A stretch of DNA of 64,000 bases from Leifsonia virtsii (lineage in GTDB: Bacteria; Actinomycetota; Actinomycetes; Actinomycetales; Microbacteriaceae), in NCBI RefSeq assembly GCF_030433675.1, contig NZ_JAROCB010000006.1:1-64000 (forward strand). The letters are read 5' to 3'. Every line of letters starts with the position of its first letter. The stretch's first letter is position 1. The notes under the pieces were generated by a model. It was not told the DNA's origin, made no database searches, and was given only the letters and a program-made list of their open reading frames with translations. Made by a program: the position numbers and the translations under genes. Positions 1 through 64,000 of the stretch are shown one piece after another.

Positions 1-198
1 CGCTCCTACGAGACGAAGGAAGGCGAGAAGCGCACCAGCATCGAGCTCGAGATCGACGAGATCGGCCCGTCGCTGCGTTACGCCACCGCTCAGATCACCC
101 GCGCCCAGTCGTCCGGCGGCCCAGAGGCCAACGCACCAGACGAGGAACCCTGGGACCGTTGGAACCAGGCACCATCAGACGAGCCGCTTCCGTACTGA
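1..198 (+). CDS. ssb: single-stranded DNA-binding protein, C-terminal part
   Basis: The window opens inside this gene; 65 codons remain, ending at TGA 196-198. The visible part finishes an OB-fold ([18 protein letters not shown] is typical of the last strands of bacterial SSB), followed by a low-complexity tail. SSB coats single-stranded DNA during replication, repair and conjugative transfer. The family's acidic tip is usually DDDIPF; here it ends DEPLPY, so the acidic-aromatic character is kept but the usual IPF is not. A plasmid-borne ssb copy fits the rep/par genes further on. The 5' end is outside the window. Confidence 0.85.
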
Positions 199-219
199 GT
201 GAATAACTGGAAGGGTCCA

Positions 220-252
220 AGCGCCCGGTGCCCAACGGCACCGGGCGCTCCT
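220..252. terminator. hairpin terminator between ssb and the surface-protein gene
   Basis: A perfect 13-bp stem (AGCGCCCGGTGCC, 220-232, pairing with 237-249) has a CAAC tetraloop. It lies 21 bp after the ssb stop and also downstream of the convergent surface-protein gene, so it can serve both. There is only a short T-containing tail (CCTT), so it is not a strong classical U-tract terminator. Confidence 0.7.
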
Positions 253-291
253 TCATGAGCGCCTCGGGGTATCAGATAGGCGCGTACCGAC

Positions 292-2511
292 TCAGAACCC
301 GCTGAAGCAATAGAAGAACCGGAAGTAGGTTCCGTTCAGGTTGTAGGTCCAGGGGAAGCTGAAGTCATAGGTCTCGTAGGCGTTGCCCTGGGGGCCGGGA
401 TCGTGAGCTCCGAACTGGACCGGGTCGGTGCACTGTGCGAACGGCACGTAGTAGCTGTTCAGGCCCACGTAGGCGGCCTGTGACGGCTTGTCCGGGATGG
501 GCACAGCCCCGGAGGTCGCGCCACCGATGTTGGCGCCGCAGGCGCTCAGGTTAGCCACCTCTGTACTGAGCGACGCGTTGCCTCCAAGCAGGGTGACGCT
601 CTTGATGCCCCAGCTCTGGATGTCGGCCAAAGTGCGCTGCGGGATGCACCAGCCGGGCACCGTGAACAGCGCCGAACCCTCCTTCGCTGCCAACGCTCCC
701 CCGGCCAGCGCGTCGGGGAAGTTCAGTCCGTTGGCCAAGTACACGTTTTTGGGCGGGTTCGCTGCGCTGTACTTGCCCTCGTTAAGCATCTGCGAGGTGG
801 CGAAGCGGTCAGAGCCATCGTTCTCGGTCACGTTGGCGATGCTGCGCAGATCGTTGACCAGGTAGGGCGGCATGCTGATGCCCCCACCCGCCGTGACGAT
901 ATTGAAAGGTGCCATCGAGCGGATCAGGTTCATCGTCTCTGCATCGATGTGCCCCAGGTTGGTGTTGATCAGCACCACCGGCGAACTGGTGGACCCGGAG
1001 ATAGCGGAGGCGGACAGCGCGTCGGGGAAGTTCAGGCCCGAGGCGACGTACACGGTGTCGTTGTTGCCAGGGAAGGCGTAGGAGAGCAGAGCCTTGTTGG
1101 TGGCAAACCGGTCCCCGCCGGTGACGCGGGTGATCGACGGAGCCAGTTTGGAAAGCGCGGAGTACACGCTGCCGCTCACGCTGTTCGGACCGCCCACCAC
1201 GACGATCTGGCTGGGATGGAGTCGCCGTATCTCCGCTGCGGTGGCATCAGGAAGGGACCAGCTTGTGGTGAGGAGCAGCGGGCCGCCCTGCTTGACCGCG
1301 GCAGGGCCGGCGCCCAGCGCGTCGGGGTAGCCCAGACCGGAGGCGACGTAGACCACCGGCGCGGTACCGGGATAGGACTGTTGGGAGATGCTCACCGCAG
1401 TGGTGAAGCGATCCCCTCCACTGACTCGCGCGGTCGTCGGCGGCGTCGTGGAGGCCAACGTAAGTCGAGTCACCGATGCGGAGCCGCCGTTGGCGACCAA
1501 CGCCGCGTTCCCAGTCGGCGAGATGGCGATGTCCCGCGGGTACTTGCCGGCGGCGAGCGGAGCGCCCTCCTTCATCCTGGCCAGGTTGATCACCGAGACG
1601 GTGCCGGCGACCAGGTTGGTGATGTAGGCGCTCTGGCCGTCGGGAGTCAGCGCCAGCTGTCCTCGGTCGGCTCCGCCGTTGGGCGTGGGGAAGTAGGTCG
1701 CAGGGGCGTAGCTGATTGTCTGGATCACGCGAGCGCTGGCGACGTCGATTACCGACAGCGAGGCGGTGTAGGAGTTGCTGGACGCGCCCTGCTCCGAGAC
1801 GTATGCCTTGCTCCCGTCAGGAGAGAACTTCACGTCCTGCGGATACCAGGGCAACGTGATCGTGCCGGTGACCGTGTTGCTCGCCGTGCTGATCGCCGAG
1901 ATGGTGGAGTCCACGTGGTTGAGCGCGTACAGCTGGGTGCCGTCAGGTGATAGCGCCAGTGCCGTGGGCCACTCACCCACCGGGATGGTAGCGGTGACGG
2001 CATTGCTGCTCAGGTTCACCACCGACACCGTCTTGGTCCCCTGCTGAGTGGTCCCCGGCGAGCCATTGCTCACGTAGGCGGTCGAACCATCAGCGGTGAG
2101 TGCGATCCGCTCGGGATACTTGAACCCAGTGATGGTGGCAGTGACCGTCTTGGTGGCGGTGTCGATCACCGAGACGGTGTGGCTGCTGTAGTTGGCCACG
2201 TAAACTCTGGCGCCGCTCTTGCTGACGCTCACGCCGTGGGGGTTGATCCCCACCGGGATGGTGGCTGCAACCTGCCCGGTGTTCGGGTTGATCACCGACA
2301 CGCTGCCCGGGTTCTCCGCGTCGAGGTCGTTGGTGACATACGCGGCCGAGCCATCAGGCGAGAACGCCACCGACGCAGGATTGTTGCCCACCGTGAAGGT
2401 TCCCGTGTCGGCGCTGGCTGGAGCCGAGGCAATCACTCCTGCGACCAGCAGCAGCGCGGTGGCAGCGATGATCGAGCCTGCCTTGGACAGCGAACCTGTC
2501 AACGGTTGCAC
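292..2511 (-). CDS. secreted YVTN beta-propeller protein with cell wall-binding repeats
   Basis: A 739-residue exported protein. The first 34 residues are a signal peptide with a hydrophobic core and an APASA cleavage site. Residues ~36-350 carry repeated NPxSVAFSPDGSxAYVTN-type blades of a YVTN-family beta-propeller. Residues ~359-650 hold three cell wall-binding type 2 repeats, recognisable from SGGDRFTTA, TGGDRFATN and DGSDRFATS with VYVASGLxxPDAL. The last ~85 residues are unique. The start is the GTG at 2511, because AGGAAGG lies 5 nt before it; an ATG at 2589 in the same frame has no comparable site. Known: CWB2 repeats attach proteins non-covalently to the wall. Inferred: a surface or adhesion role. 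The ligand is unknown. Confidence 0.8.
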   Translation of the reverse strand: MQPLTGSLSKAGSIIAATALLLVAGVIASAPASADTGTFTVGNNPASVAFSPDGSAAYVTNDLDAENPGSVSVINPNTGQVAATIPVGINPHGVSVSKSGARVYVANYSSHTVSVIDTATKTVTATITGFKYPERIALTADGSTAYVSNGSPGTTQQGTKTVSVVNLSSNAVTATIPVGEWPTALALSPDGTQLYALNHVDSTISAISTASNTVTGTITLPWYPQDVKFSPDGSKAYVSEQGASSNSYTASLSVIDVASARVIQTISYAPATYFPTPNGGADRGQLALTPDGQSAYITNLVAGTVSVINLARMKEGAPLAAGKYPRDIAISPTGNAALVANGGSASVTRLTLASTTPPTTARVSGGDRFTTAVSISQQSYPGTAPVVYVASGLGYPDALGAGPAAVKQGGPLLLTTSWSLPDATAAEIRRLHPSQIVVVGGPNSVSGSVYSALSKLAPSITRVTGGDRFATNKALLSYAFPGNNDTVYVASGLNFPDALSASAISGSTSSPVVLINTNLGHIDAETMNLIRSMAPFNIVTAGGGISMPPYLVNDLRSIANVTENDGSDRFATSQMLNEGKYSAANPPKNVYLANGLNFPDALAGGALAAKEGSALFTVPGWCIPQRTLADIQSWGIKSVTLLGGNASLSTEVANLSACGANIGGATSGAVPIPDKPSQAAYVGLNSYYVPFAQCTDPVQFGAHDPGPQGNAYETYDFSFPWTYNLNGTYFRFFYCFSGF

Positions 2512-2607
2512 GTGGGCCTTCCTGTGAGACGAGCAGCTCTCTCCGTCTGCTCTCGAATGATTCTGATGGCGTACTCGAGTGCGGGGCACGTTCGCGGCCT
2601 TCGAGAC

Positions 2608-2826
2608 TCAGGTCTCGGAGTCAGCTTCGCTTGTCGGTGCCTCTCCCGGAATCGGCTCCCCCAAGACCTTGCTCGCGCGAAGCAGTCCCGCCGTTCGCAA
2701 GAACGGCGATGGCTTCTCCTCCGCGCGCTGCGCGGCGCGCTCGATGAACGCCTGCTGCACAGCGCTCATTCGCACATGGTTGTCGGCGGAAAGCCGCTCA
2801 TCGTCCTTCTTCGGTGGCCGTGGCAT
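2608..2826 (-). CDS. small ribbon-helix-helix-like DNA-binding protein
   Basis: 72 residues, basic N-terminus (MPRPPKKDDERLSADNHV), then a helical segment (MSAVQQAFIERAAQRAEE) like the RHH proteins found beside plasmid maintenance or mobilization genes. The frame continues upstream to a GTG at 2862, but that lies inside the promoter/operator; the ATG at 2826 has TATACT exactly 6 nt before it, so a leaderless transcript is likely. A set of repeats overlaps its promoter and that of the divergent gene at 2930, so it may autoregulate. RHH assignment is from pattern only. Confidence 0.5.
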   Translation of the reverse strand: MPRPPKKDDERLSADNHVRMSAVQQAFIERAAQRAEEKPSPFLRTAGLLRASKVLGEPIPGEAPTSEADSET

Positions 2827-2831
2827 GACGC

Positions 2832-2902
2832 GAGTATATCCGTAGACCAAAAACGTTGACACTATTCGAGTTATTGGTCTACGGTTTCGGTTATTGGTCT
2901 AC
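2832..2902. promoter_or_regulatory. divergent promoter with repeated operator
   Basis: TTATTGGTCTAC occurs twice in direct orientation (2871-2882 and 2891-2902, 20-bp period). Its core also occurs inverted: CCGTAGACCAA at 2840-2850 against TTGGTCTACGG at 2874-2884. A plus-strand promoter TTGACA (2856-2861), 18 bp, TACGGT (2880-2885) overlaps the repeats, and a minus-strand TATACT (2833-2838) sits 6 nt before the ATG at 2826. This is the arrangement expected for a self-repressing DNA-binding protein that also controls its divergent neighbour. Confidence 0.6.
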
Positions 2903-2929
2903 AGAAACGAAAGGAAGGGGCCACCACGG

Positions 2930-3451
2930 ATGACAGCACACACGAAGATCGCCGAGCCGCTCCCGGGTCGTGGAGGGGCTATTCAGCTCGTCCATTACTT
3001 CCCGACTCGTGATGGCTGGTCCTCCGAGATCGTGGAGGGGAAGTACCTCTCGGCTACTACCTCGACGATCAGGATCAGACGCGACGACAAAACAGTGGAT
3101 TTGGACCGCCGACAGTGGGCGGTCTGCATTTCGGATCCGCCGATCGAGGCTGCCCCTGCGGGTGATGCGCCGAAGTCAACGGCGGAGACGACCGCCGACC
3201 CGTTGGCACCCGCGCCCTCCTGCCCGGCCGTTCGTACCCGTTTCGTGGATGACCCCGACGTCGAGGACATTCGGCCGGTCGGGTCTCACGGGAAGCAGCG
3301 GGCCGGCACGCGCCGGTGCGGGCAGTGCGGCGCCGTGGTGACGGTAACGCAACGACTTGCTGGAGGTGAGCCGGCTTCCGCCTGGCTCTACGAGGCGCAC
3401 ACCGTCCCGCGCACGGACGCCGAGCAGGAAAAGGAGTCCGCTACCGCCTGA
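2930..3451 (+). CDS. hypothetical protein with a single CxxC pair
   Basis: 173 residues. Start ATG 2930 is supported by AAGGAAGGGG ending 9 nt upstream; the frame opens earlier at 2894, inside the operator region. The N-terminal ~70 residues (VHYFPTRDGWSSEIVEGKY, then IRIRRDDKTVDLDRRQW) look like a compact beta domain. A proline/alanine-rich linker follows, and a C-terminal segment has RRCGQCGAVVTV, half of a possible zinc site. It is divergent from the RHH-like gene and probably regulated by it. I do not recognise the family. Confidence 0.55.
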   Translation: MTAHTKIAEPLPGRGGAIQLVHYFPTRDGWSSEIVEGKYLSATTSTIRIRRDDKTVDLDRRQWAVCISDPPIEAAPAGDAPKSTAETTADPLAPAPSCPAVRTRFVDDPDVEDIRPVGSHGKQRAGTRRCGQCGAVVTVTQRLAGGEPASAWLYEAHTVPRTDAEQEKESATA

Positions 3452-3580
3452 CGACCTTACCGACCCCGGACCAGCGACCGAGAGTGAGAACAAACCACCT
3501 CGGTCTCACCACAGCATCAGCCCGCTTCGGGCGAATCCGTGAGCGCCGAGCGCTCTAACCTAACCAAGGGGGAAATCACC

Positions 3581-4828
3581 TTGAGCACTGAGAACACCGA
3601 GGCCGCGCGTCCGCGAGGTCTGAACCGGCTCTGGACAGGGGCACACTCGCATCGCGGGTCCGCGATCGCGGCGGGTGCGAGCGCTGTGGTCATCATCGCG
3701 GCGGCCGCCGTCGGCATCCCGGCGGGCATCAGCACCGTGCAGCACTCCGACGCCGATGCGGCCTATCAGGCTGCCCGCGTTAAGGCGGTCACGCAGTACC
3801 GGCAGGACCTCAAGGCGCAGAAGGAGTTTGCCACCGCTCTCGCGGCCGCCGGTGCCCTACAGAAGCAGCTGACGCAGATTCACGACGAGGCCAAGGCCGG
3901 GAAGTACCTGCCGGATGCGCAGGTTAAGGCGCTGGATGCACAGCTCGCTCAGTTGAAGATGTACGCCGCCTTCAAGGCCGGAGCTCCGGTCCAGGACCCG
4001 CGCCCAGCTGGTAAGCCGTCCTCGACGACCGCGCAGCTTCGGAGTGAGACAGCACGGCTGACGGCGCTGTTCGATCGTCAGGCCGGTGCGGCGGGCAACA
4101 CGCTGAAGGGCGGCCCTGGGATTACTGCCCAGGTCAAGACGACCAATCGAGCACTCGCTCAGATCGTCACGGGCCTGGACAAATCGGCCAACGTGGCCGC
4201 CGTCCCCGCCCTCGATGTCGACGCGAAGGGCATCATCACGGCATTGGCGAAGGCGGGTCAGGGCGAAAAGGACGCACTGGCGAATGCTGCGGCCGCGGCG
4301 AAGAAGGCCGTGACGGACGGCAAGAGCCCTGCACCTCTGCTGCTGGACTTCCTGGCCAAGGCCAAGGCAGTGCACGACTCGCATGACAAGACAGTCGCGG
4401 CAGAGGCGGCAGCGGCAGCGCAGGCCGCGGCCGAGGCGGCTGCTCGGGCTGGTCAGTCCAGCTACACAGATCCCAGCACGGGAGAGGTTCGCCAAACCCC
4501 ACGCGGGAGCGGCGGCGGCGGCCGTGGCGGATCGGGCGGCGGAGGTTCCACCGGTGGCGGAGGTTCCACAGGGGGTGGCGGTTCTGCCGGCGGCGGCGGT
4601 TCCACGGGCGGTGGCGGCGGCGGTGGCGGCTATACGCCTCCGCCGGTGGACCACACCCCGCACGTCAACGCGGGCGGCGCATACACGCCCGGCTGCGATG
4701 GAGCCTTCAGCTACTCGCAGACCACCTCGAGCGGCGGGGCGATCAGCATCAACGTCGGCTACCCGTACAGCTACAGCACGTTCTCGACCTCCGACGGGTG
4801 GGGCCTCTCGGTCTACGCTTGCATCTAG
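3581..4828 (+). CDS. membrane-anchored extracellular protein with coiled region and glycine-rich linker
   Basis: 415 residues from the TTG at 3581, chosen because AAGGGGG lies 8 nt upstream; a GTG at 3539 in frame has no ribosome-binding site. After ~30 cytoplasmic residues comes one membrane helix (SAIAAGASAVVIIAAAAVG). A long Ala/Lys/Gln-rich helical region follows (~60-300), then a linker with repeated GGGGS units (~320-375), and a ~50-residue C-terminal domain rich in Tyr/Ser with two cysteines that could form a disulfide. The layout suggests a stalk holding a small terminal domain outside the membrane. No enzyme motif was seen and the family is not recognised. Confidence 0.6.
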   Translation: MSTENTEAARPRGLNRLWTGAHSHRGSAIAAGASAVVIIAAAAVGIPAGISTVQHSDADAAYQAARVKAVTQYRQDLKAQKEFATALAAAGALQKQLTQIHDEAKAGKYLPDAQVKALDAQLAQLKMYAAFKAGAPVQDPRPAGKPSSTTAQLRSETARLTALFDRQAGAAGNTLKGGPGITAQVKTTNRALAQIVTGLDKSANVAAVPALDVDAKGIITALAKAGQGEKDALANAAAAAKKAVTDGKSPAPLLLDFLAKAKAVHDSHDKTVAAEAAAAAQAAAEAAARAGQSSYTDPSTGEVRQTPRGSGGGGRGGSGGGGSTGGGGSTGGGGSAGGGGSTGGGGGGGGYTPPPVDHTPHVNAGGAYTPGCDGAFSYSQTTSSGGAISINVGYPYSYSTFSTSDGWGLSVYACI

Positions 4829-4857
4829 GCCGCATCCCTCCCCCTTGGGATGCTCTC

Positions 4858-4895
4858 GGCGCCCCGCCCTCCCCCGGGCGGGGCGCCGCTTTTTC
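4858..4895 (+). terminator. Rho-independent terminator
   Basis: A 12-bp GC stem (GGCGCCCCGCCC, 4858-4869, with 4876-4887) and a 6-nt loop are followed by GCTTTTTC. It ends the gene at 3581-4828. Confidence 0.9.
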
Positions 4896-4908
4896 TCGTC
4901 CACACGCC

Positions 4909-4946
4909 AGAACCCCGCGAGCTTGATGAGCCCGCGGGGTTCTTCC
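4909..4946. terminator. second terminator serving the convergent pilus operon
   Basis: AGAACCCCGCG (4909-4919) pairs perfectly with CGCGGGGTTCT (4933-4943) across a 13-nt loop. It sits 20 bp beyond the last gene of the minus-strand pilus operon and is symmetric enough to act in both directions. Confidence 0.75.
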
Positions 4947-4965
4947 GATGGTCTGGCGTTCGCGC

Positions 4966-5706
4966 TTAGGGAGCCACGGCCGCGACCATCACCACCGTGC
5001 GGCCGTCCTCCGTCGACGCCGACGCGAACGACACCTCAGTGCCTGTCGACGCCAGCAGCAGTTGCCGCACGTCCGCGGGGCCATCCTTCTGCGCAGAGCC
5101 GAACAGCAGGATCTTCTCGTCGATGCCGCCGGCGCCGGCGATCAAGGCGACTGGTCTCCCGCACAGCGTCGTGACGCCGAACGCAGACTTCCCGTCGTAA
5201 TCGTGAGTATGTTCGCGCACCCAGCTCTCCATGCACGTGTCGGGCACTAACGTCGCGGCGACGGGTTGTGCCGCGGATCCGCTCACCATCGCGCGCGCCA
5301 TCAGCAGGTCCTTCGTGAAGGAGTCGGCGAACAGCGCCGTCGTCGAGCGCGCCGGCGATGCGGGATCAGCCGCACCTGCCGGCATCGTGCGGTTGGCGGC
5401 CACCTGCGGCTGCGGTGGCGGCGTGTAGGCCGCCTCCGGGTCCTGACCGGACTTCGCGTTCGCCTCCTCGCGCTTCTTCTCGTCGGCCGCCGCCTCCTGC
5501 CTCATCTTCAGCTCCGCGGCCGCGCGTTTCTCCTTCGTCTCGCCGACCGGGTGGTGCTGCGCGTACACACGGTCGGCCGCCGACTGGGCACCCAGCGCGC
5601 CCACGCCGAAGAAGAGACCTCCTGCGGCGATCGCCACCGCGGCGGCGGCTCCAGCCACCGTGAAGGCTTTCCCCCGCGGCGACATTCCCTTCCTGTGCGC
5701 GCTCAC
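4966..5706 (-). CDS. membrane-anchored protein, last gene of the pilus-like operon
   Basis: 246 residues. The start is the GTG at 5706, which overlaps the TGA of the preceding gene (GTGA), so translation is coupled. A short basic N-terminus is followed by one hydrophobic segment (AFTVAGAAAAVAIAAGGLFF), then a charged, probably helical region (KEKRAAAELKMRQEAAADEK), a proline-rich linker, and a ~130-residue extracytoplasmic domain with two cysteines (DTCMESW, TTLCGRP). The frame remains open far upstream, but that is antisense overlap without meaning. Its position suggests an accessory or assembly factor of the pilus. Function unknown. Confidence 0.6.
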   Translation of the reverse strand: MSAHRKGMSPRGKAFTVAGAAAAVAIAAGGLFFGVGALGAQSAADRVYAQHHPVGETKEKRAAAELKMRQEAAADEKKREEANAKSGQDPEAAYTPPPQPQVAANRTMPAGAADPASPARSTTALFADSFTKDLLMARAMVSGSAAQPVAATLVPDTCMESWVREHTHDYDGKSAFGVTTLCGRPVALIAGAGGIDEKILLFGSAQKDGPADVRQLLLASTGTEVSFASASTEDGRTVVMVAAVAP

Positions 5707-7712
5707 GGGAGCACCGTCACCGTCACGCCCGCACCGACCGGACTCATCGGACTGACGTATCCCCACGGAGTGGCGCAGTTGTACTGCGCGTTCGTGTACG
5801 TCACGTTGCGGGCTACCGCGTTGGGAAGCTGCCAGTAATCCCCGAACCCGAAGTTGTGCCAATACTGGCCGCCGCCCCAGTCGGTGGACATCCAGCCGTT
5901 CGAGTTGAGGTTCGATCCGGCGGCGCAATAGGTGACGTAGTTCACCGCGAGCGACGAGCAGCCGCTGGGGGCGTTGCACGTCGAGTGCGTCCAGTAGACC
6001 GGGGCCGTGTACGTGTAGATGTTGTAGGCATTCCACACCGGCGCGCCGGGCTGCGCCATGGGGGTGATCCACTCGCGCGATTGCACCTGCACGACGGGGC
6101 TGTAGAGCCCGGTGGGCGACGCGCATCGGGTCTGAAGCCCCATCCCGTAGGGGTAGCCCTGGAGCGCGTATGAGGGCCCCCAGTTCACCTGGGTGAGGTT
6201 CGCGGTCCACGGGCCCTGGTACTGAATGGCGTTGTTGTACGTCTTGCTCGTGGTGCCTGCATGGTTCTCAAGCTGCGACGCCTGCAGCGTCGTTCCCGCC
6301 GGGCACGTGCCGGTGAAGTTCCACTTCACATTGCCCGAGACGTAGTTGCCGTTGTAGCCCGTGCGTGTGTAGGTCATGTTGGCCCCCGCGGGGGTGGTCG
6401 GCCAGGCCGTGGCGATCGTGGCGGGCGCTGACTTCACGACGTCCTGGCTGACGGTCGCGTTGACCCAGAACGTGATCGTGGCACCGTACGTCGTACCGGT
6501 CGTAAAGGTCATCGTTGCGGTGAGCGCTGTGGTGTTGGCCATGTCGTTGTCGGTGCCGAAGTTGGTCGCCCACTCCGGCCGGTACATGGTCGAGAGGCTG
6601 GAGACCGCCGACCAGCTGAGAACATACTGCTCGGGCGTGGCGCCCTGCTTGACGGTCAGTAGAGGCGTCGGCACCGATTGGTGATAGTCACGCTGATCCT
6701 GCACGGTCATGCTGTTGTCGCCGCAGGATGCAACGGCAAGGACGGTGCCCTCGCTGCCGTTCTGCACGCCTGCGAGTTCCACGGCGTATGCGGCTCCCGT
6801 GAGCGGGACCACCGTGATGGTGGAGACTGGCGGCAGGCCGGTGGGGGCGGTGGGGGTGTAGGTGATGGTCAACGTGGTGGTTCCTGCCGCGCAGACGCCC
6901 CCGGTGATGGTGATGGTGGCACCTTCTCGGACGCCGGAGTAGGCGGCTCCCGCGCTCGTCGAGCGTCCGATCCCGGTGATGGTCAGCTGTGACGGCGCGA
7001 CGACGGGTGTCGCCGGGGGGACGTAGTGAAGACTCGGGTCCGCCTGCGGCACGTTGGTGATCCGGGTGGTGCCGACGTACTGGCGGCTCTTCGCGTACGT
7101 GCCGACGCGATCGGCAGCGGTCGAAAGGTCCAGGGTGACGCGGTAGGGGCGCAGGTCCGTCCAGTCGGCGTCTGAGACGGTGGAGGGGCGGGATCCGCTC
7201 GCGAGGGTGGGGTTGCCGGCGATGTCGAAGGTGATCGTTCGGCCGCCGAGGTTCTCCACGGCGAAGGTCACCGTGCTCAGCTCCCCTACCTCGAGCGTGC
7301 CGTCGGTGCTTGGGAAGGTCGCCGCCGGGGTGCTGGCCGTGCAGGCGCCCGCCGTCGTCGTCTCCTTAGTGAAGACTGCCTTGTGGCCTCCTGCTTCGCC
7401 CGCCTCCCACACCTTGACGCCGCAGCTCCCGGCTGCGGTGGTTGTGAGGATGGCGATCGCACTATCGCCTAGGCCTTTCACCACGGTTGAGGCCTGCACG
7501 TCCTTCTCGAACTGCAGGCTATTGACGTTATACCGGCCGTTGGTGGCGGCCGTGGCGGAGACTGACGCGATCAGCGTCGCGACGACGACGAACAGTATCG
7601 CCGCGACGGTGAAGACCTTGACGCCGATTGGGAGCGCCACAACCTCCTCGCGAAGATTCAGCTCGCCGCGACGGTCGGTCAGCAGGGTGCGGAGGTGAGT
7701 TCTGAGCTTCAT
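5703..7712 (-). CDS. large pseudopilin-like surface protein
   Basis: 669 residues; ATG at 7712 with GGAAG about 10 nt upstream, 5 nt after the previous stop. The N-terminus (RTLLTDRRGELNLREEVV) carries the DRRG motif shared by two neighbours, just before a membrane helix (VKVFTVAAILFVVVATLIA). The rest is Thr/Ser/Gly/Tyr-rich with beta repeats of fibronectin or Ig-like character (TITGIGRSTS, GATITITGG) and several paired cysteines near the C-terminus. Inferred: processed by the operon's prepilin peptidase and displayed as a minor pilin or tip adhesin. A simple membrane anchor is the alternative. Confidence 0.6.
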   Translation of the reverse strand: MKLRTHLRTLLTDRRGELNLREEVVALPIGVKVFTVAAILFVVVATLIASVSATAATNGRYNVNSLQFEKDVQASTVVKGLGDSAIAILTTTAAGSCGVKVWEAGEAGGHKAVFTKETTTAGACTASTPAATFPSTDGTLEVGELSTVTFAVENLGGRTITFDIAGNPTLASGSRPSTVSDADWTDLRPYRVTLDLSTAADRVGTYAKSRQYVGTTRITNVPQADPSLHYVPPATPVVAPSQLTITGIGRSTSAGAAYSGVREGATITITGGVCAAGTTTLTITYTPTAPTGLPPVSTITVVPLTGAAYAVELAGVQNGSEGTVLAVASCGDNSMTVQDQRDYHQSVPTPLLTVKQGATPEQYVLSWSAVSSLSTMYRPEWATNFGTDNDMANTTALTATMTFTTGTTYGATITFWVNATVSQDVVKSAPATIATAWPTTPAGANMTYTRTGYNGNYVSGNVKWNFTGTCPAGTTLQASQLENHAGTTSKTYNNAIQYQGPWTANLTQVNWGPSYALQGYPYGMGLQTRCASPTGLYSPVVQVQSREWITPMAQPGAPVWNAYNIYTYTAPVYWTHSTCNAPSGCSSLAVNYVTYCAAGSNLNSNGWMSTDWGGGQYWHNFGFGDYWQLPNAVARNVTYTNAQYNCATPWGYVSPMSPVGAGVTVTVLP

Positions 7713-7717
7713 GTCGT

Positions 7718-9337
7718 TCACTTCCAGGTCGGGGCGGTGAAGCCGTCGGGTCGGGGCATGCGGATGGGCGTTCCGGGGGTCGTCGCGTCGAGGGTGGCGG
7801 GCCACAAACCCGTGCCCCCGCTGCCGATGCTCCAGAGCACGTTGTCGGCGTCGAGGAGGGCCGTAGCGGTCGATGCCGGCGTCAGCTGCAGCGGGCGGAG
7901 CGTGCGTAGGTTAGGAATCAGGGTCGGGGTGGAGAGGACCGTTGGCGTGGGCAGTCCGAGGATCCCGCCGGCGTTGTCGCCCCATGCCCAGACGCGCCCG
8001 TTGACGTCGGTCGCGAAGGCGCGCGATCCGGCGGCCGCGATCGCGGTGTAGACGCCCGGCGCGGCGACTGCGGTGGGGACGGTGCGGGTTGTGAGGGTGC
8101 CGTCGCCCACCTGCCCCTTGGCGTTGATCCCCCACGCCCAGAGTTTGCCGGTGGTGTCGACCGCGTAGGCGGTGTTCGCGCCGGCCGCGATGGCAGTGAA
8201 CTGCGAAGCGAGCGTGACCAGCTTCGGGGTGGGGGACGCGGTTCCGGGAGTTCCGTATCCGAGCTGACCGCTGGTGTTCGACCCCCAGGCCCACAGCCGC
8301 CGGGTGGTGGAGATCGCGTAGGTGTTGGTGCCGCTTGTGGCCACGGCCGTGAAGCGCTCGGTCGTGGGCACCTGGACGGGAGCGCTGTAGCTCTTGCCAG
8401 CGCCGTCGCCGATCTGGGCGTTGGAACCATCGCCCCAGGCGAAGAGGACACCTGCGGTGTCGATGGCGAACGTCGTGGCACCAGCGCTGCTGATGGCGAC
8501 GAAGCGGTGGTTCGGGATCTTGGTCGGCGTGCACGTGCTGGTTGTAGTGCCGATGCCCAGCTGGCCCCGCGTGTTGTCGCCGACTGCCCAGGCCTGGCCG
8601 GAGGAGTCGAGGAAGAACGTGGAACCGTTGCCGCTGATGATGCTGCGGACGGTGACCCCTCCAAAGCTCAGCTTGGTGGGGGCTAGCGGCGAGGTGGTGG
8701 CATTGCCGATTCCCGTCTCGCACTTGCTGTTCGGACCGTAGGCCCAGAGCTGGCCGGTGTTGTCGATGCCGCCGTTGGTGGTTGCCAGAACCCACTGAGT
8801 GCCTGCTGTCGGACCCTGCATCTGGTCGGGGGTGACCTTGGTGATGCTGCCGGAGGCGACGCCCCAGACCGTGAAGGTGTGTCCTTCGCTGGTCTCCACC
8901 CAGGTGGGGCGGCCACGGTCATCGAGGGCCGTGATGTGGGTGACGTCGGACGCTTTGATGGTGATGTCGCGGGTGATCGTGGTCTCAGCGTCGAGCGAGT
9001 CAGCCTGAACGCGCAGGGTCTGGACTGCCCCGTCGGCGCTGGGCGTGACGGTCAGGATCTGCGTGCAGATTCCCGGGTTCACGGAGCATTCGCGTCCCGT
9101 CGTAGTGGACGCAGGCTGAGCGAGGTTGGCGTCGAGTTCGGCCGCATAGTGGTTTGCACGGCTCTCGACCGCGAGGGTCAGCTGTCGGAGCTGCGCGCTG
9201 GTGTTGTTCTGGGCGGCCGTCTGATAGGTACTCACGGCCAGCGCGCCGAGGCCGAGGAGGGCAATCAGCCCGAGCCCGACGGCCGGGATGCTGCTTCCGC
9301 GTCGGTCGGCGAGAAGGCGGCGGACGTTTGCGATCAT
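7718..9337 (-). CDS. pseudopilin-like protein with RCC1-repeat beta-propeller
   Basis: 539 residues; ATG 9337 overlaps the upstream stop as ATGA. The N-terminus has LLADRRGSSIPAVG and a hydrophobic segment, as in prepilin-type anchors, followed by a ~130-residue pseudopilin-like stretch. From ~residue 190 on, repeats of the form WAWGxNxxGQLGxGT recur at about 50-residue spacing (WAYGPNSKCETGIG, WAVGDNTRGQLGIG, FAWGDGSNAQIGDG, WAWGSNTSGQLGYG, WAWGINAKGQVGDG, WAWGDNAGGILGLP), which is the RCC1 signature. RCC1 folds are seven-bladed propellers used for protein binding. Inferred: a binding module displayed at the pilus, possibly the tip adhesin. Confidence 0.75.
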   Translation of the reverse strand: MIANVRRLLADRRGSSIPAVGLGLIALLGLGALAVSTYQTAAQNNTSAQLRQLTLAVESRANHYAAELDANLAQPASTTTGRECSVNPGICTQILTVTPSADGAVQTLRVQADSLDAETTITRDITIKASDVTHITALDDRGRPTWVETSEGHTFTVWGVASGSITKVTPDQMQGPTAGTQWVLATTNGGIDNTGQLWAYGPNSKCETGIGNATTSPLAPTKLSFGGVTVRSIISGNGSTFFLDSSGQAWAVGDNTRGQLGIGTTTSTCTPTKIPNHRFVAISSAGATTFAIDTAGVLFAWGDGSNAQIGDGAGKSYSAPVQVPTTERFTAVATSGTNTYAISTTRRLWAWGSNTSGQLGYGTPGTASPTPKLVTLASQFTAIAAGANTAYAVDTTGKLWAWGINAKGQVGDGTLTTRTVPTAVAAPGVYTAIAAAGSRAFATDVNGRVWAWGDNAGGILGLPTPTVLSTPTLIPNLRTLRPLQLTPASTATALLDADNVLWSIGSGGTGLWPATLDATTPGTPIRMPRPDGFTAPTWK

Positions 9338-10137
9338 TGAGTGGCTCCAGCGTCGTAGACGAGAACGGTGTCGGCCGCGGCTGGACCGTCGGCGACGACG
9401 AAAGTGACGGGGGCGCCGGCCAGGACGGGGACCGTTCCGAAGTAGTTGGTGGGGGCGTTGGTGAGCGGGATGGTCGTAAGCCGGACACCTCCTTGCATGA
9501 TGCGCAGCTCGCCACTGGGCCGCGTCGACCACGCGTGCACGAGGTAGCGCCACGCACGATTCGTCGTGGGCTGTGCTGTCGCGAGCACGCCGCCGGTGGG
9601 CACCGGGACTGCCTCTTTCTTCACCGATGGATCGACCTGGCCGATCGGTGCAGCCATGGACGGGTCCATGCGGAGGATCGCGGCTGGGACGAGGGTCGTG
9701 ACGTCGTCAGCACGGAACGAGCTCGCCAGAACGCACTGCGGGTCGGAGACGGAATCGGACGTCTTGCACGCGGTGGACGGAACTCTCACGCTGCGGGAGA
9801 GCATCGCCCGGTAGGTGGTGCCGCCGGGGGCGGGCTCACTCCAGGTCACCGCGGTCGCGTGCGTGCCGGAGGGAAGGGTGAGGTCGACGCTGCGCGGGGC
9901 GGCGACGGTGCCCCAAAGGGTAGAGGAGCGGCGGTCGTCGACGAGCGCCGTAGCGGCGCTGAGGCGTTCGGCCGAGCTGGTGGTCGCGGTCATGATGGCG
10001 GTGGTGGTGGGGGCGGCGATCGCCGCAGTCACGGAGACGATCGACACGACGATGAGCGCGATCAGGACGTCGCGGAATCCGCCTCGACGGTCGGTAAACA
10101 GCCGTCGGGCGGTGGTGAAGCCGAGCATTGAGTGCAT
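9334..10137 (-). CDS. minor pseudopilin-like protein
   Basis: 267 residues; ATG 10137 preceded by GGAGG at 5-nt spacing. The leader ARRLFTDRRGGFRDV matches the DRRG motif of the two following genes and precedes a long hydrophobic helix (LIALIVVSIVSVTAAIA). The remainder is Ser/Thr-rich with two cysteines (TACKTSDS, DPQCVLA) and no catalytic motif. Its stop overlaps the RCC1-protein start. Inferred: a Tad/type IV-style minor pilin. Confidence 0.55.
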   Translation of the reverse strand: MHSMLGFTTARRLFTDRRGGFRDVLIALIVVSIVSVTAAIAAPTTTAIMTATTSSAERLSAATALVDDRRSSTLWGTVAAPRSVDLTLPSGTHATAVTWSEPAPGGTTYRAMLSRSVRVPSTACKTSDSVSDPQCVLASSFRADDVTTLVPAAILRMDPSMAAPIGQVDPSVKKEAVPVPTGGVLATAQPTTNRAWRYLVHAWSTRPSGELRIMQGGVRLTTIPLTNAPTNYFGTVPVLAGAPVTFVVADGPAAADTVLVYDAGATQ

Positions 10138-10154
10138 GCGATCCTCCGGAGGGT

Positions 10155-10178
10155 GGGGGCGCGGCGGACCGCGCCCCC
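10155..10178 (-). terminator. hairpin directly after the pilin gene
   Basis: A perfect 9-bp stem GGGGGCGCG/CGCGCCCCC begins 10 bp after the pilin stop, with no T-run. Such a hairpin can partly stop transcription or protect the pilin mRNA 3' end, giving more pilin than the downstream minor proteins. Confidence 0.55.
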
Positions 10179-10187
10179 CAACGGTGG

Positions 10188-10574
10188 TTACGGGATGGTC
10201 GGGCAGGCGACGCCGGCGGTTGCGGCGTCAGGAGCGGTGCCCTCGATCACATCGGTGGCGCCCTTGTAGCTGTAGAAGGTCTTGCCGCTGTCGCTGCGGG
10301 CAGTGATGCAGTAGTGGCCGTCGGTGGTGCTGACATCCCACTTGCCCTTGTCCTTCACCAGCGGGTCCGTGCCGGTGGTGAGCTGAGCACGGGTTGCGTA
10401 TGAGCCACCGCTAAGGATGTAGGTGTCCTCGGCGAGTTCCACGTTGTTGATGAGGGTCTTCGCTGAGCCGTCGCTCGAGTTCGCCATGATGGCCGGGAGG
10501 CTCACGATGCCGGCTGCGGCGGCTACGACGCCCACGATGATCGCGGCGATGATCCATTTGAGATTGGTTTCCAT
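10188..10574 (-). CDS. putative major pilin
   Basis: 128 residues; ATG 10574 with GGAGA 6 nt upstream. The N-terminus is almost at once a hydrophobic helix (NLKWIIAAIIVGVVAAAAG), followed by SAKTLINNVELAEDTYILSGGSYATR, the amphipathic helix pattern of type IV pilins, and a small C-terminal domain with two cysteines (HYCITAR, GVACPTIP) likely to form the pilin disulfide loop. It lacks the DRRG leader of the other three pseudopilins and has almost no leader at all. A strong hairpin follows it. Size and position between peptidase and minor pilins favour the major subunit. Confidence 0.65.
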   Translation of the reverse strand: METNLKWIIAAIIVGVVAAAAGIVSLPAIMANSSDGSAKTLINNVELAEDTYILSGGSYATRAQLTTGTDPLVKDKGKWDVSTTDGHYCITARSDSGKTFYSYKGATDVIEGTAPDAATAGVACPTIP

Positions 10575-10646
10575 GGTTGTTTCTCCGTTTCAGGGATTGG
10601 TTAGTTGACGTCGGGTCGGTCAGGTCGATTGGTCGTGGTTGCCTCC

Positions 10647-11117
10647 TCAGCCCGTTCCAGCCAGCAGCGCGGCGGCACCGACGGCCGCGGCGATCGCCAT
10701 GGCCGGTGCGTGAGGCAGCGCGTCGTCGCGATGAGGCCGGATCGTGTAGGTGAGAAGAAGGTGAGCGCCCAGGGCGAGGAGCACGACGCCCAGACCCAGC
10801 GCGAGACTGGAAGCACCGAACGGAAGTGCCAGTAGCGGGGCCGCCTTCACGTCGCCTCCGCCGAATCCGCCGGCGAACCACCCGGTCAGGTAGAAGCCGA
10901 AGGCGGTGGCGGCCGCCAACGCCGCAGTGATGACCTGGGTGGCTGAGACTCCGTCGTGTCCCAGCGCGCCGACAACGAGCGCACCGAGACCGACGACTAC
11001 CTTGCCGTGGATGAGCCCGGTTCGGATGTCTACTGCGGCGAGGACCAGAAAGCCAGCGGCCGCGACGGCCGCGGCGGTGAAGGGCACTCCGGTGCCGCCG
11101 GCGAGCAGCTCACCCAA
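10647..11117 (-). CDS. short A24-type prepilin peptidase
   Basis: 156 residues from the TTG at 11117, chosen because GGAGG lies 5 nt upstream and the start overlaps the preceding stop; the open frame to 11168 is longer but unsupported. It is an integral membrane aspartic protease: the two active-site aspartates are in AAVDIRTGLIHG and in GGGDVKAAP (the GxGD motif). The N-terminal methylase region and its CxxC zinc motif are absent, as in TadV/CpaA-type peptidases. It should cleave the pilin-like proteins encoded just downstream. Confidence 0.8.
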   Translation of the reverse strand: MGELLAGGTGVPFTAAAVAAAGFLVLAAVDIRTGLIHGKVVVGLGALVVGALGHDGVSATQVITAALAAATAFGFYLTGWFAGGFGGGDVKAAPLLALPFGASSLALGLGVVLLALGAHLLLTYTIRPHRDDALPHAPAMAIAAAVGAAALLAGTG

Positions 11118-12297
11118 TCTGTCCTCCGAGCTGTGTGAGGGACAGGCCGATCGGGATGGCGATGGCAAGGCTCATCGCTGAGACGACCGCGAGGACGGTG
11201 TTCTCGATTGCTTTGGTGAGTCGGCGAGTGGTCTTCTGCAGGGCCCGCAGCGACTGCTCGCGGTACTCGTCACCCAGCTTCTCGAGCACTTCGTTCTTCT
11301 GCCGCTGCGAAGAGGTCAGAGACAACCGGCGGGCGAGCATCCAGGGGAACAGCGGCGAGTTGGCGACCGCGGCGAAGTTGAGCCTCTCCCGCTTCTCGCC
11401 GGGTTCGAGCGGCGCTCCGGCGTCCCGTCCTTCCAGACGGTCGGCATGTGCGTTGATGTGCTCGGCCACCGCGGCGTTGCCGCACGCCGCGGCCGCGGCG
11501 CGGAGGGCCTGGACCTCGCTGCGTCCGGCCGAGAGTGCGGATCCGGCCACATCACAAAAGCGGGAGGCGGCGTCGAGTTTGAGAACTTCTCCGTATCCGC
11601 GAATGCGCAGGGATGCGCGGTCGATCTTCGCCACCAGGCGCGCATTCTTGCGTCCGCCGCTGAGCCAGTAGAACCAGAAACCGCCACCGACGACGGTGGC
11701 CACGACGGCCACGACGAGGAGCACCCAGAAGGAGATGGAGAGGACGGCGAGGACGACGGGGAACCCCGGTCCCATGATGTCGGCGTTGGATCCGAGCATC
11801 GGGCCGAGGTAGAGGGCGAACACGCCGAACACGAGGAACGTCATCCCCGCGAGCCCTGCTGGCGGGAGAACAGAAAGGACGGCGTCCCGCTTGATGTTGG
11901 ACTCGCGCTTGAGCTGCTTGGCGGAGCGACGGAGGACCTTGACCATGTCGGGAGTGGTCTTGGCGGAGGAGATCATCTCCCGCGCGGTGCGGGGAAGGAT
12001 CTGGTCTTGATCGGCCAGCGCCTCACGCATCCGCTTGCCCTCCCCCATCAACTGCAGGGCGGCCGCGTAGGCGTTGCCCGCGTTGGTGCCGGCGTACTGG
12101 TCTGCCATGTCTTGCAGGGCCGACTTCTCCGGCGACCCTGCCTCGAGCAGGTCGGCCAGCGCGTCGAAGGTCTCGGCGATGTCCTCACGCTGCAGCCGCT
12201 TCTTCTTCGGACTGCGCTTGGAGGAGGCAGCACGGGGCTGTTCGGCGGGAGCGGTCACCGGGTTGAGTGCCGTGCGAGGTGTGAGCGTGTCGGTCAT
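11110..12297 (-). CDS. type II secretion F / TadC-PilC-like membrane platform protein
   Basis: 395 residues. Three strongly hydrophobic regions (~200-225, ~240-275, ~370-392) separate cytoplasmic helical domains with T2SSF character (ALADLLEAGSPEKSALQDMA, then LPRTAREMI). The N-terminal ~45 residues are Pro/Lys-rich. The ATG at 12297 follows the PilT-type ATPase by 16 bp with AAAGGA upstream. Known: these proteins sit in the membrane and couple the ATPase to pilin polymerisation. It overlaps the peptidase start by 8 bp. Confidence 0.75.
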   Translation of the reverse strand: MTDTLTPRTALNPVTAPAEQPRAASSKRSPKKKRLQREDIAETFDALADLLEAGSPEKSALQDMADQYAGTNAGNAYAAALQLMGEGKRMREALADQDQILPRTAREMISSAKTTPDMVKVLRRSAKQLKRESNIKRDAVLSVLPPAGLAGMTFLVFGVFALYLGPMLGSNADIMGPGFPVVLAVLSISFWVLLVVAVVATVVGGGFWFYWLSGGRKNARLVAKIDRASLRIRGYGEVLKLDAASRFCDVAGSALSAGRSEVQALRAAAAACGNAAVAEHINAHADRLEGRDAGAPLEPGEKRERLNFAAVANSPLFPWMLARRLSLTSSQRQKNEVLEKLGDEYREQSLRALQKTTRRLTKAIENTVLAVVSAMSLAIAIPIGLSLTQLGGQIG

Positions 12298-12313
12298 GTC
12301 TGGACTGTCCTTT

Positions 12314-13369
12314 TCAGGCCGCGTAGGCGTAGAGGTCGTCGAAATGGCTGGGATCTTTGAGAGCGCCGCGCGCCTGGTCGTGGGTGATCCGCCCGTCGCG
12401 CACCAGGTTGGCCAGCGAGGTTTCCATGCCGACGCTGCCTTCGTGGGCGCCGTTGCCCAGCAGGTGCTGGGTGACCAGGTGCACGTCGGAGGACTCACCG
12501 TCTCCGGCGATCAGAAGCGAGAACTCGGGCGAGTTCAGGGCGATCTCTTGCGCGAGGACGCGGCGGCCGTCGGTGCCTGGAAGGAGCTGTTGGGTGACGA
12601 TCGCCTGCAACGCCTGGGTGAGCTGCACGCGAATCAGTGGCTGCTCGGCGCGGGGGAATCGGGCGACGAACCCCGAGATGGTCTCGGCGGCGTTTCCGGC
12701 GTGAGTTGTGGTGATCACCAGGTGACCGGACAGGGCCATCTCGAGCGCCGCGCGCGCGGTCTCGACGTCGAGGATTTCGCCGAGCACGAAGACGCGCGGG
12801 TTGGAGCGCTTGGCGTCCTCGATGCCCGCGGCGAAAGATGCGACGTGAGTACCGACTTCGCGCTGGATGACCAGACGATCAGTCGATTCGTAGCGGTATT
12901 CGATGGGGTCTTCGACCGTGTAGATCAGCAGGTCGCGCAGCTCGTTGAGGCAGGCGGCGGTGGTCGTGCTCTTGCCCGAGTTCGTCTCGCCGGAGAACAC
13001 GACCAGGCCGCGCTGTCGACGAACAAGTTCGCGCATCATCGGGGAAAGTCCGAGCTGGTCGGGCGTGGGAATGGTGCGCGAGATGAGCCGGATGGTCGCA
13101 CTCGGACCGTCCGCACCGATCCTCGCGGCGATGCGGCCGCGATACCGGCTGCCGGGGATGTCGAGCGATGCCCGGGCCTGCAGGCGGGCCTCCAGGTCGG
13201 GGATGTCGAGGCTGTTCACCAGATCGCCGACCGGGAAGGCCAGATCGGGAATGAGCTCGGTGTGTTTCCCGATGGAACGCAGCACTCCCCCGGGCACCAG
13301 GTGGAGATCGGAGTAGCCGGCGGCACCGGATTCGTCCATGACATTGCGAAGGAGGGCGGTGTCGATCAT
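12314..13369 (-). CDS. PilT/GspE-family secretion ATPase, second copy
   Basis: 351 residues, starting at ATG 13369 which overlaps the previous stop (ATGA). Walker A is GETNSGKST, the Walker B-like box is LGEILDVETARAALEMA, and the His box is ITTTHAG. Length and the lack of a long N-terminal domain are closest to PilT retraction ATPases (usually ~340-370 residues). Paired with the preceding ATPase it could give an extension/retraction pair, or the two may form a mixed hexamer. Confidence 0.85.
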   Translation of the reverse strand: MIDTALLRNVMDESGAAGYSDLHLVPGGVLRSIGKHTELIPDLAFPVGDLVNSLDIPDLEARLQARASLDIPGSRYRGRIAARIGADGPSATIRLISRTIPTPDQLGLSPMMRELVRRQRGLVVFSGETNSGKSTTTAACLNELRDLLIYTVEDPIEYRYESTDRLVIQREVGTHVASFAAGIEDAKRSNPRVFVLGEILDVETARAALEMALSGHLVITTTHAGNAAETISGFVARFPRAEQPLIRVQLTQALQAIVTQQLLPGTDGRRVLAQEIALNSPEFSLLIAGDGESSDVHLVTQHLLGNGAHEGSVGMETSLANLVRDGRITHDQARGALKDPSHFDDLYAYAA

Positions 13370-14571
13370 GCGAAGCTCCGTCCGAAGGCGCGGAGTGCTT
13401 CGTCCTGATCGGTGCGTCCGCTCTCGATGAGCGAGCGCACGTTGTGGTCGAAGCCGGTGGACAACCCGTCAGCCACCTCGCGGATTCGGGCGGCGGACTG
13501 GCCTGCGATGAACGCGTCGATGAGGGTGTCATCCATCCGCAGGATGTCGTGGACGGCCTGCAGACCGGCGTACCGGGTCGCTCGGTGCGACGAGAGGGTG
13601 CGCACCAAGCGCTGAGAGATGACGGCGGTGACAACGTCGAGCACAGAGAGAGGGCTGTTGCCGCCGAGTTCGATCAGTCGGCGCAGCGCGGTGAGGTTGT
13701 CCCCCGCGTGAATTGTGGTGATCACTCGCACGCCGGTGCGGGCCATGTCGGCGGCCGCGCGGGCGGTCTCAGCGTCCCGGATCTCGCCGATGAACAGGAT
13801 GTCCGAGTCGGAGCGTACGAGGTGCCGCATTCGGTCGGCGAAGGTGGCGCGCATGTCGGGGTTGTCGACGACCTCGAGCTGCTCGACTCCTTCGAGGACT
13901 CGCTCCACGGGATCCTCGACGGAGGTGATGGATCGGGTGAACTCGAAGCGCTCTTCGCCATGGCGCCAGTAGCTGGTGCGGGATGCGTCGCGCAGGTGGC
14001 ACACGATGCTGTGCGCGGTGTTGGACTTGCCCTCCCGGGTGCGGCCGGCGATGACGATGAGACCGTGCGGCTTGGCGAGTGCCTGGTCGAGGGCCTCCCG
14101 GTTGGTCGCGGTCATCGAGAGCGCGTCGAGGGTTCGCGGCTTCCCCAGCTGCGGGAGGCGGATGACGATATTGTCGCCGTCATCGAAGAGCGGCAGGTGG
14201 ACGACGCGGGCCCGGTAAGGGTAGTTGTCGACCGGCAGTTCGATCTGCCCATCAGCGGACTCCTGCGAGCCGCTGGTGTCGATCTCCGCAGCGGCTTTCA
14301 GGAGGTTGATGGTCGCCTCGGCCTCGTCGGCGTCGTCGATCGCTGCGACCTCGTGGATGTCCAGCTCATGGCGCGCGCGCATCGACAGGCGGCCCGAGGC
14401 TCCATCGCGGACGGCGTGCAGGTCGGAGACTCCTGCCTCGACGAGTCGGCGCAGGCCCTCGCCCGGCCAGTCGGCTGGCGTGAGGTCGGTGAGGTTCTCG
14501 CGGAGCGCCGCCAGCGGGTCGATGTACGCGACGTCGTCCGCGCTGATGGAGGTGGGGGTTACCAGGGTCAT
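13366..14571 (-). CDS. PilB/GspE-like secretion ATPase, first copy
   Basis: 401 residues from ATG 14571 with GAAGGA 6 nt upstream. Walker A is GRTREGKSN, the Walker B-like segment is LFIGEIRDAETARAAADMA, and the His box is ITTIHAG. The N-terminal ~150 residues form a smaller N2-type domain (GVSDLHAVRDGASGRLSMRA). It is much shorter than canonical PilB (~560 residues), so extension versus retraction cannot be assigned by length. First ATPase gene of the operon core. Confidence 0.8.
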   Translation of the reverse strand: MTLVTPTSISADDVAYIDPLAALRENLTDLTPADWPGEGLRRLVEAGVSDLHAVRDGASGRLSMRARHELDIHEVAAIDDADEAEATINLLKAAAEIDTSGSQESADGQIELPVDNYPYRARVVHLPLFDDGDNIVIRLPQLGKPRTLDALSMTATNREALDQALAKPHGLIVIAGRTREGKSNTAHSIVCHLRDASRTSYWRHGEERFEFTRSITSVEDPVERVLEGVEQLEVVDNPDMRATFADRMRHLVRSDSDILFIGEIRDAETARAAADMARTGVRVITTIHAGDNLTALRRLIELGGNSPLSVLDVVTAVISQRLVRTLSSHRATRYAGLQAVHDILRMDDTLIDAFIAGQSAARIREVADGLSTGFDHNVRSLIESGRTDQDEALRAFGRSFA

Positions 14572-14606
14572 AGTCGGTCCTTCGGTGGCTGGTTGGACGG
14601 GTGAAG

Positions 14607-14641
14607 GGGGCGCGGGCGTGTGTGAGGGGCGCCCGCGCCCC
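14607..14641 (-). terminator. 12-bp hairpin between adhesin and ATPase genes
   Basis: GGGGCGCGGGCG (14607-14618) pairs perfectly with 14630-14641 and starts 8 bp beyond the adhesin stop. Without a T-run on the minus strand it is more likely a partial terminator or mRNA-stability element separating the adhesin from the machinery. Confidence 0.5.
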
Positions 14642-14648
14642 GGTCTGG

Positions 14649-17420
14649 TTACTTCGTGGTCGTGCGCTTGGTGCGTCGAGTGACCGCGAAGAGCACGATC
14701 CCGGCGGCCAAGAGGATGCCGCCGAAGGCACTGCCGATCCACACGGCACCTGCCTCGTCAGAGCCGGTCTTGGCCAGTGCCGTGACGGTCGTGGTTTCCC
14801 CGTCGGCGCCGCACTTGCCCTGGTGGGTGATTTCACCGCGCGCGTTTCGGACGATCTCCACCCAGAAGAAGGTGCCCGCCTCGGTGAAGGTGTAGTCGTC
14901 GGACGTGTACTCGCCGGTGGCAGGCAGCGGCTGGGGCTTGCCGACCTTGACTTCGTTCGCGGCCGCGCACACCGGGGTGGATCCTTGCTGCTTGTAGACA
15001 GCGAACTCGATGGTGGCGTCCTTCGGGATCACGCCCGTCACCACCGCGGTGTCATGACCCTTCTGGCCGATGCTGAGCAGCGGCGTGGCCTTGGTAACGA
15101 CGTCGTCCTCGGCGACGACCGTCTTCTCCTTCTGGTCGCCGCACTCCCCCGTGTTGATGACGGTGCCGTCACCCGTGCGGAAGGTGGCCACCCAGTAGTA
15201 GACGCCGACCTTCTTGAAGATCACATCGGCGGACGGGAACCGTCCCGCCTGGTCGACGGGGACCGGCTTGTTGTAGAAGTACGCCGGGTCGCGCTCGATC
15301 GGTGCGTCGGGAGTCGCCGTCGGCGTCGGTGTTCCGGCGGCCGCCGCGTTCGGGGCAACGGGCTGGTCGGACTCAGGGATGTATCCGGTGTTGAACACCT
15401 CGTTGTCCGCCTCGCACACCGGCTGGTCGCCGAGGTCGTGCTGCAGGTAGGCGGCGAAAGTCACCGTGTTCGGGCAGCTCGTTGCACCGTCAGCGGGCTG
15501 GGTGGTGCCGCAGTAGGAGGCGGGGATCTGGCCGTCGACGATGGCGGTGTCGTTCGTCTCGTCGCCGAGCGCGACCGAAGCGATCGCCTCCGTCGACACT
15601 GTGGGCGGGGAGACCTTGGTGACCTCACCCTTGGTCGCCCACCCGTCGGTCCAGTCCGCGAAGTACCCGGCTCCAGGGCCGTCCTGGATGATCGTCCACA
15701 CGTTCACCAGGTAGCCGGCAGCAGTCGGCGGAGCGGTGATCTCGTCGGAGTGGTAGTCACCAGGTGCGGTCACCGTGACGTCGGTCGTGTGGAATAGCTT
15801 CGCGTCGGCCGGGATGCTGTCACCAGGAGTGGGAGCGGTGTCGCCTTCCACCCAGTACGTCTTGTTCTGGAAGTGCGCAGGAATGGGTGCGCCGCCGATG
15901 GTCGGCCACGGTCCCTGGTCGAGCGAGACGGTCAGAGTGTCCGAGGCGGCATGCCCGAACCCGATCTCGTCCGCGGCCGCCGTCGAGACGCCGGAGAGCT
16001 TGGCGGCGACGACGTGCGCTTCCGCCTGTAGGCCGAACTGATCAGCCCAACGGTATCCGTCCGGCATGAACAGCTGTGCTCCGACGGAGGAGTCGGTGGC
16101 GTCGATGTCCCACACCCACTGGTAGAAACCGGGTGCGTGGTTGGCTGCGAGCACGGAGGGTGCCGTGTACGTACCCGGGCCGTTGAGTGTCACCGTGGCG
16201 GTTCCGGCGACGGATGCCCCGGCCGGCACGGTCGCGGACGGGGTCGGCTGGTCGGCGAACGGGCCATAGAGCGTGCCCTTGGCGACGACGGGAATGTAGC
16301 GACCCGACGTCGTCTGCCGCCAGGGCTGCGAACCGGTGGCGACGTCGGCCTGCAGCGTGTCGGTGAAGCTGCTGCCCTCGTCGACGAACCGGCTCTGCAC
16401 AGAGGTCGTGACGACGGGAGAGAACAGCGTCGAACGCTCGACCGGGTCGCTGGCGGTGATGGTGTAGTTGCCGCGCTGCGGGGTCGTCGTGCCGGCCTTG
16501 ATGACGCGCTGCTGGCCGCCGGTGTAGTAGATCGTGACGTTGCCGTCGTAGGTCCACCCGGCGGGCGCGTTGACGTTGCCCGTGGCGCTGATCTTGTAGA
16601 ACGGGGTGCCGTCAGTCGGGACACCCTTCACCGGGTAGGTCCCGTTGCCGACGCCGTTCTTGGCGCTGCTTCCGGAATCGGTGAAGATGCCGTTGCTCAG
16701 CTGCAGGTTGACGGTGGCTCCGGCCGGGAGGTTCACCACGCGCAGCGAACCGGTGTAGTTGTTGTTGTCGACGCTGAAGCTCATGGAGCCGGTGAAGGCG
16801 GGAACGTTCTGGCGCTGGTTGTACTGGGTCTCTGTCTGGTCCCAGATGTAGTTGAACGCGCCGAGCACCGCCTGGTTGCCGTCGATGTAGTGGACGCCGG
16901 TGTTGTAGCCCTGGCCGTTGTAGTGGGCCCAGGTGGACGTGTACGCGTAGACGTAGGCGTTCACCGCGGCCGCCTGGGTGGCGTCGGCGGTCTGACCCCA
17001 CGTGGTGAGCGCGTAGTTGAGCCGCTGCAGCACGGAACTGCTCAGCGCGTCGCCCATCTCGGTAGTCAGCGCGCCGACGAGGGAAGCTCCCCCGGTCGCG
17101 CCGCTGGGCCAGTCAGCGGAGGAGTCCATGCAGTAAGCGCGAGAGCCGTCGGGGACGACGTAGTTGCCCAGGTAGCCGCCCTCCGGTGTGATCCCGCTAT
17201 AGCCGGCACCGGTGGACGCTGCCTCCGCAGGAGCGAGCGTTCCCATACCGATAGCGCCGACGACGGCGAACGCGCCCACGCTAAGGGCGAACCGCTGCAG
17301 TCGCTTCATCATCGGCGACTTGCGGTGACGTCGACGGGGAAGCGGCGCGTGCTTACCGGCCGTGCGTGTCAGAGCGGCGCGGATCCCACGCCCCTTCGGA
17401 TGTTCGTTCGCGGATTGCAT
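14649..17420 (-). CDS. thioester-domain-like surface adhesin with LAKTG sortase anchor
   Basis: 923 residues. A long N-terminal region ends in a signal peptide (ALSVGAFAVVGAIGMG, cleavage near PAEAAS). The first mature domain has YCMDSSADWPSGA and, ~60 residues on, NYALTTWGQTADATQAAAV, which resembles thioester domains of Gram-positive adhesins with a Cys-Gln crosslink (possible partners C in YCMD and Q in GQT/TQA). Several all-beta repeats follow, then LAKTGSDEAG, a hydrophobic helix and an RRTKR tail. LAxTG is the motif of class E sortases of high-GC Gram-positives; no sortase gene is in the window. The ATG at 17420 has AGGAGAGGA upstream; an in-frame ATG at 17312 is possible. Confidence 0.75.
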   Translation of the reverse strand: MQSANEHPKGRGIRAALTRTAGKHAPLPRRRHRKSPMMKRLQRFALSVGAFAVVGAIGMGTLAPAEAASTGAGYSGITPEGGYLGNYVVPDGSRAYCMDSSADWPSGATGGASLVGALTTEMGDALSSSVLQRLNYALTTWGQTADATQAAAVNAYVYAYTSTWAHYNGQGYNTGVHYIDGNQAVLGAFNYIWDQTETQYNQRQNVPAFTGSMSFSVDNNNYTGSLRVVNLPAGATVNLQLSNGIFTDSGSSAKNGVGNGTYPVKGVPTDGTPFYKISATGNVNAPAGWTYDGNVTIYYTGGQQRVIKAGTTTPQRGNYTITASDPVERSTLFSPVVTTSVQSRFVDEGSSFTDTLQADVATGSQPWRQTTSGRYIPVVAKGTLYGPFADQPTPSATVPAGASVAGTATVTLNGPGTYTAPSVLAANHAPGFYQWVWDIDATDSSVGAQLFMPDGYRWADQFGLQAEAHVVAAKLSGVSTAAADEIGFGHAASDTLTVSLDQGPWPTIGGAPIPAHFQNKTYWVEGDTAPTPGDSIPADAKLFHTTDVTVTAPGDYHSDEITAPPTAAGYLVNVWTIIQDGPGAGYFADWTDGWATKGEVTKVSPPTVSTEAIASVALGDETNDTAIVDGQIPASYCGTTQPADGATSCPNTVTFAAYLQHDLGDQPVCEADNEVFNTGYIPESDQPVAPNAAAAGTPTPTATPDAPIERDPAYFYNKPVPVDQAGRFPSADVIFKKVGVYYWVATFRTGDGTVINTGECGDQKEKTVVAEDDVVTKATPLLSIGQKGHDTAVVTGVIPKDATIEFAVYKQQGSTPVCAAANEVKVGKPQPLPATGEYTSDDYTFTEAGTFFWVEIVRNARGEITHQGKCGADGETTTVTALAKTGSDEAGAVWIGSAFGGILLAAGIVLFAVTRRTKRTTTK

Positions 17421-17532
17421 GCTGCGACTGGTCCTCTCCTGCCGCGGAAATCCGCGGCGGTCAGGGCCGGAGCGGGTTCATCCGGCCTTCACTACCTAGA
17501 GGGTCCAAGCGCGCAGTGAGCTTCGGTCAGCC

Positions 17533-18375
17533 TCAGAGTGCGAAGTCGGCGACGCCGGCAAGCACGGACTCTTGACGTACCCGACCCTGGAAGACGCGTA
17601 GGGCGCTGAGGTGGGTCTCGGACTTGCGCGGGTTGAAGTCCCGGTCCGTCAGGAAGGCGTATAGCAAGGAGGTCTCCTGCGGGTTCGGTCGCCCGCCCCA
17701 GCTGATGTTCGCCACTGCGCGGAGCTCGACTGTGCTGACCGGTGAGAACAGCTCTGCCGCCTCGGCGATGCGCTCGCCCTCGTGACCTTGTCGCGTCGAC
17801 GGGTTGTCCGCCATCCAGCCCACGACGTCGGGCAAGTGCTTGGCCAGCTTGGCGGGTGTGCGCGGTTCGAGGGTCGCGACGGTCAGATCAACGGCTTCGT
17901 CGATGGTCGCACCCTCGCGCGTGCCGTATGACGCCGGGTCCGGGAAGCTGGAGTGGGGAATGCGCAGCTCAGGGTTTTCCAGCCAATCGAACTGGGGGCG
18001 TTGGGAGATCTTCCGTCCGGTGGGGTGAATCTCGCGGTCAACTGCCACGCGTTGGCGCAATCGCGGGCGCCCGGTCTCAATGCCGATCCATTCGCGCACC
18101 AGCGAGGCGGCGTAAGCGAACGGGGACGCGGCGTTCTCGACGAGCGCCCGGCACTGCTCGGGGCTCGTCGCGAAGGAGACGAGGATCAGATTGACCAGAT
18201 CGTCCTCGTCCCGTGCCTGGTAGGGGTGGCCGAGCTTCTGGGCGAGGTTGATCGCGTTAGGGATCAGGTGTCGTCGGATGTGGTCGAGGAAGTCGATCAG
18301 CTGGGCCGAGTTCAAGAATGCGGTCGGGTTCTCCCCCAACGCGGCGACGGCCGCTCGGAACGCGTCCGGGTTCAT
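17533..18375 (-). CDS. hypothetical protein
   Basis: 280 residues; ATG 18375 overlaps the previous stop (ATGA), so the two are coupled. It is soluble and mostly helical (FLNSAQLIDFLDHIRRHLIPNAINLAQKLG), with a mixed middle (RKISQRPQFDWLENPELRIP) and a C-terminus ending SVLAGVADFAL. No membrane segment, signal peptide or catalytic motif is visible. It is the second gene of the minus-strand operon leading into the adhesin and pilus genes, 112 bp before the adhesin. Not recognised. Confidence 0.55.
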   Translation of the reverse strand: MNPDAFRAAVAALGENPTAFLNSAQLIDFLDHIRRHLIPNAINLAQKLGHPYQARDEDDLVNLILVSFATSPEQCRALVENAASPFAYAASLVREWIGIETGRPRLRQRVAVDREIHPTGRKISQRPQFDWLENPELRIPHSSFPDPASYGTREGATIDEAVDLTVATLEPRTPAKLAKHLPDVVGWMADNPSTRQGHEGERIAEAAELFSPVSTVELRAVANISWGGRPNPQETSLLYAFLTDRDFNPRKSETHLSALRVFQGRVRQESVLAGVADFAL

Positions 18376-18893
18376 GACGCCAGCGCGGTGGGGCGACCGC
18401 TGACAAGCTCGCTGATCATGTCGACCTTGGCCAGCACGTCGTAGGCCACGGCGACTGCGGCGCGGAAGTCTTCGACGCTGGTGGGATCGGCTTTGATCGC
18501 GGCCGCGACGTCGTGAACGTCGACGCCTTTGTAGGTGCTTCCGCACTTGAGAATCGGGTCGAGGACACGATTGACCAGCAGCGTCGCGCGCCGGTCCAGC
18601 ACGGCTGGCTCGGGAACCACAGCCTTGGAGTAGACGTCGCGCGCGCGCCTCATAGCACGCTCCCCGTTTAGGGGATCGTCAAGGTTCGGTAGTTCCGACA
18701 GAATCTTTGTGCGCTCTGTAGCGCTTACACGGGGGTCATCAGCCCACGCGTGCACCTGTCGATGGCGAGGAGAAATCTCCTCTACGTCGCCGATCTCACG
18801 AGGATCGGCGGACAGGCTGAAACCGTCAATGTCCGTAAATAGGTCCGGCTGATGTCCCCTCACGGGGACGATAATAGCTGGAGCTGGGGACAT
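18372..18893 (-). CDS. hypothetical protein, first gene of the minus-strand operon
   Basis: 173 residues, soluble and helical (AMRRARDVYSKAVVPEPAVL, VEDFRAAVAVAYDVLAKVDM). No known motif. Start ATG 18893 lies 56 bp from the divergent XRE regulator start at 18950 and has no clear ribosome-binding site. The shared intergenic repeat at 18903-18933 suggests that the XRE protein also controls this gene, and perhaps the pilus operon behind it. Confidence 0.5.
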   Translation of the reverse strand: MSPAPAIIVPVRGHQPDLFTDIDGFSLSADPREIGDVEEISPRHRQVHAWADDPRVSATERTKILSELPNLDDPLNGERAMRRARDVYSKAVVPEPAVLDRRATLLVNRVLDPILKCGSTYKGVDVHDVAAAIKADPTSVEDFRAAVAVAYDVLAKVDMISELVSGRPTALAS

Positions 18894-18902
18894 TTGGACG
18901 CC

Positions 18903-18943
18903 AATAGGGACTTTCTGCCGGTTAGGCCCTATTTCGGTACCCT
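18903..18943 (+). promoter_or_regulatory. divergent promoter with inverted repeat, candidate XRE operator
   Basis: AATAGGG (18903-18909) and CCCTATT (18927-18933) are a perfect inverted repeat with 24-bp centre spacing. TACCCT (18938-18943) lies exactly 6 nt before the ATG at 18950, indicating a leaderless transcript. The repeat sits where it could block both divergent promoters. Confidence 0.5.
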
Positions 18944-18949
18944 CCAGGG

Positions 18950-19609
18950 ATGGGCAGAGGGAGCGCCGCGCCGTCGACAGAGTTCTCGATGCGTGTTGTC
19001 TCCAACATCGAGCACCGACGCCAGGAAGTGGGCAAGACCCACCAGCAGTTGTTCACCGACGCCGGCCTCAGCAAGAACTACTACTGGAAGCGGCTCAATC
19101 ATGAGCTCACTTTCACCACGAACGACATCGACGCTCTCGCCCGCGTGCTGGGCGTCGAGCCCGAGGACCTCACCTCCAAGAGGATGGTCGGCAACCGAGC
19201 GCTGCGGCTCAGTGGTCCGGAACTCGCCCGGCGCGTTCGGCTGCTCGCAGAGGCGCCCACAGCCCATGGCGACGAATTTCGTATCTCCGACCTCGTGGAC
19301 TTCCTCCGCTCGCAAGAAATTGAATTCACTCCCGAGCGTTGGGCCTCCCTGAGCGAGGAGACCGCCTCCGTGACGAGCCAAAGCGAGAAACTACTGGTCG
19401 AGATAGCGGCGTTCTTTGACGTCGATAGGGTCTATCTCACGAATTTCGCGCAGGAAGACGTCACCGAGCACGTCGAGGCACAGCTCGTCCTCCGCAGAAC
19501 GCTGAAACAGATCGGAGGCGCGACCGTCTCGGCGCGCGCGCTTGGCAATGTTCCCGCCAGCGCACTCCTTCAGATAGCGAAAGACATTTCAGCCACAGAC
19601 CAGAAGTAG
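18950..19609 (+). CDS. XRE-family regulator
   Basis: 219 residues. Residues ~13-75 form a helix-turn-helix domain (NIEHRRQEVGKTHQQLFTDA, then LSKNYYWKRLNHELTFTTND, IDALARVLGV). The C-terminal part has a second regulator-like helical region (ISDLVDFLRSQEIEFTPERW, then KLLVEIAAFFDVDRVYLTNF). The ATG at 18950 is probably leaderless. It is followed 8 bp later by an ImmA/IrrE protease gene, the classical repressor-plus-protease pair, in which the protease removes the repressor on a signal. Inferred target: its own promoter and possibly the divergent operon. Confidence 0.75.
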   Translation: MGRGSAAPSTEFSMRVVSNIEHRRQEVGKTHQQLFTDAGLSKNYYWKRLNHELTFTTNDIDALARVLGVEPEDLTSKRMVGNRALRLSGPELARRVRLLAEAPTAHGDEFRISDLVDFLRSQEIEFTPERWASLSEETASVTSQSEKLLVEIAAFFDVDRVYLTNFAQEDVTEHVEAQLVLRRTLKQIGGATVSARALGNVPASALLQIAKDISATDQK

Positions 19610-19617
19610 AGCCATCA

Positions 19618-20139
19618 ATGAGCGTCAATTCGGGGACGCCCCATGGTCGAACGCCTGCAGACATCGCGAAGAACGCACAGCGGAAGTTCGACAGCCTCAA
19701 TCTCAACACCACTACCTCCACCCTCGTCGACATCGTTGGCCTCGTCGTCGATCGACTTGGCAAACCGATCGCGATCGAGCCCATCGGCGACAAGAGCTGG
19801 GCAACGGTCACCGGCCTCTGGGTCGATACCGCCGAACGGCATCGCATCCTCATCCGCAAGACGGACACCCCGCTGTATCAGACGCACGTCGTTCTGCACG
19901 AGCTTGCACACATCCTGTTCGAGCACCCAGGATGCAAGACCGCCCGAGCCACCGCTCCGGGCGTGCCGATCGACGCGACCTCGGCCGAGGTCCGAGCCCG
20001 CAAAGTGATCGCCTCCAGCTCCAGCGAAAGCGCGGTCTCAGACGCCGTACTCGAGGGAGAAGCAGAACATCTCGCCTTCCTCCTGTCACGGGTCCTTCTG
20101 CGGCCCAAGAACGACTCCGACGAGCGGGTTTTCGGCTGA
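19618..20139 (+). CDS. ImmA/IrrE-type metallopeptidase
   Basis: 173 residues. The zinc-binding HExxH motif is seen in VVLHELAHILFEH (~97-109), with a downstream acidic residue in VLEGEAEHLAFLLS as likely third ligand. N-terminal helices (DIAKNAQRKFDSLNL) resemble ImmA-type proteins. Known: such proteases cleave or inactivate the partner repressor (ImmA-ImmR of ICEBs1, IrrE-DdrO). It overlaps the next gene by one base (TGATG), so translation is coupled. Confidence 0.8.
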   Translation: MSVNSGTPHGRTPADIAKNAQRKFDSLNLNTTTSTLVDIVGLVVDRLGKPIAIEPIGDKSWATVTGLWVDTAERHRILIRKTDTPLYQTHVVLHELAHILFEHPGCKTARATAPGVPIDATSAEVRARKVIASSSSESAVSDAVLEGEAEHLAFLLSRVLLRPKNDSDERVFG

Positions 20140-21104
20140 TGCACGAACTGAAAACAGTCGCGACCATCATCCTCGCTGCAGTCTTCGTGCTCCGCACTGC
20201 CTCAGCGATCCGCGAGCCGCGCAGCCGACTGTCCTGGCTCGCCTCCGGCGTCGGAACCCTCGCGCTGCTCACCCTCGGCACCGTCATCCCTCAGCGCACC
20301 ATCGACGGGTGGCTGGGCGGCGAGAACTGGATCAACCTCGCCCAGAACGTCCTTTGCACCGTCGCCTTCTGGCTGGTCACTCAGGCGGCAATCTCCCAAG
20401 ACGGTCAGCGCCGGCGACTGCGCTGGTGGCCGCTCGTGCTTGCGTTGATCGCCTTCATCATCCCGTTCCTCTTCATCACCGAACGTGGCGCGACGGACTC
20501 GAGCTTCATTCCTCATCACACCGGTCAGACGGCGATGTGGCTCTACGCGTCGATCTACATGGCAACGATCGCCGCGATCTCGTTCGAGCTGCTTCGAGGG
20601 GTGGCGACCCGACCCGCTCGCGCCTACTGGTTCTTCCGAGTCGGCGCAGCTCTCGTCATCCTGGCCAGCGTCGACGAGATCGTCTATCTGACGCTCGCGC
20701 GCTTCCAGATGGCATCGCTCGCAGTGATCCTGCTCCTCAACAAGGCCTTCGACCCGTTCTTCTACATCGGAGTCATCCTGATCGTCGTAGGAATCGCGTC
20801 ATTCACCGCTGCCCGGTCCGTGCGAGCGCTGCGGCTTCAAGTAAAGCTGTTCCTGCTGGGGCGCATACTGGCACGTCGTGGACTTCAAAGCCCTCGCTCT
20901 GTCCCCTCCACCGACACCTTGGGAAGGGTCTACGACCACGTGATCACGATCCGTGATCTGGAGACCATGGACGAGATCACGCTCAGCCGGACGGAAGTGA
21001 TGCTCGTGGATGGTTCCGAACGCCTCGTGGCGAGCAGCCTGCACAACGCGCCCCGCGAGTCGATGGTCGAGTCCCTCACGATCACGAACGGAGCTCCGGC
21101 ATGA
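20139..21104 (+). CDS. multi-spanning membrane protein, MAB_1171c-like
   Basis: 321 residues. About seven hydrophobic helices occupy the first ~230 residues (TVATIILAAVFVL, LALLTLGTVI, PLVLALIAFIIPFLFI and others), then a cytoplasmic C-terminus (RALRLQVKLFLLGRILARRG) of ~90 residues. The family pattern and its place directly behind an XRE/ImmA pair match the so-called MAB_1171c family of putative transporters in actinobacteria, whose function is unknown. ATG 20139 is set by the TGATG junction; the longer frame to 19932 is antisense-like noise. It could be a sensor rather than a transporter. Confidence 0.65.
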   Translation: MHELKTVATIILAAVFVLRTASAIREPRSRLSWLASGVGTLALLTLGTVIPQRTIDGWLGGENWINLAQNVLCTVAFWLVTQAAISQDGQRRRLRWWPLVLALIAFIIPFLFITERGATDSSFIPHHTGQTAMWLYASIYMATIAAISFELLRGVATRPARAYWFFRVGAALVILASVDEIVYLTLARFQMASLAVILLLNKAFDPFFYIGVILIVVGIASFTAARSVRALRLQVKLFLLGRILARRGLQSPRSVPSTDTLGRVYDHVITIRDLETMDEITLSRTEVMLVDGSERLVASSLHNAPRESMVESLTITNGAPA

Positions 21105-22240
21105 CGTGGATCCTCATCGCCGTCGTCGCGATCATCATCCTGGTCGCCGTAGCCACCGTTGGTCTGGCCGTTCTCCTGGCACGCCGAGTCGTGATGCCGC
21201 GGGCAGCCAAGCTCACCACCATCCGTGGCGTCGACCTCGACGCCGGAACCATCACCCTCGAGGCGGATCGTAAGACCTCGCACGCTGGAAAATTCGGGCT
21301 CTGGACTGACGGCGACGGTCACGCTTTGGTCGGCGACGTCGTTCGTCAAGACGAGGCTGACGGGAGCGTGACCCGTCAGCTGCTCGAAATCGACGGGGAG
21401 GGCCTTTCACAGGCCGCCCAGGGCCGATGGACTGGGCACGTCCTCCGCTCGCCCGCCGTCCTAGGTCGCAACGATCGCGAGGTCCTCATCCCCGTCGATG
21501 GCGGTACCGCGCCCGCCTGGCTCATCGAGCCGGAAGGAACGCCGTCGACGACCTGGGCGATTCACATCCACGGCGTGCGAACGACGCGAATTACCGCCCT
21601 CCGCACGGTGCCGGCAGCAGACCAGCTCGGCATGACCTCACTCGTCGTTTCCTTCCGCAGCGACACGGAGGGGCCGGATGTGGCCAACGGGGCATCCATG
21701 CTCGGCACCACCGAGTGGCCTGACGTCGACGCAGCCATCACGTACGCGCTCGAGCAAGGGGCGGAACGCGTCATCCTCTTCGCCTGGTCCATGGGCGCCA
21801 GCATCGCGCTGCTTCTGACTGAGCGATCCCAGCATCGAGCAGCGATCACCGGCCTAGTGCTCGTCGCACCATCCACCGACTGGCGAGCCGTCATCCGCCA
21901 CGGGGCACGCAAGGCACACCTGCCTCGATTCCTCGCCTCAGCTGCCGCAGCAGCCCTGGGGGGACGCCTCAGCAGCCGAATCGTCGGCCTCCCCTCCCCC
22001 ATCGACCTCGACGCCCTCGACTGGACACGCAGCACCCGCCTGCAAAAGCCCACGCTCGTCATCCACTCCGACGGTGACACTGAGATCCCCGTGAGCCTCA
22101 GTCGGGCATTCGCGGCCGCCAACCCGCGGCAGGTCACTCTGGTCGAAATCAACGGCGCAGAGCACGCATGGGAGTACAACCTCAACCCCGAGCTGTTCAA
22201 CTCGACTATCACCGGGTGGGTCCACTCCACGACACGCTAA
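21101..22240 (+). CDS. membrane-anchored alpha/beta hydrolase
   Basis: 379 residues; ATGA overlap with the previous gene. One N-terminal helix (WILIAVVAIIILVAVATVG) anchors it. A serine-hydrolase core follows: oxyanion region AIHIHGVRTTR, nucleophile elbow FAWSMGASIA, acid HSDGDTEIPVS and His in GAEHAWEY, giving a full Ser-Asp-His triad. The substrate is unknown. As last gene of the XRE-ImmA-membrane-hydrolase operon it may be the effector of the module. Confidence 0.75.
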   Translation: MTWILIAVVAIIILVAVATVGLAVLLARRVVMPRAAKLTTIRGVDLDAGTITLEADRKTSHAGKFGLWTDGDGHALVGDVVRQDEADGSVTRQLLEIDGEGLSQAAQGRWTGHVLRSPAVLGRNDREVLIPVDGGTAPAWLIEPEGTPSTTWAIHIHGVRTTRITALRTVPAADQLGMTSLVVSFRSDTEGPDVANGASMLGTTEWPDVDAAITYALEQGAERVILFAWSMGASIALLLTERSQHRAAITGLVLVAPSTDWRAVIRHGARKAHLPRFLASAAAAALGGRLSSRIVGLPSPIDLDALDWTRSTRLQKPTLVIHSDGDTEIPVSLSRAFAAANPRQVTLVEINGAEHAWEYNLNPELFNSTITGWVHSTTR

Positions 22241-22252
22241 CGGGGGTCGTGA

Positions 22253-22287
22253 ATAGAGACAGTGGCAGTCTCTATATCCGGTAATGT
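22253..22287 (+). promoter_or_regulatory. operator-like inverted repeat and leaderless promoter
   Basis: ATAGAGAC (22253-22260) and GTCTCTAT (22268-22275) form a perfect inverted repeat just before TAATGT (22282-22287), which is 7 nt from the ATG at 22295. This looks like an operator at the -35/-10 region, perhaps autoregulatory for the small basic protein it precedes. Confidence 0.5.
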
Positions 22288-22294
22288 GCTCACC

Positions 22295-22645
22295 ATGCAT
22301 AACTCCGGAGCTAGAGAAACGCCGGATTCCGCCGTCTCCGCCAACACGCCCGCGAGCCTGCCGTTAACAACGGAGTTAACTCGGGATACTCGTCGCATGA
22401 CCCAGGTAGCGAACACACCGCGCAAGCGTAACCGTGGGCGCGCAGGCGAAAAGCGCGTACGCCGCGAAGCCTTCCTTTCCGAAGACTTCAACGAGGACCT
22501 GAACGACGCGCTGGAAGCCTCTGGCGGAGTTTCGTTCGCCCTCTATGTCCAGGGTGTGCTCAACAGCCTCCGCGACGCTGACGGCAAGCTCCCTGTGGTC
22601 AACATGACCCTCGACAGCCAGGAGGCCCATAAGGCAGTCGCTTAA
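22295..22645 (+). CDS. small basic protein, possible ribbon-helix-helix regulator
   Basis: 116 residues. A Ser/Thr-rich N-terminus is followed by a basic patch (RKRNRGRAGEKRVRREAFL) and a short helical C-terminus (FNEDLNDALEASGG, FALYVQGVLNSLRDADG), a layout seen in plasmid copy-control or partition proteins. ATG 22295 is likely leaderless; an in-frame ATG at 22397 is possible. It lies 0.6 kb upstream of the putative rep gene and may regulate it. Family not firmly recognised. Confidence 0.5.
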   Translation: MHNSGARETPDSAVSANTPASLPLTTELTRDTRRMTQVANTPRKRNRGRAGEKRVRREAFLSEDFNEDLNDALEASGGVSFALYVQGVLNSLRDADGKLPVVNMTLDSQEAHKAVA

Positions 22646-22652
22646 CGAGAAA

Positions 22653-22672
22653 GGGCCGCCTCACGGCGGCCC
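22653..22672 (+). terminator. hairpin after the small basic protein gene
   Basis: GGGCCGCC and GGCGGCCC form an 8-bp stem with a TCAC loop, 8 bp after the stop; a weak T stretch (TTTTC) follows about 8 bp later. Confidence 0.6.
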
Positions 22673-23240
22673 GTCCCAGGTTTTCACTCTGGAGCTCAAA
22701 CCCATCCTCGCCAAAGTTTCGGCTTGAGCTTCTTCCCAAATAAATCCGGATCGGCCCGGAGGCTTTTCCGTACCCTCTGAGAGGAGTTGGCAGCATCGTA
22801 ACCCAGATTTCGGGTTCCTGCACGTGCGCACGCGATCCGCGTGTCGGCGTGTCGGCCACAAAGCGCTCCGTTGCCCGTCTCGTCGACGTCGAGCTCCAGC
22901 TGTCCCTCTCCCCCGTTTCTTCCCCGTCCCGAGTTGCCACGACGTTGTGCGCGGCCGCTGACGGGTCACGTCCTGCACGCTCGGTCGACCTGGTCGACGG
23001 CGCGTGCGCGCAGCTCCTCACGGTGAGGAGGACGGTCCACCTGATCTAGCGCAGAGACCGCGGCCGGCGCCAGACGCCCGCCCTCACCCGTACGGGTCGG
23101 ACCGCATCGCGGCTCCGGCACATCGCATCGAAGGAACGCCGAGTCACAGTCGGCGATTTTGGTGCGCCCGAAAACAGAGCCGAGCACATACCGGCAGCTT
23201 TGCTGCGCCCATTTTCTGGCCGTGGAGGTCACCAGAAGCC
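22673..23240. other. 568-bp non-coding stretch upstream of rep
   Basis: No convincing gene on either strand. It contains a slightly AT-richer patch (~22715-22760), a 7-bp inverted repeat AGCTCAA/TTGAGCT (~22692-22730) and several TCGAC-containing repeats (~22875-22995). Its place directly before a putative replication gene makes it a candidate for the origin or rep leader, but no clear iteron series is visible. Confidence 0.3.
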
Positions 23241-24887
23241 ATGAGAACACCAGTCGCACCCGTGCGCGGCCGCCATGGCGCGGCCAATGCCGGCGACCGC
23301 TCATGGCTGCCCACGCCCGGCGAAGTCGCCGAGGCCCTCCATGCCCAGGAAGCCCGCGATACCCTGCGGCCGCCGTCCCTCAGAAGCGAACCGGCGCCGC
23401 GCAGCTGGGCGATCCACGTCCCGGCCGAGGAATGGGCGAAGATCCCCGCGTGGTGGTCGGGAGGGCACTGGTTCGACGCGCTCCTGGACTGGACGCTCAC
23501 CCCCGAGCGGGAGAAGGCGCGGCAGCGCTGGCACGTTGCCGACGCCACGCTGCTGGCGATCGCACACGTGCTCCGGTACGCCGCAGAACCCGCCACCGGC
23601 CGGCACGTCACTCTCTCCTACGCCACGATCCGCGCCCGCGTCCTGGCCAACACCGAGGCTGCCGAGGGCCGCACGATCCGGTTGAAAGCCGACGAGAGCG
23701 TCCGCCTAGCCATCCGCACCCTCGAGGCCGGCGGATTTGTCCACGTCCACGCCACCGGCCGGAACCTGCTCTCCCGGGAGGAGAAGGCCGAAGCGTTCGA
23801 GACGCACGGCGCCCACCAGGAGCAGGCTGCGAACGTCATGGCGTTGACGCTCCCCGCCCTGCAGGCTGTGGATAACTCGGCACCTGTAGATCCCATTTTG
23901 GGCCTAACCGCTTCCAACCCATCAAAACCTTCTTCCTCGGTAGATCTAGAACAACAATCCCCAAGGGGAATGGAGCGCGCTCCGCGCGCCAGGCCCAATA
24001 GGAACAAGGTTTTAGCTGACAATCCGTCAACTCCCGTCCCCGAGAAGGGGCGATCCATCGACAGACTCCGTCTTGTCGCGCACCTGGACCGCCACTACGG
24101 CGGCGTACTCGCCGGTCCCCGACTCGGAAGGTCAGGAAAGCTCCTCACCCGCCACATCGGCCAGCTCGATCACGCCCTCACCGCCGCAGGTGTCGACCTC
24201 GACGCCTGGACGTGGTGGCAGATCGCAGACCTCGTCGACGCCCGCCACTCCGGCGACAAGACCACAGCGCAGCAGCGCATCGCCGCAGCGGCCGACCCGC
24301 TGCGCTACTTCATCTGGATGGTCAAGCAAGTCATCACCCCCGGCGAACAGCCCCGCACCATCATCCGCACCACCCCCGTCGACCACGCCACCCCCTCCCC
24401 CGCCCGAGCCGAGGAATCCCAGCGGCCGGCGCCGCTCCCACCGGTTGAGCGTGAGCGGGTGGACGCCACCATCCGCGAGATCCACCGCCAGGCCGCCGAC
24501 GACCTCCAAACCCAGCGCACGCGACGGGCACTCGACCGCAGGCGCATCACTGACGTCCTCCTCGGCGAAGGCATGCACCCCTCCGACTTCCCCACCGTCG
24601 TCCGCAAACTCCACACCGAAGTCCAGCAGGTGCACGACCTCCTCACCAACCGCGGCTGGCAGCTCGACCACCACGAACTCGACCACGGCAACGTCCTCTG
24701 GACCAATCCCCGCAGCTCTGCAGACGTCGAGGACCACGAAGACCTCAACGCCATCAGCACGATCCGTTTCACTCCCCCAGGCACCGCCGACGACCGCGAA
24801 ACTTATGTGCTCAATACCGCCGGTCAAGAACACACTGACAGTCGCATCAACCTAGGCGCCCTCATCCGCGCTGCGGTCTCGATGTAG
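23241..24887 (+). CDS. putative plasmid replication initiator
   Basis: 548 residues from ATG 23241, with GGAGG 12 nt upstream; the frame runs back to 23004 without a ribosome-binding site. The N-terminal ~220 residues (WAIHVPAEEWAKIPAWW; DATLLAIAHVLRYAAEPATG; SVRLAIRTLEAGGFVHVHAT) read as winged-helix DNA-binding modules. A low-complexity linker (~225-300) precedes a second helical region (RLRLVAHLDRHYGGVL; PLRYFIWMVKQVITPG). This matches large actinobacterial plasmid Rep proteins in layout, and it is followed by parA/parB. No catalytic motif was found, so the call rests mostly on context. Confidence 0.5.
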   Translation: MRTPVAPVRGRHGAANAGDRSWLPTPGEVAEALHAQEARDTLRPPSLRSEPAPRSWAIHVPAEEWAKIPAWWSGGHWFDALLDWTLTPEREKARQRWHVADATLLAIAHVLRYAAEPATGRHVTLSYATIRARVLANTEAAEGRTIRLKADESVRLAIRTLEAGGFVHVHATGRNLLSREEKAEAFETHGAHQEQAANVMALTLPALQAVDNSAPVDPILGLTASNPSKPSSSVDLEQQSPRGMERAPRARPNRNKVLADNPSTPVPEKGRSIDRLRLVAHLDRHYGGVLAGPRLGRSGKLLTRHIGQLDHALTAAGVDLDAWTWWQIADLVDARHSGDKTTAQQRIAAAADPLRYFIWMVKQVITPGEQPRTIIRTTPVDHATPSPARAEESQRPAPLPPVERERVDATIREIHRQAADDLQTQRTRRALDRRRITDVLLGEGMHPSDFPTVVRKLHTEVQQVHDLLTNRGWQLDHHELDHGNVLWTNPRSSADVEDHEDLNAISTIRFTPPGTADDRETYVLNTAGQEHTDSRINLGALIRAAVSM

Positions 24888-24894
24888 GGCAGAT

Positions 24895-25062
24895 GCTCGG
24901 ATTGACAAGCAAGCTAAGCAACACAAGCAAGCAATGAAAGCCAAACAATAAACACAAGACAAGAAAGACTTGTGTTTATTGTGTTCCTTGCCTTATCGTC
25001 AGATCGGCGAGTCGCACTGACAAGAAAAGCAAGAAAGACAAGACTTGAAAGGCAAGTGTTTC
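24895..25062. repeat. CAAG-rich repeat region, candidate centromere or origin
   Basis: This stretch is conspicuously AT-rich for the window and full of CAAG/CTTG units. ACAAGCAAGC occurs at 24905-24914 and 24923-24932 (18-bp period). A perfect 14-bp inverted repeat, ACAATAAACACAAG (24945-24958) with CTTGTGTTTATTGT (24969-24982), spans a 10-nt loop that itself contains ACAAGAAAGA. Further CAAGAAA, CAAGA and CTTG units run to 25054. It lies between rep and parA, where plasmid centromeres (parS) for small RHH-type ParB proteins usually sit. The inverted repeat could also end the rep transcript. Confidence 0.6.
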
Positions 25063-25076
25063 GGATGAGGAGACTG

Positions 25077-26015
25077 ATGGGACCCCGTGTTCTAAGGCGG
25101 AAGCTGCTCGAGCTGTCGAAGCGCTCCCGAGTGTTCATGTTCGGCAACCACAAGGGGGGAGTGGGCAAGACCACGGTTGTGTTGCAATTGGCGGCCGCGC
25201 TGGCACGGATGGGCTTCCGGATCCTTGTAATCGACATGGACCCGCAGGCCAACCTGACTCGGCGCATGGGCCTTGAGTACGACGAGAATGATCCGTTCTC
25301 TACCGTGTCAGAGGCGGTCAAAGAGAACAGGGAAGGCGTGGGGGCAGGAGTCGTTCTGGGCGTCAACTGGAACGACGAACGCACGGGCCAGCCGACCTCC
25401 GAGGCGGAACTGATCGACATCATCCCAGCGCGATTTGACCTCATCAACCGTGAGCAGGAGGCCGGCGCCGTTGGTGCGGTACGCCGACTGAAGAAGGCTC
25501 TGACCGGGTGGACGAGCCATTACGACTTCATCCTCATCGACACTCGGCCAGACCTTGGCCACCTAGTGCAGCTCGCCATGGCGGCGGCCGACGAGGTGGT
25601 CCTGGTGTTCGAACCCGACTACGACACTGTGGCCGGCGCAATCCGAATGCAGGAGTTCGTCGAAGAGCACGGGGAAGACCTAGGCAACCCAGAGCTTCGA
25701 GTCGGCATGGCGTTCGTAAACCGATATGACCGCAGCTCCGAGCAGGACTACCAGCTCGCTGGACTGCCGGAATCGCTGAAGTCCAAGCTGGTCGAGCTGG
25801 ACGCAGGCGGTGCAGTCGTCGGTCTGGACGACGGGGGAGAGGACTACCGGCTCCCCAGGTACATACCCCGTATCGCACGCATCAAAGAAGCCGACGGGGC
25901 AGGTGTATCCGTCAGCGAGTACCGCAACCGCAAGGGCCGTGAGACGACCGCAATCTTCGACCGGTTGGCTGAGAAGTTTGTCGAACGAGTCATTCGAGAG
26001 GCGGAAGCCGCATGA
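25077..26015 (+). CDS. parA: ParA-family partition ATPase
   Basis: 312 residues. Deviant Walker A KGGVGKTT (NHKGGVGKTTVVLQLAAALA), the switch region VIDMDPQANLTRRMG and the DFILIDTRPDLG box define a ParA/MinD ATPase. The start is placed at ATG 25077, which has GAGGAG 4 nt upstream; ATG 25065 is an alternative, and the still longer frame reaches into the repeat region. It has only a short N-terminal extension (~20 residues), as in type Ib ParA proteins, fitting a small ParB partner. It overlaps that partner gene by 4 bp. Confidence 0.85.
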   Translation: MGPRVLRRKLLELSKRSRVFMFGNHKGGVGKTTVVLQLAAALARMGFRILVIDMDPQANLTRRMGLEYDENDPFSTVSEAVKENREGVGAGVVLGVNWNDERTGQPTSEAELIDIIPARFDLINREQEAGAVGAVRRLKKALTGWTSHYDFILIDTRPDLGHLVQLAMAAADEVVLVFEPDYDTVAGAIRMQEFVEEHGEDLGNPELRVGMAFVNRYDRSSEQDYQLAGLPESLKSKLVELDAGGAVVGLDDGGEDYRLPRYIPRIARIKEADGAGVSVSEYRNRKGRETTAIFDRLAEKFVERVIREAEAA

Positions 26016-26521
26016 GCCCTCAGCGACGCAGACCAGGTGATGTCCAATTCCCCACCCTTCCTCCGGCGGTGGAACCCATCAACACCGGCACGGAAGTAGT
26101 GGACGAAGAGCCGGGCGCGGTCCCTGCTGCACAACAGAGTGCAGCCCCACAGGCCCCTGATGCCGGGCAGTTGACGTCGGGGGAGGCAAGGGACGTTTCG
26201 GGGCCCGCAGCAGGGGAGCAGGCGACTCCGCGGTCCAAGAAGACCACCAGTCGTACCCCGAAGCTCCCAGAGCCAGGTGCGGATGAAGACCCGAACGCCA
26301 AGGTGCCGACGACACTCCAGCTCAGGGCGTGGATCCGACAGCGGGCGCAGACTGCGGTCTTGCGAACGGCAGGCATTGAAGGTGGCTACACCTCCATGCA
26401 GGCTTTCGTAGAGGGAGCCATGCTGCGGGAGCTCGACCGCCTGCAGCGTGAGTTCAATAACGGCGAGCCATACCCGCCCAATCAGCAGGGCTTCCGTACG
26501 GGGCGGCCACTCGGAAGTTAA
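26012..26521 (+). CDS. small ParB-like partition protein
   Basis: 169 residues, ATGA overlap with parA. The first ~95 residues are low-complexity and disordered (Pro/Ala/Glu/Thr). The C-terminal ~70 residues (TTLQLRAWIRQRAQTAVL, then YTSMQAFVEGAMLRELDRLQ) have the strand-helix-helix pattern of RHH centromere-binding proteins such as ParG. Inferred: binds the CAAG-rich repeats upstream of parA, and with ParA distributes the replicon. Confidence 0.65.
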   Translation: MSPQRRRPGDVQFPTLPPAVEPINTGTEVVDEEPGAVPAAQQSAAPQAPDAGQLTSGEARDVSGPAAGEQATPRSKKTTSRTPKLPEPGADEDPNAKVPTTLQLRAWIRQRAQTAVLRTAGIEGGYTSMQAFVEGAMLRELDRLQREFNNGEPYPPNQQGFRTGRPLGS

Positions 26522-26542
26522 CTGGAAGCGGGCCCTCGACGT

Positions 26543-26925
26543 CTAGCGGATGTCTCGGGGGTCCGCTTCCGGCCGCGCCCGGACGAATCGGGCCGCGTGT
26601 CGGATCGTTCCCCCTACAACAGCGGTGTCGGCGGAGATCTCGACTGTGAGTGGTGCGATGAGGGTTAGCTGGGTCTCCCGTTTCGGCTGGAAGCGGTCAT
26701 AAGTACGAGAAGAGATCACGGTGGGCCACGGGTGGCCTTCGGCCGCCGGCTGCAGCAGCGGTACGAGGGCGCGCGCTGCGCCGGGCTTGATCGGTGCGGT
26801 GCGCCCGATGATGCGCAGCTCGCCGTCCTCGTAGCGGCCGAGGATCAGTTCGCCGGGCTGTGTGAGCGACCCGGTGACGGCGCCGGCGACGACCTCGAAG
26901 GTGTCGCGGTGCTTGACCTTGATCC
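26543..26925 (-). pseudogene. ligD: 3' part of ligD split by transposon insertion (ligase OB-fold)
   Basis: 126 residues beginning IKVKHRDTFEVVAGAV, which is ligase motif V, followed by the OB-fold (GELRIIGRTAPIKPG, then RHAARFVRARPEADP). This is the C-terminal domain of an ATP-dependent DNA ligase. The piece at 38130-39617 ends GGQRDW, exactly where this begins, so the two are one gene separated by the 11.2-kb element. An ATG inside the element (27041 or 26936) could give a short product, but it would have no adenylation site. Confidence 0.85.
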
Positions 26926-26939
26926 TTATCTGCACCATC
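26920..26939 (-). repeat. right end of the Tn554-like element with core GGATCA
   Basis: On the minus strand the element end reads TGGTGCAGATAA (26937-26926) followed by GGATCA (26925-26920), and then ligD. The element end matches the opposite end (TGGTGCAGTTAA) at 11 of 12 positions as an inverted repeat. GGATCA is the core that rejoins with the other ligD half to give an open reading frame. Confidence 0.75.
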
Positions 26940-27239
26940 TCCCTACGCGCAAGGGCTGCATTCTTGGGCGGATCGCCCTGGCGTCCAAAGGTCGGGCCGC
27001 GGGTGGGAGCGCCATGTAAAGTGCCCGCACCCACGGTCGCCATCCAGCTCGACGCCGGGGGGTATGCGAGGACCTCGATATAGCAGCCCGAAAGTAAGTC
27101 CCTGGCGCAGACCGTTGGGAAGACCCCGGTTCCCGTCGTCCCAGCGTTGGTGTCCCGCGTGATGGCGGTCGATCAAGGCGGACGACGCGCAACACGGTGC
27201 GGTCGGCCGCGTCGACCACCGTGATCGCAGGGGCCCGCA
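26940..27239. other. 300-bp non-coding inner end of the element
   Basis: No supported gene. It contains the inner part of the element end and then sequence without recognisable coding features on either strand. Open frames here read through from the ligD remnant and show no family pattern. Confidence 0.35.
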
Positions 27240-27431
27240 TCAAGCGCCGACGACGGTGTTCGCGGCCGCCAGGACGCGGGGGCCAGCCTCCTCGAAGGGA
27301 TCCTCGTACAGCACGCGCGCGGGCGAGCGGTCACCCAGATGCGGGTTCATCCTTTGGAACAAGATCGGCACGTCCTGGATCGCGGCGTGGCCGCGGTAGG
27401 TCCGGTCACGCCAGTCAACGTTATCCGGCAG
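27240..27431 (-). pseudogene. C-terminal remnant of a RES-partner (Xre/MbcA-like) antitoxin
   Basis: About 60 codons reading ILFQRMNPHLGDRSPARVLY then AGPRVLAAANTVVGA. This resembles the C-terminus of the antitoxin at 46972-47364 (SWFKGMNPALNDASPARVL, then GPEVMAAAKAFAFIG). No start codon or N-terminal HTH part precedes it and no RES toxin gene is beside it, so it is a fragment, lying inside the transposon right end just after the permease gene. Confidence 0.5.
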
Positions 27432-27435
27432 GACA

Positions 27436-28770
27436 TCACGACTCCGGTTCGTATTGCTCGGCTTCGGCGGACGCGTTGCGGATCCCGGCCGGTCGACCGT
27501 TCCGAACCCACAGGGCAAACAACGCCCCGGCGACCACCAATGCGGCAGCGAGGCTGATGATGGGCCAGCCCCGTGCCAGGTTGGCGATCAGCGTGAAAGC
27601 GACCACCACGGCGCCCAGAAGGTTGAGAGTCAGAGAACCGTAGTTTCGCTCATGCCAGGAGAATCTCGCCATCGCAATGAGGCCGGCGAGAAAGCTCAGG
27701 AACACCGAGACCGCGTAGAAGAGCACCAGCTCCTGGTCGTTGCCGCCGGCAACCGCGGTGATGGCCCCAGGTAGCACGATGAAGACCGCCACTCCCCAAT
27801 ACGGCGTGTGGTGGCGGTTCACTCGACCAAAGACTTTCGGCAGGATTCCGCGCGCGTTCGCGTTGCGGGTGTCTGCGCCGGCCAAAGCCTTCAACAAGCC
27901 GGGGCCGGCCTGGAACGAGGAGCTCGCCGCAGAAAGCAAGAGCAACGCCGTGACGAGCTGGAAGGCCGCGAACACCGGTGCCGGGGCGGCGACGCGAGCC
28001 AACTCCGCGATCTGGGTGGATTCGGCTGGCGGGATTCCAACCCGCAGGTGGCTGGCTTCGGCGGCGATTCCGAGCGTGATGGTTCCGACCACCAGAAGAG
28101 TCAGCATGAGGGTCACCTGGCCGAATCGGCGGCGGCCGTCGTTGTCCAGTTGACCGAGCTGGGCGATCGCCGACGAGGGCGCTTCGACCCCGGTCGCGAG
28201 AGCCATCGCGACCGGGAACGCCAGAATGATCGCCAGCGGCACCGCGTGTCCTGGCGTGTTGGTGATCGTGCCAGTGGGTTGGGGGTGGGCGAACAGTCCG
28301 AAGATCAGGACAGCGACGGCGACCACGATGAACGCGATCGTCAATACGGCGAAAAGGAGTCGGCCGAGGTGGCCGAACCAGGTCAGCGCGCCGACGATGA
28401 CCACGAGGCCCAACGCGAGGGCAAGCCGGTAGGGAGCCAGCGCAGGAAGGTAGGCGATCATCGCCGAGGCGCCGGCCGACGCGCTGATCGCGATCGTCAG
28501 GACGAAGTCGACCACCAGGGCACCCACAGGAATGAACGACCAGCCATCCCCGAAGGCTTCACCGACGGCGGCCGACGCGCCGCCCCCGTGCGGATAACGT
28601 GCTACCAGTTGGCGGTAGTTGACGATCACCAACGCGATGATCGCCACCACCAGACTCATCGTCGGAAGCAGGAGCGCGAGGTCGCCGTTCAAGGCGCGCA
28701 GGGCAGCCTCGACCGCGTACGCCACGGATGAGACGGGATCGGCCATCACCGCGAAAGCGAAAGCGAGCAA
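27436..28770 (-). CDS. APC-superfamily permease
   Basis: 444 residues, about 12 hydrophobic helices. Helix 1 carries MADPVSSVAYAVEAAL, the unwound-helix consensus of APC transporters, and GVEAPSSAIAQLGQ matches helix 6-7 of the same fold. The first possible start is TTG 28770; the frame is open to a TAG near 28855 and the upstream codons (GFTRLESRG) look like genuine family sequence, so the N-terminus may be shortened or start at a rare codon. The substrate is not evident: amino acids and potassium are both possible. Confidence 0.7.
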   Translation of the reverse strand: MLAFAFAVMADPVSSVAYAVEAALRALNGDLALLLPTMSLVVAIIALVIVNYRQLVARYPHGGGASAAVGEAFGDGWSFIPVGALVVDFVLTIAISASAGASAMIAYLPALAPYRLALALGLVVIVGALTWFGHLGRLLFAVLTIAFIVVAVAVLIFGLFAHPQPTGTITNTPGHAVPLAIILAFPVAMALATGVEAPSSAIAQLGQLDNDGRRRFGQVTLMLTLLVVGTITLGIAAEASHLRVGIPPAESTQIAELARVAAPAPVFAAFQLVTALLLLSAASSSFQAGPGLLKALAGADTRNANARGILPKVFGRVNRHHTPYWGVAVFIVLPGAITAVAGGNDQELVLFYAVSVFLSFLAGLIAMARFSWHERNYGSLTLNLLGAVVVAFTLIANLARGWPIISLAAALVVAGALFALWVRNGRPAGIRNASAEAEQYEPES

Positions 28771-28854
28771 CAGCAGGCCGCGAGACTCAAGCCGCGTGAA
28801 GCCACGGGCCGGTGGGACTGCGTGGACTCGGATGTGCTGGGCATCTGGCTCCTA

Positions 28855-29527
28855 GGCTGGATCGGAAACGATCCCACGGATCGCTTCGCCGACCAGACTT
28901 CCCGGCACGCCAGCGAACACGATACTCGCCTCAACGACGCGATAGGATAAGGGAGGCGACGCGGGCGACGTCCAGGATCGCTTGACGTCAACTGCCAGTC
29001 GATCTCCCCAGATATAAGCGGTTCGATGAACTTCACATCCACTTGCAGGGCGCGGGCGGGGTCTTGCAAAATGTGGTCGCCACCCCGACAGACCCGACAG
29101 GGGAAGTCTCGAACTGCCTGGCCGGCGACACCGACCCGGACTGCGCCGTAGACGTGACCGTCGACCCACCGGCGGCGCGACCGACAGGTCCGCCCGCCGC
29201 GTCGACTCCGCGCTGGTGAGCGGTCATGCTTTGCCTAGTTGCCCCTACGGCAGCTCAACAGTTGACCGACGACCGACATCGCCGTACCCATCGGGGCTTT
29301 CCACGTCTGTCGGCTTATTTGTGCTTCCGACGGCCGATCGGAGCCGTCTCCGCGCTGGGCCAGCGGTCTCGGCCTTGCAGCGCGGCTGATCGGCGTCGAA
29401 CGCTGAATTACGGTCTCGTGGCAGGAGACCTGGGAACCGGTCGGACCGGGCGTCTTCAAAGCGGCAGTCGCGTCACTGGGGGCGGCTGAGAGGGACCTTC
29501 TTCGCCGCACCGTTCCTTTGGATAGCA
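28855..29527. other. 670-bp stretch without a convincing gene
   Basis: No ORF here shows a family pattern or ribosome-binding site. On the plus strand about 72 codons ending at TGA ~29217-29219 read as a Pro/Thr/Asp-rich tail (NCLAGDTDPDCAVDVTVDPP) that could be the remnant of a surface protein, but there is no start or upstream homology. No tRNA or riboswitch was recognised. Confidence 0.3.
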
Positions 29528-29668
29528 CTACCGACGGGAGTGGCGCTCCACGTGGCGCGTATCACGGTGAGCGCGCCGCACGCGGATGGCGTCGATGAGA
29601 GCGAGGCTGCCCGTCAACACGAGAAGGGCAAGGGCGATGCTGAGGGGAATGATCGCATGGAGGTCCAT
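29528..29668 (-). CDS. 46-residue single-helix membrane protein
   Basis: A short frame, ATG 29668 to TAG 29528. It encodes MDLHAIIPLSIALALLVLTG and continues SLALIDAIRV, i.e. one membrane helix, then a very basic tail (RVRRAHRDTRHVERHSRR). It begins 34 bp after the mgtC stop on the same strand. Small one-helix proteins often regulate magnesium transporters (MgtR, MgtS and MgtU are known enterobacterial cases), so a similar role is tempting but is only inference from position. The ribosome-binding site is weak (GGACC). Confidence 0.45.
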   Translation of the reverse strand: MDLHAIIPLSIALALLVLTGSLALIDAIRVRRAHRDTRHVERHSRR

Positions 29669-29702
29669 GCTCACATGGTCCAGTCGATCGGAACAGCGGT
29701 CA

Positions 29703-30485
29703 TCAGGCGTCGCCTCGTCTTTTCCACAGCGATCGGACTCCGAAACGGCCCGTCCCCTCGAGGGACTGAACCGGAATCGGTTCGGGATCCTCGGACTGCC
29801 ATGAGACTTCCCGGATGCGAGGTTCGGCCGAGAGTTGGGTGACGGCGGAATCCAGCAGTGCCGACCCGTTTCCCTCGACCAGGATCTCGGCGTTGAGCCG
29901 TGACAGTTCGTGTCCCTTTTCGCTGCCCTCGAGGTGGCTGCTCATCGCTTGGACGATCACATCCGGCGCGGACAAGATCTCCGATAGTCTCGCACGCACC
30001 TCGGGCTCTTTCTCGTCTTCCACGAGCACTGTGATCACATATGCACCGATTGTGTCGGTTTTCGCGGCTGGCGCCCGGTCGACAAGCCGACCGAGAGGCC
30101 TCAAGAGCAGGTGGATCGAAAGCACGATACCTGTCGTAATGAGCGCCGGGACCACATGGCCGGCGGCGGCCTGGCAACCAACTGCGGCCGAGCACCATAG
30201 TGTCGCGGCAGTGTTGAGCCCCTGCACCGTAAATCCCTGCCGGAGGATCACCCCACCGCCGAGGAAGCCAACGCCGGAGACCACATACGCCGCGATCTGA
30301 AGAGGTGCTTGCGGGGTGCCGACTTGAATCCCGAACAAAACGAAGGACGCCGCACCAAGCGCGACCAGAGCCTGCGTTCTTAACCCTGCCGTACGGGAGC
30401 GGTACTGGCGTTCCAGTCCGATAAGCATCCCGCAGCCCGCTGCCAACAGCAGCCGCAGGAGATAGTCGATATCGGTGAGGGTCAT
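29703..30485 (-). CDS. mgtC: MgtC/SapB-family membrane protein
   Basis: 260 residues. Family blocks are visible: RLLLAAGCGMLIGLERQ (helix 1 with conserved GLERQ), AGLRTQALVALGAASF, VSGVGFLGGGVILRQG and GLNTAATLWCSAAVG. These are followed by a cytoplasmic ACT-like C-terminal domain (AYVITVLVEDEKEPEVRARL). Known: MgtC proteins support growth in low magnesium and modulate ATP synthase in pathogens. It lies 40 bp after the MgtE-N/CBS gene and shares its strand, in a cluster headed by an M-box, so magnesium-dependent expression is expected. AAGGG precedes the ATG. Confidence 0.85.
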   Translation of the reverse strand: MTLTDIDYLLRLLLAAGCGMLIGLERQYRSRTAGLRTQALVALGAASFVLFGIQVGTPQAPLQIAAYVVSGVGFLGGGVILRQGFTVQGLNTAATLWCSAAVGCQAAAGHVVPALITTGIVLSIHLLLRPLGRLVDRAPAAKTDTIGAYVITVLVEDEKEPEVRARLSEILSAPDVIVQAMSSHLEGSEKGHELSRLNAEILVEGNGSALLDSAVTQLSAEPRIREVSWQSEDPEPIPVQSLEGTGRFGVRSLWKRRGDA

Positions 30486-30525
30486 GACGGGACGCCCTTC
30501 TGCGCTCTGAGGTTAGCTTCGATGG

Positions 30526-31776
30526 TTAGCTGGTGTGGCGGCGTCGTTCCCGTTGCTGCCAGTCGTCGGGTATGGCTTCCTCGAGGGCGTCGTCGACGGT
30601 GATGATGCCGACGATCTCGTCCGCGTCATCGACCACCGGCAGACTCAGCAGGTCGTAGTCGGACATGAGGGTCACGACGGTCACGACGTCATCGGATGGG
30701 ACCACGCTCACCGCCCCCGCTTCCGCAATATCCTTCAGCGACGACGTCGAATCCGCCTGCACCAGGGCGACGAGGGTGACCGCGCCACTCAACCTTTGTT
30801 CATCCTCGGTCAGATACACCGTCGTCAGCGCCTGCGGTTGCTGGGTGCGAGCGGTCCGCACGGCGGCTATGGCCTGTTCGACGGTCGCGGAGGCGGGGAG
30901 GGCGACGTATTCGATGCCCATCATCCCGCCCGCGCTGCGGCCCTGGTATCGCATCAGTCGCAGCACGTCCCGGCGCTGGGGCTCCGGCAGCGCGTCGACG
31001 ACCGCCTGCCGCCGCTCCTGCGGGAGATCAAGCACCGCATCGACGACATCGTCCGCGTGCATCCGGCTGAGCACGGCCGCGATGTCGGCGGTGTCGCGGC
31101 TCTTGAGCACTTTCGCCTGCTCGTCGTCGTCGAGCTCCTCGATGACGTCGGCTTCGAGTTCCGGGTCTTCGTGCAGATGCTGAAACAGATCGTCGCGCTC
31201 GGGTTGCGTGGCGTCCTCGATCAGGTCCGCGATCTCTGCTGCCCGCAGTCCGTCGAACCTCTTCCAGCGGGCGCGGAGAGTCGCTGAGGGCGCGTGACCG
31301 ATCAGGACGTCGAAGCCCTTCCAATCGCGCAACGACGATTCCCCGGCCCGGCGCCGTCCCAGCCAGTTCGGTGGCGTCACATCGAGCCCCGTCGCCGCCC
31401 ACCCGGTCGGCGTGCGTTCCAGGCAGACGTCGTACGCGCGGACCAGGCGCGCGTTGCCCACGTCGACCAGCCGATGGCCGAGCACCGCCTCCTTCAGCAG
31501 TACCTCCCCCGGGCGGCGCTCGAACGGGCGAAGATCCAGGCGTGCGCTGCTGAGTACCGCGCCGTCGTCGGTGAGATCGCTCACGTCCGCGGCCGGGATG
31601 AACACGGAGGTCGATCCCACCCTCGCGACCAGCCCGGCGACCGAGGGATACCCCTCGAGGCCCAGCCGCACCACGATGTCCGAGAGTGCGCCGATGACGT
31701 TACCCCGTCCGTCTCTCACCGGCTTGCGGACGAGTCCGGACAGCATGCGGTGCTCGATGGTTGTCGATCCGTTCAC
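30526..31776 (-). CDS. MgtE N-domain/CBS protein without transport domain
   Basis: 416 residues from GTG 31776 (GGGAG 9 nt upstream; TTG 31785 also possible). Order: a PRC-barrel-like pair of domains (~10-150; VRDGRGNVIGALSDIVVRLG), an MgtE intracellular N superhelix (~180-290; IADLIEDATQPERDDLFQHL, DDVVDAVLDLPQERRQAVV), and two CBS motifs (~290-405; VSVVPSDDVVTVVTLMSDYD, LLSLPVVDDADEIVGIITVD). The MgtE membrane domain is absent. Known: in MgtE the N/CBS part senses cytosolic Mg2+ and gates the pore. Inferred: here it acts as a separate Mg2+-sensing subunit for the adjacent NRAMP-like transporter. Confidence 0.8.
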   Translation of the reverse strand: MNGSTTIEHRMLSGLVRKPVRDGRGNVIGALSDIVVRLGLEGYPSVAGLVARVGSTSVFIPAADVSDLTDDGAVLSSARLDLRPFERRPGEVLLKEAVLGHRLVDVGNARLVRAYDVCLERTPTGWAATGLDVTPPNWLGRRRAGESSLRDWKGFDVLIGHAPSATLRARWKRFDGLRAAEIADLIEDATQPERDDLFQHLHEDPELEADVIEELDDDEQAKVLKSRDTADIAAVLSRMHADDVVDAVLDLPQERRQAVVDALPEPQRRDVLRLMRYQGRSAGGMMGIEYVALPASATVEQAIAAVRTARTQQPQALTTVYLTEDEQRLSGAVTLVALVQADSTSSLKDIAEAGAVSVVPSDDVVTVVTLMSDYDLLSLPVVDDADEIVGIITVDDALEEAIPDDWQQRERRRHTS

Positions 31777-31811
31777 AGCACTCAACTCCCTTCAGTTCCG
31801 ATGGGATCGGT

Positions 31812-33443
31812 TCAGTGGCCCAGCGCCAGCTGCACCACGCGCACGATCACGAGGATCATAGCCAGCAGCAGATAGCCGCGCAGGACGGTCAAACCCAAGC
31901 GCCTCCCCGTGGACAACCGCGGAGGGTTCAGCAGCGTCAGCGGTGGCATCCGCCACGCCGCGCGCTCGGCCCGCGACACACGCTCGGCCCGCGCAACCGG
32001 GTGACGCAAGCGCCACACCGCGAACCCGGCTCCGACCGCGACCGACACCGCTGCACCGACCACCAGGATGGTGATGATCCCGCCACCGGAGATGCTCGGG
32101 AAGATCACGCTGACCGTGAGCACCAGCGAAAGGATCACCAGCACCGCGATCACCGCCGAGGTGAACACATTCAGCCACCGGCCGTTCACCCACGGGCCGA
32201 GGACCTCTTTGTCGTTGCACAGCAGAAGGAGGAACACTGTCGCCGACGGCAGCAACACACCTGCCAGCACCTGCACGCCGACGGTGATCAGACCGAGCGG
32301 GCTTCCGGGCAGCACCACGATCACCGCGGCGACCACGAGCAGGCCGGCAAAGGTGGAGTAGAAGCCTTTCGCGTCCCGGATCTTGCGGTGCAGCGAGTGC
32401 TTCAGCCCGAGCGTGTCGCCCAGCGCGTATGAGGTCGACAGCCCGACCGCGGCGGCTCCGATGATCGATGCGTCGATCAGTGCGACCGCGAACAGCATCC
32501 CCGCGATCCGGCCCACATACTTCCCGAGGCCTTCCGCGACCCCCAGCGCGTCGGTGAAGTTGCCGAACTCCGGACGGCCCGCGAACACCGCAGCGGGCAC
32601 GGACATCAGGATGGCACCCCCGATCACGACGATCACGATCCCGATCCACACGTCGATCTTCTCGTACGACATGAACCGCGGGGTGATCCTCTTGTCGATG
32701 ACGTATGACTGCTGGAAGAACAACTGCCACGGCGCCACGGTGGTTCCCACGATGCCGATGATCAACAGCACGACCGTGGACACGTCGGCGCCCGCAGGAA
32801 TCCCCGGCACCAGGAACCCGTGCGCGACCTCCGCGAACGACGGGTGGGCCATGATCGCGAGCGGGATGAGGATCAGCGACCCGAAGATCAAGAACATGCA
32901 CAGTCGCTCGAACCTGCGGAACGAGCCCGTACTGGCCGCGGCGATGATCACAGCCGCCGCGATGATCACGCCCGGGACCTGGGGCAGCCCGAGGTAGCTC
33001 AACCCCAGGCTGATGCCGATGAACTCGGTCACGATCGTCAGCGCGTTCAGGATGAACAGGTCGATCACGCTGAACGCGCCCCAGAACTTTCCAAACCGTT
33101 CCAGGATCAGCCGGGCGTGACCCACACCGGTGACCGCGCCGAGCCTGAGCACCATCTCCTGGTTCACGTACAGCACCGGAACCAGCAGCAGAAGCGTCCA
33201 CAACAACGACGTCCCGTAGTTCTGGCCCGCCTGAGTGTAGGTGCCGAACGCGCCGGCATCGTTATCGCCGACCATCACGATCAGCCCTGGCCCGACAATA
33301 GCGAGCAGCGTCTTCATCTTCGCTGACAGCTTCACCCGGGGCGCGTCATCCCCGACCGGGATCGTGCCGAAGGCGCCCTGGATATCGCCGACGTGCGCGG
33401 AGTCCAACGCGGCGTGCTGCGAAGGGGTCTGCATAGAGGTCAT
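31812..33443 (-). CDS. NRAMP-family divalent-metal transporter, divergent, probably Mg2+
   Basis: 543 residues, ~11 membrane helices. Helix 1 reads VGDNDAGAFGTYTQAG where manganese/iron NRAMPs have DPGN; helix 6 reads GTTVAPWQLFFQQS where they have MPHN. The sulfur ligand (Met) that favours Mn2+/Fe2+ is thus missing. Known: NRAMP-related proteins lacking that Met transport Mg2+. ATG 33443 follows AAGCGACGACTC; the longer frame to 33482 is unsupported. The operon order M-box, leader ORF, terminator, transporter, MgtE-N/CBS protein, MgtC supports magnesium as substrate. Confidence 0.8.
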   Translation of the reverse strand: MTSMQTPSQHAALDSAHVGDIQGAFGTIPVGDDAPRVKLSAKMKTLLAIVGPGLIVMVGDNDAGAFGTYTQAGQNYGTSLLWTLLLLVPVLYVNQEMVLRLGAVTGVGHARLILERFGKFWGAFSVIDLFILNALTIVTEFIGISLGLSYLGLPQVPGVIIAAAVIIAAASTGSFRRFERLCMFLIFGSLILIPLAIMAHPSFAEVAHGFLVPGIPAGADVSTVVLLIIGIVGTTVAPWQLFFQQSYVIDKRITPRFMSYEKIDVWIGIVIVVIGGAILMSVPAAVFAGRPEFGNFTDALGVAEGLGKYVGRIAGMLFAVALIDASIIGAAAVGLSTSYALGDTLGLKHSLHRKIRDAKGFYSTFAGLLVVAAVIVVLPGSPLGLITVGVQVLAGVLLPSATVFLLLLCNDKEVLGPWVNGRWLNVFTSAVIAVLVILSLVLTVSVIFPSISGGGIITILVVGAAVSVAVGAGFAVWRLRHPVARAERVSRAERAAWRMPPLTLLNPPRLSTGRRLGLTVLRGYLLLAMILVIVRVVQLALGH

Positions 33444-33507
33444 GAGTCGTCGCTTTCGTGCCCGGCACCCGGGCGTGAGCAATCACCCTTCCGCCGCGTG
33501 CGCGACG

Positions 33508-33553
33508 AAAAGAAGAAGAAGAAAAGAAGGGGCGCCCTAGCCCGACAGGCTAG
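33508..33553 (-). terminator. terminator/attenuator between leader ORF and NRAMP gene
   Basis: On the minus strand CTAGCC (33553-33548, containing the leader-ORF stop TAG) pairs with GGCTAG (33542-33537) across a 5-nt loop. GGCGCC and a long pyrimidine run (CCTTCTTTTCTTCTTC) follow. The stem is short, so it probably responds to ribosome position or to the upstream riboswitch rather than acting constitutively. Confidence 0.55.
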
Positions 33554-33627
33554 AGACGAGCACTCTCCAGACGGAGCGCGAAGCGGAGGCGGGCCTTGTT
33601 AAACGCCTGACTATCATGGTCGTCCAT
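33550..33627 (-). CDS. 25-codon leader ORF with acidic start
   Basis: ATG 33627 to TAG 33550; the peptide starts MDDHDSQAFNKARLRFALRL and ends ESARL. GGGAGGTG ends 4 nt before the ATG, one of the best ribosome-binding sites in the window, so it is very likely translated. It lies between the M-box and the terminator, and its stop codon is inside the terminator stem. Known: acid-rich N-termini destabilise ribosomes at low Mg2+, and the enterobacterial mgtL leader uses this as a sensor. Inferred: a magnesium-sensing leader peptide. Not in the usual gene-length range and easily missed. Confidence 0.65.
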   Translation of the reverse strand: MDDHDSQAFNKARLRFALRLESARL

Positions 33628-33694
33628 CCCGCACCTCCCAGCTCGCGCACCCGAGCACCTCCAGGGACAGCCGCCAAGCGGCCTCGCCTCTCCA

Positions 33695-33843
33695 CGTAAG
33701 ACCTTTGGCACTCCGCGACGTCACCCGAACTCTCGGGAGCCAATCGGGGCGACCCCTTAATCCGGGGAAGCCTGTCCTGACCCGAGGCGTCTCTCGACAT
33801 TTGGGGTCGCTGGCATCTGTTCGCGAAGGAGCCTCAGCTAACG
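33695..33843 (-). ncRNA. M-box (ykoK leader) magnesium riboswitch
   Basis: Read on the minus strand, the conserved M-box blocks occur in order: CGTTAGC and GCTGAGGCTCC (33843-33828), ACAGATGCCA, TGTCGAGAGACGCC (33799-33786), GGGTCAGGACAGG (33783-33771), and at the 3' side GTGCCAAAGGTCTTACG (33711-33695). These correspond closely to the B. subtilis mgtE M-box (GTTAGGTGAGGCTCC, AGACGCCAATGGGTCAACAG, GTGCTAAAGCTCTACG). A possible -10 (TATTTA, 33871-33866) lies upstream. M-boxes fold when Mg2+ is high and switch off transporter genes. It controls the leader ORF and NRAMP-MgtE-N-MgtC operon. Confidence 0.85.
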
Positions 33844-33871
33844 ATCGGCACCAACAGGCTGATTGTAAATA

Positions 33872-34320
33872 CGAGAACCCAACCCACAGCAGCGGATTAA
33901 GCCCTCTTTCGCCCTTGCAGAAACAACCTTACATGCGCGCCTCCGGCGACGCCAGCAAGCCACGCCGAACCTAACCTGGCGCTTGGCGGAAAGATAATCG
34001 ATTCGCGGTCGAGACCAGCAGCGCAAGCTGCTTCAGCTGCAGCTATCGACTGCCAACCGAAGCTGTCCGATCTGCGCAGTCGAGCGCCATTCCCGCCAAG
34101 AATTCGCACCGTCGCTCACGACTTGGCCCGGGATCGGGCCCACCGCGGCGATCGTCGTCAGGCCGTCGTCGGTCACCATGTGCTGCACCCCATCGGCCGG
34201 GGGTAGGGCAGACTCAGATCGTCCACGGACGCAGGATGCCGCAAAGTCGGCGACCACGCGGACTCACAGTCTCCAGGCGTTCCTCCGGGCTAAGGTAGAC
34301 CTCGAGCGGAAACTGGACAA
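33872..34320. other. 450-bp stretch without gene between tnpB and the M-box promoter
   Basis: No supported gene. Minus-strand frames at 33897-34109 and 34033-34257 have no ribosome-binding site or family pattern. This is where Tn554 would have tnpC, but nothing resembling it was seen. The region presumably holds the promoter for the M-box transcript near 33866-33895. Confidence 0.35.
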
Positions 34321-36831
34321 TCAGTTAGTGCTTGGCCGGCCGAAGGCTGGGATCGGCAGGTCGACAGGGCCGCTTGGATTCATCCGACGGGCCTTCTCGC
34401 GTTTGAGTCGCAGATGATCGAGGGTTACTTCGAGGCCCTCGATCTCGCCCTGCCAGCCTTCGGCTTCTGCGCGCTCCCGTCGGACGATGAGGTCTGATTC
34501 GAGGTCGTCGAGTCGGGCGATCATCTGTGGCTCGACGTGAAGCATCGGGCAGCGTACGCAGGCGTGTTCGTGGGCGCATGGCGTTCCGTAGGGCCGGCCG
34601 CAGGCTCCGAGCTCGACCTTGCGTCTGTCGAAGTGCTCCTCGAACTCCTGCCATTCGGAGACCGTTGTATCGCGGTACTCGTCCTGAGGCCGCAGTCGCC
34701 GGCGTCGGGTCAGGTGGAGCTGGTAGTGGCGGACCACGTCCTCGTCGAACACTGCGACATAGCCGCGTGTCGTTTGGAGGCTTGCGTGACCGAGGAGGGC
34801 CGCGCCGATGTGGATAGGTAGGCCGTTGTTCACGAGGTCCGTCGCGAACAGGCGTCGGAAGTCGTGTGGGGTGAAGGTCAGTCCCTCGAATTGCGGGTGG
34901 CGGTCTGCGACCTCTTGGCACGCTCGGCGGATCAATCTGGCGACAGTCGTTGGACTCATCACACCGGGTGTCGGGCCGCTACTGCGTTGGAATAGGAACG
35001 GCATCGGCTCGGTGTGCTGTCGCTCGTGTGGGTCCCACCTGCGCACGAGCGGGATCGCTCCGAGCTTGTCGGTCTGCCGACGAATGACCTGGGCGATCAC
35101 GTGGAGAAGTTCGGGCGACATCGGGATGACCCGTTCCCGGTCTGTCTTGGACGGTGTCACGACGAGCAGCGCGACGATTTCGCCGTTTGGCCGCCGATAC
35201 TGCCGGACGGACAGGTGGGAGAGCTCCAATAGTTCCTCGTGGCGGATGCCAGTCAGGCGTAACACCTCGATGATCGCCCAGGTCCAGAATGCCCGCGCTT
35301 CCTCGCTCTGGATGTCGATTGCAGGGCCGCCGTCGGCCGGCTCGATCCGGAGCAGGCCAGCGTCAGCGTCGGGCTCGAGGGCTGCACCGCGACGTGAGCG
35401 CGGACCGGCGTGGGGGAACTTGGCGGCGCTCGGAGGCGGCGAGACCCGGATGTAGCGGACGCTGTTCACTTCGAAGTCGGCTCCAGCGGATGCCTCGGCC
35501 GCGGCGAGCAACGCGCTCATCTGGTCACGTACCACCACAACGTGATCGACCAGCAGCTCCAGCAGGGGTTGACGAGTGCGTGTCCGGTCGGCGATCCGCT
35601 CAGCGAGACGGCGTCTGCCGGCGCTGTAGCCGCGGCTGGCGATGGGCGGGATTGGGCAGCGGGCGACCCAGGGTCCCCATCGTGCCGGGTCCTCGAGCGC
35701 CCAGCTCTGGATGTCGAGGTAGAGTGCGCGGACGGCGATGAGGAGGTCCCAGATGCTCTGGCGGGGACGCCGCCCCTCCGCGGTCTGCACGGTGTCGACC
35801 TCGGCACGCCACGCTTCGTATGTGGCCTCGTCAAGATCCAGGTCGACTTGGTCGGGGTTCACACGCTCGATCACGCACCAGAAGTTGCGGGTCAAGGCCC
35901 GGACCAGACTGCTGAGGGTGGAGTAGTCCATCCCCAGTGCCCCGCGGTGGGTGATGTAGTCGATGAGGAGCTGGCGTACCCCGGCGTTTGAAACGCCGTA
36001 AGAGTCGACCAACTCTGCCACGCTCTTTCGCCCGCCCACCGTGGCGATGCGCATAGTCACGGGGGTGCCTTCCGGGAACTTGCCGGCGTCGAACAGCACC
36101 TGCCAGACCAGGGCTCCCGCCAACTTGCGGGTGTTCTTGTCCCAGGCAGTGCTGACCTTGCGCAATCCCAGGCCGAAGTGCATCAAGCCGCTGGGGGAGA
36201 TGTCGGAGGCGGGGATGGCCTGGACCGCGAGCATGTAGGACAAGTCGGTGAGGGTCTGATTGCGCGACTTCGCGCTTACCGGAGCAGCCTCGATCGCAGT
36301 GACCAGAGCAGTCAGGTCCGGGTCGCCGGGTTGGCTCGCGAGGAAGATCTTGAAGAAGTCCGACACCGCGTTGGTCCGCAGTACGCGCAACGTCGGAACC
36401 AGGACCCGGAGTGCGACGAACCAGGAGAAGCCGCTGGTCATCGTCCAGCTTGCGGCCGGTGTTGGGTTGAGCGACCGGATCGCGGTTGTTGAGGTGCCCA
36501 AACCGCTGGCGTCCCACCTCTCCTGCCAGGTGTCTCCCGGGAAGGTGCTCAGGTGCTCGGCGAACCGCCGGATGGAGCGCGAGCGCTTGTCGAGCTGGAT
36601 AGCCGACCGCGGAATGACGGAACAGGCAGCCTTGACCAACGCTTCGACCGGTGCCGCGCTCAAGTCTCCGAGCGGGTGCGGTAGGCGAGGCTGGGGTGCC
36701 AACGGTTCAACGACATCTGCTTTGCCCCACGACTTCTTCGAGGACGGCTTAGAGCCGAGGTCGCCGTCTTGCGGTGCCTCTCTCCGGCTCCAGACACCGG
36801 TCGTGGACACGATCGCCCTACTCACCGGCAT
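34321..36831 (-). CDS. tnpB: TnpB-like large tyrosine recombinase
   Basis: 836 residues. The catalytic residues of tyrosine recombinases are present: Arg in LTGIRHEELLEL, Lys in SKTDRERVIP, HxxR in PHDFRRLFATDL, and His/Tyr in LLGHASLQTTRGYVAVF. A long N-terminal region (~450 residues) and a cysteine/histidine-rich C-terminus (LGACGRPYGTPCAHEHACVR) followed by a coiled region match the large TnpB of Tn554-type elements (630 residues in Tn554, so this is bigger). ATG 36831 overlaps the tnpA stop; the frame extends to 36939 within tnpA. The two recombinases act together. Confidence 0.8.
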   Translation of the reverse strand: MPVSRAIVSTTGVWSRREAPQDGDLGSKPSSKKSWGKADVVEPLAPQPRLPHPLGDLSAAPVEALVKAACSVIPRSAIQLDKRSRSIRRFAEHLSTFPGDTWQERWDASGLGTSTTAIRSLNPTPAASWTMTSGFSWFVALRVLVPTLRVLRTNAVSDFFKIFLASQPGDPDLTALVTAIEAAPVSAKSRNQTLTDLSYMLAVQAIPASDISPSGLMHFGLGLRKVSTAWDKNTRKLAGALVWQVLFDAGKFPEGTPVTMRIATVGGRKSVAELVDSYGVSNAGVRQLLIDYITHRGALGMDYSTLSSLVRALTRNFWCVIERVNPDQVDLDLDEATYEAWRAEVDTVQTAEGRRPRQSIWDLLIAVRALYLDIQSWALEDPARWGPWVARCPIPPIASRGYSAGRRRLAERIADRTRTRQPLLELLVDHVVVVRDQMSALLAAAEASAGADFEVNSVRYIRVSPPPSAAKFPHAGPRSRRGAALEPDADAGLLRIEPADGGPAIDIQSEEARAFWTWAIIEVLRLTGIRHEELLELSHLSVRQYRRPNGEIVALLVVTPSKTDRERVIPMSPELLHVIAQVIRRQTDKLGAIPLVRRWDPHERQHTEPMPFLFQRSSGPTPGVMSPTTVARLIRRACQEVADRHPQFEGLTFTPHDFRRLFATDLVNNGLPIHIGAALLGHASLQTTRGYVAVFDEDVVRHYQLHLTRRRRLRPQDEYRDTTVSEWQEFEEHFDRRKVELGACGRPYGTPCAHEHACVRCPMLHVEPQMIARLDDLESDLIVRRERAEAEGWQGEIEGLEVTLDHLRLKREKARRMNPSGPVDLPIPAFGRPSTN

Positions 36832-38035
36832 GCCCGAAGATGATCGCAATGTCCTCAGCGGCGTAACCGGACGCGAACCGTGGGGGCGGAGGTGCGGGGC
36901 GGGCGTAGTGTTCGTGTACCTTGTCGATGACTTCGTCAATGCGCGGCGTGGTGTAGATGCTCGTGGTCCTCAGGTCAGCGTGGCCGAGCACGACCTGCAC
37001 CTCCGGCATGGTTAGCACGCCGCTGTTCACCATCCGCATCGCAGCCGTGTGCCGCAGATCGTGCAACGTCCAGTTCGTACCAAGCCTGCCGTTCGCGCGC
37101 TGCAGCACACGGCGGGCGGCGCCATAGGTGAGTGGGCGCGGCTCTCCCCGAACCGTCCTCCAGAGCGGTCCGCTGGAGGCGTCACCGAAGGTGCGAAGGT
37201 ACCGGCTGAGCCACGTCAAGGCCTCGGGAGATAGCGGGACCATCCGCCGCTCGCGCGAGCCCTTCGACACGACTGACATCCGCTGCCGGGCCCAATCCAC
37301 GTCCTCGAGCTGGGCTCCCAGCAGCTCCTCGGCCCGCGCACCAGAGCTCACGTAGCAAGCGACCAACGCCCGATCACGGTCACTCGGCATCTGCGCGAAG
37401 AACTCCTCCCACATTGCATCCGGGATCGACCGCGGCGCGCGCGGCTGTGCGCGCTGCCTGTAGGCCCCACGCCTGTAAGCCTGGCGAGGCTCAAGAGGGC
37501 TGCGGTGAGCGAGCGCGCGACGACGAGCAGGCGACTCCGGGACCGGGTTGATCACCGGGCCGCGGCCCCAGTGCGCGTGGAAGTCGTAAAATCCGCGGAC
37601 GGCGGCCAGGGTGAGGTTGATGGTCGCCGCACCGTAGCCCAAGCCGAGGTTCGGCTTGCCCGTCTTGAGGTTCACTGCGGGCGTACCGGCCTGGCGGCGA
37701 CGCTGGGGGTTCGGCGCGACGCGAAGCCAGCTCACCAGAGCGGCTGTCTCTGCCTCAGTCGCCCGTTCCCAGCCGACGTCGAGCTGCCAGAGCACGCGGA
37801 ACCAAGTGAGAGCGGCGTAGCAGTACGACCTGATCGTGCGCGGACTGTGGTCGCCGACAACCATGTTGCGCACCCACGCACTGACCGGCTCGACGACCCG
37901 GCCCTTCCCATCGAGCAGCATGTATGGCTCAGCCGCGCCAAGCTCGACTTTCACGCTGCCCACTCGCGCCAGTGGCACATCGCCTAATCGCAGGCCGCGG
38001 CTCACGGGGTCTTCCGAGATGTCCGGTTCGCTCAC
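36818..38035 (-). CDS. tnpA: TnpA-like tyrosine recombinase
   Basis: 405 residues from GTG 38035, with GGAG 8 nt upstream; the frame extends to 38074 without support. An N-terminal SAM-like core-binding domain (HSPRTIRSYCYAALTWFRVL) is followed by the catalytic domain: Arg in SSGARAEELLGA, HxxR in LHDLRHTAAMRM, and His/Tyr in VLGHADLRTTSIYT. It begins 93 bp inside the element end at 38128, as tnpA does in Tn554, and overlaps tnpB. Confidence 0.85.
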   Translation of the reverse strand: MSEPDISEDPVSRGLRLGDVPLARVGSVKVELGAAEPYMLLDGKGRVVEPVSAWVRNMVVGDHSPRTIRSYCYAALTWFRVLWQLDVGWERATEAETAALVSWLRVAPNPQRRRQAGTPAVNLKTGKPNLGLGYGAATINLTLAAVRGFYDFHAHWGRGPVINPVPESPARRRALAHRSPLEPRQAYRRGAYRQRAQPRAPRSIPDAMWEEFFAQMPSDRDRALVACYVSSGARAEELLGAQLEDVDWARQRMSVVSKGSRERRMVPLSPEALTWLSRYLRTFGDASSGPLWRTVRGEPRPLTYGAARRVLQRANGRLGTNWTLHDLRHTAAMRMVNSGVLTMPEVQVVLGHADLRTTSIYTTPRIDEVIDKVHEHYARPAPPPPRFASGYAAEDIAIIFGHAGE

Positions 38036-38114
38036 AGTAGTGCTCCTCGCCGCGGCCGCCAATGGTCGCACCACCGGTCTACCAACAGGAGACGGTCTCC
38101 TCTGATGGCGCGCT

Positions 38115-38134
38115 GGTGGTGCAGTTAACTCACC
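38115..38134 (+). repeat. left end of the Tn554-like element with core GGTGAG
   Basis: On the plus strand the element end TGGTGCAGTTAA (38117-38128) is followed by CTCACC (38129-38134, GGTGAG on minus) and then ligD. The core creates the premature TGA directly after the Trp codon of GGQRDW. It differs from the GGATCA core at the other end, as expected when one core was carried in from the donor. Confidence 0.75.
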
Positions 38135-39617
38135 AGTCGCGCTGGCCTCCTCGGTACGGCTGCGCGCCGCCCTTCACGACCAGGCCCTCGATGCCACTCT
38201 CCGGCAGCTCGTCGAACCAGACTCGCGCGACCGACAGGTCAGTGGATGCGTCGATCACAGCGAGCGGCGTCCGCCAGCTGGCTGCAGTCTGTTCGAGGAC
38301 GCGACGTCGTTCGTCGTAGGGGAGGGGGCGAAGATCGCGGCCGCCGGCGGCGAGAATGTCGAAGACGATGTACTCGACCGGTTCGTCGTCGACAAGCTGC
38401 TGCAGGCGGCGCTTGCTCGACGAATACCGCCGTTGCAGCGCATCGAAGTCTAGGCGGTCGTCGTTCCAGCGAACGAGCTCACCGTCGAGTACGACGCCGG
38501 GGGAGACCTGCGCGGTGATCGCTTCGGCGACATCCGGGAAAGAGTCCGTCAAATTCGTCTTTTGCCGTGACCAGAGAGTTACGCGGTCGATGTCGACGAC
38601 TGCTGCGGTACGCCAGCCGTCGAGCTTCGGCTCGTATCGGCTTCCTCCGGGCAGTGCCGCGGCCTCTGGGAGGCGTTCGGCGGCTTTAGCGAGTGCTAGG
38701 TCGATCTGCTCGCGTAGCGCCTCAGGCGGCCGTACAGCGGGGGAGGGGTCTAGGCCTGCGAGCAAGTCGCCGACCTCTTCGAAGCGATCAAGCACGTCGG
38801 TGTAGCTGAGCTGGGACAGATTCGGGGCCGCGATCTCGTCCCACGTGCGCGGCGCCGCCGCGAAGGGGCGCGGTGTCCCGCGCATCGAGTACGGGGAGAT
38901 CGTGGTCTTCTTTCCGTTGTTCTGCGACCAATCGATGAAGACCTTTCCGACGCGATGCTCTTTCAGCATCCTCGACACGACCTCGTCGGGATGATCTGCC
39001 TCGAGCGCGCGAGCGAGCTCGTGCGCAACGTTAGAAACCTGGTCGGAGGTCAGTCGGCCGTCGAGGGGAACGTAGACGTGGATGCCCTTGCTCCCGGAGG
39101 TGACCGGGAAAGTCGGCAGCCCCATGTCGTCAAGGAGGGCCTTGGCCCAGAGAGCGACCTCGGCGCACTCGGACAGACCGGCGCCCTCGCCGGGATCGAA
39201 GTCCAGCACCATCCTGGTCGGCCGGCGCTCAGTGTCGAACCGCCACTGCGGGACGTGCAGCTCGAGCGCCGCGCTCTGGGCAAGCCAGACGATGGTCGCT
39301 CGGTCGGCGACGACGGGGTAACGCTTCTCCCCACCGGAGTGGAGGATCGCTTCACGCAGTACCCAATCGGGAACGCCCACGCCAAGGTCCTTCTCGAAGA
39401 AGGACTCGACGGGTGCGGCCGCGGTGCCTACACCGTCCGGCCAGCGCTTGCGGGTCACCGGCCGCTCTGCGAGGTGGGGGAGGAGAGCCGGCACGATGCT
39501 CGCGTAGTAGTGGATGACGTCGCCCTTGGTGGTCCCGGTTTCTGGATACAGCACCTTCTCCAGGTTGGTTAGACGCAGGCGGCGGCCGTCGACGTCGACG
39601 AGCGGGGTCGCAACCAT
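38130..39617 (-). pseudogene. ligD: 5' part of ligD: polymerase domain plus ligase adenylation domain
   Basis: 495 residues, ATG 39617. Residues ~1-290 are the LigD primase-polymerase (ERPVTRKRWPDGV, MVLDFDPGEGAGLSECAEVA, FIDWSQNNGKKTTISPYSMR). From ~320 the ATP-dependent ligase begins: motif I EPKLDGWR with the adenylated lysine at 331, and motif IV GIEGLVVKG near the end. It stops after GGQRDW at a TGA created by the transposon end. The missing motif V and OB-fold are at 26543-26925. The polymerase domain could still work; the ligase should not. Known role: non-homologous end joining with Ku; no ku gene is in the window. Confidence 0.9.
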
Positions 39618-39674
39618 GGCATGACCGTACCGCCGTGTCCCTCTGCAGACGAGGGCCCCACTACGCTGTCGCGC

Positions 39675-39965
39675 GTGGCTCTAGTCGCCTTTCCGCCGGC
39701 CGCGGCCGACGTTCCGCTCATCCACGCTGCGCTGGGTGGGCCGCCTCCCGCGCGATGGATCAACCCCGATCACATCACGAGTCTCATCCCCGTTACCCGG
39801 CAGGGCGAGAACGACGTTGAACTCGTGGTCGACTACAAGCTGCAGGGTCTGCCGGAGGGTCGGTGGCACCTCGGCCGATATCCCGACGTCGACCAGGCTC
39901 ACGCAGCTTGGGGGCAACTCATCCAGCACATCGCTGCCCACTCCAATGATCCGAGGCGTCAATGA
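39675..39965 (+). CDS. hypothetical protein
   Basis: 96 residues from GTG 39675, which has TACGCT 7 nt upstream (leaderless); the frame also reaches an ATG at 39621 that nearly abuts the divergent ligD start. Readable features: FPPAAADVPLIHAALGGPPP and the repeat-like beta segments VELVVDYKLQGLPEGRWHLG. No membrane helix or known motif. It overlaps the DUF5677-like gene by 4 bp, so the two form an operon. Confidence 0.5.
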   Translation: MALVAFPPAAADVPLIHAALGGPPPARWINPDHITSLIPVTRQGENDVELVVDYKLQGLPEGRWHLGRYPDVDQAHAAWGQLIQHIAAHSNDPRRQ

Positions 39966-40726
39966 ACGATCCCTCTGAACCTCGACCGACCGAGGGCGAC
40001 TGGATCGCCTGGATCCGAGAGGCGTCCGAGCTCATCGACCGCGACGACTTTGTCGTGAGAGTCTCCGACGAACTTGTGTTCAAGCAGCTCTGGGGTATCT
40101 GCGTCCAAACGATCAGGCACGCGCGCGCCTATGTGTTGCTGGTCGACGCAGAGTTCGAACGCGAGGCGATGGTGCTCGCGCGAGCGGCGCTGGAGCACGC
40201 GGTCACGGCCCAGTGGGCGTTCCATCGGAACGACGGACTCTCAAAGCTGCGGGTCTCGATGATCCGCGATGAGAAGGAGAACATCGAGATGGTCGGTAAA
40301 TGGTTCAGCGACGATGGGCTGCTCGCCACGGCCGCAGCGATCACGGTCCCGCAGGGGAGGGGCCTGCCATCGTTCACTGACATGATGCGCGATCTCGACG
40401 AAGAGCGCTTCCTCGAGAACTCCTACGGCAGCCTGTCTCTCGCAGTGCATGTACGCTCCACCACCCAGACCTCATACTTCGCCGGCGAGGCCGAGGACCT
40501 GTTGCTACGCCACGAACCCTCGCATGCGCTGCGAGGCCCGGCGACGAACATGGCCGCGATGGCAGCCATGCTCGCCGTCGCGATCATCATGGAGCTGGTC
40601 GATGATCAGGCGGCGCTCACCCGGATCAATGAGGAGTCGGAGAGGCTGAACCTGCCGCCCACGCTGCGCCCAGGGATATCTGAGGCGAAGCGCCGCCCCG
40701 GTCCGGGGGAGAACACTCCCTGGTAG
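39962..40726 (+). CDS. DUF5677-like helical protein
   Basis: 254 residues, ATGA overlap with the previous gene. Predominantly helical with VDAEFEREAMVLARAALEHA then VTAQWAFHRNDGLSKLRVSM and HALRGPATNMAAMAAMLAVA, which resembles the DUF5677/HEPN-like helical families often found on mobile elements. No clear catalytic RxxxxH motif was identified. Function unknown; the family link is tentative. Confidence 0.5.
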   Translation: MNDPSEPRPTEGDWIAWIREASELIDRDDFVVRVSDELVFKQLWGICVQTIRHARAYVLLVDAEFEREAMVLARAALEHAVTAQWAFHRNDGLSKLRVSMIRDEKENIEMVGKWFSDDGLLATAAAITVPQGRGLPSFTDMMRDLDEERFLENSYGSLSLAVHVRSTTQTSYFAGEAEDLLLRHEPSHALRGPATNMAAMAAMLAVAIIMELVDDQAALTRINEESERLNLPPTLRPGISEAKRRPGPGENTPW

Positions 40727-40831
40727 GGCTAAATCTTCACGCAGTTTGCCAATGCGCGGGTTCGAGGCCGGCCCGCCATCGAGCCTTGTCGTAGCCAACG
40801 CAAAGCTCAGCCCTCGCTCGCGGGCTGAGCG

Positions 40832-41176
40832 CTAGAGTTCGGCCCGCTTCCGGTCGAGGTCGATTCCACTCCGCGAGTTGAAGTCGGTCGGCTCAGTGAC
40901 CGTGTATGGGGGAGCCTCGACCGTGGCTAGGCGTGGTGGTCGATGGTTAAGGTACAAGCTCTCCCATGTCTCGACGCCGTCGACGACAGGCTGGGCGGCA
41001 GCTTTGACCTTCCGCCCACGCACCGCCGAAATGATCCGGATGATCGTGCCGATCGCGACGACGGTCCAGAACGCGATCGCGAGATAGAGGCCCGTCGGCG
41101 CGCCCACGACAAAAGCCCAGGACGCCAGCGCAGCCGCGAGCACGAGCCCAATGAGAACCCAAATTGTGGGGCGCAT
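40832..41176 (-). CDS. small two-helix membrane protein
   Basis: 114 residues; ATG 41176 with GGAGGATGA immediately upstream. Two membrane helices (IWVLIGLVLAAALASWAFVV, LYLAIAFWTVVAIGTIIRII), a basic loop (AVRGRKVKAA) and a polar C-terminus of ~55 residues. Family and function not recognised. Confidence 0.55.
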   Translation of the reverse strand: MRPTIWVLIGLVLAAALASWAFVVGAPTGLYLAIAFWTVVAIGTIIRIISAVRGRKVKAAAQPVVDGVETWESLYLNHRPPRLATVEAPPYTVTEPTDFNSRSGIDLDRKRAEL

Positions 41177-41410
41177 TCATCCTCCTCTCTTCCAGAGTAA
41201 CTCTCGAAGGGGCGAGTGGGTAGACGGCGGAGTCTAGCGAAAGCGAACCGATTTCACAGGACTCGTTTTCGGTGACCGTGATCCATAGCCTGACCAAAGG
41301 TTCCGTAAGTCGACCGGCGGGGGTTCGGTCGCTGGATGTGATGGAATCTCGCTCGGGAGCGGCAGCTCACGAGGCGGTCGATGCTGCGCGGGATCCGTAA
41401 GGAGCAAGGA

Positions 41411-42031
41411 ATGCAAGTAAGAACGAGGAAGTTCGCCCTTGGTGTCGCTGTTGTGGCGGCAGCGATCAGCACGCTGGCAATCGCGCCCGCAGCCAATGCC
41501 TCGCCGGCGCCGGCAGCAGCCACCCAGGCGGTCACTGCAGACGCAGCGCCGCCTACAGTCGCCCTGGACCCGTCGACGTTCTCCGGTCCGCTGGTGATCG
41601 CCGTTCCGTCCGGCCACGAGGTCGTCGTGAACGTCAAGGCGGGGGACGCTCCGAAGGTCATCGCTGATGTCCAGGCCGCGGACCGGGCAGGCAAGACTCA
41701 GACGCTCGGAAAGGTCATGGCGCCGATGTCTGGCTGCGGGGAAACGGTGCGTTCGGTCGCCGGCCCTGGGACTTGGTGGACGAGCGTTCAGGGGTGCGCG
41801 GTCGCCGGATACAACGGGTACAACCGGCAGTACCACTGGGAGAACGGTTCGGACGTCGAGCTGTGCACCAACGGGCGCGGCTACAACTCCAGTCACGCGG
41901 CCGCCTGGTACTCGACAGGCTGCTCCGGTGGGGACTACAGCGTTCCGTGGGGCAACGTGTTGGCCTACACCCAGATGCAGGGATTCTCGCTGTCCGGCGT
42001 AACCGGGGCTGCATACCTTTGGCGCGCCTGA
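41411..42031 (+). CDS. secreted protein of unknown function
   Basis: 206 residues; ATG 41411 preceded by AAGGAG at 6-nt spacing (an in-frame ATG at 41381 has none). Signal peptide: basic start, hydrophobic GVAVVAAAISTLAIAPA and cleavage near ANASPAP. The mature C-terminal domain has four cysteines (SGCGET, VQGCAV, ELCTNG, STGCSG) and many Tyr/Trp/Gly/Asn residues (NGYNRQYHWENGSD), suggesting a small disulfide-stabilised beta domain of carbohydrate-binding or lactococcin-972-like type. No catalytic motif. Confidence 0.6.
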   Translation: MQVRTRKFALGVAVVAAAISTLAIAPAANASPAPAAATQAVTADAAPPTVALDPSTFSGPLVIAVPSGHEVVVNVKAGDAPKVIADVQAADRAGKTQTLGKVMAPMSGCGETVRSVAGPGTWWTSVQGCAVAGYNGYNRQYHWENGSDVELCTNGRGYNSSHAAAWYSTGCSGGDYSVPWGNVLAYTQMQGFSLSGVTGAAYLWRA

Positions 42032-42048
42032 CCCACATAGGGTGAAAG

Positions 42049-42082
42049 GAGCCGGCTCGTTGAAGAAATGGCGAGCCGGCTC
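42049..42082 (+). terminator. hairpin after the secreted-protein gene
   Basis: GAGCCGGCTCG (42049-42059) pairs perfectly with 42072-42082 over a 12-nt loop, 17 bp after the stop. No T-run, so termination may be partial and transcription may continue into the next gene. Confidence 0.6.
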
Positions 42083-42106
42083 CCGACCGTAGGAGGAACC
42101 GAAACG

Positions 42107-42421
42107 ATGAACTCGTCCAAGCTTCGACCCAATGTCGTTCTCTGGTGGGGTGTCGGCCTGGCCGTTGTCGGCGCTCTGCTCGTGATCTTTGTCCCGAGCC
42201 TCAGCTACTACCTCGTCGACTCCAGCAACTCGGCCGGGGGAGTAAGTAATGGCCTGCTCTCGTTCGTGGAGATCCTTGTCCGCGTGCTCGGAGCCATCCT
42301 GCCCACACTCGGCATCGTCCTCATCGGCGCTTCGATCGTCATGGCCTACCTCCGACAGCTGCTGCGGCCCACCTTGGGCGCTATGGTGACCGCGCGACGG
42401 CAGTCGATGGAGACGGATTAG
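42107..42421 (+). CDS. small two-helix membrane protein
   Basis: 104 residues; ATG 42107 with AGGAGGAACC upstream; the longer frame to 42068 runs through the hairpin and is not used. Helices WGVGLAVVGALLVIFVPSLS and VRVLGAILPTLGIVLIGASI flank a short outside loop (YYLVDSSNSAGG). It sits 75 bp downstream of the secreted protein, which may be its partner. Function unknown. Confidence 0.55.
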   Translation: MNSSKLRPNVVLWWGVGLAVVGALLVIFVPSLSYYLVDSSNSAGGVSNGLLSFVEILVRVLGAILPTLGIVLIGASIVMAYLRQLLRPTLGAMVTARRQSMETD

Positions 42422-42568
42422 GTCTAGGAGTCGCCGTCTGCGGTCCGCATCAGCTTCTGAAATAGTTCCCCGGGCGCCGACTCGAGAAACCCACGCCACG
42501 GCGTGGGTTTCTGCGTTCGCCGTGCGAACTCGGCGAGACATTGAGGCGCTTCCGGATAGAGTCCCGCT

Positions 42569-43021
42569 GTGCCCTGGGTATCAGTAAACGGTGCGGGGAT
42601 GCTCCTGCAGACTCTGCCGATCGCCATTCTCATCATCGCAGTAGAGGCGCGTGCAACGGCGCGTCAACCGCGAGTGAAAATCGGCAGGTTCATGTATTCG
42701 CGCTATTCGGCTCTCTCGGTCGGATTCGGTGCGTTCGCAGGCGCTATGGCAGCCTCATTGTGCTGGACTGCCGTCAACGATGGCCGCGCGATTCTTGGGT
42801 GGCAGGCCTGGGTTGTGCAGATTGGGGCCATGCTTGGATTCCTGAGCGCCGGCTACGTCATCATCGAGCTCATCTTTCAGCTGATCGCTGCAGAACACAC
42901 CGGTCTTGACGCCGTTGAGAGGGGTGCGACACCCGCATCTGGCCGGCCCGCGAATGAGCGCAGCGGCAAGGGCCATCCCACCCCGCGCCGGGAGCAGCGG
43001 AAGAAGGGCAAGCGCGGTTGA
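42569..43021 (+). CDS. membrane protein of unknown function
   Basis: 150 residues. GTG 42569 is 6 nt downstream of TAGAGT, implying a leaderless message. Three hydrophobic helices (LLQTLPIAILIIAV, ALSVGFGAFAGAMAASLCW, WVVQIGAMLGFLSAGYVIIE) and a basic, disordered C-terminus (HPTPRREQRKKGKRG). No family recognised. Confidence 0.5.
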   Translation: MPWVSVNGAGMLLQTLPIAILIIAVEARATARQPRVKIGRFMYSRYSALSVGFGAFAGAMAASLCWTAVNDGRAILGWQAWVVQIGAMLGFLSAGYVIIELIFQLIAAEHTGLDAVERGATPASGRPANERSGKGHPTPRREQRKKGKRG

Positions 43022-43080
43022 GATCCCGCAAGCCATAGGGGTGAGCCCAGCCGGTCGTCGGGCCGCCGCACAGAGTGCGC

Positions 43081-43515
43081 ATGACTACACCTCATGTACG
43101 ACACCGAAAGGACGGCCGCCACTTGGCCGTCGCCACACGCTCTTCCCGGAGGGCCGCCAGCGAGCTCGTGGCCAACATGGCCAACATTGTCACCATCCTT
43201 ACCGCCGTGGGAGTCCCGCCCCTCATCCCAGCAGTTATGTCTGTCCCCCCTGCAACGCCGGTGAGTATCGTCGAGCAGATGGGCGACGTCGACGGCCTTG
43301 AAGAGTTTGGCGGACTCGCGCGCTGGCGCAACGCGCTGCTGCGCTTCCCCGGCGGGCGTACAGAGCCTTATCGCATCGTCGCGATGGACGGCCGCCTCCC
43401 GAGCGAGTTCAAGCGCCCGCTGAACGAATCACGGACCACCTATGAGACTTTCGTCCTCACGAGCAATGACACGGACGTTGCCGTGTATGACTGGCGCGAC
43501 ATCGAGGAAGGGTAG
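43081..43515 (+). CDS. hypothetical protein
   Basis: 144 residues; start ATG 43081 or the in-frame GTG 43075, with no good ribosome-binding site for either. Basic N-terminus (HVRHRKDGRHLAVATRSSRR), a moderately hydrophobic stretch, then a soluble C-terminal part (WRNALLRFPGGRTEPYRIVA). Not recognised; moderate doubt that it is real. Confidence 0.4.
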   Translation: MTTPHVRHRKDGRHLAVATRSSRRAASELVANMANIVTILTAVGVPPLIPAVMSVPPATPVSIVEQMGDVDGLEEFGGLARWRNALLRFPGGRTEPYRIVAMDGRLPSEFKRPLNESRTTYETFVLTSNDTDVAVYDWRDIEEG

Positions 43516-43602
43516 ACCGGGTCAGCCTCACGAGTGCGGCTTCGAGTGCAGCGCTTGACCACCGCGCTCGGACGGCGACCCAACGCTCCTCGCCCACCTG
43601 GC

Positions 43603-44253
43603 TCATTCGTCAAGGCGGAGGTAGCGCGCCTCGACGTCGTGGTGGATCTGGTCCCGCAGACATTCGGCCGCATAGATGAGCTGATTGAGCTGCAGGATGA
43701 CGGCGAACCGGACGGTGGCCGTGTCCGAGACGTTCGCCAATCGCTGCGCTCGCTCCGGATCATCATGGAAGGCAACACCGTAGATGTAGTCCATGGCGAT
43801 TTGATCATCGCCGAGGAGGCGCCCGGGGCCGAGCCCGTTGTCTTCCTCCAGGCGACCGGAGTACATCACCGGGGAGGTCAGCTTTCCGTCCCTCACCACG
43901 GCGTTGACTAACTGCGACAGTTCGGTCAGTTTACGAGCGCGCTCTGGCCCAACCAGCGATTTGTAGGCCTTGAGAACTGAGGGCAGATAGCAGGTGTCCT
44001 TCTGAGCGAACAACGCTCGACAGTCAACGATGGCGCTTTCCAGGATGCGCCGCTCCAGGTCGGGGGTCTCCAGGTCCGAGACCGCGAAGGTTCCATCACC
44101 CTGTGACTCCCAGGTGATAACGAGACCGAGAGTGCGGCCGTACTTTTCCCGGAGTGCGATGATCGGATTGTCGGGAAACCGATCAGCGACCCGTTCGAGG
44201 AAGACCCGGATCCGCGCCCGGTGGGTTGCCGCAGCGCTGTCGGATATCGCCAT
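43603..44253 (-). CDS. hypothetical helical protein
   Basis: 216 residues; ATG 44253 with TATCGT 6 nt upstream (leaderless), so the longer frame to 44328 is not used. Helical throughout (RARIRVFLERVADRFPDNPI, ARKLTELSQLVNAVVRDGKL, ATVRFAVILQLNQLIYAAEC). No membrane segment and no known motif. It is downstream of the SOS-box gene on the same strand but probably has its own promoter. Confidence 0.5.
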   Translation of the reverse strand: MAISDSAAATHRARIRVFLERVADRFPDNPIIALREKYGRTLGLVITWESQGDGTFAVSDLETPDLERRILESAIVDCRALFAQKDTCYLPSVLKAYKSLVGPERARKLTELSQLVNAVVRDGKLTSPVMYSGRLEEDNGLGPGRLLGDDQIAMDYIYGVAFHDDPERAQRLANVSDTATVRFAVILQLNQLIYAAECLRDQIHHDVEARYLRLDE

Positions 44254-44287
44254 GCTGCGACGATATCGCCGTGCTGGCGGCACGCGG

Positions 44288-44638
44288 TCACTGTCGCTGC
44301 TCTGTTGGCTCACCCGTGCGTGGATCAAGACCGGCTCTCCAACGCTCCCGCTGTTCCTCCGGAGTCACGATCGAACCGTCTGGTGCTGTCGCTGGTGAAA
44401 TGAACGCGCGCTCTTCGAGCGCCAGCTCACAAGCTCGGGTAGCGGCTCCAAGTTCGTCGTAGTAGCCCAATTGCCACCTTTCCGAACGTTTGAGGGTCCA
44501 GTGGTCGACTCGGTACTTCATGAGTGTCTCGTGCGTGAGCTGGCTGACCGCAGGTCCGTATTCGATGACGAAGTGGATCCTGCTGGCGACGTCGTCGACG
44601 ACCAACCAAACCTTCTCGCCTGTGCGCAGGACTCTCAT
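44288..44638 (-). CDS. small protein behind an SOS box
   Basis: 116 residues; ATG 44638 with GGGGGAGG ending 5 nt upstream. The longer frame to 44809 runs across the SOS box and is rejected. Beta-rich N-terminus (MRVLRTGEKVWLVVDDVASR, IHFVIEYGPAVSQLTHE), then helices with an acidic end. The LexA-type box 20 bp upstream predicts induction on DNA damage. No family recognised. Confidence 0.55.
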   Translation of the reverse strand: MRVLRTGEKVWLVVDDVASRIHFVIEYGPAVSQLTHETLMKYRVDHWTLKRSERWQLGYYDELGAATRACELALEERAFISPATAPDGSIVTPEEQRERWRAGLDPRTGEPTEQRQ

Positions 44639-44656
44639 CGCAACCTCCCCCAAGAT

Positions 44657-44672
44657 TCGAACATATGTTCTA
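44657..44672. promoter_or_regulatory. LexA/SOS box between divergent genes
   Basis: TCGAACATATGTTCTA differs from the Gram-positive/actinobacterial LexA consensus TCGAACNNNNGTTCGA at one position. It sits between the ribosome-binding sites of two divergent genes (starts 44638 minus and 44699 plus) and can repress both. Confidence 0.75.
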
Positions 44673-44698
44673 ATGAGTCGCAAGGAGGGAGGTGGGCA

Positions 44699-45022
44699 TT
44701 GGGTCAGAATCGGCGCTATCCCGGGGCGGGGATGGACCGGGTGATCGAGCAGATCGTCACCCGCCCTCGACCGGTCTGGTTGACGAACGAGGAAGTCGAT
44801 CTCGAACATGATCCGGCGGTGGAGTCACCGGCTCCTGCGCCGGCCGTCGCGTTTGTCCGGTTCCACGAGGCGGTCATCCGTCCGGAGGTCGAGGTTCTTG
44901 CATGGAACGAACATGCGGTGCGGATCCGCTTCACCACACGGGACGGGCAAAAGCACGAGGGATGGGTGTGGAAGGACGCCGTGCGTAGTCGACCCAGAAG
45001 GCAGGTGCCGCCGCGGCGCTGA
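44699..45022 (+). CDS. small SOS-controlled protein
   Basis: 107 residues from TTG 44699, chosen because AAGGAGGGAGG lies 6 nt upstream; ATG 44732 is the alternative. The sequence reads GQNRRYPGAGMDRVIEQIV, then a compact beta domain (VRFHEAVIRPEVEVLAWNEH, AVRIRFTTRDGQKHEGWVWK). Together with the next gene it resembles small genes found with SOS-induced mutagenesis polymerases in actinobacteria, though no polymerase is here. Function unknown. Confidence 0.5.
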   Translation: MGQNRRYPGAGMDRVIEQIVTRPRPVWLTNEEVDLEHDPAVESPAPAPAVAFVRFHEAVIRPEVEVLAWNEHAVRIRFTTRDGQKHEGWVWKDAVRSRPRRQVPPRR

Positions 45023-45090
45023 GACCGTGCGCTGTGCGCTGTGCGCTGCAGCTGCGCGCCCGGCCCTTCTAGGTAATGAGGGGAGGTGCC

Positions 45091-45915
45091 ATGACAGCTC
45101 GACGCTTCGGACCGGTGGAAATCATCGATGCGGGCACTCGCGATTCTCGCGAGACATTCGCCTGGCTGTACGTGGAGCTCGACCGAGTGCGTGCCGCGTC
45201 TGCGTGGGTTTGGCATCGAGCGTTCGTCGATCCCGCCGTACCGCTGTTGGACGGTGTCGAGCGGCTTCCGTGCCATCGGCCTGCGCCAGGTTTCGGCGGT
45301 CAGGATCTCGCCCGGCGCCCCGTGCCGATCGCCGTCGACCGGCTCACCGACGACGGCTTAGTCCTCTACGCGTTCGGCGTCCGACTCGCTGCTGTCGAGC
45401 GAGCGGTGTTGGAGCGCGCCCTGGAGGGCGCCCGCATCGAGCTCGAAGCCTTGCGAGCGATTCCTGATCGCGCAACCCGGCAGAGACGGGCTGCGATCGG
45501 CTTCCGCAAAGACCAGCCCGCTCGACCTTCCTCGCCGCTGCTCTCAGCTGCTCCGATTCCGTGGCCAGATGTGCCGGTGCGCGTCCCGGGGACCGACCGG
45601 TATCTGGCACCCGGGATCGAGTCCGCCCGCGCTGACGTACGCCCCAGGCGGCTAGAAGAGTCAAATGAGGCGGCGTACGGTGCGGGCATGCCCAGAGGAG
45701 ACGTAGAGACCTTCCATGAGAACGGTGCCTGGCACAACCGCATCGAGGGCACGGGCGAGACCATCGGGGGAGCGCACAACACCCGCGACGCCGCGATCGC
45801 AGCCGGCCGCGCGGAAGCCGAGCGCCGCAAGGTCGAGCACATCGTGCACAACCTCAACGGTCAGATCGGCGACCGCTCCAGCCACGGCAACGACCCCCGC
45901 AATATCCCCGGCTAG
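45091..45915 (+). CDS. hypothetical protein fused in frame to a DUF2188 domain
   Basis: 274 residues; ATG 45091 with GGGGAGG upstream. The first ~200 residues (ETFAWLYVELDRVRAASAWV, LYAFGVRLAAVERAVLERAL) are an unknown family that follows the SOS-controlled gene by 68 bp. The last 75 residues match DUF2188 (GDVETFHENGAWHNRIEG, RDAAIAAGRAEAERRKVEHI, HNLNGQIGDRSSHGNDP), which is normally a free-standing protein. No stop codon separates the parts. A second start inside the frame is described separately. Confidence 0.55.
   Translation: MTARRFGPVEIIDAGTRDSRETFAWLYVELDRVRAASAWVWHRAFVDPAVPLLDGVERLPCHRPAPGFGGQDLARRPVPIAVDRLTDDGLVLYAFGVRLAAVERAVLERALEGARIELEALRAIPDRATRQRRAAIGFRKDQPARPSSPLLSAAPIPWPDVPVRVPGTDRYLAPGIESARADVRPRRLEESNEAAYGAGMPRGDVETFHENGAWHNRIEGTGETIGGAHNTRDAAIAAGRAEAERRKVEHIVHNLNGQIGDRSSHGNDPRNIPG
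45688..45915 (+). CDS. nested DUF2188 protein from an internal leaderless start
   Basis: 75 residues, ATG 45688, with TACGGT (45676-45681) exactly 6 nt upstream, the same spacing as other leaderless genes in this window. DUF2188 proteins are ~70-80 residues and begin like this one, so the free-standing product is probably also made. Known: DUF2188 is a small domain of unknown function common in actinobacteria. Confidence 0.55.
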   Translation: MPRGDVETFHENGAWHNRIEGTGETIGGAHNTRDAAIAAGRAEAERRKVEHIVHNLNGQIGDRSSHGNDPRNIPG

Positions 45916-45958
45916 ACAGCCCCGGATCGCCGTCGGTCGTGCAACGTAGCCTGGCCTC

Positions 45959-46252
45959 ATGCGCATCAGGGGCCTGATCCAGTCCACCGTCGTGACGGAA
46001 ATCACCGCAGAGGCGGACGACGCCCAAGCGGCACGCGCGATGATCGAGGAACAGGTGCCCGACGGGTACGAACTGATCCAGGTCCACAACGCCATGCCCC
46101 GTGGCGGCCGCGTAATCGCCACCGGCCGGATTCGCCCTGCAGCCGTCGACGAACTCGACGCCACACGCTCCGATTACCAGAGTGCCCGAGCTGCCCTCCT
46201 GGCCAAGATGCCGGCGGACCACCGCCTGCTCAGCGTCCTCTCGCTGGACTGA
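45959..46252 (+). CDS. hypothetical small protein
   Basis: 97 residues; ATG 45959 preceded by TAGCCT at 6 nt (leaderless). The order of segments (VVTEITAEADDAQAARAMIE, YELIQVHNAMPRGGRVIATG) suggests a small alpha/beta fold. It is convergent with the RES toxin gene 3 bp away. Not recognised. Confidence 0.5.
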   Translation: MRIRGLIQSTVVTEITAEADDAQAARAMIEEQVPDGYELIQVHNAMPRGGRVIATGRIRPAAVDELDATRSDYQSARAALLAKMPADHRLLSVLSLD

Positions 46253-46255
46253 GCG

Positions 46256-46975
46256 CTAGTCCTTCCAGCGAAGGTTATGGAGGCGAAACGCGTCCACAAG
46301 TTCCGGTGTCTCCGGGTGCAGCTCGAACGTCTCCTCGTTCGTCAGGTGTCCGCTGGTCACGCCATCCGCTGCCCGCTCGAAGATCGCCCACATGCGGTAC
46401 TCATCACCGAAGCGTGAGGTGAACTGGATCCCGTCGACCAGGTCGTTCTGGTTCTCGTCACGCAGCTCGAAGATCCATCTGGCGATCGAGCGAGTGAGAT
46501 CCCGCCGCCGCGCATCTTTCAAGACCGAGGTGTCGAGCTGGATCGGGGTCAGCTTGAAGCGGGCGAACGGGAAGTTGGCTTGGATCGCCGCAAGGCTCTC
46601 GCTGTGAGTGACGGAGCAGTACCGGCCGGTCTGGTCTGCCTTGCCCCCGAAGCGCTCCTCGAGCCACCCGTAACCGACGGTGCCGGAGGGGGCGTCCGGA
46701 TAGAGCTCCACTTCACCGGCCTCGTCCTCGATCTCGTCGAGTTCGGCGTCCGTCTGCGGCTCGGGCCGGAACTGTGCGAGCACTTCCAGCAGGCAGGCTA
46801 GCAAGCTCTCGCCGGTGTAGAGCGTCCGGAATAGCTCGGCCAGTTGATCGTCCCAGCGGCCGTTGAACCGGCCTGCGTCGTTCGCGTAGCGCCAGTCAGC
46901 CCATGCCCAAGGGTCGGGGCGGTAACCCACCCGCCAGACTTGCTCGGAGACCTCCGCGATCGCCAGCCCCATCAT
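46256..46975 (-). CDS. RES-domain toxin (NAD+-consuming)
   Basis: 239 residues. The three residues that name the RES family are visible: Arg in NDAGRFNGRWDD (and WRVGYRPD), Glu in TLYTGESLLACLLEVL, and Ser in GIQFTSRFGDEY. Known: RES toxins such as MbcT of M. tuberculosis phosphorolyse or hydrolyse NAD+ and kill the cell unless bound by the antitoxin. ATG 46975 overlaps the antitoxin stop (ATGA). It has an acidic insert at ~75-95. Confidence 0.8.
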   Translation of the reverse strand: MMGLAIAEVSEQVWRVGYRPDPWAWADWRYANDAGRFNGRWDDQLAELFRTLYTGESLLACLLEVLAQFRPEPQTDAELDEIEDEAGEVELYPDAPSGTVGYGWLEERFGGKADQTGRYCSVTHSESLAAIQANFPFARFKLTPIQLDTSVLKDARRRDLTRSIARWIFELRDENQNDLVDGIQFTSRFGDEYRMWAIFERAADGVTSGHLTNEETFELHPETPELVDAFRLHNLRWKD

Positions 46976-47364
46976 CCGATGAAGGCGAACGCCTTGGCGG
47001 CCGCCATCACCTCCGGGCCGACCTCGTTCGGGTCGCCCTCGCGCAGCACTCGCGCCGGAGAGGCGTCATTGAGGGCAGGGTTCATGCCCTTGAACCAGGA
47101 CTGGACCGTGACGGCCTCGTTCCGCTCGCGAAGCAAAGCGGCGATCTGGTAGGCGACGAACAGGCGGTCGCGGTCGGTCTCGCCGGGCTCCCGCGGGCCG
47201 ACCGCCCACTCTGCCACGGGCTTCGTCGACTTGACGTTGCCGATGTAGGCCACCAGTCGCACGCCGATGATGTCGCGGAGCTTGGTCACCAGCTCAGGGA
47301 AGGTTGAACGTACCGCGTCGTCGTACGCGCGCATTCCTGGCTTCTGCGTCGTTGTGGTGGTCAT
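46972..47364 (-). CDS. Xre/MbcA/ParS-type antitoxin
   Basis: 130 residues. N-terminal helical/HTH-like part (LVTKLRDIIGVRLVAYIG) and a C-terminal toxin-binding region (VQSWFKGMNPALNDASPARV, then AAAKAFAFIG) typical of RES partners. ATG 47364 has TAGCCT 6 nt upstream (leaderless). It neutralises the coupled RES toxin and should repress the pair. A fragment of a related antitoxin lies at 27240-27431. Confidence 0.75.
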   Translation of the reverse strand: MTTTTTQKPGMRAYDDAVRSTFPELVTKLRDIIGVRLVAYIGNVKSTKPVAEWAVGPREPGETDRDRLFVAYQIAALLRERNEAVTVQSWFKGMNPALNDASPARVLREGDPNEVGPEVMAAAKAFAFIG

Positions 47365-47393
47365 ATCGCCAGGCTACTCGCACAGACTGTGAG

Positions 47394-48839
47394 ATGGGTA
47401 GCAATTTCCGTATGAAAAACGCCCACGGAAGCGATACCGGAATCGCCCTGAGAACTGCCACGACGCCCGCGGATGTGTGGCACTGCTCCCTGTCACTCCG
47501 AGCCGACGAGGGCCAGCTGAGCGACGAGAAGTGGGGCGCGATCGCGCAAGACTTCGTGGACCGGATGGGATTCACCGAGGCCAGCGGCAAGGCCGAGTGT
47601 CGGTGGGTGGCCGTGCGTCACGGTCTGTCGACCAACGGCAATGACCACATTCACATCGCGGTCTCTTTGGTGCGCGAGGACGGCACCAAGGCGAGCACCC
47701 ACAACGACTTCAAGAAGGCGCAGGACACCTGCCGCGACCTCGAGCGCGAGTACGGGCTGAAGCAGCTCAGCAGCCGCGAGCACGGACTGGGGGAGCGGGG
47801 CATCAAGCCCGCCGAACAGGAACGAGCACGACGCACTGGCGCGGTCGAGGTCGACGCGCATCGGCTCGAGCGGGCCGTCCGTGCGGCGGCGGCCGCGTCG
47901 CTGGATGAGGGAGAGTTCGTGCGTCGCGTGCGCCGGGCCGGTGTCCTCATTCGGCCCCGTTTCGCGGCGGGCCGCGATGACGTGGTGGCCGGCTATTCGG
48001 TGGCGGTGCGCACCAAGCACGGCACCGCTCCGGTTTGGTACGGAGGGGGCCGGCTGGCACGTGATCTGACGCTTCCGCGGCTGCGCGAGGGGTGGCCTGA
48101 CAGTCCGCTGTCGGCGCAGAGTGCGGTCGACGAGTGGAAGGCGACCAGCCGCAATCCGTGGCAGTACCGGCCGGTCGCGCCGGGCCGTGAAGAGCACGAA
48201 CCGGCACCGGCGATGTGGCAGCAGTATTCGAAAGAGGTGCGCCAGCTGCGCGAGCAACTGCGTAGCATCCCGGTCGAGGACCGGGCCGCGTGGGCGCACG
48301 TCGCGCGTGACGCGGCCGGAGCGTTCGCCGCGTGGTCGCAGCGTGTGGAGACTACGCCCGGACCGCTCGCTGAAACCTCCCGTGAGCTGGCACGATCGGC
48401 GCAGATCAAGGCGCACACGTCGAAGCCGAAGAAGGTCAGCATGGGCAGCGCGGGCGGCGCCGCCATGCTGCTGATGCAGGCCGCGAGCCAGGGTCAAGGG
48501 ACGATGGCCGAGGCGATCCTGATGCGGCAGTTGGCACGGCTCACCGTGGCGATCATCGACATGCACAAGGCTATCGGTGACGAGGCCTGCGCGGCGCAGA
48601 TCTCGCGCACCCTGAACACGCAGATGGCCACGGTCGCATCCCGGCTTCCGGAGGTTCCGCGGAAGGGACAGACGGGGCCGGCGACTGACGTCGACGAGCG
48701 CGCCCCCGAGTCTGTGCGGATCGCGCAGACGGGCTTGAGCGCACCGCGGCCTGGGTCGCCGCTACCGACAAAGGTCGAACCCGCAAAGCTCTACAAGCCC
48801 GCGACGGGACCAGATCAAGACCGCGGCATCGGAAGATAA
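47394..48839 (+). CDS. mobilization relaxase lacking its N-terminal catalytic part
   Basis: 481 residues. The first recognisable stretch (VWHCSLSLRADEGQLSDEKW, CRWVAVRHGLSTNGNDHIHI, SLVREDGTKASTHNDFKKAQ) is the second half of a MobA/VirD2-type relaxase domain, with the metal-binding histidines in NDHIHI. The ~100 residues that should precede it, including the nicking tyrosine and the GRxNEHxxPH-type region, are absent; instead there are ~35 unrelated codons next to the antitoxin promoter. The long C-terminus is helical. It can hardly nick DNA as it stands; a 5' deletion is likely. No ribosome-binding site is seen. Confidence 0.7.
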   Translation: MGSNFRMKNAHGSDTGIALRTATTPADVWHCSLSLRADEGQLSDEKWGAIAQDFVDRMGFTEASGKAECRWVAVRHGLSTNGNDHIHIAVSLVREDGTKASTHNDFKKAQDTCRDLEREYGLKQLSSREHGLGERGIKPAEQERARRTGAVEVDAHRLERAVRAAAAASLDEGEFVRRVRRAGVLIRPRFAAGRDDVVAGYSVAVRTKHGTAPVWYGGGRLARDLTLPRLREGWPDSPLSAQSAVDEWKATSRNPWQYRPVAPGREEHEPAPAMWQQYSKEVRQLREQLRSIPVEDRAAWAHVARDAAGAFAAWSQRVETTPGPLAETSRELARSAQIKAHTSKPKKVSMGSAGGAAMLLMQAASQGQGTMAEAILMRQLARLTVAIIDMHKAIGDEACAAQISRTLNTQMATVASRLPEVPRKGQTGPATDVDERAPESVRIAQTGLSAPRPGSPLPTKVEPAKLYKPATGPDQDRGIGR

Positions 48840-48857
48840 AACGGAAGGTGGCAGATC

Positions 48858-49739
48858 ATGGCTGAGGACAACGACGGCATCGCAGACGCCCTCGACGGGC
48901 AGCTGCGGATCGCGCTCACGGTCGCGGCGCAGATGGGCGCCCGACTGGCTCGGCTGCGCGAAGAACTCGCCCGCACCCGGCAGGCGCAGACCGAGCAGCA
49001 GAACCGCGAGCTTCAGGTGCGTTTCGACGCCGAGCGGGCCGCCGCCCGTGCCGAACTGGCTCCGGTCTACGAGCGCAGCTGGTGGGTCACCGCGAGCGTC
49101 GAGCAGATCGCAGGCGTGCACGAGATGGTGACCGCCTGGCACGGCATCGACCCGGAGGCCGACCGTGCAGGGGAGCGCATCGCCCAGGAGTTGCAGGAGC
49201 GTTATGGCCTCGACGTTCGCAACCTCGACGCGGATCCCGCCGCGGTGCGTGAGGCGATCGCCCAGGCGGAGCGTGCTCGAGCGGACGCAGCTGCACAGCG
49301 CGGCGAGAGCGCCGTCGATGTGGTCGAAGCGGGCGCGTTCCTCGCTGCAGCAGAGACCATGGATCGCGCAGCCGAGGAACGCACGCGTGAGGCGAACGAG
49401 CAGGATCAGCGCATCCTCAACGGCGACGCCGGCGACGTCGACCAGGTGCGCGCGGACGCGGAGAGCAACCGTGACGCAGCAGACGACCTCACCGCACGCG
49501 CGGACGTCGACCGCGGGAACGCCGCCGACGCTTTCGACAGCGCCGAGCGTCGCGCGCAGCTCGCCGCATCGCTCGAAGGCAAGGTCAACCCTGCCGTGAT
49601 CGACGCCCGCCTCACCGCAGCCGCAGACCAGGCCCGACACCCGCGCGAGGCGGTCTCCACCGCCCCAAAGCGTGCGGCAAGAGCGCGACGTGTATCCACT
49701 GGCCAGGGGCAGCAGCGCGAGCGTCAACTGGGCCGCTGA
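48858..49739 (+). CDS. relaxase-associated coiled-coil protein
   Basis: 293 residues; ATG 48858 with GGAAGG upstream, 18 bp after the relaxase stop. N-terminal helix-rich region with a membrane-free coiled coil (RLARLREELARTRQAQTEQQ), a central WWVTASVEQIAGVHEMVTAW motif, and a long Ala/Asp/Arg-rich helical tail. This partner is regularly seen after relaxases on actinobacterial plasmids, so a role in mobilization or relaxosome assembly is inferred. No enzyme motif. Confidence 0.6.
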   Translation: MAEDNDGIADALDGQLRIALTVAAQMGARLARLREELARTRQAQTEQQNRELQVRFDAERAAARAELAPVYERSWWVTASVEQIAGVHEMVTAWHGIDPEADRAGERIAQELQERYGLDVRNLDADPAAVREAIAQAERARADAAAQRGESAVDVVEAGAFLAAAETMDRAAEERTREANEQDQRILNGDAGDVDQVRADAESNRDAADDLTARADVDRGNAADAFDSAERRAQLAASLEGKVNPAVIDARLTAAADQARHPREAVSTAPKRAARARRVSTGQGQQRERQLGR

Positions 49740-49784
49740 AGCGACACGCTCGAAGCGACCAACATAAGGCAATCGCCAACAGCA

Positions 49785-50095
49785 CTAGCTATCGATCGCT
49801 AGTTGTAGTTCCCCGAGGTTGTGAACGCGGGCTGAGGGGACTTGGCCTCCGATTCCCGTGTGGGGTCGGTGGTGATTGTAGTGATGGAGCCAGATGTCGT
49901 AGGTGGCTGCTCTGGCTTCGTCGCTGAGGTAGGCGGCGGCGTAGGCCCATTCGGTGGCGAGGGTGCGGTTGAATCGCTCGACCTTGCCGTTAGTCTGCGG
50001 CCGGTATGGGCGGGTGAATTGGTGTTGGACGCTTGCGCCGAGCGCGGCAGTGAACGCGTGCGACCGGTAGCAGGACTCGGCCATGAGCGTAAGTG
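49785..50095 (-). pseudogene. IS481-family transposase, 3' fragment
   Basis: About 100 codons of a DDE transposase C-terminus: SCYRSHAFTAALG, then RPYRPQTNGKVERFNRTLA with the catalytic Glu in the KVERF motif, and HHYNHHRPHTGIGG. These are IS481/IS3-group signatures. The N-terminal two thirds and the first catalytic aspartates are missing, cut near 50095. It marks an old rearrangement between the mobilization genes and the copper region. Confidence 0.85.
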
Positions 50096-50187
50096 GAAGC
50101 GCCGCCGAGGATGAGTGCGGTGCATGCTGCAGCGAGCCCGTTGGCGATTCTTTCCTCCCCGCGCTTGGGAATAGGGCGGGCGAAGCG

Positions 50188-52149
50188 CTAGGGGTTGCGC
50201 CGTGCGAGCGCAGCGACTCGCTCGTTGTAGGCGTTCAGTTCGGCGTCTCCCGTCCGGTCGGCGTTGCGGTCCTGCCGCTTCGTCTCGCGCTCGTCGCTGC
50301 GGCTCCATTGGATGGCGACCACGATCGCCAGGATGACCGTCGGGATCTCGCCGATGCTCCACGCGATGCCGCCGCCCGCCTGCTGGTCGACCAGCGGCGA
50401 GTCGCCCCAGGTGCGGCCCATCGCGCCGAACCAGTCGGCGAGGAGCAGACCGTGCATCTGCATGATCGACAGGCCGAAGAAGGCGTGGAACGCCATGGTG
50501 AGCAGTAGCAGGAGCAGCCGGAACGGGTACGCCAGCCGGTACTTGACCGGGTCGATGCCGATCAGCGACTGCACGAACAGGTACCCCGTGATGAGGAAGT
50601 GGACGATCATCCACTCGTGCCCGATGTGGTCGGTGGTCGCCCAGCGGATCACGGGCGTGTAGTAGAAGACCCACAGCGAGCCGGCGAAGAGGATCGCCGC
50701 GACGATCGGGTTGGAGATGACCGCGGCGAAGCGGGAGTGGACGGCCAGCAGCAGCCATTCCCGGCCGCCGCGTGACCCGTCACGACGCTTGCGGATGGCG
50801 CGTGCGGCAAGCGTGATCGGCGCACCGGGTACGAGCAGCAGCGGGACGCCCATCGTCAGCACCATGTGGGCCGACATGTGCGCCGAGAAGAGGTACTTCT
50901 CGTAGACGTTGACGCCGCCGTTGGTGATGTAGAAGAGCAGGACGATGCCCAGCGTCCACAGGATCGTGCGGTAGATGGGCCATTTGTCGCCGCGTCGCCG
51001 CAGCCGCCACACGGCGGCGAAGTAGAAGAAGAGGGCGAACGCGCAGGCGAGCACCCACAGCAGATCGAAGTTCCACGAAGTGAACAGCCGCTCGAACGAG
51101 AGCGCGGGCGGCAGCTTCTCGCCGGTCAGGATCTCGGCGGGCGTCGGAGTGGCAGCGCGCGTCTCGGGGGCCGGCGTGACGGTGCGGGCGAGCGCCGCGG
51201 CCACACCCGAGGCGATGCCCATGAAGGCAAGCTCCGCCACGACGATCCACCAGAAGCTGCGCGTCTCGCCCGTCGTCTTCAGCCGGCCGATCAGGTAGCG
51301 GCGCTGCGTCAGGCCGAACAGGCCGAGCGCCACCAGCGCAGCCACCTTGACGAGCACGAGGATGCCGTACGGCGTCGCCAGCTCGGCGAGCGTGCCCACG
51401 CGCAGCTCCGCATTCACATAGCCGGAGGCGGCCACGACGATGAAGCAGATGAGAGCGACCGTGGAGTAGCGCTCCAAGACCGTGAGCAGCCTTCCCTTGC
51501 CGAAGGTGTGCTTGACAACGATCAGCGTCACCAGACCGCCGAGCCAGATCGCGGCGAACAGCACGTGCAGGCCGAACGACGTCACCGCGGCATCGTGCCC
51601 GGCCGCCTCGGCACTGTGACCCTGCTGCGCCATCGGGACGACGGTCGCCATCGCCAGCAGAGTGACGAACACGATCGCCGTCTGGTTGCGAACCGCGAAG
51701 CACAGCACGGTGACCGCCGCGGCGATCAGGGTGATGCCCAGCCATGCCTGGCCGAGCGAGACGCTGGTGATGAACGAGCTCAGCCCGTTGCTGAACGTGG
51801 CGTCGAACGACCACGGCACGTTCGAGACGCTGACGAAGGTGAACAGTCCGGTCGCGGCGGAGGCGACCGTCATGACCGCAGCGCTCCCAGCCGCGAAGTC
51901 GAGCGCAGTGCCGTACTCGTCACGGTCGGGGCTGAACGCGAAGCACGCCAGCACCAGTGCACCGACCGTGCCGGCCAGGCTGAGATTGACCACCAGCGTC
52001 GCGGCCGGGAGACCCCAGCGCACCAGCGCGCCCGGATCGGCCAGGAGCGGAGCGGACGCTCCGCCGCCGAACGCGAGGGCGGCCATCATCGCCACCGCAG
52101 CCGTCAGCAGCAGCGCGGCGGGGCCGATCACGCGGAAGACTCGTGGCAC
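50188..52149 (-). CDS. fused CopD/CtaG copper membrane protein
   Basis: 653 residues with ~15 membrane helices. The N-terminal half (~1-330) is a CopD domain (LHVLFAAIWLGGLVTLIVVK, STVALICFIVVAASGYVN); the C-terminal half (~360-630) is a CtaG/caa3 assembly domain (SAHMSAHMVLTMGVPLLLVP, FYYTPVIRWATTDHIGHEWM) with many Met/His. Known: CopD takes part in copper transfer across the membrane and CtaG in copper delivery to oxidases. GTG 52149 has TAAGGT 6 nt upstream and also AAGGTGG, so either a leaderless or an SD start works. A palindromic operator lies just upstream. Confidence 0.85.
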   Translation of the reverse strand: MPRVFRVIGPAALLLTAAVAMMAALAFGGGASAPLLADPGALVRWGLPAATLVVNLSLAGTVGALVLACFAFSPDRDEYGTALDFAAGSAAVMTVASAATGLFTFVSVSNVPWSFDATFSNGLSSFITSVSLGQAWLGITLIAAAVTVLCFAVRNQTAIVFVTLLAMATVVPMAQQGHSAEAAGHDAAVTSFGLHVLFAAIWLGGLVTLIVVKHTFGKGRLLTVLERYSTVALICFIVVAASGYVNAELRVGTLAELATPYGILVLVKVAALVALGLFGLTQRRYLIGRLKTTGETRSFWWIVVAELAFMGIASGVAAALARTVTPAPETRAATPTPAEILTGEKLPPALSFERLFTSWNFDLLWVLACAFALFFYFAAVWRLRRRGDKWPIYRTILWTLGIVLLFYITNGGVNVYEKYLFSAHMSAHMVLTMGVPLLLVPGAPITLAARAIRKRRDGSRGGREWLLLAVHSRFAAVISNPIVAAILFAGSLWVFYYTPVIRWATTDHIGHEWMIVHFLITGYLFVQSLIGIDPVKYRLAYPFRLLLLLLTMAFHAFFGLSIMQMHGLLLADWFGAMGRTWGDSPLVDQQAGGGIAWSIGEIPTVILAIVVAIQWSRSDERETKRQDRNADRTGDAELNAYNERVAALARRNP

Positions 52150-52169
52150 CCGTCCACCTTATGCAGCGA

Positions 52170-52201
52170 CTTGGTGAGTAACGCGCGCGTCACTCACCAA
52201 G
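52170..52201. promoter_or_regulatory. palindromic operator upstream of copD/ctaG
   Basis: CTTGGTGAGT (52170-52179) and ACTCACCAAG (52192-52201) are a perfect 10-bp inverted repeat with a 12-bp spacer, 21 bp before the start codon and overlapping the expected -35 region. It does not resemble the CsoR box at 62972, so another regulator, perhaps of TetR type, is likely. Confidence 0.6.
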
Positions 52202-52597
52202 ACTTATCCGAATAGGCGGGGATGGATGACGCCCGCATGGCCCAATGCCGCTTTTAGCGTCAGTCGCTGGTGACGTCGAGTGTGTACTCGGCGAACTGAG
52301 GGCTGTGAAATCGACTTTCCGCGACGTGCCAACGTCAGCGCCGGTGATCCGAGAGCCAGCGTCTAGGAGCCCCACGGCGGTAGCTCGGTTTGTACTACTT
52401 GAACCCTGATATCGGGGACGCCGAGCGGATGGTTTCAGCATCATCAGAATCGCTGGCCTCTGTTTTGTCGCGATGTACGAGTCAATGATGGGAGCCTCGC
52501 GAAGCAAAAGGATTCGTCGTAGTGACTCATCGCACCTACCCGTGGTAGAGGTGGCGGCTTGTGAGAGGTGCCAGCATCGGATCAGTGCCGGCGACCT
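52202..52597. other. 400-bp stretch without a convincing gene
   Basis: Frames here (e.g. 52190-52507 minus) show no family pattern or start signals. It separates the copper gene from the antiporter and may contain a recombination scar. Nothing else was recognised. Confidence 0.3.
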
Positions 52598-53869
52598 CTA
52601 ATTGTCCTCCGCTTTGCGCGACCCTGGGCGCGGACGGACTCCGGCACGGAGGAGGGGGGGCACGTCGTGACGGTGTACAAGGAGGAAGGCCACTGCCACG
52701 AGGACGTAAACGACCGACATGGCATAGCGTGCGTGCTCGTCTGGGAGGACGAATTGTGCGGTGAACAAGCCAAGTAGGAGAAGCGCTTTTCCGCCGGTCA
52801 GTCTCAGGTTTACCAGGACTGCAATTCCAAGGATGGTTTGTGCAGTGGTCAGAACGAGTTCTTCTGTTTGGCGTGCATCAAGCGGCAATCCTGCCGCTGC
52901 GCCGCCACCGAGGTAGTAAGCGATGGGGAGGCAGGCGATGAGCAGGGTCCATTGGTTGAGTTTCGCGGCCAGGAGGGCTGTCATGCCGTCATTGGCGCGG
53001 TTGCGAAGCGCGAAGGTTATGGCAACGAGGACTTCGGGGGATTCGGACGCGATTGGTGCCAGCCACTGAACGAGGAGAAATCGGTCTACCCCTAGTTGGC
53101 TGCCGGCTTCCACGAGGGCTTGTCCGAACGGTTCTGCAGCGCTGAGGATTACGATGGCTGCTGCCACAAATAGGCCGGCAACCAGGAGGCGCCGGCGCAG
53201 CGGCGGCTGCGCTGCGACGGTAGCGGCGACTCCGGTGAGTTCTTCTTCTGAATCGGTGTTTCCTCGGATCCGCCACAGATACCCCGCAAAGAGCGCACCC
53301 AAAACAAGGGTGTCATACCACGCCAGTCGCCCGGTTAGGGGGATGATCAGGGCGTACAGGGTGGCGGCGCCGAGGAACCACAGTTCGATTCGCCGCTGCT
53401 TGTCGAGTTGTATTCCGCTGCGGAACCATCCTTTGTATTCGGAGGTGGGGCGGCGGCGGATGGCCCAAATTGCAACAAAGGTCAGGATCGGCCAGGCGAC
53501 ACCGATCAGCAAACGATTTGCGCCGGTCATGTTGGCGGTGGCGTAGGCGGCGTAGGCGGGGTCACTACCGGAGCGGTAGGCGAAGAAGATGTCCACGGCG
53601 TATTCCGGCAAGATTGCAACAACCGATAACAGGGCAAGAGCGAGGCTGCCGGAGATGTCTGCGCGAACCGCTTCTGCCGCCCACATCAGGAGCGCTACTG
53701 ATGCTAGAACTCCCACACCGAACACAATCACGGCAACAGCCGGGGCCAAGGACATGCCGGTGAGCCGAACGGCAACTGCAGGTGTCGCCGCAAGTAGTGC
53801 TAGTGAGATCCGGATTGCTGCGGTGCGAGCGGGCAGTACCGCGTTGGATTCCTTAGCCGTCTCACTCAC
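52598..53869 (-). CDS. CaCA-family cation antiporter
   Basis: 423 residues, ~11 helices. The two alpha-repeats of Na+/Ca2+ exchangers are visible: LLSVVAILPEYAVDIFFAYR and LAPIASESPEVLVAITFALR, followed by DGMTALLAAKLNQWTLL. Known: CaCA proteins exchange Ca2+ or related cations for Na+/H+ or K+. Here it follows a P1B ATPase and LspA, so efflux of a toxic divalent metal is likely. GTG 53869 with AAAGG ~10 nt upstream. Last gene of the CmtR-controlled cassette. Confidence 0.75.
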   Translation of the reverse strand: MSETAKESNAVLPARTAAIRISLALLAATPAVAVRLTGMSLAPAVAVIVFGVGVLASVALLMWAAEAVRADISGSLALALLSVVAILPEYAVDIFFAYRSGSDPAYAAYATANMTGANRLLIGVAWPILTFVAIWAIRRRPTSEYKGWFRSGIQLDKQRRIELWFLGAATLYALIIPLTGRLAWYDTLVLGALFAGYLWRIRGNTDSEEELTGVAATVAAQPPLRRRLLVAGLFVAAAIVILSAAEPFGQALVEAGSQLGVDRFLLVQWLAPIASESPEVLVAITFALRNRANDGMTALLAAKLNQWTLLIACLPIAYYLGGGAAAGLPLDARQTEELVLTTAQTILGIAVLVNLRLTGGKALLLLGLFTAQFVLPDEHARYAMSVVYVLVAVAFLLVHRHDVPPLLRAGVRPRPGSRKAEDN

Positions 53870-53907
53870 ATCCAGGTACCTTTCTCTTGATCAGCATTGG
53901 GATCAAT

Positions 53908-54468
53908 TCACACCGAGTCGGCGGCATCACGCGGACCCTTACCGTTGTTCCGGGTGCTCGTGAGCGCGAACAGGGCCGCGACGACCAAGCCCACGACGAT
54001 GCAGATGTCAGCGATATTGCCGATGAACCAGTTGCCATAGGCGAGGAAATCCACAACGTAACCGCGCCCGAACCCCGGTGAGCGAAATAACCTATCCGCG
54101 GCGTGAGAGGTTGCGGCGCCTCCGACAACGCCGATCACGACTGCCCACCGGGCACGCCGGACACGTATCGCTAGGACGACCGCGGCAATGGCTGCAATCA
54201 CAGAGACGATGGTGAATATCCAGGTGGCACCTGCGCCCAAAGAAAAGGCTCCGCCCGGGTTGTATGTCAGCTGTAGGCCGAAGAGATCGCCGATCAGAGG
54301 GGTCCGGTTGCCTGGCGTAAGCATCACTTCCGCAAGTTCCTTGGTTGACTGATCCAGGGCTACCACTAATGCTCCGAGCACAAAGGTGATGAGAACCAAC
54401 AACCATCGGGCACGACCGGAAACAACGTCCACGCGCGAGCGTCGAGGTGCGTGTGCTGGTTGCGTCAT
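53908..54468 (-). CDS. lspA: signal peptidase II-like protein in the metal cassette
   Basis: 186 residues, four membrane helices. LspA motifs: ALDQSTKELA (conserved D/K region), YNPGGAFSLG (catalytic-Asn/Ala box) and GYVVDFLAYGNWFIGNIADI, with the two catalytic aspartates in VDF and IAD. Known: LspA cleaves lipoprotein signal peptides; extra copies travel with CadA/CmtR-type metal cassettes in actinobacteria for unclear reasons. ATG 54468; the larger frame to 54597 overlaps the ATPase gene and is unsupported. Confidence 0.85.
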   Translation of the reverse strand: MTQPAHAPRRSRVDVVSGRARWLLVLITFVLGALVVALDQSTKELAEVMLTPGNRTPLIGDLFGLQLTYNPGGAFSLGAGATWIFTIVSVIAAIAAVVLAIRVRRARWAVVIGVVGGAATSHAADRLFRSPGFGRGYVVDFLAYGNWFIGNIADICIVVGLVVAALFALTSTRNNGKGPRDAADSV

Positions 54469-54493
54469 GCAGCGGGCCCTCGCTTCCGCCGCA

Positions 54494-56407
54494 TCATGGT
54501 TCCAACCGCGGTCGCCGCGAGCGGGCGGCCCGTAGCCCATTGAGGATGACGATAACCTCGGCCACTTCGTGGACGAGTACGACCGCCGCCAACCCAAGTA
54601 TCCCGAATGCCGCCAGCGGCAACAGCACGGCGATGATCAGCAACGACAGCAGGATGTTTTGATTGATGATGGCCCTGCCTCGTCGTGCATGGTCTAGCGC
54701 GAGGGGGATGAGTCGTAGGTCATGGCCGGTGAAAGCAATGTCGGCCGATTCGATGGCGGCATCCGAGCCGGTGGCGCCCATCGCGATTCCAACGTCCGCG
54801 CCGGCCAGGGCCGGGGCGTCATTGATGCCATCGCCGATCATTGCGGTTGGAGCGACGCGGCTCATCGTCGCCACGGCTGCCGCCTTGTCTTCGGGTCGAA
54901 GCTCAGCGCGGACGTCCTGAATCCGTGCTTGCGCTGCGAGCGCGTGCGCGGTCCTTTCGTTATCCCCGGTCAGCATCGTGACCTCAACTCCTCGCTCACG
55001 GAGAGACTCGATCACCTCTGGCACTTCCGGACGCAGTTCATCGCGGACCCCGATCGCTCCAGCGAACTGATTGTCAAAGTAAATGATCACGACGGTCATG
55101 CCCTGGCCCTCGAGATCGCTGACCTCCTGGTCCATCTTTCCCGGCGGAAGCCAGCGGGGACTGCCGATGGATACTGTGATCCCGTCCACGACACCCGTCA
55201 CGCCGTGTCCGGCTGTTTCAGTTACATCGACAGCTTCGGGCGCGTCTGGATGGCTGGCGGCAATGGCGGCCGCAAGTGGGTGCTTACTATGCATCTCAAC
55301 ACTTGCCGCCCTTCTCAGCAGGTCGGCCGGCTCCGTTCCAGGGACCGTGATGACTTGTGCGATTGTCGGCTGGTTGCGTGTGAGGGTTCCCGTCTTGTCC
55401 ACAGCGAACCGGCGCACCCCACCGAACCGTTCGAAGGTGGCTCCGGACTTGATCACCACTCCAAACTTGCTGGCAGCGCCGATCGCCGACACAACCGTCA
55501 CAGGGACCGCAATAGCCAGGGCGCACGGTGACGCAGCAACCAGCACCACTAAGGCCCGGGTAACCCACACCTCTGGATCACCGAACAAGGAACCGATGAC
55601 CCCGATTAGAACGGCAAGGATCATCACGCCGGGAACAAGCGGCTTGGCGATCCGATCGGCCAGTCGAGCCCGCGCCCCTTTATCGGCCTGAGCCTGCTCC
55701 ACCAGGTGGACGATTGTGGTCAAAGAGTTATCCGTGCCGGCGGCGCTCACCTCCACCTCCAAGACCCCGGAGGTGTTGATCGACCCGGCTGAAATCGTGT
55801 CGCCAGCCGAGACTTCCACCGGAATCGACTCCCCCGTGATCGCCGAGGTATCCAAGGCGCTTCGGCCCGACCGTACGACACCGTCTGTGGCGACCCGGTC
55901 TCCGGGACGCACTAGCAACAAGTCGCCGACCGCCAATTCGCGAGCAGAGACTTCGCGAATGAGTTCCCCTTCGCGCAGCGTCGCTGTTTCTGGGACAAGC
56001 CTTAGCAAGGCACGCAAACCCGCCCGTGCACGGTCCATTGCTTTGTCCTCGAGCGCTTCAGCGATCGAGTACAAAAAAGCAAGCGCAGCAGCTTCTTCAA
56101 CAAAGCCGAGGATTACTGCACCCGTGGCGCTGATGCTCATCAAAAGGCCGATTCCCAGCCTGCCTTTGCCGAACAGCTTTCGGAGTGCGCCCGGGACAAA
56201 CGTTGCGGCACCCAACAACAGCGCGATCCAAAACAGCACCAGGGACGCTAGCTCAAAGCCCGTCCATTGGAGGATCAGGCCGGCCAAGAAGGCGGCCCCG
56301 GAACTGATAGGGATGAGGACTTCTCGGTCCCTCCACCAAGGGCCGTCGCCCTCGTCCTCCTCCTCGAAGGAGTCCACGTCATCGACCCGTGACCCTGCGA
56401 CCGACAT
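54494..56407 (-). CDS. P1B-type metal ATPase with SPC motif
   Basis: 637 residues from ATG 56407, overlapping the cmtR stop by one base (TAATG). P-type hallmarks: TGES actuator loop (SAITGESIPVE), phosphorylation site DKTGTLTRN, hinge GDGINDAPALAGADVG, and the HP pair in HSKHPLAAAI. The helix-6 metal motif is ASPCALAIA, i.e. SPC instead of the CPC of Cu and Cd/Zn/Pb pumps; SPC marks the P1B-4 group (Co2+, also Fe/Ni). No N-terminal HMA domain; the N-terminus is acidic (SFEEEDEGDG). The regulator is of the Cd/Pb type, so the physiological metal is uncertain. Confidence 0.85.
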   Translation of the reverse strand: MSVAGSRVDDVDSFEEEDEGDGPWWRDREVLIPISSGAAFLAGLILQWTGFELASLVLFWIALLLGAATFVPGALRKLFGKGRLGIGLLMSISATGAVILGFVEEAAALAFLYSIAEALEDKAMDRARAGLRALLRLVPETATLREGELIREVSARELAVGDLLLVRPGDRVATDGVVRSGRSALDTSAITGESIPVEVSAGDTISAGSINTSGVLEVEVSAAGTDNSLTTIVHLVEQAQADKGARARLADRIAKPLVPGVMILAVLIGVIGSLFGDPEVWVTRALVVLVAASPCALAIAVPVTVVSAIGAASKFGVVIKSGATFERFGGVRRFAVDKTGTLTRNQPTIAQVITVPGTEPADLLRRAASVEMHSKHPLAAAIAASHPDAPEAVDVTETAGHGVTGVVDGITVSIGSPRWLPPGKMDQEVSDLEGQGMTVVIIYFDNQFAGAIGVRDELRPEVPEVIESLRERGVEVTMLTGDNERTAHALAAQARIQDVRAELRPEDKAAAVATMSRVAPTAMIGDGINDAPALAGADVGIAMGATGSDAAIESADIAFTGHDLRLIPLALDHARRGRAIINQNILLSLLIIAVLLPLAAFGILGLAAVVLVHEVAEVIVILNGLRAARSRRPRLEP

Positions 56408-56766
56408 TATGCTTGCTCCTCCATTCCCACGTCGTGGCAAGTCGAGCAGCCAGGATCGAGGCACGGCGCGTTTTCATCAACAGCCAGCGTCACGTCAATG
56501 AGAGACGCAAGAGCTCGGCCCAGGTGAGGATCGGCGATCTCATAACGCGTTTGACGGCCCTCCGGCTCAGCCACCACGATTCCGCAATCGCGCAGACACG
56601 TCAGATGGTTTGAAACGTTGGAGCGTGTAAGGTCGAGTTCTCGCGCCAGCTCAGTGGGGTACGAAGGTCGGTCCAGGAGCGTCATTAGGATCCTCGATCG
56701 AGTGGGATCAGCCATCGCCCTCCCCAACCGGTTCATGACATCAAGACGCGAAGCAATAGTCAGCAC
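56407..56766 (-). CDS. cmtR: CmtR-like ArsR-family metal sensor
   Basis: 119 residues. Winged helix (ARELDLTRSNVSNHLTCLRD). Starting at GTG 56766 places cysteines at positions 57, 61 (HLTCLRDCG) and 102 (ENAPCLDP), exactly the Cd/Pb-binding set known for M. tuberculosis CmtR. This, and TATAGT 6 nt before the GTG, supports this start over ATG 56781, which would lie in the operator. Known: CmtR leaves DNA when Cd2+ or Pb2+ binds. It controls the ATPase-lspA-antiporter cassette behind it. Confidence 0.9.
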   Translation of the reverse strand: MLTIASRLDVMNRLGRAMADPTRSRILMTLLDRPSYPTELARELDLTRSNVSNHLTCLRDCGIVVAEPEGRQTRYEIADPHLGRALASLIDVTLAVDENAPCLDPGCSTCHDVGMEEQA

Positions 56767-56778
56767 ACGCTGACTATA
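56756..56778 (-). promoter_or_regulatory. CmtR operator and -10 region overlapping the start codon
   Basis: ATAGTCAGC and GCTGACTAT are a perfect 9-bp inverted repeat (56756-56764 and 56769-56777) with a 4-bp centre. It contains the -10 hexamer TATAGT (56778-56773) and the GTG start, so a bound repressor would block initiation. Confidence 0.75.
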
Positions 56779-56919
56779 CATCCTTTGCTGAACGATTCGC
56801 TCTGCGCTACCGTAGCTTCACCGGGCACAGCACAGGTGAGTACCGCTGCTCTACCTGATCCGTCCGTCCGTCACCCGGGGAAGCTGGATCCCGGAGCTAA
56901 CTCCAGAAAATGGTGGTTC

Positions 56920-57189
56920 ATGAAGTGCCCAGTTGACGGAGAGACTCTTCTCCTTTCGGAACGCTCAGGGATCGAAATCGATTACTGCCCAGCGTGTCGA
57001 GGCGTGTGGTTGGATCGGGGAGAGTTGGACAAGATCGTCGAGCGATCAGAACCGGGTGTGTCATCCCCATCCGGTCCCGCTGATCGGGACTGGGGCAGCT
57101 CCGACAGCTCCGGCCGCTATCACGGTAGAGGTGATGCCCCCGCTGGCAAGCGGCGTGGCGGCTGGCTCGGTGAACTGTTCGGGGATTGA
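56920..57189 (+). CDS. zf-TFIIB-type zinc-finger protein
   Basis: 89 residues from ATG 56920. MKCPVDGETLLLSERSG, IEIDYCPACRGVWLDRGEL is the zf-TFIIB pattern (CPxD then CPxCxGxWLDxGEL). The C-terminus is Gly/Ser/Arg-rich and ends WLGELFGD. Such small proteins are common in bacteria with unknown function. It is divergent from cmtR; the longer frame to 56785 starts inside the intergenic region. Confidence 0.75.
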   Translation: MKCPVDGETLLLSERSGIEIDYCPACRGVWLDRGELDKIVERSEPGVSSPSGPADRDWGSSDSSGRYHGRGDAPAGKRRGGWLGELFGD

Positions 57190-57236
57190 TTGTACGGCTC
57201 GCTTCAACCGATGCAGCTAAAGGTTCAAGGCATCCG

Positions 57237-58304
57237 CTATAGACCGCTGTACGTGTGCAGGCCTTTGAAGAAGACGTTCACGATGCCGAAGTTGAACAGC
57301 ACCGCGGCGAAGCCGATGATCGCCAGCCAGGCCGAACGGGATCCGCGCCAACCGCGGGTCGCGCGGGCGTGGATGTAGCCGGCGTAGATCACCCAGATGA
57401 TGAAGGTCCAGACCTCCTTGGTGTCCCACCCCCAGTACCGGCCCCACGCCCTTGCTGCCCAGATGGCTCCCGCGATCAACGTGAAGGTCCACGCGATGAA
57501 GCCGACGATATTGATCCGATACGCCAGGTTCTCCAAAGCGCCCGAGCTCGGCAGGGTCGCCAGGAACCGGAACTGCTGAGGGCGCGACTCCGCCACCTGC
57601 CGCTCCCGCCGGTACTGCAGCAGTTGCAGACCCGACAGTGCGAACCCGAGGGCGAAGAACGCCGTGCCCAGCACGGCCACGATGATGTGGATGACCAGCC
57701 AGTACGACTGCAGCGCCGGCTGCAAGGGCACGACCGGCACGTAGTACCGCAGGAGCGCGATGCCTTGCAGCACCAAAACCAGTCCGAGGACGAAGGTGCC
57801 AACGTAGGTGATCGGCCATTTCAGGTTGGCGATGAGGAAGACCCCGATGATGACGAGAGTCCCCGTCATCGAGAATTCCCACATGTTCGCCCAGGGCACC
57901 CGGGCGGCCGCGAAACCGCGCAACACGTCGGCGACCAGGTGGAACGCGAAGCCGATGATCGTCAGAGTGAACGCCCACTTCAGGGACGCTCCGCCTCCTG
58001 CGCCGTTCATCACATCGTCTTCGACGCGCGTGCTGATGCGCGAGGAGAGCCTGCCGAGCGCAGAGGAGGGCGGGGGTGGCGTCGCAGTGCTGCTGCCGCC
58101 GGTCACCGTGGTCGCCGGTGCTCCCACCGGAGCGGCGGCCTCCGCACGTCGTGCCACCGCACTCGGCACGACGGCAGCCTCCACTGCGGTCGCTCGAGCG
58201 CCGCGCCGGGCGAGATCGAGCGCGAAAGCGATGAACGCCGCCGCATAGAGCCCCATCGCCGTGTACAGGAACACGGTCGACAGTTGAGCCAGATTTTCGG
58301 TCAC
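57237..58304 (-). CDS. ccsB: cytochrome c biogenesis protein CcsB/ResC
   Basis: 355 residues, ~8 membrane helices. The heme-handling tryptophan motif WGWDTKEVWTF is intact, with conserved helices around VPWANMWEFSMTGT and flanking histidines (VIHIIVAV, YIHARATRG). An Ala/Pro-rich linker at ~40-95 is unusual. GTG 58304 has TAGGCT 6 nt upstream (leaderless). Known: with ResB it delivers heme for cytochrome c; no resB is here. In a copper island it may repair cytochromes or act with the adjacent CcdA and ResA. Confidence 0.85.
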   Translation of the reverse strand: MTENLAQLSTVFLYTAMGLYAAAFIAFALDLARRGARATAVEAAVVPSAVARRAEAAAPVGAPATTVTGGSSTATPPPPSSALGRLSSRISTRVEDDVMNGAGGGASLKWAFTLTIIGFAFHLVADVLRGFAAARVPWANMWEFSMTGTLVIIGVFLIANLKWPITYVGTFVLGLVLVLQGIALLRYYVPVVPLQPALQSYWLVIHIIVAVLGTAFFALGFALSGLQLLQYRRERQVAESRPQQFRFLATLPSSGALENLAYRINIVGFIAWTFTLIAGAIWAARAWGRYWGWDTKEVWTFIIWVIYAGYIHARATRGWRGSRSAWLAIIGFAAVLFNFGIVNVFFKGLHTYSGL

Positions 58305-58465
58305 GATTCAAGCCTAAGTCGTTAGATCAGGGCCAGGCCAGGCCCGATGAGGCAGGCAAGCGGCGGGTTGTCGGGGATGAAGTACCTGGTGGTGCGTCGG
58401 CCCGGCGGCCGTGCGCAGCTTCGGCCGTGGCGTCTGGGTCCTCCGGCGGGGCCCAATCGATGTGA

Positions 58466-59218
58466 TCAGAGGGGCGGCTCAAAACCTTGGATCACCGCCA
58501 AGAACTGTGACATGAGCTCGCTCCACAGACCGGTCACCATCAGGATGCCGATGAGAACCAGGAGCCCGCCGCCAATGATATTGATCGCGTGAATGTGTTT
58601 CTTCAGGAAAGCGACGGATCCCGCCACCCTGTCGAAGCCGAGGGCGACCAGGAGGAACGGGATGCCGAGGCCGATGCAGTAGAACAGGCCGAGCAGGGCT
58701 CCGCGCCAGGGCGAACCGCTGCCCACACTGAGGGCGCTGATGGCTGCGAGGGTCGGGCCGATGCACGGCGTCCATCCCAGCCCGAACACGATGCCGAGCA
58801 CGGGTGCACCGATCAGCCCGGTGGCCGGACGCCAGGACGGCTTGATGGTGCGCTGGAGGAAGGAGAACTGCCCGATGAAGACGAGCCCCATCGCGATCAC
58901 GAACGCGCCGAGGATCCGAACCACCACATCCTGCCAGCGCACCAGCCAGAAGCCGAGAGCCCCGAAGGCGGCCCCGTAGGCGATGAACACAATGCCGAAC
59001 CCGAGGACGAACAGGGCAACGCCGATCAGCAGCCGCGATCGGTCCCGCTTGACCCCCGGGTCGCTGAAACTCCCAACATACGCCAGGTAGCCGGGCACCA
59101 GCGGCAGCACGCACGGGGACGCGAATGCGACGAGCCCCGCGAGGAGCGCGATCGGCAGCGCCACCAGGAGCTGGCCGCTGAAGACGATCTGACCGACGTC
59201 GCCCACCTCAGTGCTCAT
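58466..59218 (-). CDS. ccdA: CcdA-type thiol-disulfide membrane transporter
   Basis: 250 residues, six helices. The two redox cysteines are in LVAFASPCVLPLVPGYL and LGWTPCIGPTLAAI, the CcdA/DsbD-beta signature. It passes electrons from cytoplasmic thioredoxin to extracytoplasmic thiol proteins. ATG 59218 overlaps the resA stop by 11 bp, so the two are translated together, and resA is its probable redox partner. Confidence 0.9.
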   Translation of the reverse strand: MSTEVGDVGQIVFSGQLLVALPIALLAGLVAFASPCVLPLVPGYLAYVGSFSDPGVKRDRSRLLIGVALFVLGFGIVFIAYGAAFGALGFWLVRWQDVVVRILGAFVIAMGLVFIGQFSFLQRTIKPSWRPATGLIGAPVLGIVFGLGWTPCIGPTLAAISALSVGSGSPWRGALLGLFYCIGLGIPFLLVALGFDRVAGSVAFLKKHIHAINIIGGGLLVLIGILMVTGLWSELMSQFLAVIQGFEPPL

Positions 59219-59825
59219 CCACGGCGTCGGAGATCAGGGAATCCAGGATGCTCTTGTCCGGGATGGCGCCCAGGATGCGCGCGGCGACGCGGCCCTTCTT
59301 GTCCACGACGAGGGTCGTTGGCGTGGCCTTCGGCGGCACTGTCTTGCTGAACGCGAGGAGGACCGAACCGCTGTCGCGGTCGAGCACCGACGGGTACGTG
59401 ACGCCCTTGTCCTTCTCGAAGCTCGCCGCTGTCTGCGCGGAGTCGTAGAGGTTCACCCCGAGGAAGGCGACACCCCGGTCCGCGTACTTCTGACTGAGCG
59501 ACTGGAGCATCGGAGCCTCCACTCGGCAGGGCGGGCAGCCGGCGTACCAGAAGTTCACGACGAGGACCTTACCGGCGTACTTCGCCGAGCTGACGGTGCT
59601 GCCGTCCTGCAGCGTGCCGGTGAACGAGACGGGCGCTCCCCGGTTGGCGGCGGCGTACTCGCTCACCGTGCCGTCGCCGGCGATGTAGTTCTGCCCGTTT
59701 CCGGAGCGGTACTGGGTGGCCAGGCTGTCGTTCGCGGTGCAGCCGGTCAGGACGAGCGCCGTCGCCGCGGCCATGGCTGCGATGGGCAGGAGGAGGCGAG
59801 AGCTGAGACGGTAGGCGGGCATCAC
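59208..59825 (-). CDS. thioredoxin-like lipoprotein (ResA/TlpA type)
   Basis: 205 residues; GTG 59825 overlaps the previous stop as GTGA. Lipoprotein signal peptide with lipobox LVLTGC. Thioredoxin fold with the active site WYAGCPPCRVEAP (CPPC) and cis-Pro region KATPTTLVVD. Known: reduces cysteines of apo-cytochrome c or copper-site proteins outside the membrane. Partner of the adjacent CcdA. Confidence 0.9.
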   Translation of the reverse strand: MMPAYRLSSRLLLPIAAMAAATALVLTGCTANDSLATQYRSGNGQNYIAGDGTVSEYAAANRGAPVSFTGTLQDGSTVSSAKYAGKVLVVNFWYAGCPPCRVEAPMLQSLSQKYADRGVAFLGVNLYDSAQTAASFEKDKGVTYPSVLDRDSGSVLLAFSKTVPPKATPTTLVVDKKGRVAARILGAIPDKSILDSLISDAVDEH

Positions 59826-60007
59826 GCTTCCCCCGCATCGGTCATAGCGACCAGGAGACTCGCCGCCGATTCGGCCTGGCAGACCTCAGCGAGGTGCTGC
59901 GACTCTGGCCCACTGCTTCCGCGCACTACGTGAGCCTCGGCGCCGGCGGGCAGGCGGAGAATGTGCAACGGCGCTTCTGTGGGAGGTTTAGCCGGAATGT
60001 GATTCAT
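59822..60007 (-). CDS. small protein coupled to resA
   Basis: 61 residues; ATG 60007 with AAGGAA 5 nt upstream; the longer frame to 60118 overlaps the preceding gene and is not used. The sequence reads NHIPAKPPTEAPLHILRLPA, then EAHVVRGSSGPESQHLAEVC, soluble with one cysteine and no signal peptide. It overlaps resA by 4 bp. Not recognised; it may be a copper-island accessory protein. Confidence 0.5.
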   Translation of the reverse strand: MNHIPAKPPTEAPLHILRLPAGAEAHVVRGSSGPESQHLAEVCQAESAASLLVAMTDAGEA

Positions 60008-60021
60008 GAAGATTCCTTGCT

Positions 60022-60819
60022 TCAGATCGATTCGGGTAGGGAGACAAATTCCTCGCGTTTTTGCCAGCGATTGTCGTCTCCGAGGACCCAGGTGGGCGTT
60101 TTGTGTGTCCACACCCACATCCGGTTAGCGCTATCCGATGTTGCTTCCAGGAGGAACAGGGGCGGCGCGTCCGCGACCGGGGCGAATGTGAAGCCAGCGT
60201 CGTGGCTGATCTTCAGTCCCGTCTCCGTGGTGGCATAGACGGTGGCTGCGTCGGTTGGGTCAACGGCCAGCCGGGGCAACGCAAGCGTCGCTCCATCTCG
60301 CCAGGTGTGACCGCTGTCGTCACTTACCCGGATCGTGCCGCCTGAGTATCCGTAGATTCGCTGTGCGTTGTCGGGCAACGGTGCAGCCGTGAGGTCGTGG
60401 AAGTCGGCTTCGCCTCTCAGCGAAACAGGTTTCCAACTATGAGCGGCGTCGGTGCTTTCGATGAGCCCCAGGTTGCCCGGGTCGCCCTCAGGGTTGTTCA
60501 CCGGGTCGGGATGGCCGGAAGCGAGCATTCGGCCGGGGGCGATGATCGTGAACCCCATGGTGTCTTGGGTGCCTTCCCCGATCCGAGCGGTTGGGCGGGT
60601 TGAGAAGCCGGCGCCTAAGCCGGAGGCTTGCACCCTCCAGACCCCTTGATGAGTGGCGGCGAGCAGGTCGCCGGAGCCAGGGTCCACGCCTAACCCGTGT
60701 ACATGCTCGAGCGCCGACATCGACGCGGTAGCGGGAGCTTGGGAGCAGCCGGTGAGCGCTAAGAGTGTTGCGATAGTGAGCGCGGAGCTGAGGGTTTGCT
60801 TTCGGGTTGTGGCTTTCAC
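60022..60819 (-). CDS. BNR/sialidase-like propeller lipoprotein
   Basis: 265 residues; GTG 60819 overlaps the M23 peptidase stop (GTGA). Lipobox TLLALTGCSQ. Repeated sialidase-type Asp boxes (SDDSGHTWRDGA, STDAAHSWKPVS, SHDAGFTFAPVA) show a beta-propeller like the F510_1955-family glycosyl hydrolase-like proteins that accompany copper genes in actinobacteria. The catalytic residues of real sialidases are not evident. Extracytoplasmic; role unknown. Confidence 0.7.
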   Translation of the reverse strand: MKATTRKQTLSSALTIATLLALTGCSQAPATASMSALEHVHGLGVDPGSGDLLAATHQGVWRVQASGLGAGFSTRPTARIGEGTQDTMGFTIIAPGRMLASGHPDPVNNPEGDPGNLGLIESTDAAHSWKPVSLRGEADFHDLTAAPLPDNAQRIYGYSGGTIRVSDDSGHTWRDGATLALPRLAVDPTDAATVYATTETGLKISHDAGFTFAPVADAPPLFLLEATSDSANRMWVWTHKTPTWVLGDDNRWQKREEFVSLPESI

Positions 60820-61643
60820 GAACCGACCTTTGCTTTCATGAAGGGGAAGGGGTCGACGGCGACGCCGTCGATGAGAATGCCGAAATGGAGATGCGCGCCG
60901 GTGCTCATGCCGGTGTTGCCGACCTGGCCGACGATGTCGGTGACCTTCACCTGGTCGCCGACCTGTACCCGCAGTGAGCCGGAGAGCATGTGTGCGTAGA
61001 GGCTGCTGACCCTTTGGCCGTCGATGGCGTGGTCGACGATCGCGTACACGCCGAGCTCCCCGCTGGGATTGCCGACTTCGGCAACGACGCCGTCGGCGAT
61101 GATCTGGATCGGTGTGCCGGCGCCAGGATTCATATCGAGACCCTGATGGAGCGAGGAACAACCCGCGCAGGGGGCGTTCCGGTACCCGAAACCGTCGCTG
61201 ATGGGGACGCCTTGAGTAAAGGGCCATTGCACGGCGGAGTCCGGATTGTTGGTGAACGTCTCGGCGGTCGACGTGTACCCGCGGGGCGCGGAAGGCAGGA
61301 CGGGTTTGGGCGGCGGTGGCGTGGTCACCGAGAACTGCTCGCGGGCGATCGCGCCGATGCTCGCACCAGCGTCGATGGTGACGGTCTGCGCCCCTTCCAG
61401 TGTTCGAATGACGGGGACGGCGTCGGGTTCGCCGGTGTCAGCAAATGCCGGAATCGCGAACGGCGCCACGAGTAAGGCGGCGGCGGTTCCGGCCAGCAGG
61501 GACCGCAGCCTGAATCGCCTGATATGGGCGGTGGAGGAGCGCGGCCGCGGCCGCTCGCTGCGCACTGCTCGGGCCCGTCGTGTCTGCTTGGCTCGCAGGT
61601 CCCGCCGTCGCGGGTCGGGGAGGGAGTATGACGTATTGGCCAT
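60816..61643 (-). CDS. M23 (LytM-type) metallopeptidase
   Basis: 275 residues. Arg-rich cytoplasmic start, membrane/signal segment (LLAGTAAALLVAPFAIPAFA), an extended linker, then a peptidase_M23 domain with zinc ligands in SLHQGLDMNPG (HxxxD) and AHLHFGILIDG (HxH). A pair of cysteines (APCAGCSS) precedes the first ligand. Known: cleaves peptidoglycan cross-links or acts as an adaptor. GGAATTG precedes the ATG. It is part of the copper operon. Confidence 0.85.
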   Translation of the reverse strand: MANTSYSLPDPRRRDLRAKQTRRARAVRSERPRPRSSTAHIRRFRLRSLLAGTAAALLVAPFAIPAFADTGEPDAVPVIRTLEGAQTVTIDAGASIGAIAREQFSVTTPPPPKPVLPSAPRGYTSTAETFTNNPDSAVQWPFTQGVPISDGFGYRNAPCAGCSSLHQGLDMNPGAGTPIQIIADGVVAEVGNPSGELGVYAIVDHAIDGQRVSSLYAHMLSGSLRVQVGDQVKVTDIVGQVGNTGMSTGAHLHFGILIDGVAVDPFPFMKAKVGS

Positions 61644-61742
61644 GGCTCAATTCCGTGCGCGCACGGCGCAGAGGATAGGGCGGGTGCCGCCGCTGCAGGG
61701 GGGACTGTGGGGTCGCGACGACACCCGCGTGGGTGGGACGGA

Positions 61743-62330
61743 CTAGAGGCTGGCCAGCAGGCTCTGCATGGTGGCGATTTCGGCGGTCTGATCGGTGACG
61801 ATCTTCTTCGCCAGGGCCACAGCGTCCGTGTTCTTTCCCGTCTTTACTTCCTGGTTCGCCATGTTGATGGCGCCCTGGTGGTGCTGCACCATCTGGGTGA
61901 GGAAGAGTTTTCCTGCGTCGGCGCCGGAGGCGTCTTTCAGGGCTGCCATGTCCGAGTCGGACATCATTCCGCCCATGTCGTGGCCGGACATGCTGCCGGA
62001 CCCACCCCACGACTGCAGCCATCCGTTCATCGTGTCGATTTCGGGCTGCTGGGCGTCCTTGATCTTTTGGGCGAGGTCGGTGACCCTGGCGTTGACGCCG
62101 GTTTTGCCCAGCACCATGTCGGACATTTCGATGGCCTGCTTGTGGTGCATGACCATGTTCTGCGCAAACGAAATGTCGGCGTCGTTGTGCCCGCTGGCAG
62201 TGGTTGCGGTGGTCGACGAGCCTCCCATCTCCATGCCAGAGTGCCCGCCGCTCGGGGTGCCGGAGCAGCCGGCGAGGACCAATGCGGTCGCGAGGACGCC
62301 CGAGGCGAGCGCTATCGTCTTCAGCTTCAT
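61743..62330 (-). CDS. DUF305 lipoprotein, copper-related
   Basis: 195 residues; ATG 62330 with GAGAGAAG upstream. Lipobox VLAGCSG. Two DUF305 motifs of the form MxxHHxxAIxM: NMVMHHKQAIEMSDM and QMVQHHQGAINMANQ, and a Met/His-rich stretch (SGHDMGGMMSDSDM) suited to metal binding. Known: DUF305 proteins are ferritin-like, exported, and common in copper islands. The longer frame to 62423 has no support. Confidence 0.85.
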   Translation of the reverse strand: MKLKTIALASGVLATALVLAGCSGTPSGGHSGMEMGGSSTTATTASGHNDADISFAQNMVMHHKQAIEMSDMVLGKTGVNARVTDLAQKIKDAQQPEIDTMNGWLQSWGGSGSMSGHDMGGMMSDSDMAALKDASGADAGKLFLTQMVQHHQGAINMANQEVKTGKNTDAVALAKKIVTDQTAEIATMQSLLASL

Positions 62331-62423
62331 AGCGAATGCTTCTCTCTTGCTTGAAAAGGATTGTTCCCGGCCCGACCGTTGGACGGGTCGGCGGTTGCCC
62401 GGGCAAGCCCGGGGCGGGAGCAA

Positions 62424-62915
62424 TCAGGTTCGGCTGATCGAGAGAACGTGTAGAGACGGTGGAGCAGGCGGTGCCAGAACTGCCGGGAGTGTTGCGGTGA
62501 GCGCGGCGATCAATCGGTGCAGCGCGTTGCCGGACCGTGTTGTGATTACGCGCAGGGTCAGGATGAGGGTGAGGATCAGCAGCGCGAGCAGGCAGGCCAT
62601 GTTGGCCATGGTGTGTCCGGGCTCGCACATGCCGTTGCAGTCGCCAACCCCGTGGGCATCGTTGGAGGTGTTGGTGTCGGTCATGACGGCGCCGCCAGTC
62701 ATACCCGAATCGCTCATCGCGTGGTGGTCGACGAGGGTCGCGGGAGCGCCGTCGACGTTGATGGCGGTTGCATGGTGGCTGGTGTGGTCGCCGGTGACCG
62801 TGGTCAAGGTGTGCATCGCCAGGAGGCCGATAAGGGTGCCGGTGACGGCGAGCAGGAGCATGACTACGCGCTGCAGCGGAGCCAGTCGTGGCAGGCGGAT
62901 GCTGTTGCTGACCAC
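62424..62915 (-). CDS. DUF6153-like membrane protein
   Basis: 163 residues. Two membrane helices (VVMLLLAVTGTLIGLLAMHT; MACLLALLILTLILTLRVI) flank a Met/His/Cys-rich loop (TSHHATAINVD, DHHAMSDSGM, DCNGMCEPGHTMANMAC) that can bind copper. This pattern is that of DUF6153 in actinobacterial copper clusters. GTG 62915 with GGAGG 4 nt upstream. First gene after the CsoR-type box. Confidence 0.75.
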   Translation of the reverse strand: MVSNSIRLPRLAPLQRVVMLLLAVTGTLIGLLAMHTLTTVTGDHTSHHATAINVDGAPATLVDHHAMSDSGMTGGAVMTDTNTSNDAHGVGDCNGMCEPGHTMANMACLLALLILTLILTLRVITTRSGNALHRLIAALTATLPAVLAPPAPPSLHVLSISRT

Positions 62916-62971
62916 GACACCTCCGACCTCAATTTTCCGGGAACCCCGCCTAGGGTAGCGCGGCCTGCTGG

Positions 62972-62990
62972 ATACACCCAGGGGGTGTTT
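62972..62990 (-). promoter_or_regulatory. CsoR-type copper operator
   Basis: ACACCC-AGG-GGGTGT (62974-62988) is a perfect 6-bp inverted repeat resembling the CsoR box ATACCCCNNNGGGGTAT. It lies between csoR and the DUF6153 gene, so CsoR probably controls the downstream operon of DUF6153, DUF305, M23 peptidase and the thiol-redox genes. Confidence 0.65.
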
Positions 62991-62995
62991 TCTGG

Positions 62996-63310
62996 TTAGG
63001 ACTTCACCAGTCGTGCGATGGCGTCGCTGGCTTCCTTGATCTTCGCTGCCCCTTCGTCGCCGCCGAGCAGCACGGCGTCGGTGACGCAGTGCTTGAGGTG
63101 GTCATCGACCAGGTTCACGGCAACGCTTTTCAGGGCGGAGGTGAGTGCGGAGATCTGGGTGAGGATGTCGATGCAGTACTGCTCCTCATCGACCATCCGG
63201 GCGATCCCGCGGGCTTGCCCCTCGATGCGGCTCAGGCGACGCCGGTAGCTGTCCTTGTCGGTGATGTACCCGTGTTCGTGCGGGTGTTCCGTGAGGGTTG
63301 TGTCGTTCAT
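62996..63310 (-). CDS. csoR: CsoR copper-sensing repressor
   Basis: 104 residues from ATG 63310 (ATG 63322 also possible). All-helical CsoR family: RLSRIEGQARGIARMVDEEQ, and Cu(I) ligands Cys in EQYCIDIL and His/Cys in DDHLKHCV, the C-H-C set. His-rich N-terminus (TEHPHEHG). Known: releases its operator when Cu(I) binds. It lies 15 bp downstream of the copper ATPase gene and upstream of a matching box. Confidence 0.9.
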   Translation of the reverse strand: MNDTTLTEHPHEHGYITDKDSYRRRLSRIEGQARGIARMVDEEQYCIDILTQISALTSALKSVAVNLVDDHLKHCVTDAVLLGGDEGAAKIKEASDAIARLVKS

Positions 63311-63325
63311 TTTGGGTTCCATCTG

Positions 63326-64000
63326 TCAGGTTCGGGTGGTGAGTTTGGGTGCGGGCCGGCTGGCCTGCGGTTGTTGCGCCGCTCGTGCGCTGGTTTCGGG
63401 GCGCAAGTCCAGGCGGCGAAGCAGCTGAGCGTTCAACGCTACGACGATCGTGGACAGCGACATCAGGATCGCACCGACGGACATGGGCAGTACGAACCCG
63501 ATGGGGGCGAGCACTCCGGCGGCCAGCGGGACGGAGATCAGGTTGTACCCGGCGGCCCACCACAGGTTCTGCTTCATCTTCCGGTAGCTGGCTCTCGAGA
63601 GCTCGATGACCGAGAGCACCGATCGGGGGTCGTCGCTGGCCAGGATGACGCCGGCGGAGGCGATGGCAACATCAGTGCCGGCGCCGATGGCGATTCCGAC
63701 ATCTGCTTGCGCCAACGCGGGCGCGTCGTTGACGCCGTCGCCGACCATGGCCACCTTGCGGCCTTCGGCTTGCAGTTCCTTCACTTTCGCGGACTTGTCC
63801 TCCGGGCGCACACCGGCGAAGTACCGGTCGATGCCAAGTTCCCCGGCCACCGACTTGGCCACAGCGTCCGCGTCGCCGGTGATCATGACAACGTGCACGT
63901 TCTGCCGGTGCAGCGCGTCGACGGCCTGCCGGGATTCTTGACGGATCTCATCGGCGAGTTTGAACGCGCCAGCGACTTCCCCATCGACCACTACGTGCAG
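63326..64000 (-). CDS. copper-type P1B ATPase, C-terminal part
   Basis: 224 residues remain; the gene runs off the window end. Visible: [19 protein letters not shown], the [18 protein letters not shown] motif, hinge [20 protein letters not shown], and the last helices ([40 protein letters not shown]). The MSLST-type last-helix motif is closer to the CopB (P1B-3) group than to CopA, which has MxxSS. Followed directly by csoR. Confidence 0.85.

Follow-up and report, generated by a model that had tools for sequence, protein, structure and literature searches.

What does a monoderm bacterium do with a type IV pilus encoded on one of its plasmids? We addressed this question in the soil actinobacterium Leifsonia virtsii, analysing the first 64,000 nucleotides (the window) of a 140,496 b contig. 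The contig is a conjugative-type plasmid carrying a MobF-type relaxase and type IV secretion system (T4SS) genes beside a set of pilus genes. The pilus genes, g13 through to g05, are nine consecutive genes on the minus strand (4966-14571), whose neighbours overlap or lie at most 72 bases apart. g13 (13366-14571) encodes a 401 aa extension-type ATPase of the GspE/PilB/ComGA kind (Pfam T2SSE, 165 bits). Its profile (8 sequences, window included) has GspE as the top match (4pht, 3.9e-68) with PilF/PilB next, and in NCBIfam both ComGA (141 bits) and GspE (140 bits) score under the cut-off. g12 (12314-13369) encodes a 351 aa PilT-type (retraction-type) ATPase (T2SSE, 102 bits), whose profile (8 sequences, window included) matches PilT first (2gsz, 1.3e-83); the NCBIfam pilT_fam score of 221 bits is under the cut-off of 319. 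A single PilC/GspF-type platform protein is encoded by g11 (11110-12297; Pfam T2SSF in two stretches; NCBIfam GspF 77 bits, under cut-off). The short prepilin peptidase g10 (10647-11117, start possibly 11168) matches Pfam Peptidase_A24 with 33 bits against a cut-off of 26.5, in a scan that used the longer start, and has no match in NCBIfam. Its residues D47 and D106 (in GGGD) are invariant across 8 sequences, window included. The last gene, g05 (4966-5685), encodes a small protein with a hydrophobic segment at its N-terminus; g05, g06, g08 and g09 have no Pfam match. The best 80 of 568 loci from a scan of genome contigs with the g12 family look, by title and by identities of 30-39%, like ordinary PilT genes.

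T2SSE ATPases, a T2SSF platform and an A24 peptidase, all above Pfam cut-offs in one locus, identify a type IV pilus locus (type IV filament superfamily). The first-pass annotation had described a minimal machinery, and Pfam bears this out: two ATPases, one platform, one short peptidase and no match to secretin families in the nine genes. It had also called the operon Tad-like, which does not stand. A Tad/Flp (type IVc) pilus is ruled out by the single platform protein, the PilT-type ATPase and the 128-aa pilin, and in the ATPase profile searches GspE/PilB and PilT come first, CpaF being found only for g12 (E 5e-7). An extension ATPase, a PilT-type ATPase and a single platform are the type IVa set, albeit with scores below NCBIfam cut-offs, and the published account of monoderm type IVa pili in Streptococcus sanguinis lists the same parts together with a prepilin peptidase and modular pilins (PMC6916266). 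The cassette differs from type IVa pili in that its nine genes have no Pfam match to the PilM/N/O assembly proteins (the genome's sole PilM match falls on chromosome contig C3), in a peptidase too short to leave room for a methyltransferase domain, and in a pilin with neither a leader nor Glu at +5. ComGA, GspE and GspF are the best-scoring models for the extension ATPase and the platform, and Com pili have a similar part list, which would fit a Com- or T2SS-like pseudopilus for DNA uptake or protein secretion. The PilT-type ATPase and the large modular subunits make such a structure improbable in place of a long pilus. In the long pilus that we propose, a g09 filament would be extended by g13 and retracted by g12, both acting through the platform g11.

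Three subunits carry a shared leader. The motif LxxDRRG followed by a hydrophobic helix, as first annotated, begins at residue 13 in g06 (5703-7721, LLTDRRG), residue 8 in g07 (7718-9337, LLADRRG) and residue 13 in g08 (9334-10137, LFTDRRG). Across the 142 predicted plasmid proteins, 40,286 residues in all, DRRG occurs three times, in g06-g08 and nowhere else, against a composition-based expectation for the whole protein set of ~1.0 DRRG and ~0.10 LxxDRRG. A looser leader rule, passed by 11 of the 142 proteins versus a mean of 6.0 after shuffling, is weak by itself. Among the operons inspected, exact DRRG is confined to this plasmid, and the Gly directly before the hydrophobic helix is kept in the p6, p7 and p8 subunits of the related operons (Gly14 of g07 is invariant in 7 sequences and Gly19 of g08 in 8, window included in each). 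Leaders from the three families resemble one another more closely within operons (mean BLOSUM62 11.1) than between operons (6.9), a likeness reached in 0 of 10,000 permutations, or 2 of 10,000 without the window. This is expected if the peptidase of each cassette reads its own leader type. Thus the conserved Gly and the co-variation within operons predict a common prepilin-peptidase site, as the annotation had proposed. At the sequence level, g06-g08 and their relatives have a class III-type leader and an N-terminal hydrophobic helix, and g09 does not. The peptidase g10 would trim these three minor subunits at the shared DRRG leader.

The pilin-like g09 (10188-10574, 128 aa), the probable shaft subunit, was correctly noted to be without the DRRG motif: it starts with METNL and its first Gly is residue 15. 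An overlooked upstream start is ruled out, as an in-frame TGA precedes the ATG by six codons, with no ATG/GTG/TTG between. The g09 family profile matches PilA (6xxd, E 4e-4). We read g09 as leaderless because its Met1 aligns with the mature residue-1 position of leader-bearing relatives. A conserved Tyr, chosen by eye in the alignment, is residue 52 from Met1 and residue 51-52 after the leader Gly in nine leader-bearing relatives, which also lack Glu at +5. With a gene that begins at the mature N-terminus, the shaft pilin would be free of trimming, and we tentatively propose that in this lineage it bypasses the prepilin peptidase, which would serve only the putative tip subunits. A pilin gene of this design would test the need for leader removal in assembly. 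The missing leader could also mark a remnant system that has lost its function, as could g12 of genome G1166, which is split into two reading frames. Such decay is very improbable: each of the four Leifsonia cassettes has a short pilin start, the window and genome G1169 keep all nine genes open, those of Leifsonia shinshuensis are annotated as intact, and the nucleotide-binding and aspartate motifs, read from alignments, are kept.

g07 is a modular pilin-like protein in which the leader and an N-terminal pilin-like part are followed by RCC1 repeats (Pfam RCC1 149 bits, cut-off 21.7; RLD 217 bits; best RCC1-like stretch at residues 277-510). RCC1 is present in 10 of the 11 relatives scanned, so the refuting condition set in the annotation, homologous operons devoid of RCC1 proteins and pilin, does not hold; the exception is a 160-residue Arthrobacter protein resembling the N-terminal part. 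The RCC1 repeats had been noted as unusual for a pilus subunit. They are less so than thought, because an RCC1-heptapropeller minor pilin, Saccharibacteria PilX2, has already been published and is reported to be required for full host binding, which fell from ~10.6% to 4.6% of host cells on pilX2 deletion (PMC12206443). The likeness lies in the domain layout, a pilin-like stalk ending in an RCC1 propeller at the C-terminus, the fold model of g07 being poor (mean pLDDT of single-sequence models 45.5 for g07 and 46.6 for g09, too low for fold searches). PilX2 as described differs in serving episymbiosis and in having no predicted PilD site, in contrast to the clear leader of g07. g06 is a large modular pilin-like protein with homologs at the corresponding place in four plasmids and in G050, G212, G1166 and G1169, and g08 is minor pilin-like. 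Profiles of g06 and g08 against solved structures gave nothing below E 0.3, and a viral scan with g06 gave 20 pattern matches with no relative among them. g06 and the RCC1-propeller protein g07 would most likely be the tip adhesins.

Comparison with a circular L. shinshuensis plasmid (bases 1-110,000 of 118,178) revealed that the nine pilus genes are only 29-51% identical (median 41%), whereas 69 other genes, each covered over 80% or more of its length, have a median of 86%. The flanks are conserved: upstream g14 (14649-17312, minus strand) is 83% identical in L. shinshuensis, 96% in G1166 and 92% in G1169, and downstream g04 (3539-4828, plus strand), with a hydrophobic segment near its N-terminus, is 79-89% identical in the three. 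G1166 and G1169 are two further Leifsonia contigs: in G1166, flanks close to those of the window enclose pilus genes of the L. shinshuensis kind, and in G1169 these flanks enclose a third type of pilus. A two-breakpoint fit of the window against G1166 (4386 informative sites) gained 735 in log-likelihood, versus at most 9.6 in 30 shuffles on a coarser grid. The upstream breakpoint lies at the g13/g14 border (14631-14660), and the best-fitting downstream one inside g06 (6449-6455), where the switch is gradual over ~6.1-6.6 kb. The C-terminal portion of g06 (5703-6452, starting around residue 424-450) differs in L. shinshuensis and from residue 451 on is 82-97% identical among the window, G1166 and G1169. 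g05 travels with it, being 90% identical in G1166, 81% in G1169 and 31% over half its length in L. shinshuensis. A divergent cassette in shared flanks, with breakpoints at the g13/g14 border and in g06, establishes a pilus cassette that can be exchanged and whose putative tip protein is a mosaic. The divergence could instead have come about if resident genes had changed fast in place under diversifying selection, and in per-protein trees that left out G1166 and G1169 the window and L. shinshuensis do group for p13 and p6 (support 100 each), p8 (98) and p11 (96). The grouping is weak for p7 (67) and p12 (51), branches are long, and p9 is ungrouped. The G1166 mosaic with its switch inside g06 rules out divergence in place, to which we give almost no credence; the upstream border is also sharp, and the cytoplasmic motors diverge as much as the exposed subunits. 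Related plasmids have swapped the whole cassette by recombination, and the extra exchange region inside g06 would alter what the pilus grips.

The same plasmid carries DNA-transfer genes. Its relaxase shares 94.5% identity with an annotated MobF protein, and C7 130.1-139.4 kb holds a TraG/D coupling protein above Pfam cut-offs, a SCO6880-family protein (263 bits versus an NCBIfam cut-off of 60) and a VirB4-like ATPase well under its NCBIfam cut-off. On the L. shinshuensis plasmid their equivalents immediately precede the pilus genes; type IV pilus and T4SS genes share a plasmid in both cases. We consider it reasonably probable that the cassette encodes a contact pilus for conjugation that operates as IncI thin pili do and would most likely join donor and recipient for the neighbouring T4SS. 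Block exchange between related plasmids suggests that the pilus may help the plasmid to hold or choose its partner cell. The channel genes of the four Leifsonia plasmids/contigs are of three types, and pilus type and T4SS type are uncorrelated, making tight physical coupling unlikely.

In the published IncI plasmids R64 and TP114, the thin pilus consists of a PilS shaft and a PilV tip adhesin, with the T4SS on the same plasmid. The described likeness is a type IV pilus and a T4SS on one conjugative plasmid, with one subunit whose C-terminal part is exchanged (PMC9045228, PMC12857230). The IncI pilus is of type IVb, belongs to Gram-negative bacteria, has a single ATPase and a shufflon, and is needed for mating in liquid, whereas the present cassette is from a monoderm, has two ATPases and an RCC1 subunit, and is exchanged by recombination between plasmids. 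A shufflon at the tip-adhesin gene was rejected, as no array of inverted repeats is among the 20 largest direct repeat families and 25 longest inverted pairs listed. PAPI-1 of Pseudomonas aeruginosa is similar in pairing a type IV pilus with VirB4/VirD4-type DNA transfer (PMC12857230), but is an integrated element of a diderm, and its pilus is described as essential in all mating conditions. Conjugation-aiding type IV pili have thus been described for the Gram-negative elements IncI and PAPI-1; the accessible text of a 2025 T4SS review names none from a monoderm, nor do titles from a literature search. If the Leifsonia pilus aids mating, it would be a monoderm counterpart to these pili, a change of partner by the plasmid would be explained without a shufflon, and the RCC1 propeller would gain a testable role.

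Alternatively, the pilus may attach the host cell to surfaces or organisms in soil, on plants or in biofilms, with the plasmid only a vehicle and exchange a matter of niche switching rather than mate choice. Coupling-protein relatives occur in 16 of 28 genus genomes, with or without the pilus, which is found in 5 of 28 (one partial); as the former are common and the latter rare, bare co-occurrence says little. The PF12696 coupling protein is absent from 2 of 7 pilus plasmids (Glaciihabitans, Curtobacterium MCBD17_040) and from the pilus-bearing genomes G212 and G198, and its match on the Arthrobacter zg-Y1110 plasmid is sub-threshold. MobF (PF08751) is on one of the 7 plasmids, and FtsK/SpoIIIE-type genes, instead or in addition, are on six (not L. 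shinshuensis) and also in most control genomes. MOB-suite typing in PLSDB labels all 7 opened plasmids 'non-mobilizable', including that of L. shinshuensis with its annotated MobF relaxase. The adjoining g14 resembles a surface adhesin: it has no match in Pfam or NCBIfam, but has a LAKTG-type C-terminus and a TQAA motif, which we take to be thioester-adhesin-like. The RCC1 precedent, as published, also concerns adhesion to a host bacterium (PMC12206443). Attachment is a possible but rather unlikely main role, since in all four Leifsonia plasmids/contigs a coupling protein above the Pfam cut-off lies on the pilus molecule, within ~15 kb of the pilus, as the contact pilus for conjugation would have it. 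Relatives of g14 occur in 82 of 398 family genomes. Its conserved neighbour g15 (17533-18375, minus strand; alignment of 6) has relatives in Arthrobacter-type cassettes, where they sit immediately upstream of the extension ATPase.

The interval 4966-14571 is filled by nine minus-strand genes (g05-g13), which overlap or are separated by gaps of at most 72 bases. Pfam models identified T2SSE in g13 and g12, T2SSF in the platform gene g11, Peptidase_A24 in g10 and RCC1 repeats in g07, with no match for the small protein g05, the subunits g06 and g08 or the pilin g09. The best family profile matches were GspE, PilF and PilB for g13 and PilT for g12; neither ATPase reached the NCBIfam cut-offs. The g10 peptidase retains the two invariant aspartates. 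As the first-pass annotation had read from the sequence, g06, g07 and g08 share LxxDRRG and a hydrophobic helix at their start. DRRG occurs three times in the 142 predicted plasmid proteins (40,286 residues), in these three subunits only, compared to approximately 1.0 DRRG and 0.10 LxxDRRG expected from composition. A looser leader rule was unspecific, satisfied by 11 of the 142 proteins versus 6.0 expected upon shuffling.

The chromosome encodes a separate operon (contig C3 of the same genome, 698256-710600) that by sequence resembles a canonical type IVa pilus, comprising PilB, PilT, PilC, a GFTLIELL pilin and a 277-residue peptidase. PilM was located on the chromosome only, within this operon, where family models were applied to the ATPases and PilM. 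A further T2SSE ATPase lies at C5:25528.

Relatives of g06 were found by tblastn on five plasmids, from Leifsonia, Glaciihabitans and three Curtobacterium, and likewise for g08. A search with g13 matched 3464 records, the best nine being the same five plasmids and four Arthrobacter-type plasmids; seven of these nine were inspected (all except CP018784 and NZ_CP099467). The recurrent gene order is ATPase, ATPase, platform, peptidase, pilin, p8, p7 and p6, where p6-p13 denote the places corresponding to g06-g13, with additional genes in Curtobacterium and the Arthrobacter-type plasmids. The protein occupying the p6 place of the Arthrobacter-type plasmids, assigned by position, is shorter and has no detectable similarity to g06. 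The expectation that homologous operons would include an RCC1 subunit was borne out, since 10 of the 11 g07 relatives scanned contain RCC1 repeats; the exception, a 160-residue protein from Arthrobacter zg-Y1110, resembles the N-terminal part alone. The Glaciihabitans pilus plasmid encodes a second RCC1-annotated protein outside the cassette (NZ_CP043654.1, 128766-130724). Another pilin-type gene set lies at 132000-151000 of a large contig, G212 C5, which carries a full cassette elsewhere.

The glycine preceding the helix is invariant in p8 (8/8 sequences) and p7 (7/7), the window included. For p6 it was taken from extended frames, two starts having been placed too late by annotation or gene calling. 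The residues before this glycine vary among plasmids (GKRG, SERG, DKKG and others). We compared the p6, p7 and p8 leaders of 12 operons over the seven residues before the glycine, using octapeptides chosen by eye. The mean BLOSUM62 score was 11.1 within operons (36 cross-family pairs) versus 6.9 between operons (396 pairs), a value reached in 0 of 10,000 permutations, in 2 of 10,000 with the window excluded and in 0 of 10,000 without three near-duplicate operons. Such operon-specific leaders would fit one peptidase per cassette recognizing one leader type.

The pilin g09 differs from its leader-bearing relatives at the N-terminus. A conserved tyrosine, chosen by eye, lies 52 residues past the leader glycine in six of nine leader-bearing relatives and 51 in the other three; counting from Met1, g09 has it at position 52. 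Glu2 of g09 corresponds to Glu2 in the pilins of Glaciihabitans, two Curtobacterium and G212, and an in-frame stop lies immediately upstream of the start. Taken together, this argues that the g09 gene starts at the mature N-terminus, with no leader. The tyrosine is residue 53, 53 and 54 in the other three Leifsonia pilins, which begin earlier by one or two residues and whose only glycine-containing starts are short (MNPG, MPAGG and MPALNSKEG). Against solved structures, the pilin profile matched PilA (6xxd) at E 4e-4; further matches, at E 0.1 or worse, included geopilin and GspG as well as unrelated proteins.

The cassette lies beside DNA-transfer genes, on a contig of 140,496 bases whose initial 64 kb make up the window. 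A predicted 1257-residue relaxase shares 94.5% identity with a protein annotated as MobF, from which its type was assigned. A TraG/D coupling protein exceeded the Pfam cut-offs and an SCO6880-family protein exceeded its cut-off, a VirB4-like ATPase fell far below, and the remaining genes of this stretch gave weak matches at best. The circular L. shinshuensis plasmid contains the same transfer genes in the same order directly before its pilus. The window starts within an ssb-like stretch that the contig end adjoins, and we infer that this plasmid is also circular. Two profile matches located at L. shinshuensis plasmid positions place the host in the genus of L. shinshuensis INR9. PLSDB typing by MOB-suite lists the L. 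shinshuensis plasmid and the six other inspected plasmids as non-mobilizable, which counts against a role in mating.

We compared the window with bases 1-110,000 of the L. shinshuensis plasmid. Identity across the nine cassette genes is 29-51%, with a median of 41% and with g05 aligned over half its length. Outside the cassette 133 genes were predicted; 69 of them align at 80% coverage or more, with a median identity of 86% and four below 52%, and the remainder have shorter or no matches. A rank test of cassette versus other genes gave p 2e-6, assuming an independence of neighboring genes that does not hold. A further Leifsonia contig (G1166 C14) decides the question of exchange. In the flanks (g03-g05 and g14-g16) it shares 83-99% identity with the window and 29-84% with L. 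shinshuensis, while its g07-g13 share 65-84% with L. shinshuensis and, in the genes that matched, 30-51% with the window; g10 was unmatched to the window in one comparison and 36% identical in another. Its g06 is 61% identical to both. The nearest relative of this contig switches close to 14.65 kb and 6.45 kb along the alignment. When two breakpoints were fitted over 4386 informative sites, they fell at 14631-14660 and 6449-6455, with 88%, 26% and 80% of sites favoring the window across the three segments. The log-likelihood gain was 735, compared to no more than 9.6 for 30 shuffles run on a coarser grid. The downstream switch, within g06, is gradual. The PilT-type ATPase of this contig (31285-32423) is divided into two overlapping frames, through sequencing error or decay.

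In another Leifsonia contig, G1169 C17, the pilus is of a third type: its g07-g09 and g11-g13 are 29-45% identical to their window counterparts, and g10 is unmatched. The contig shares flanks with the window (g14, 92%; g05, 81%); its g15, g17 and g18 are just 45-48% identical. Among the window, G1166 and G1169, g06 is 82-97% identical over residues 451-672 and 30-47% in each pair over residues 1-200. G1166 tracks L. shinshuensis up to approximately residue 300 and then tracks G1169. The g06 protein is thus a mosaic of more than one exchange. In trees, the window proteins grouped with those of L. shinshuensis at support of 100 (p13 and p6), 98 (p8) and 96 (p11), more weakly for p7 (67) and p12 (51), and not for p9. 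Thus, the two pili look like old types within one sub-lineage.

The cassette is accessory. A p8 profile, in scans that scored up to six candidates per genome and may have missed some, matched 12 of 398 family genomes, near full-length in four (own, G076, G050 and G212) and otherwise partially or weakly, as well as 3 of 396 order-draw and 4 of 396 phylum-draw genomes, all weak but its own. A p6 profile matched 5 of 28 genus genomes, one of them partially. Each of the four Leifsonia plasmids or contigs has a coupling protein above cut-off within approximately 15 kb of the pilus, which counts in favor of a role in mating. Their channel genes are of three types: those of the window and L. shinshuensis are alike (mostly 89-94%), those of G1166 gave a single match, at 34%, and, like those of G1169, a weak VirB4-like match; G1169 also has an SCO6880-family protein. 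In G1166 C14 the presumed T4SS channel genes of different type span 11.1-19.8 kb, and the MobF-type relaxase is still 94% identical; plasmid modules reassort. Across seven plasmid records, L. shinshuensis included, the coupling-protein model PF12696 was above cut-off in four, below in one and without a match in two; it was present on the G050 pilus contig and not found in G212 or G198. Since 16 of the 28 genus genomes have coupling-protein relatives, genome-level presence by itself proves nothing.

Computation establishes the parts, leaders, plasmid setting and exchange of the cassette. In the working we propose, g13 would extend and g12 retract a filament whose shaft is built by g09, g10 would trim g06, g07 and g08, and g06 and g07 would occupy the tip. 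That the cassette aids mating is our working hypothesis, because the link between pilus and coupling protein is looser outside Leifsonia and coupling proteins are common in the genus. As a working model, the TP114 IncI2 pilus comes nearest; it is important in broth and not on solid support, with PilV adhesins that change recipient affinity (PMC9045228). Among RCC1 proteins the nearest case is PilX2 of Saccharibacteria (PMC12206443). Both conjugation-aiding pili and RCC1 minor pilins are already known. Our literature searches turned up no type IV pilus cassette adjoining a T4SS on a conjugative plasmid of a monoderm, no block exchange of such a cassette in which the putative tip protein is a mosaic, and no leaderless-encoded shaft pilin; these three features are put forward here as sequence findings.

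Several other genes lie in the same window. The g15 family (17533-18375, minus strand) also occurs with the pilus in Arthrobacter-type cassettes at 24-30% identity; g15 had no Pfam match above cut-off and is possibly a regulator. A second relaxase of MobA/VirD2 type (47412-48839, plus strand; PF03432, 60 bits) had no match among the L. shinshuensis pieces searched. A RES-domain-type gene and a small partner (46256-47364, minus strand), which we read as toxin-antitoxin-like, have counterparts of 97-98% identity on the L. shinshuensis plasmid; its annotation gives the larger of the two as RES. Two adjoining tyrosine recombinases (Phage_integrase; 34321-38035, minus strand) are 87-88% identical to that plasmid. 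A beta-propeller protein of YncE/lactonase type (292-2511, minus strand), which bears three cell-wall-binding repeats of the CWB2 family, had no match among the L. shinshuensis pieces and the G1166 stretch searched and is 92% identical in G1169, next to the same flank.
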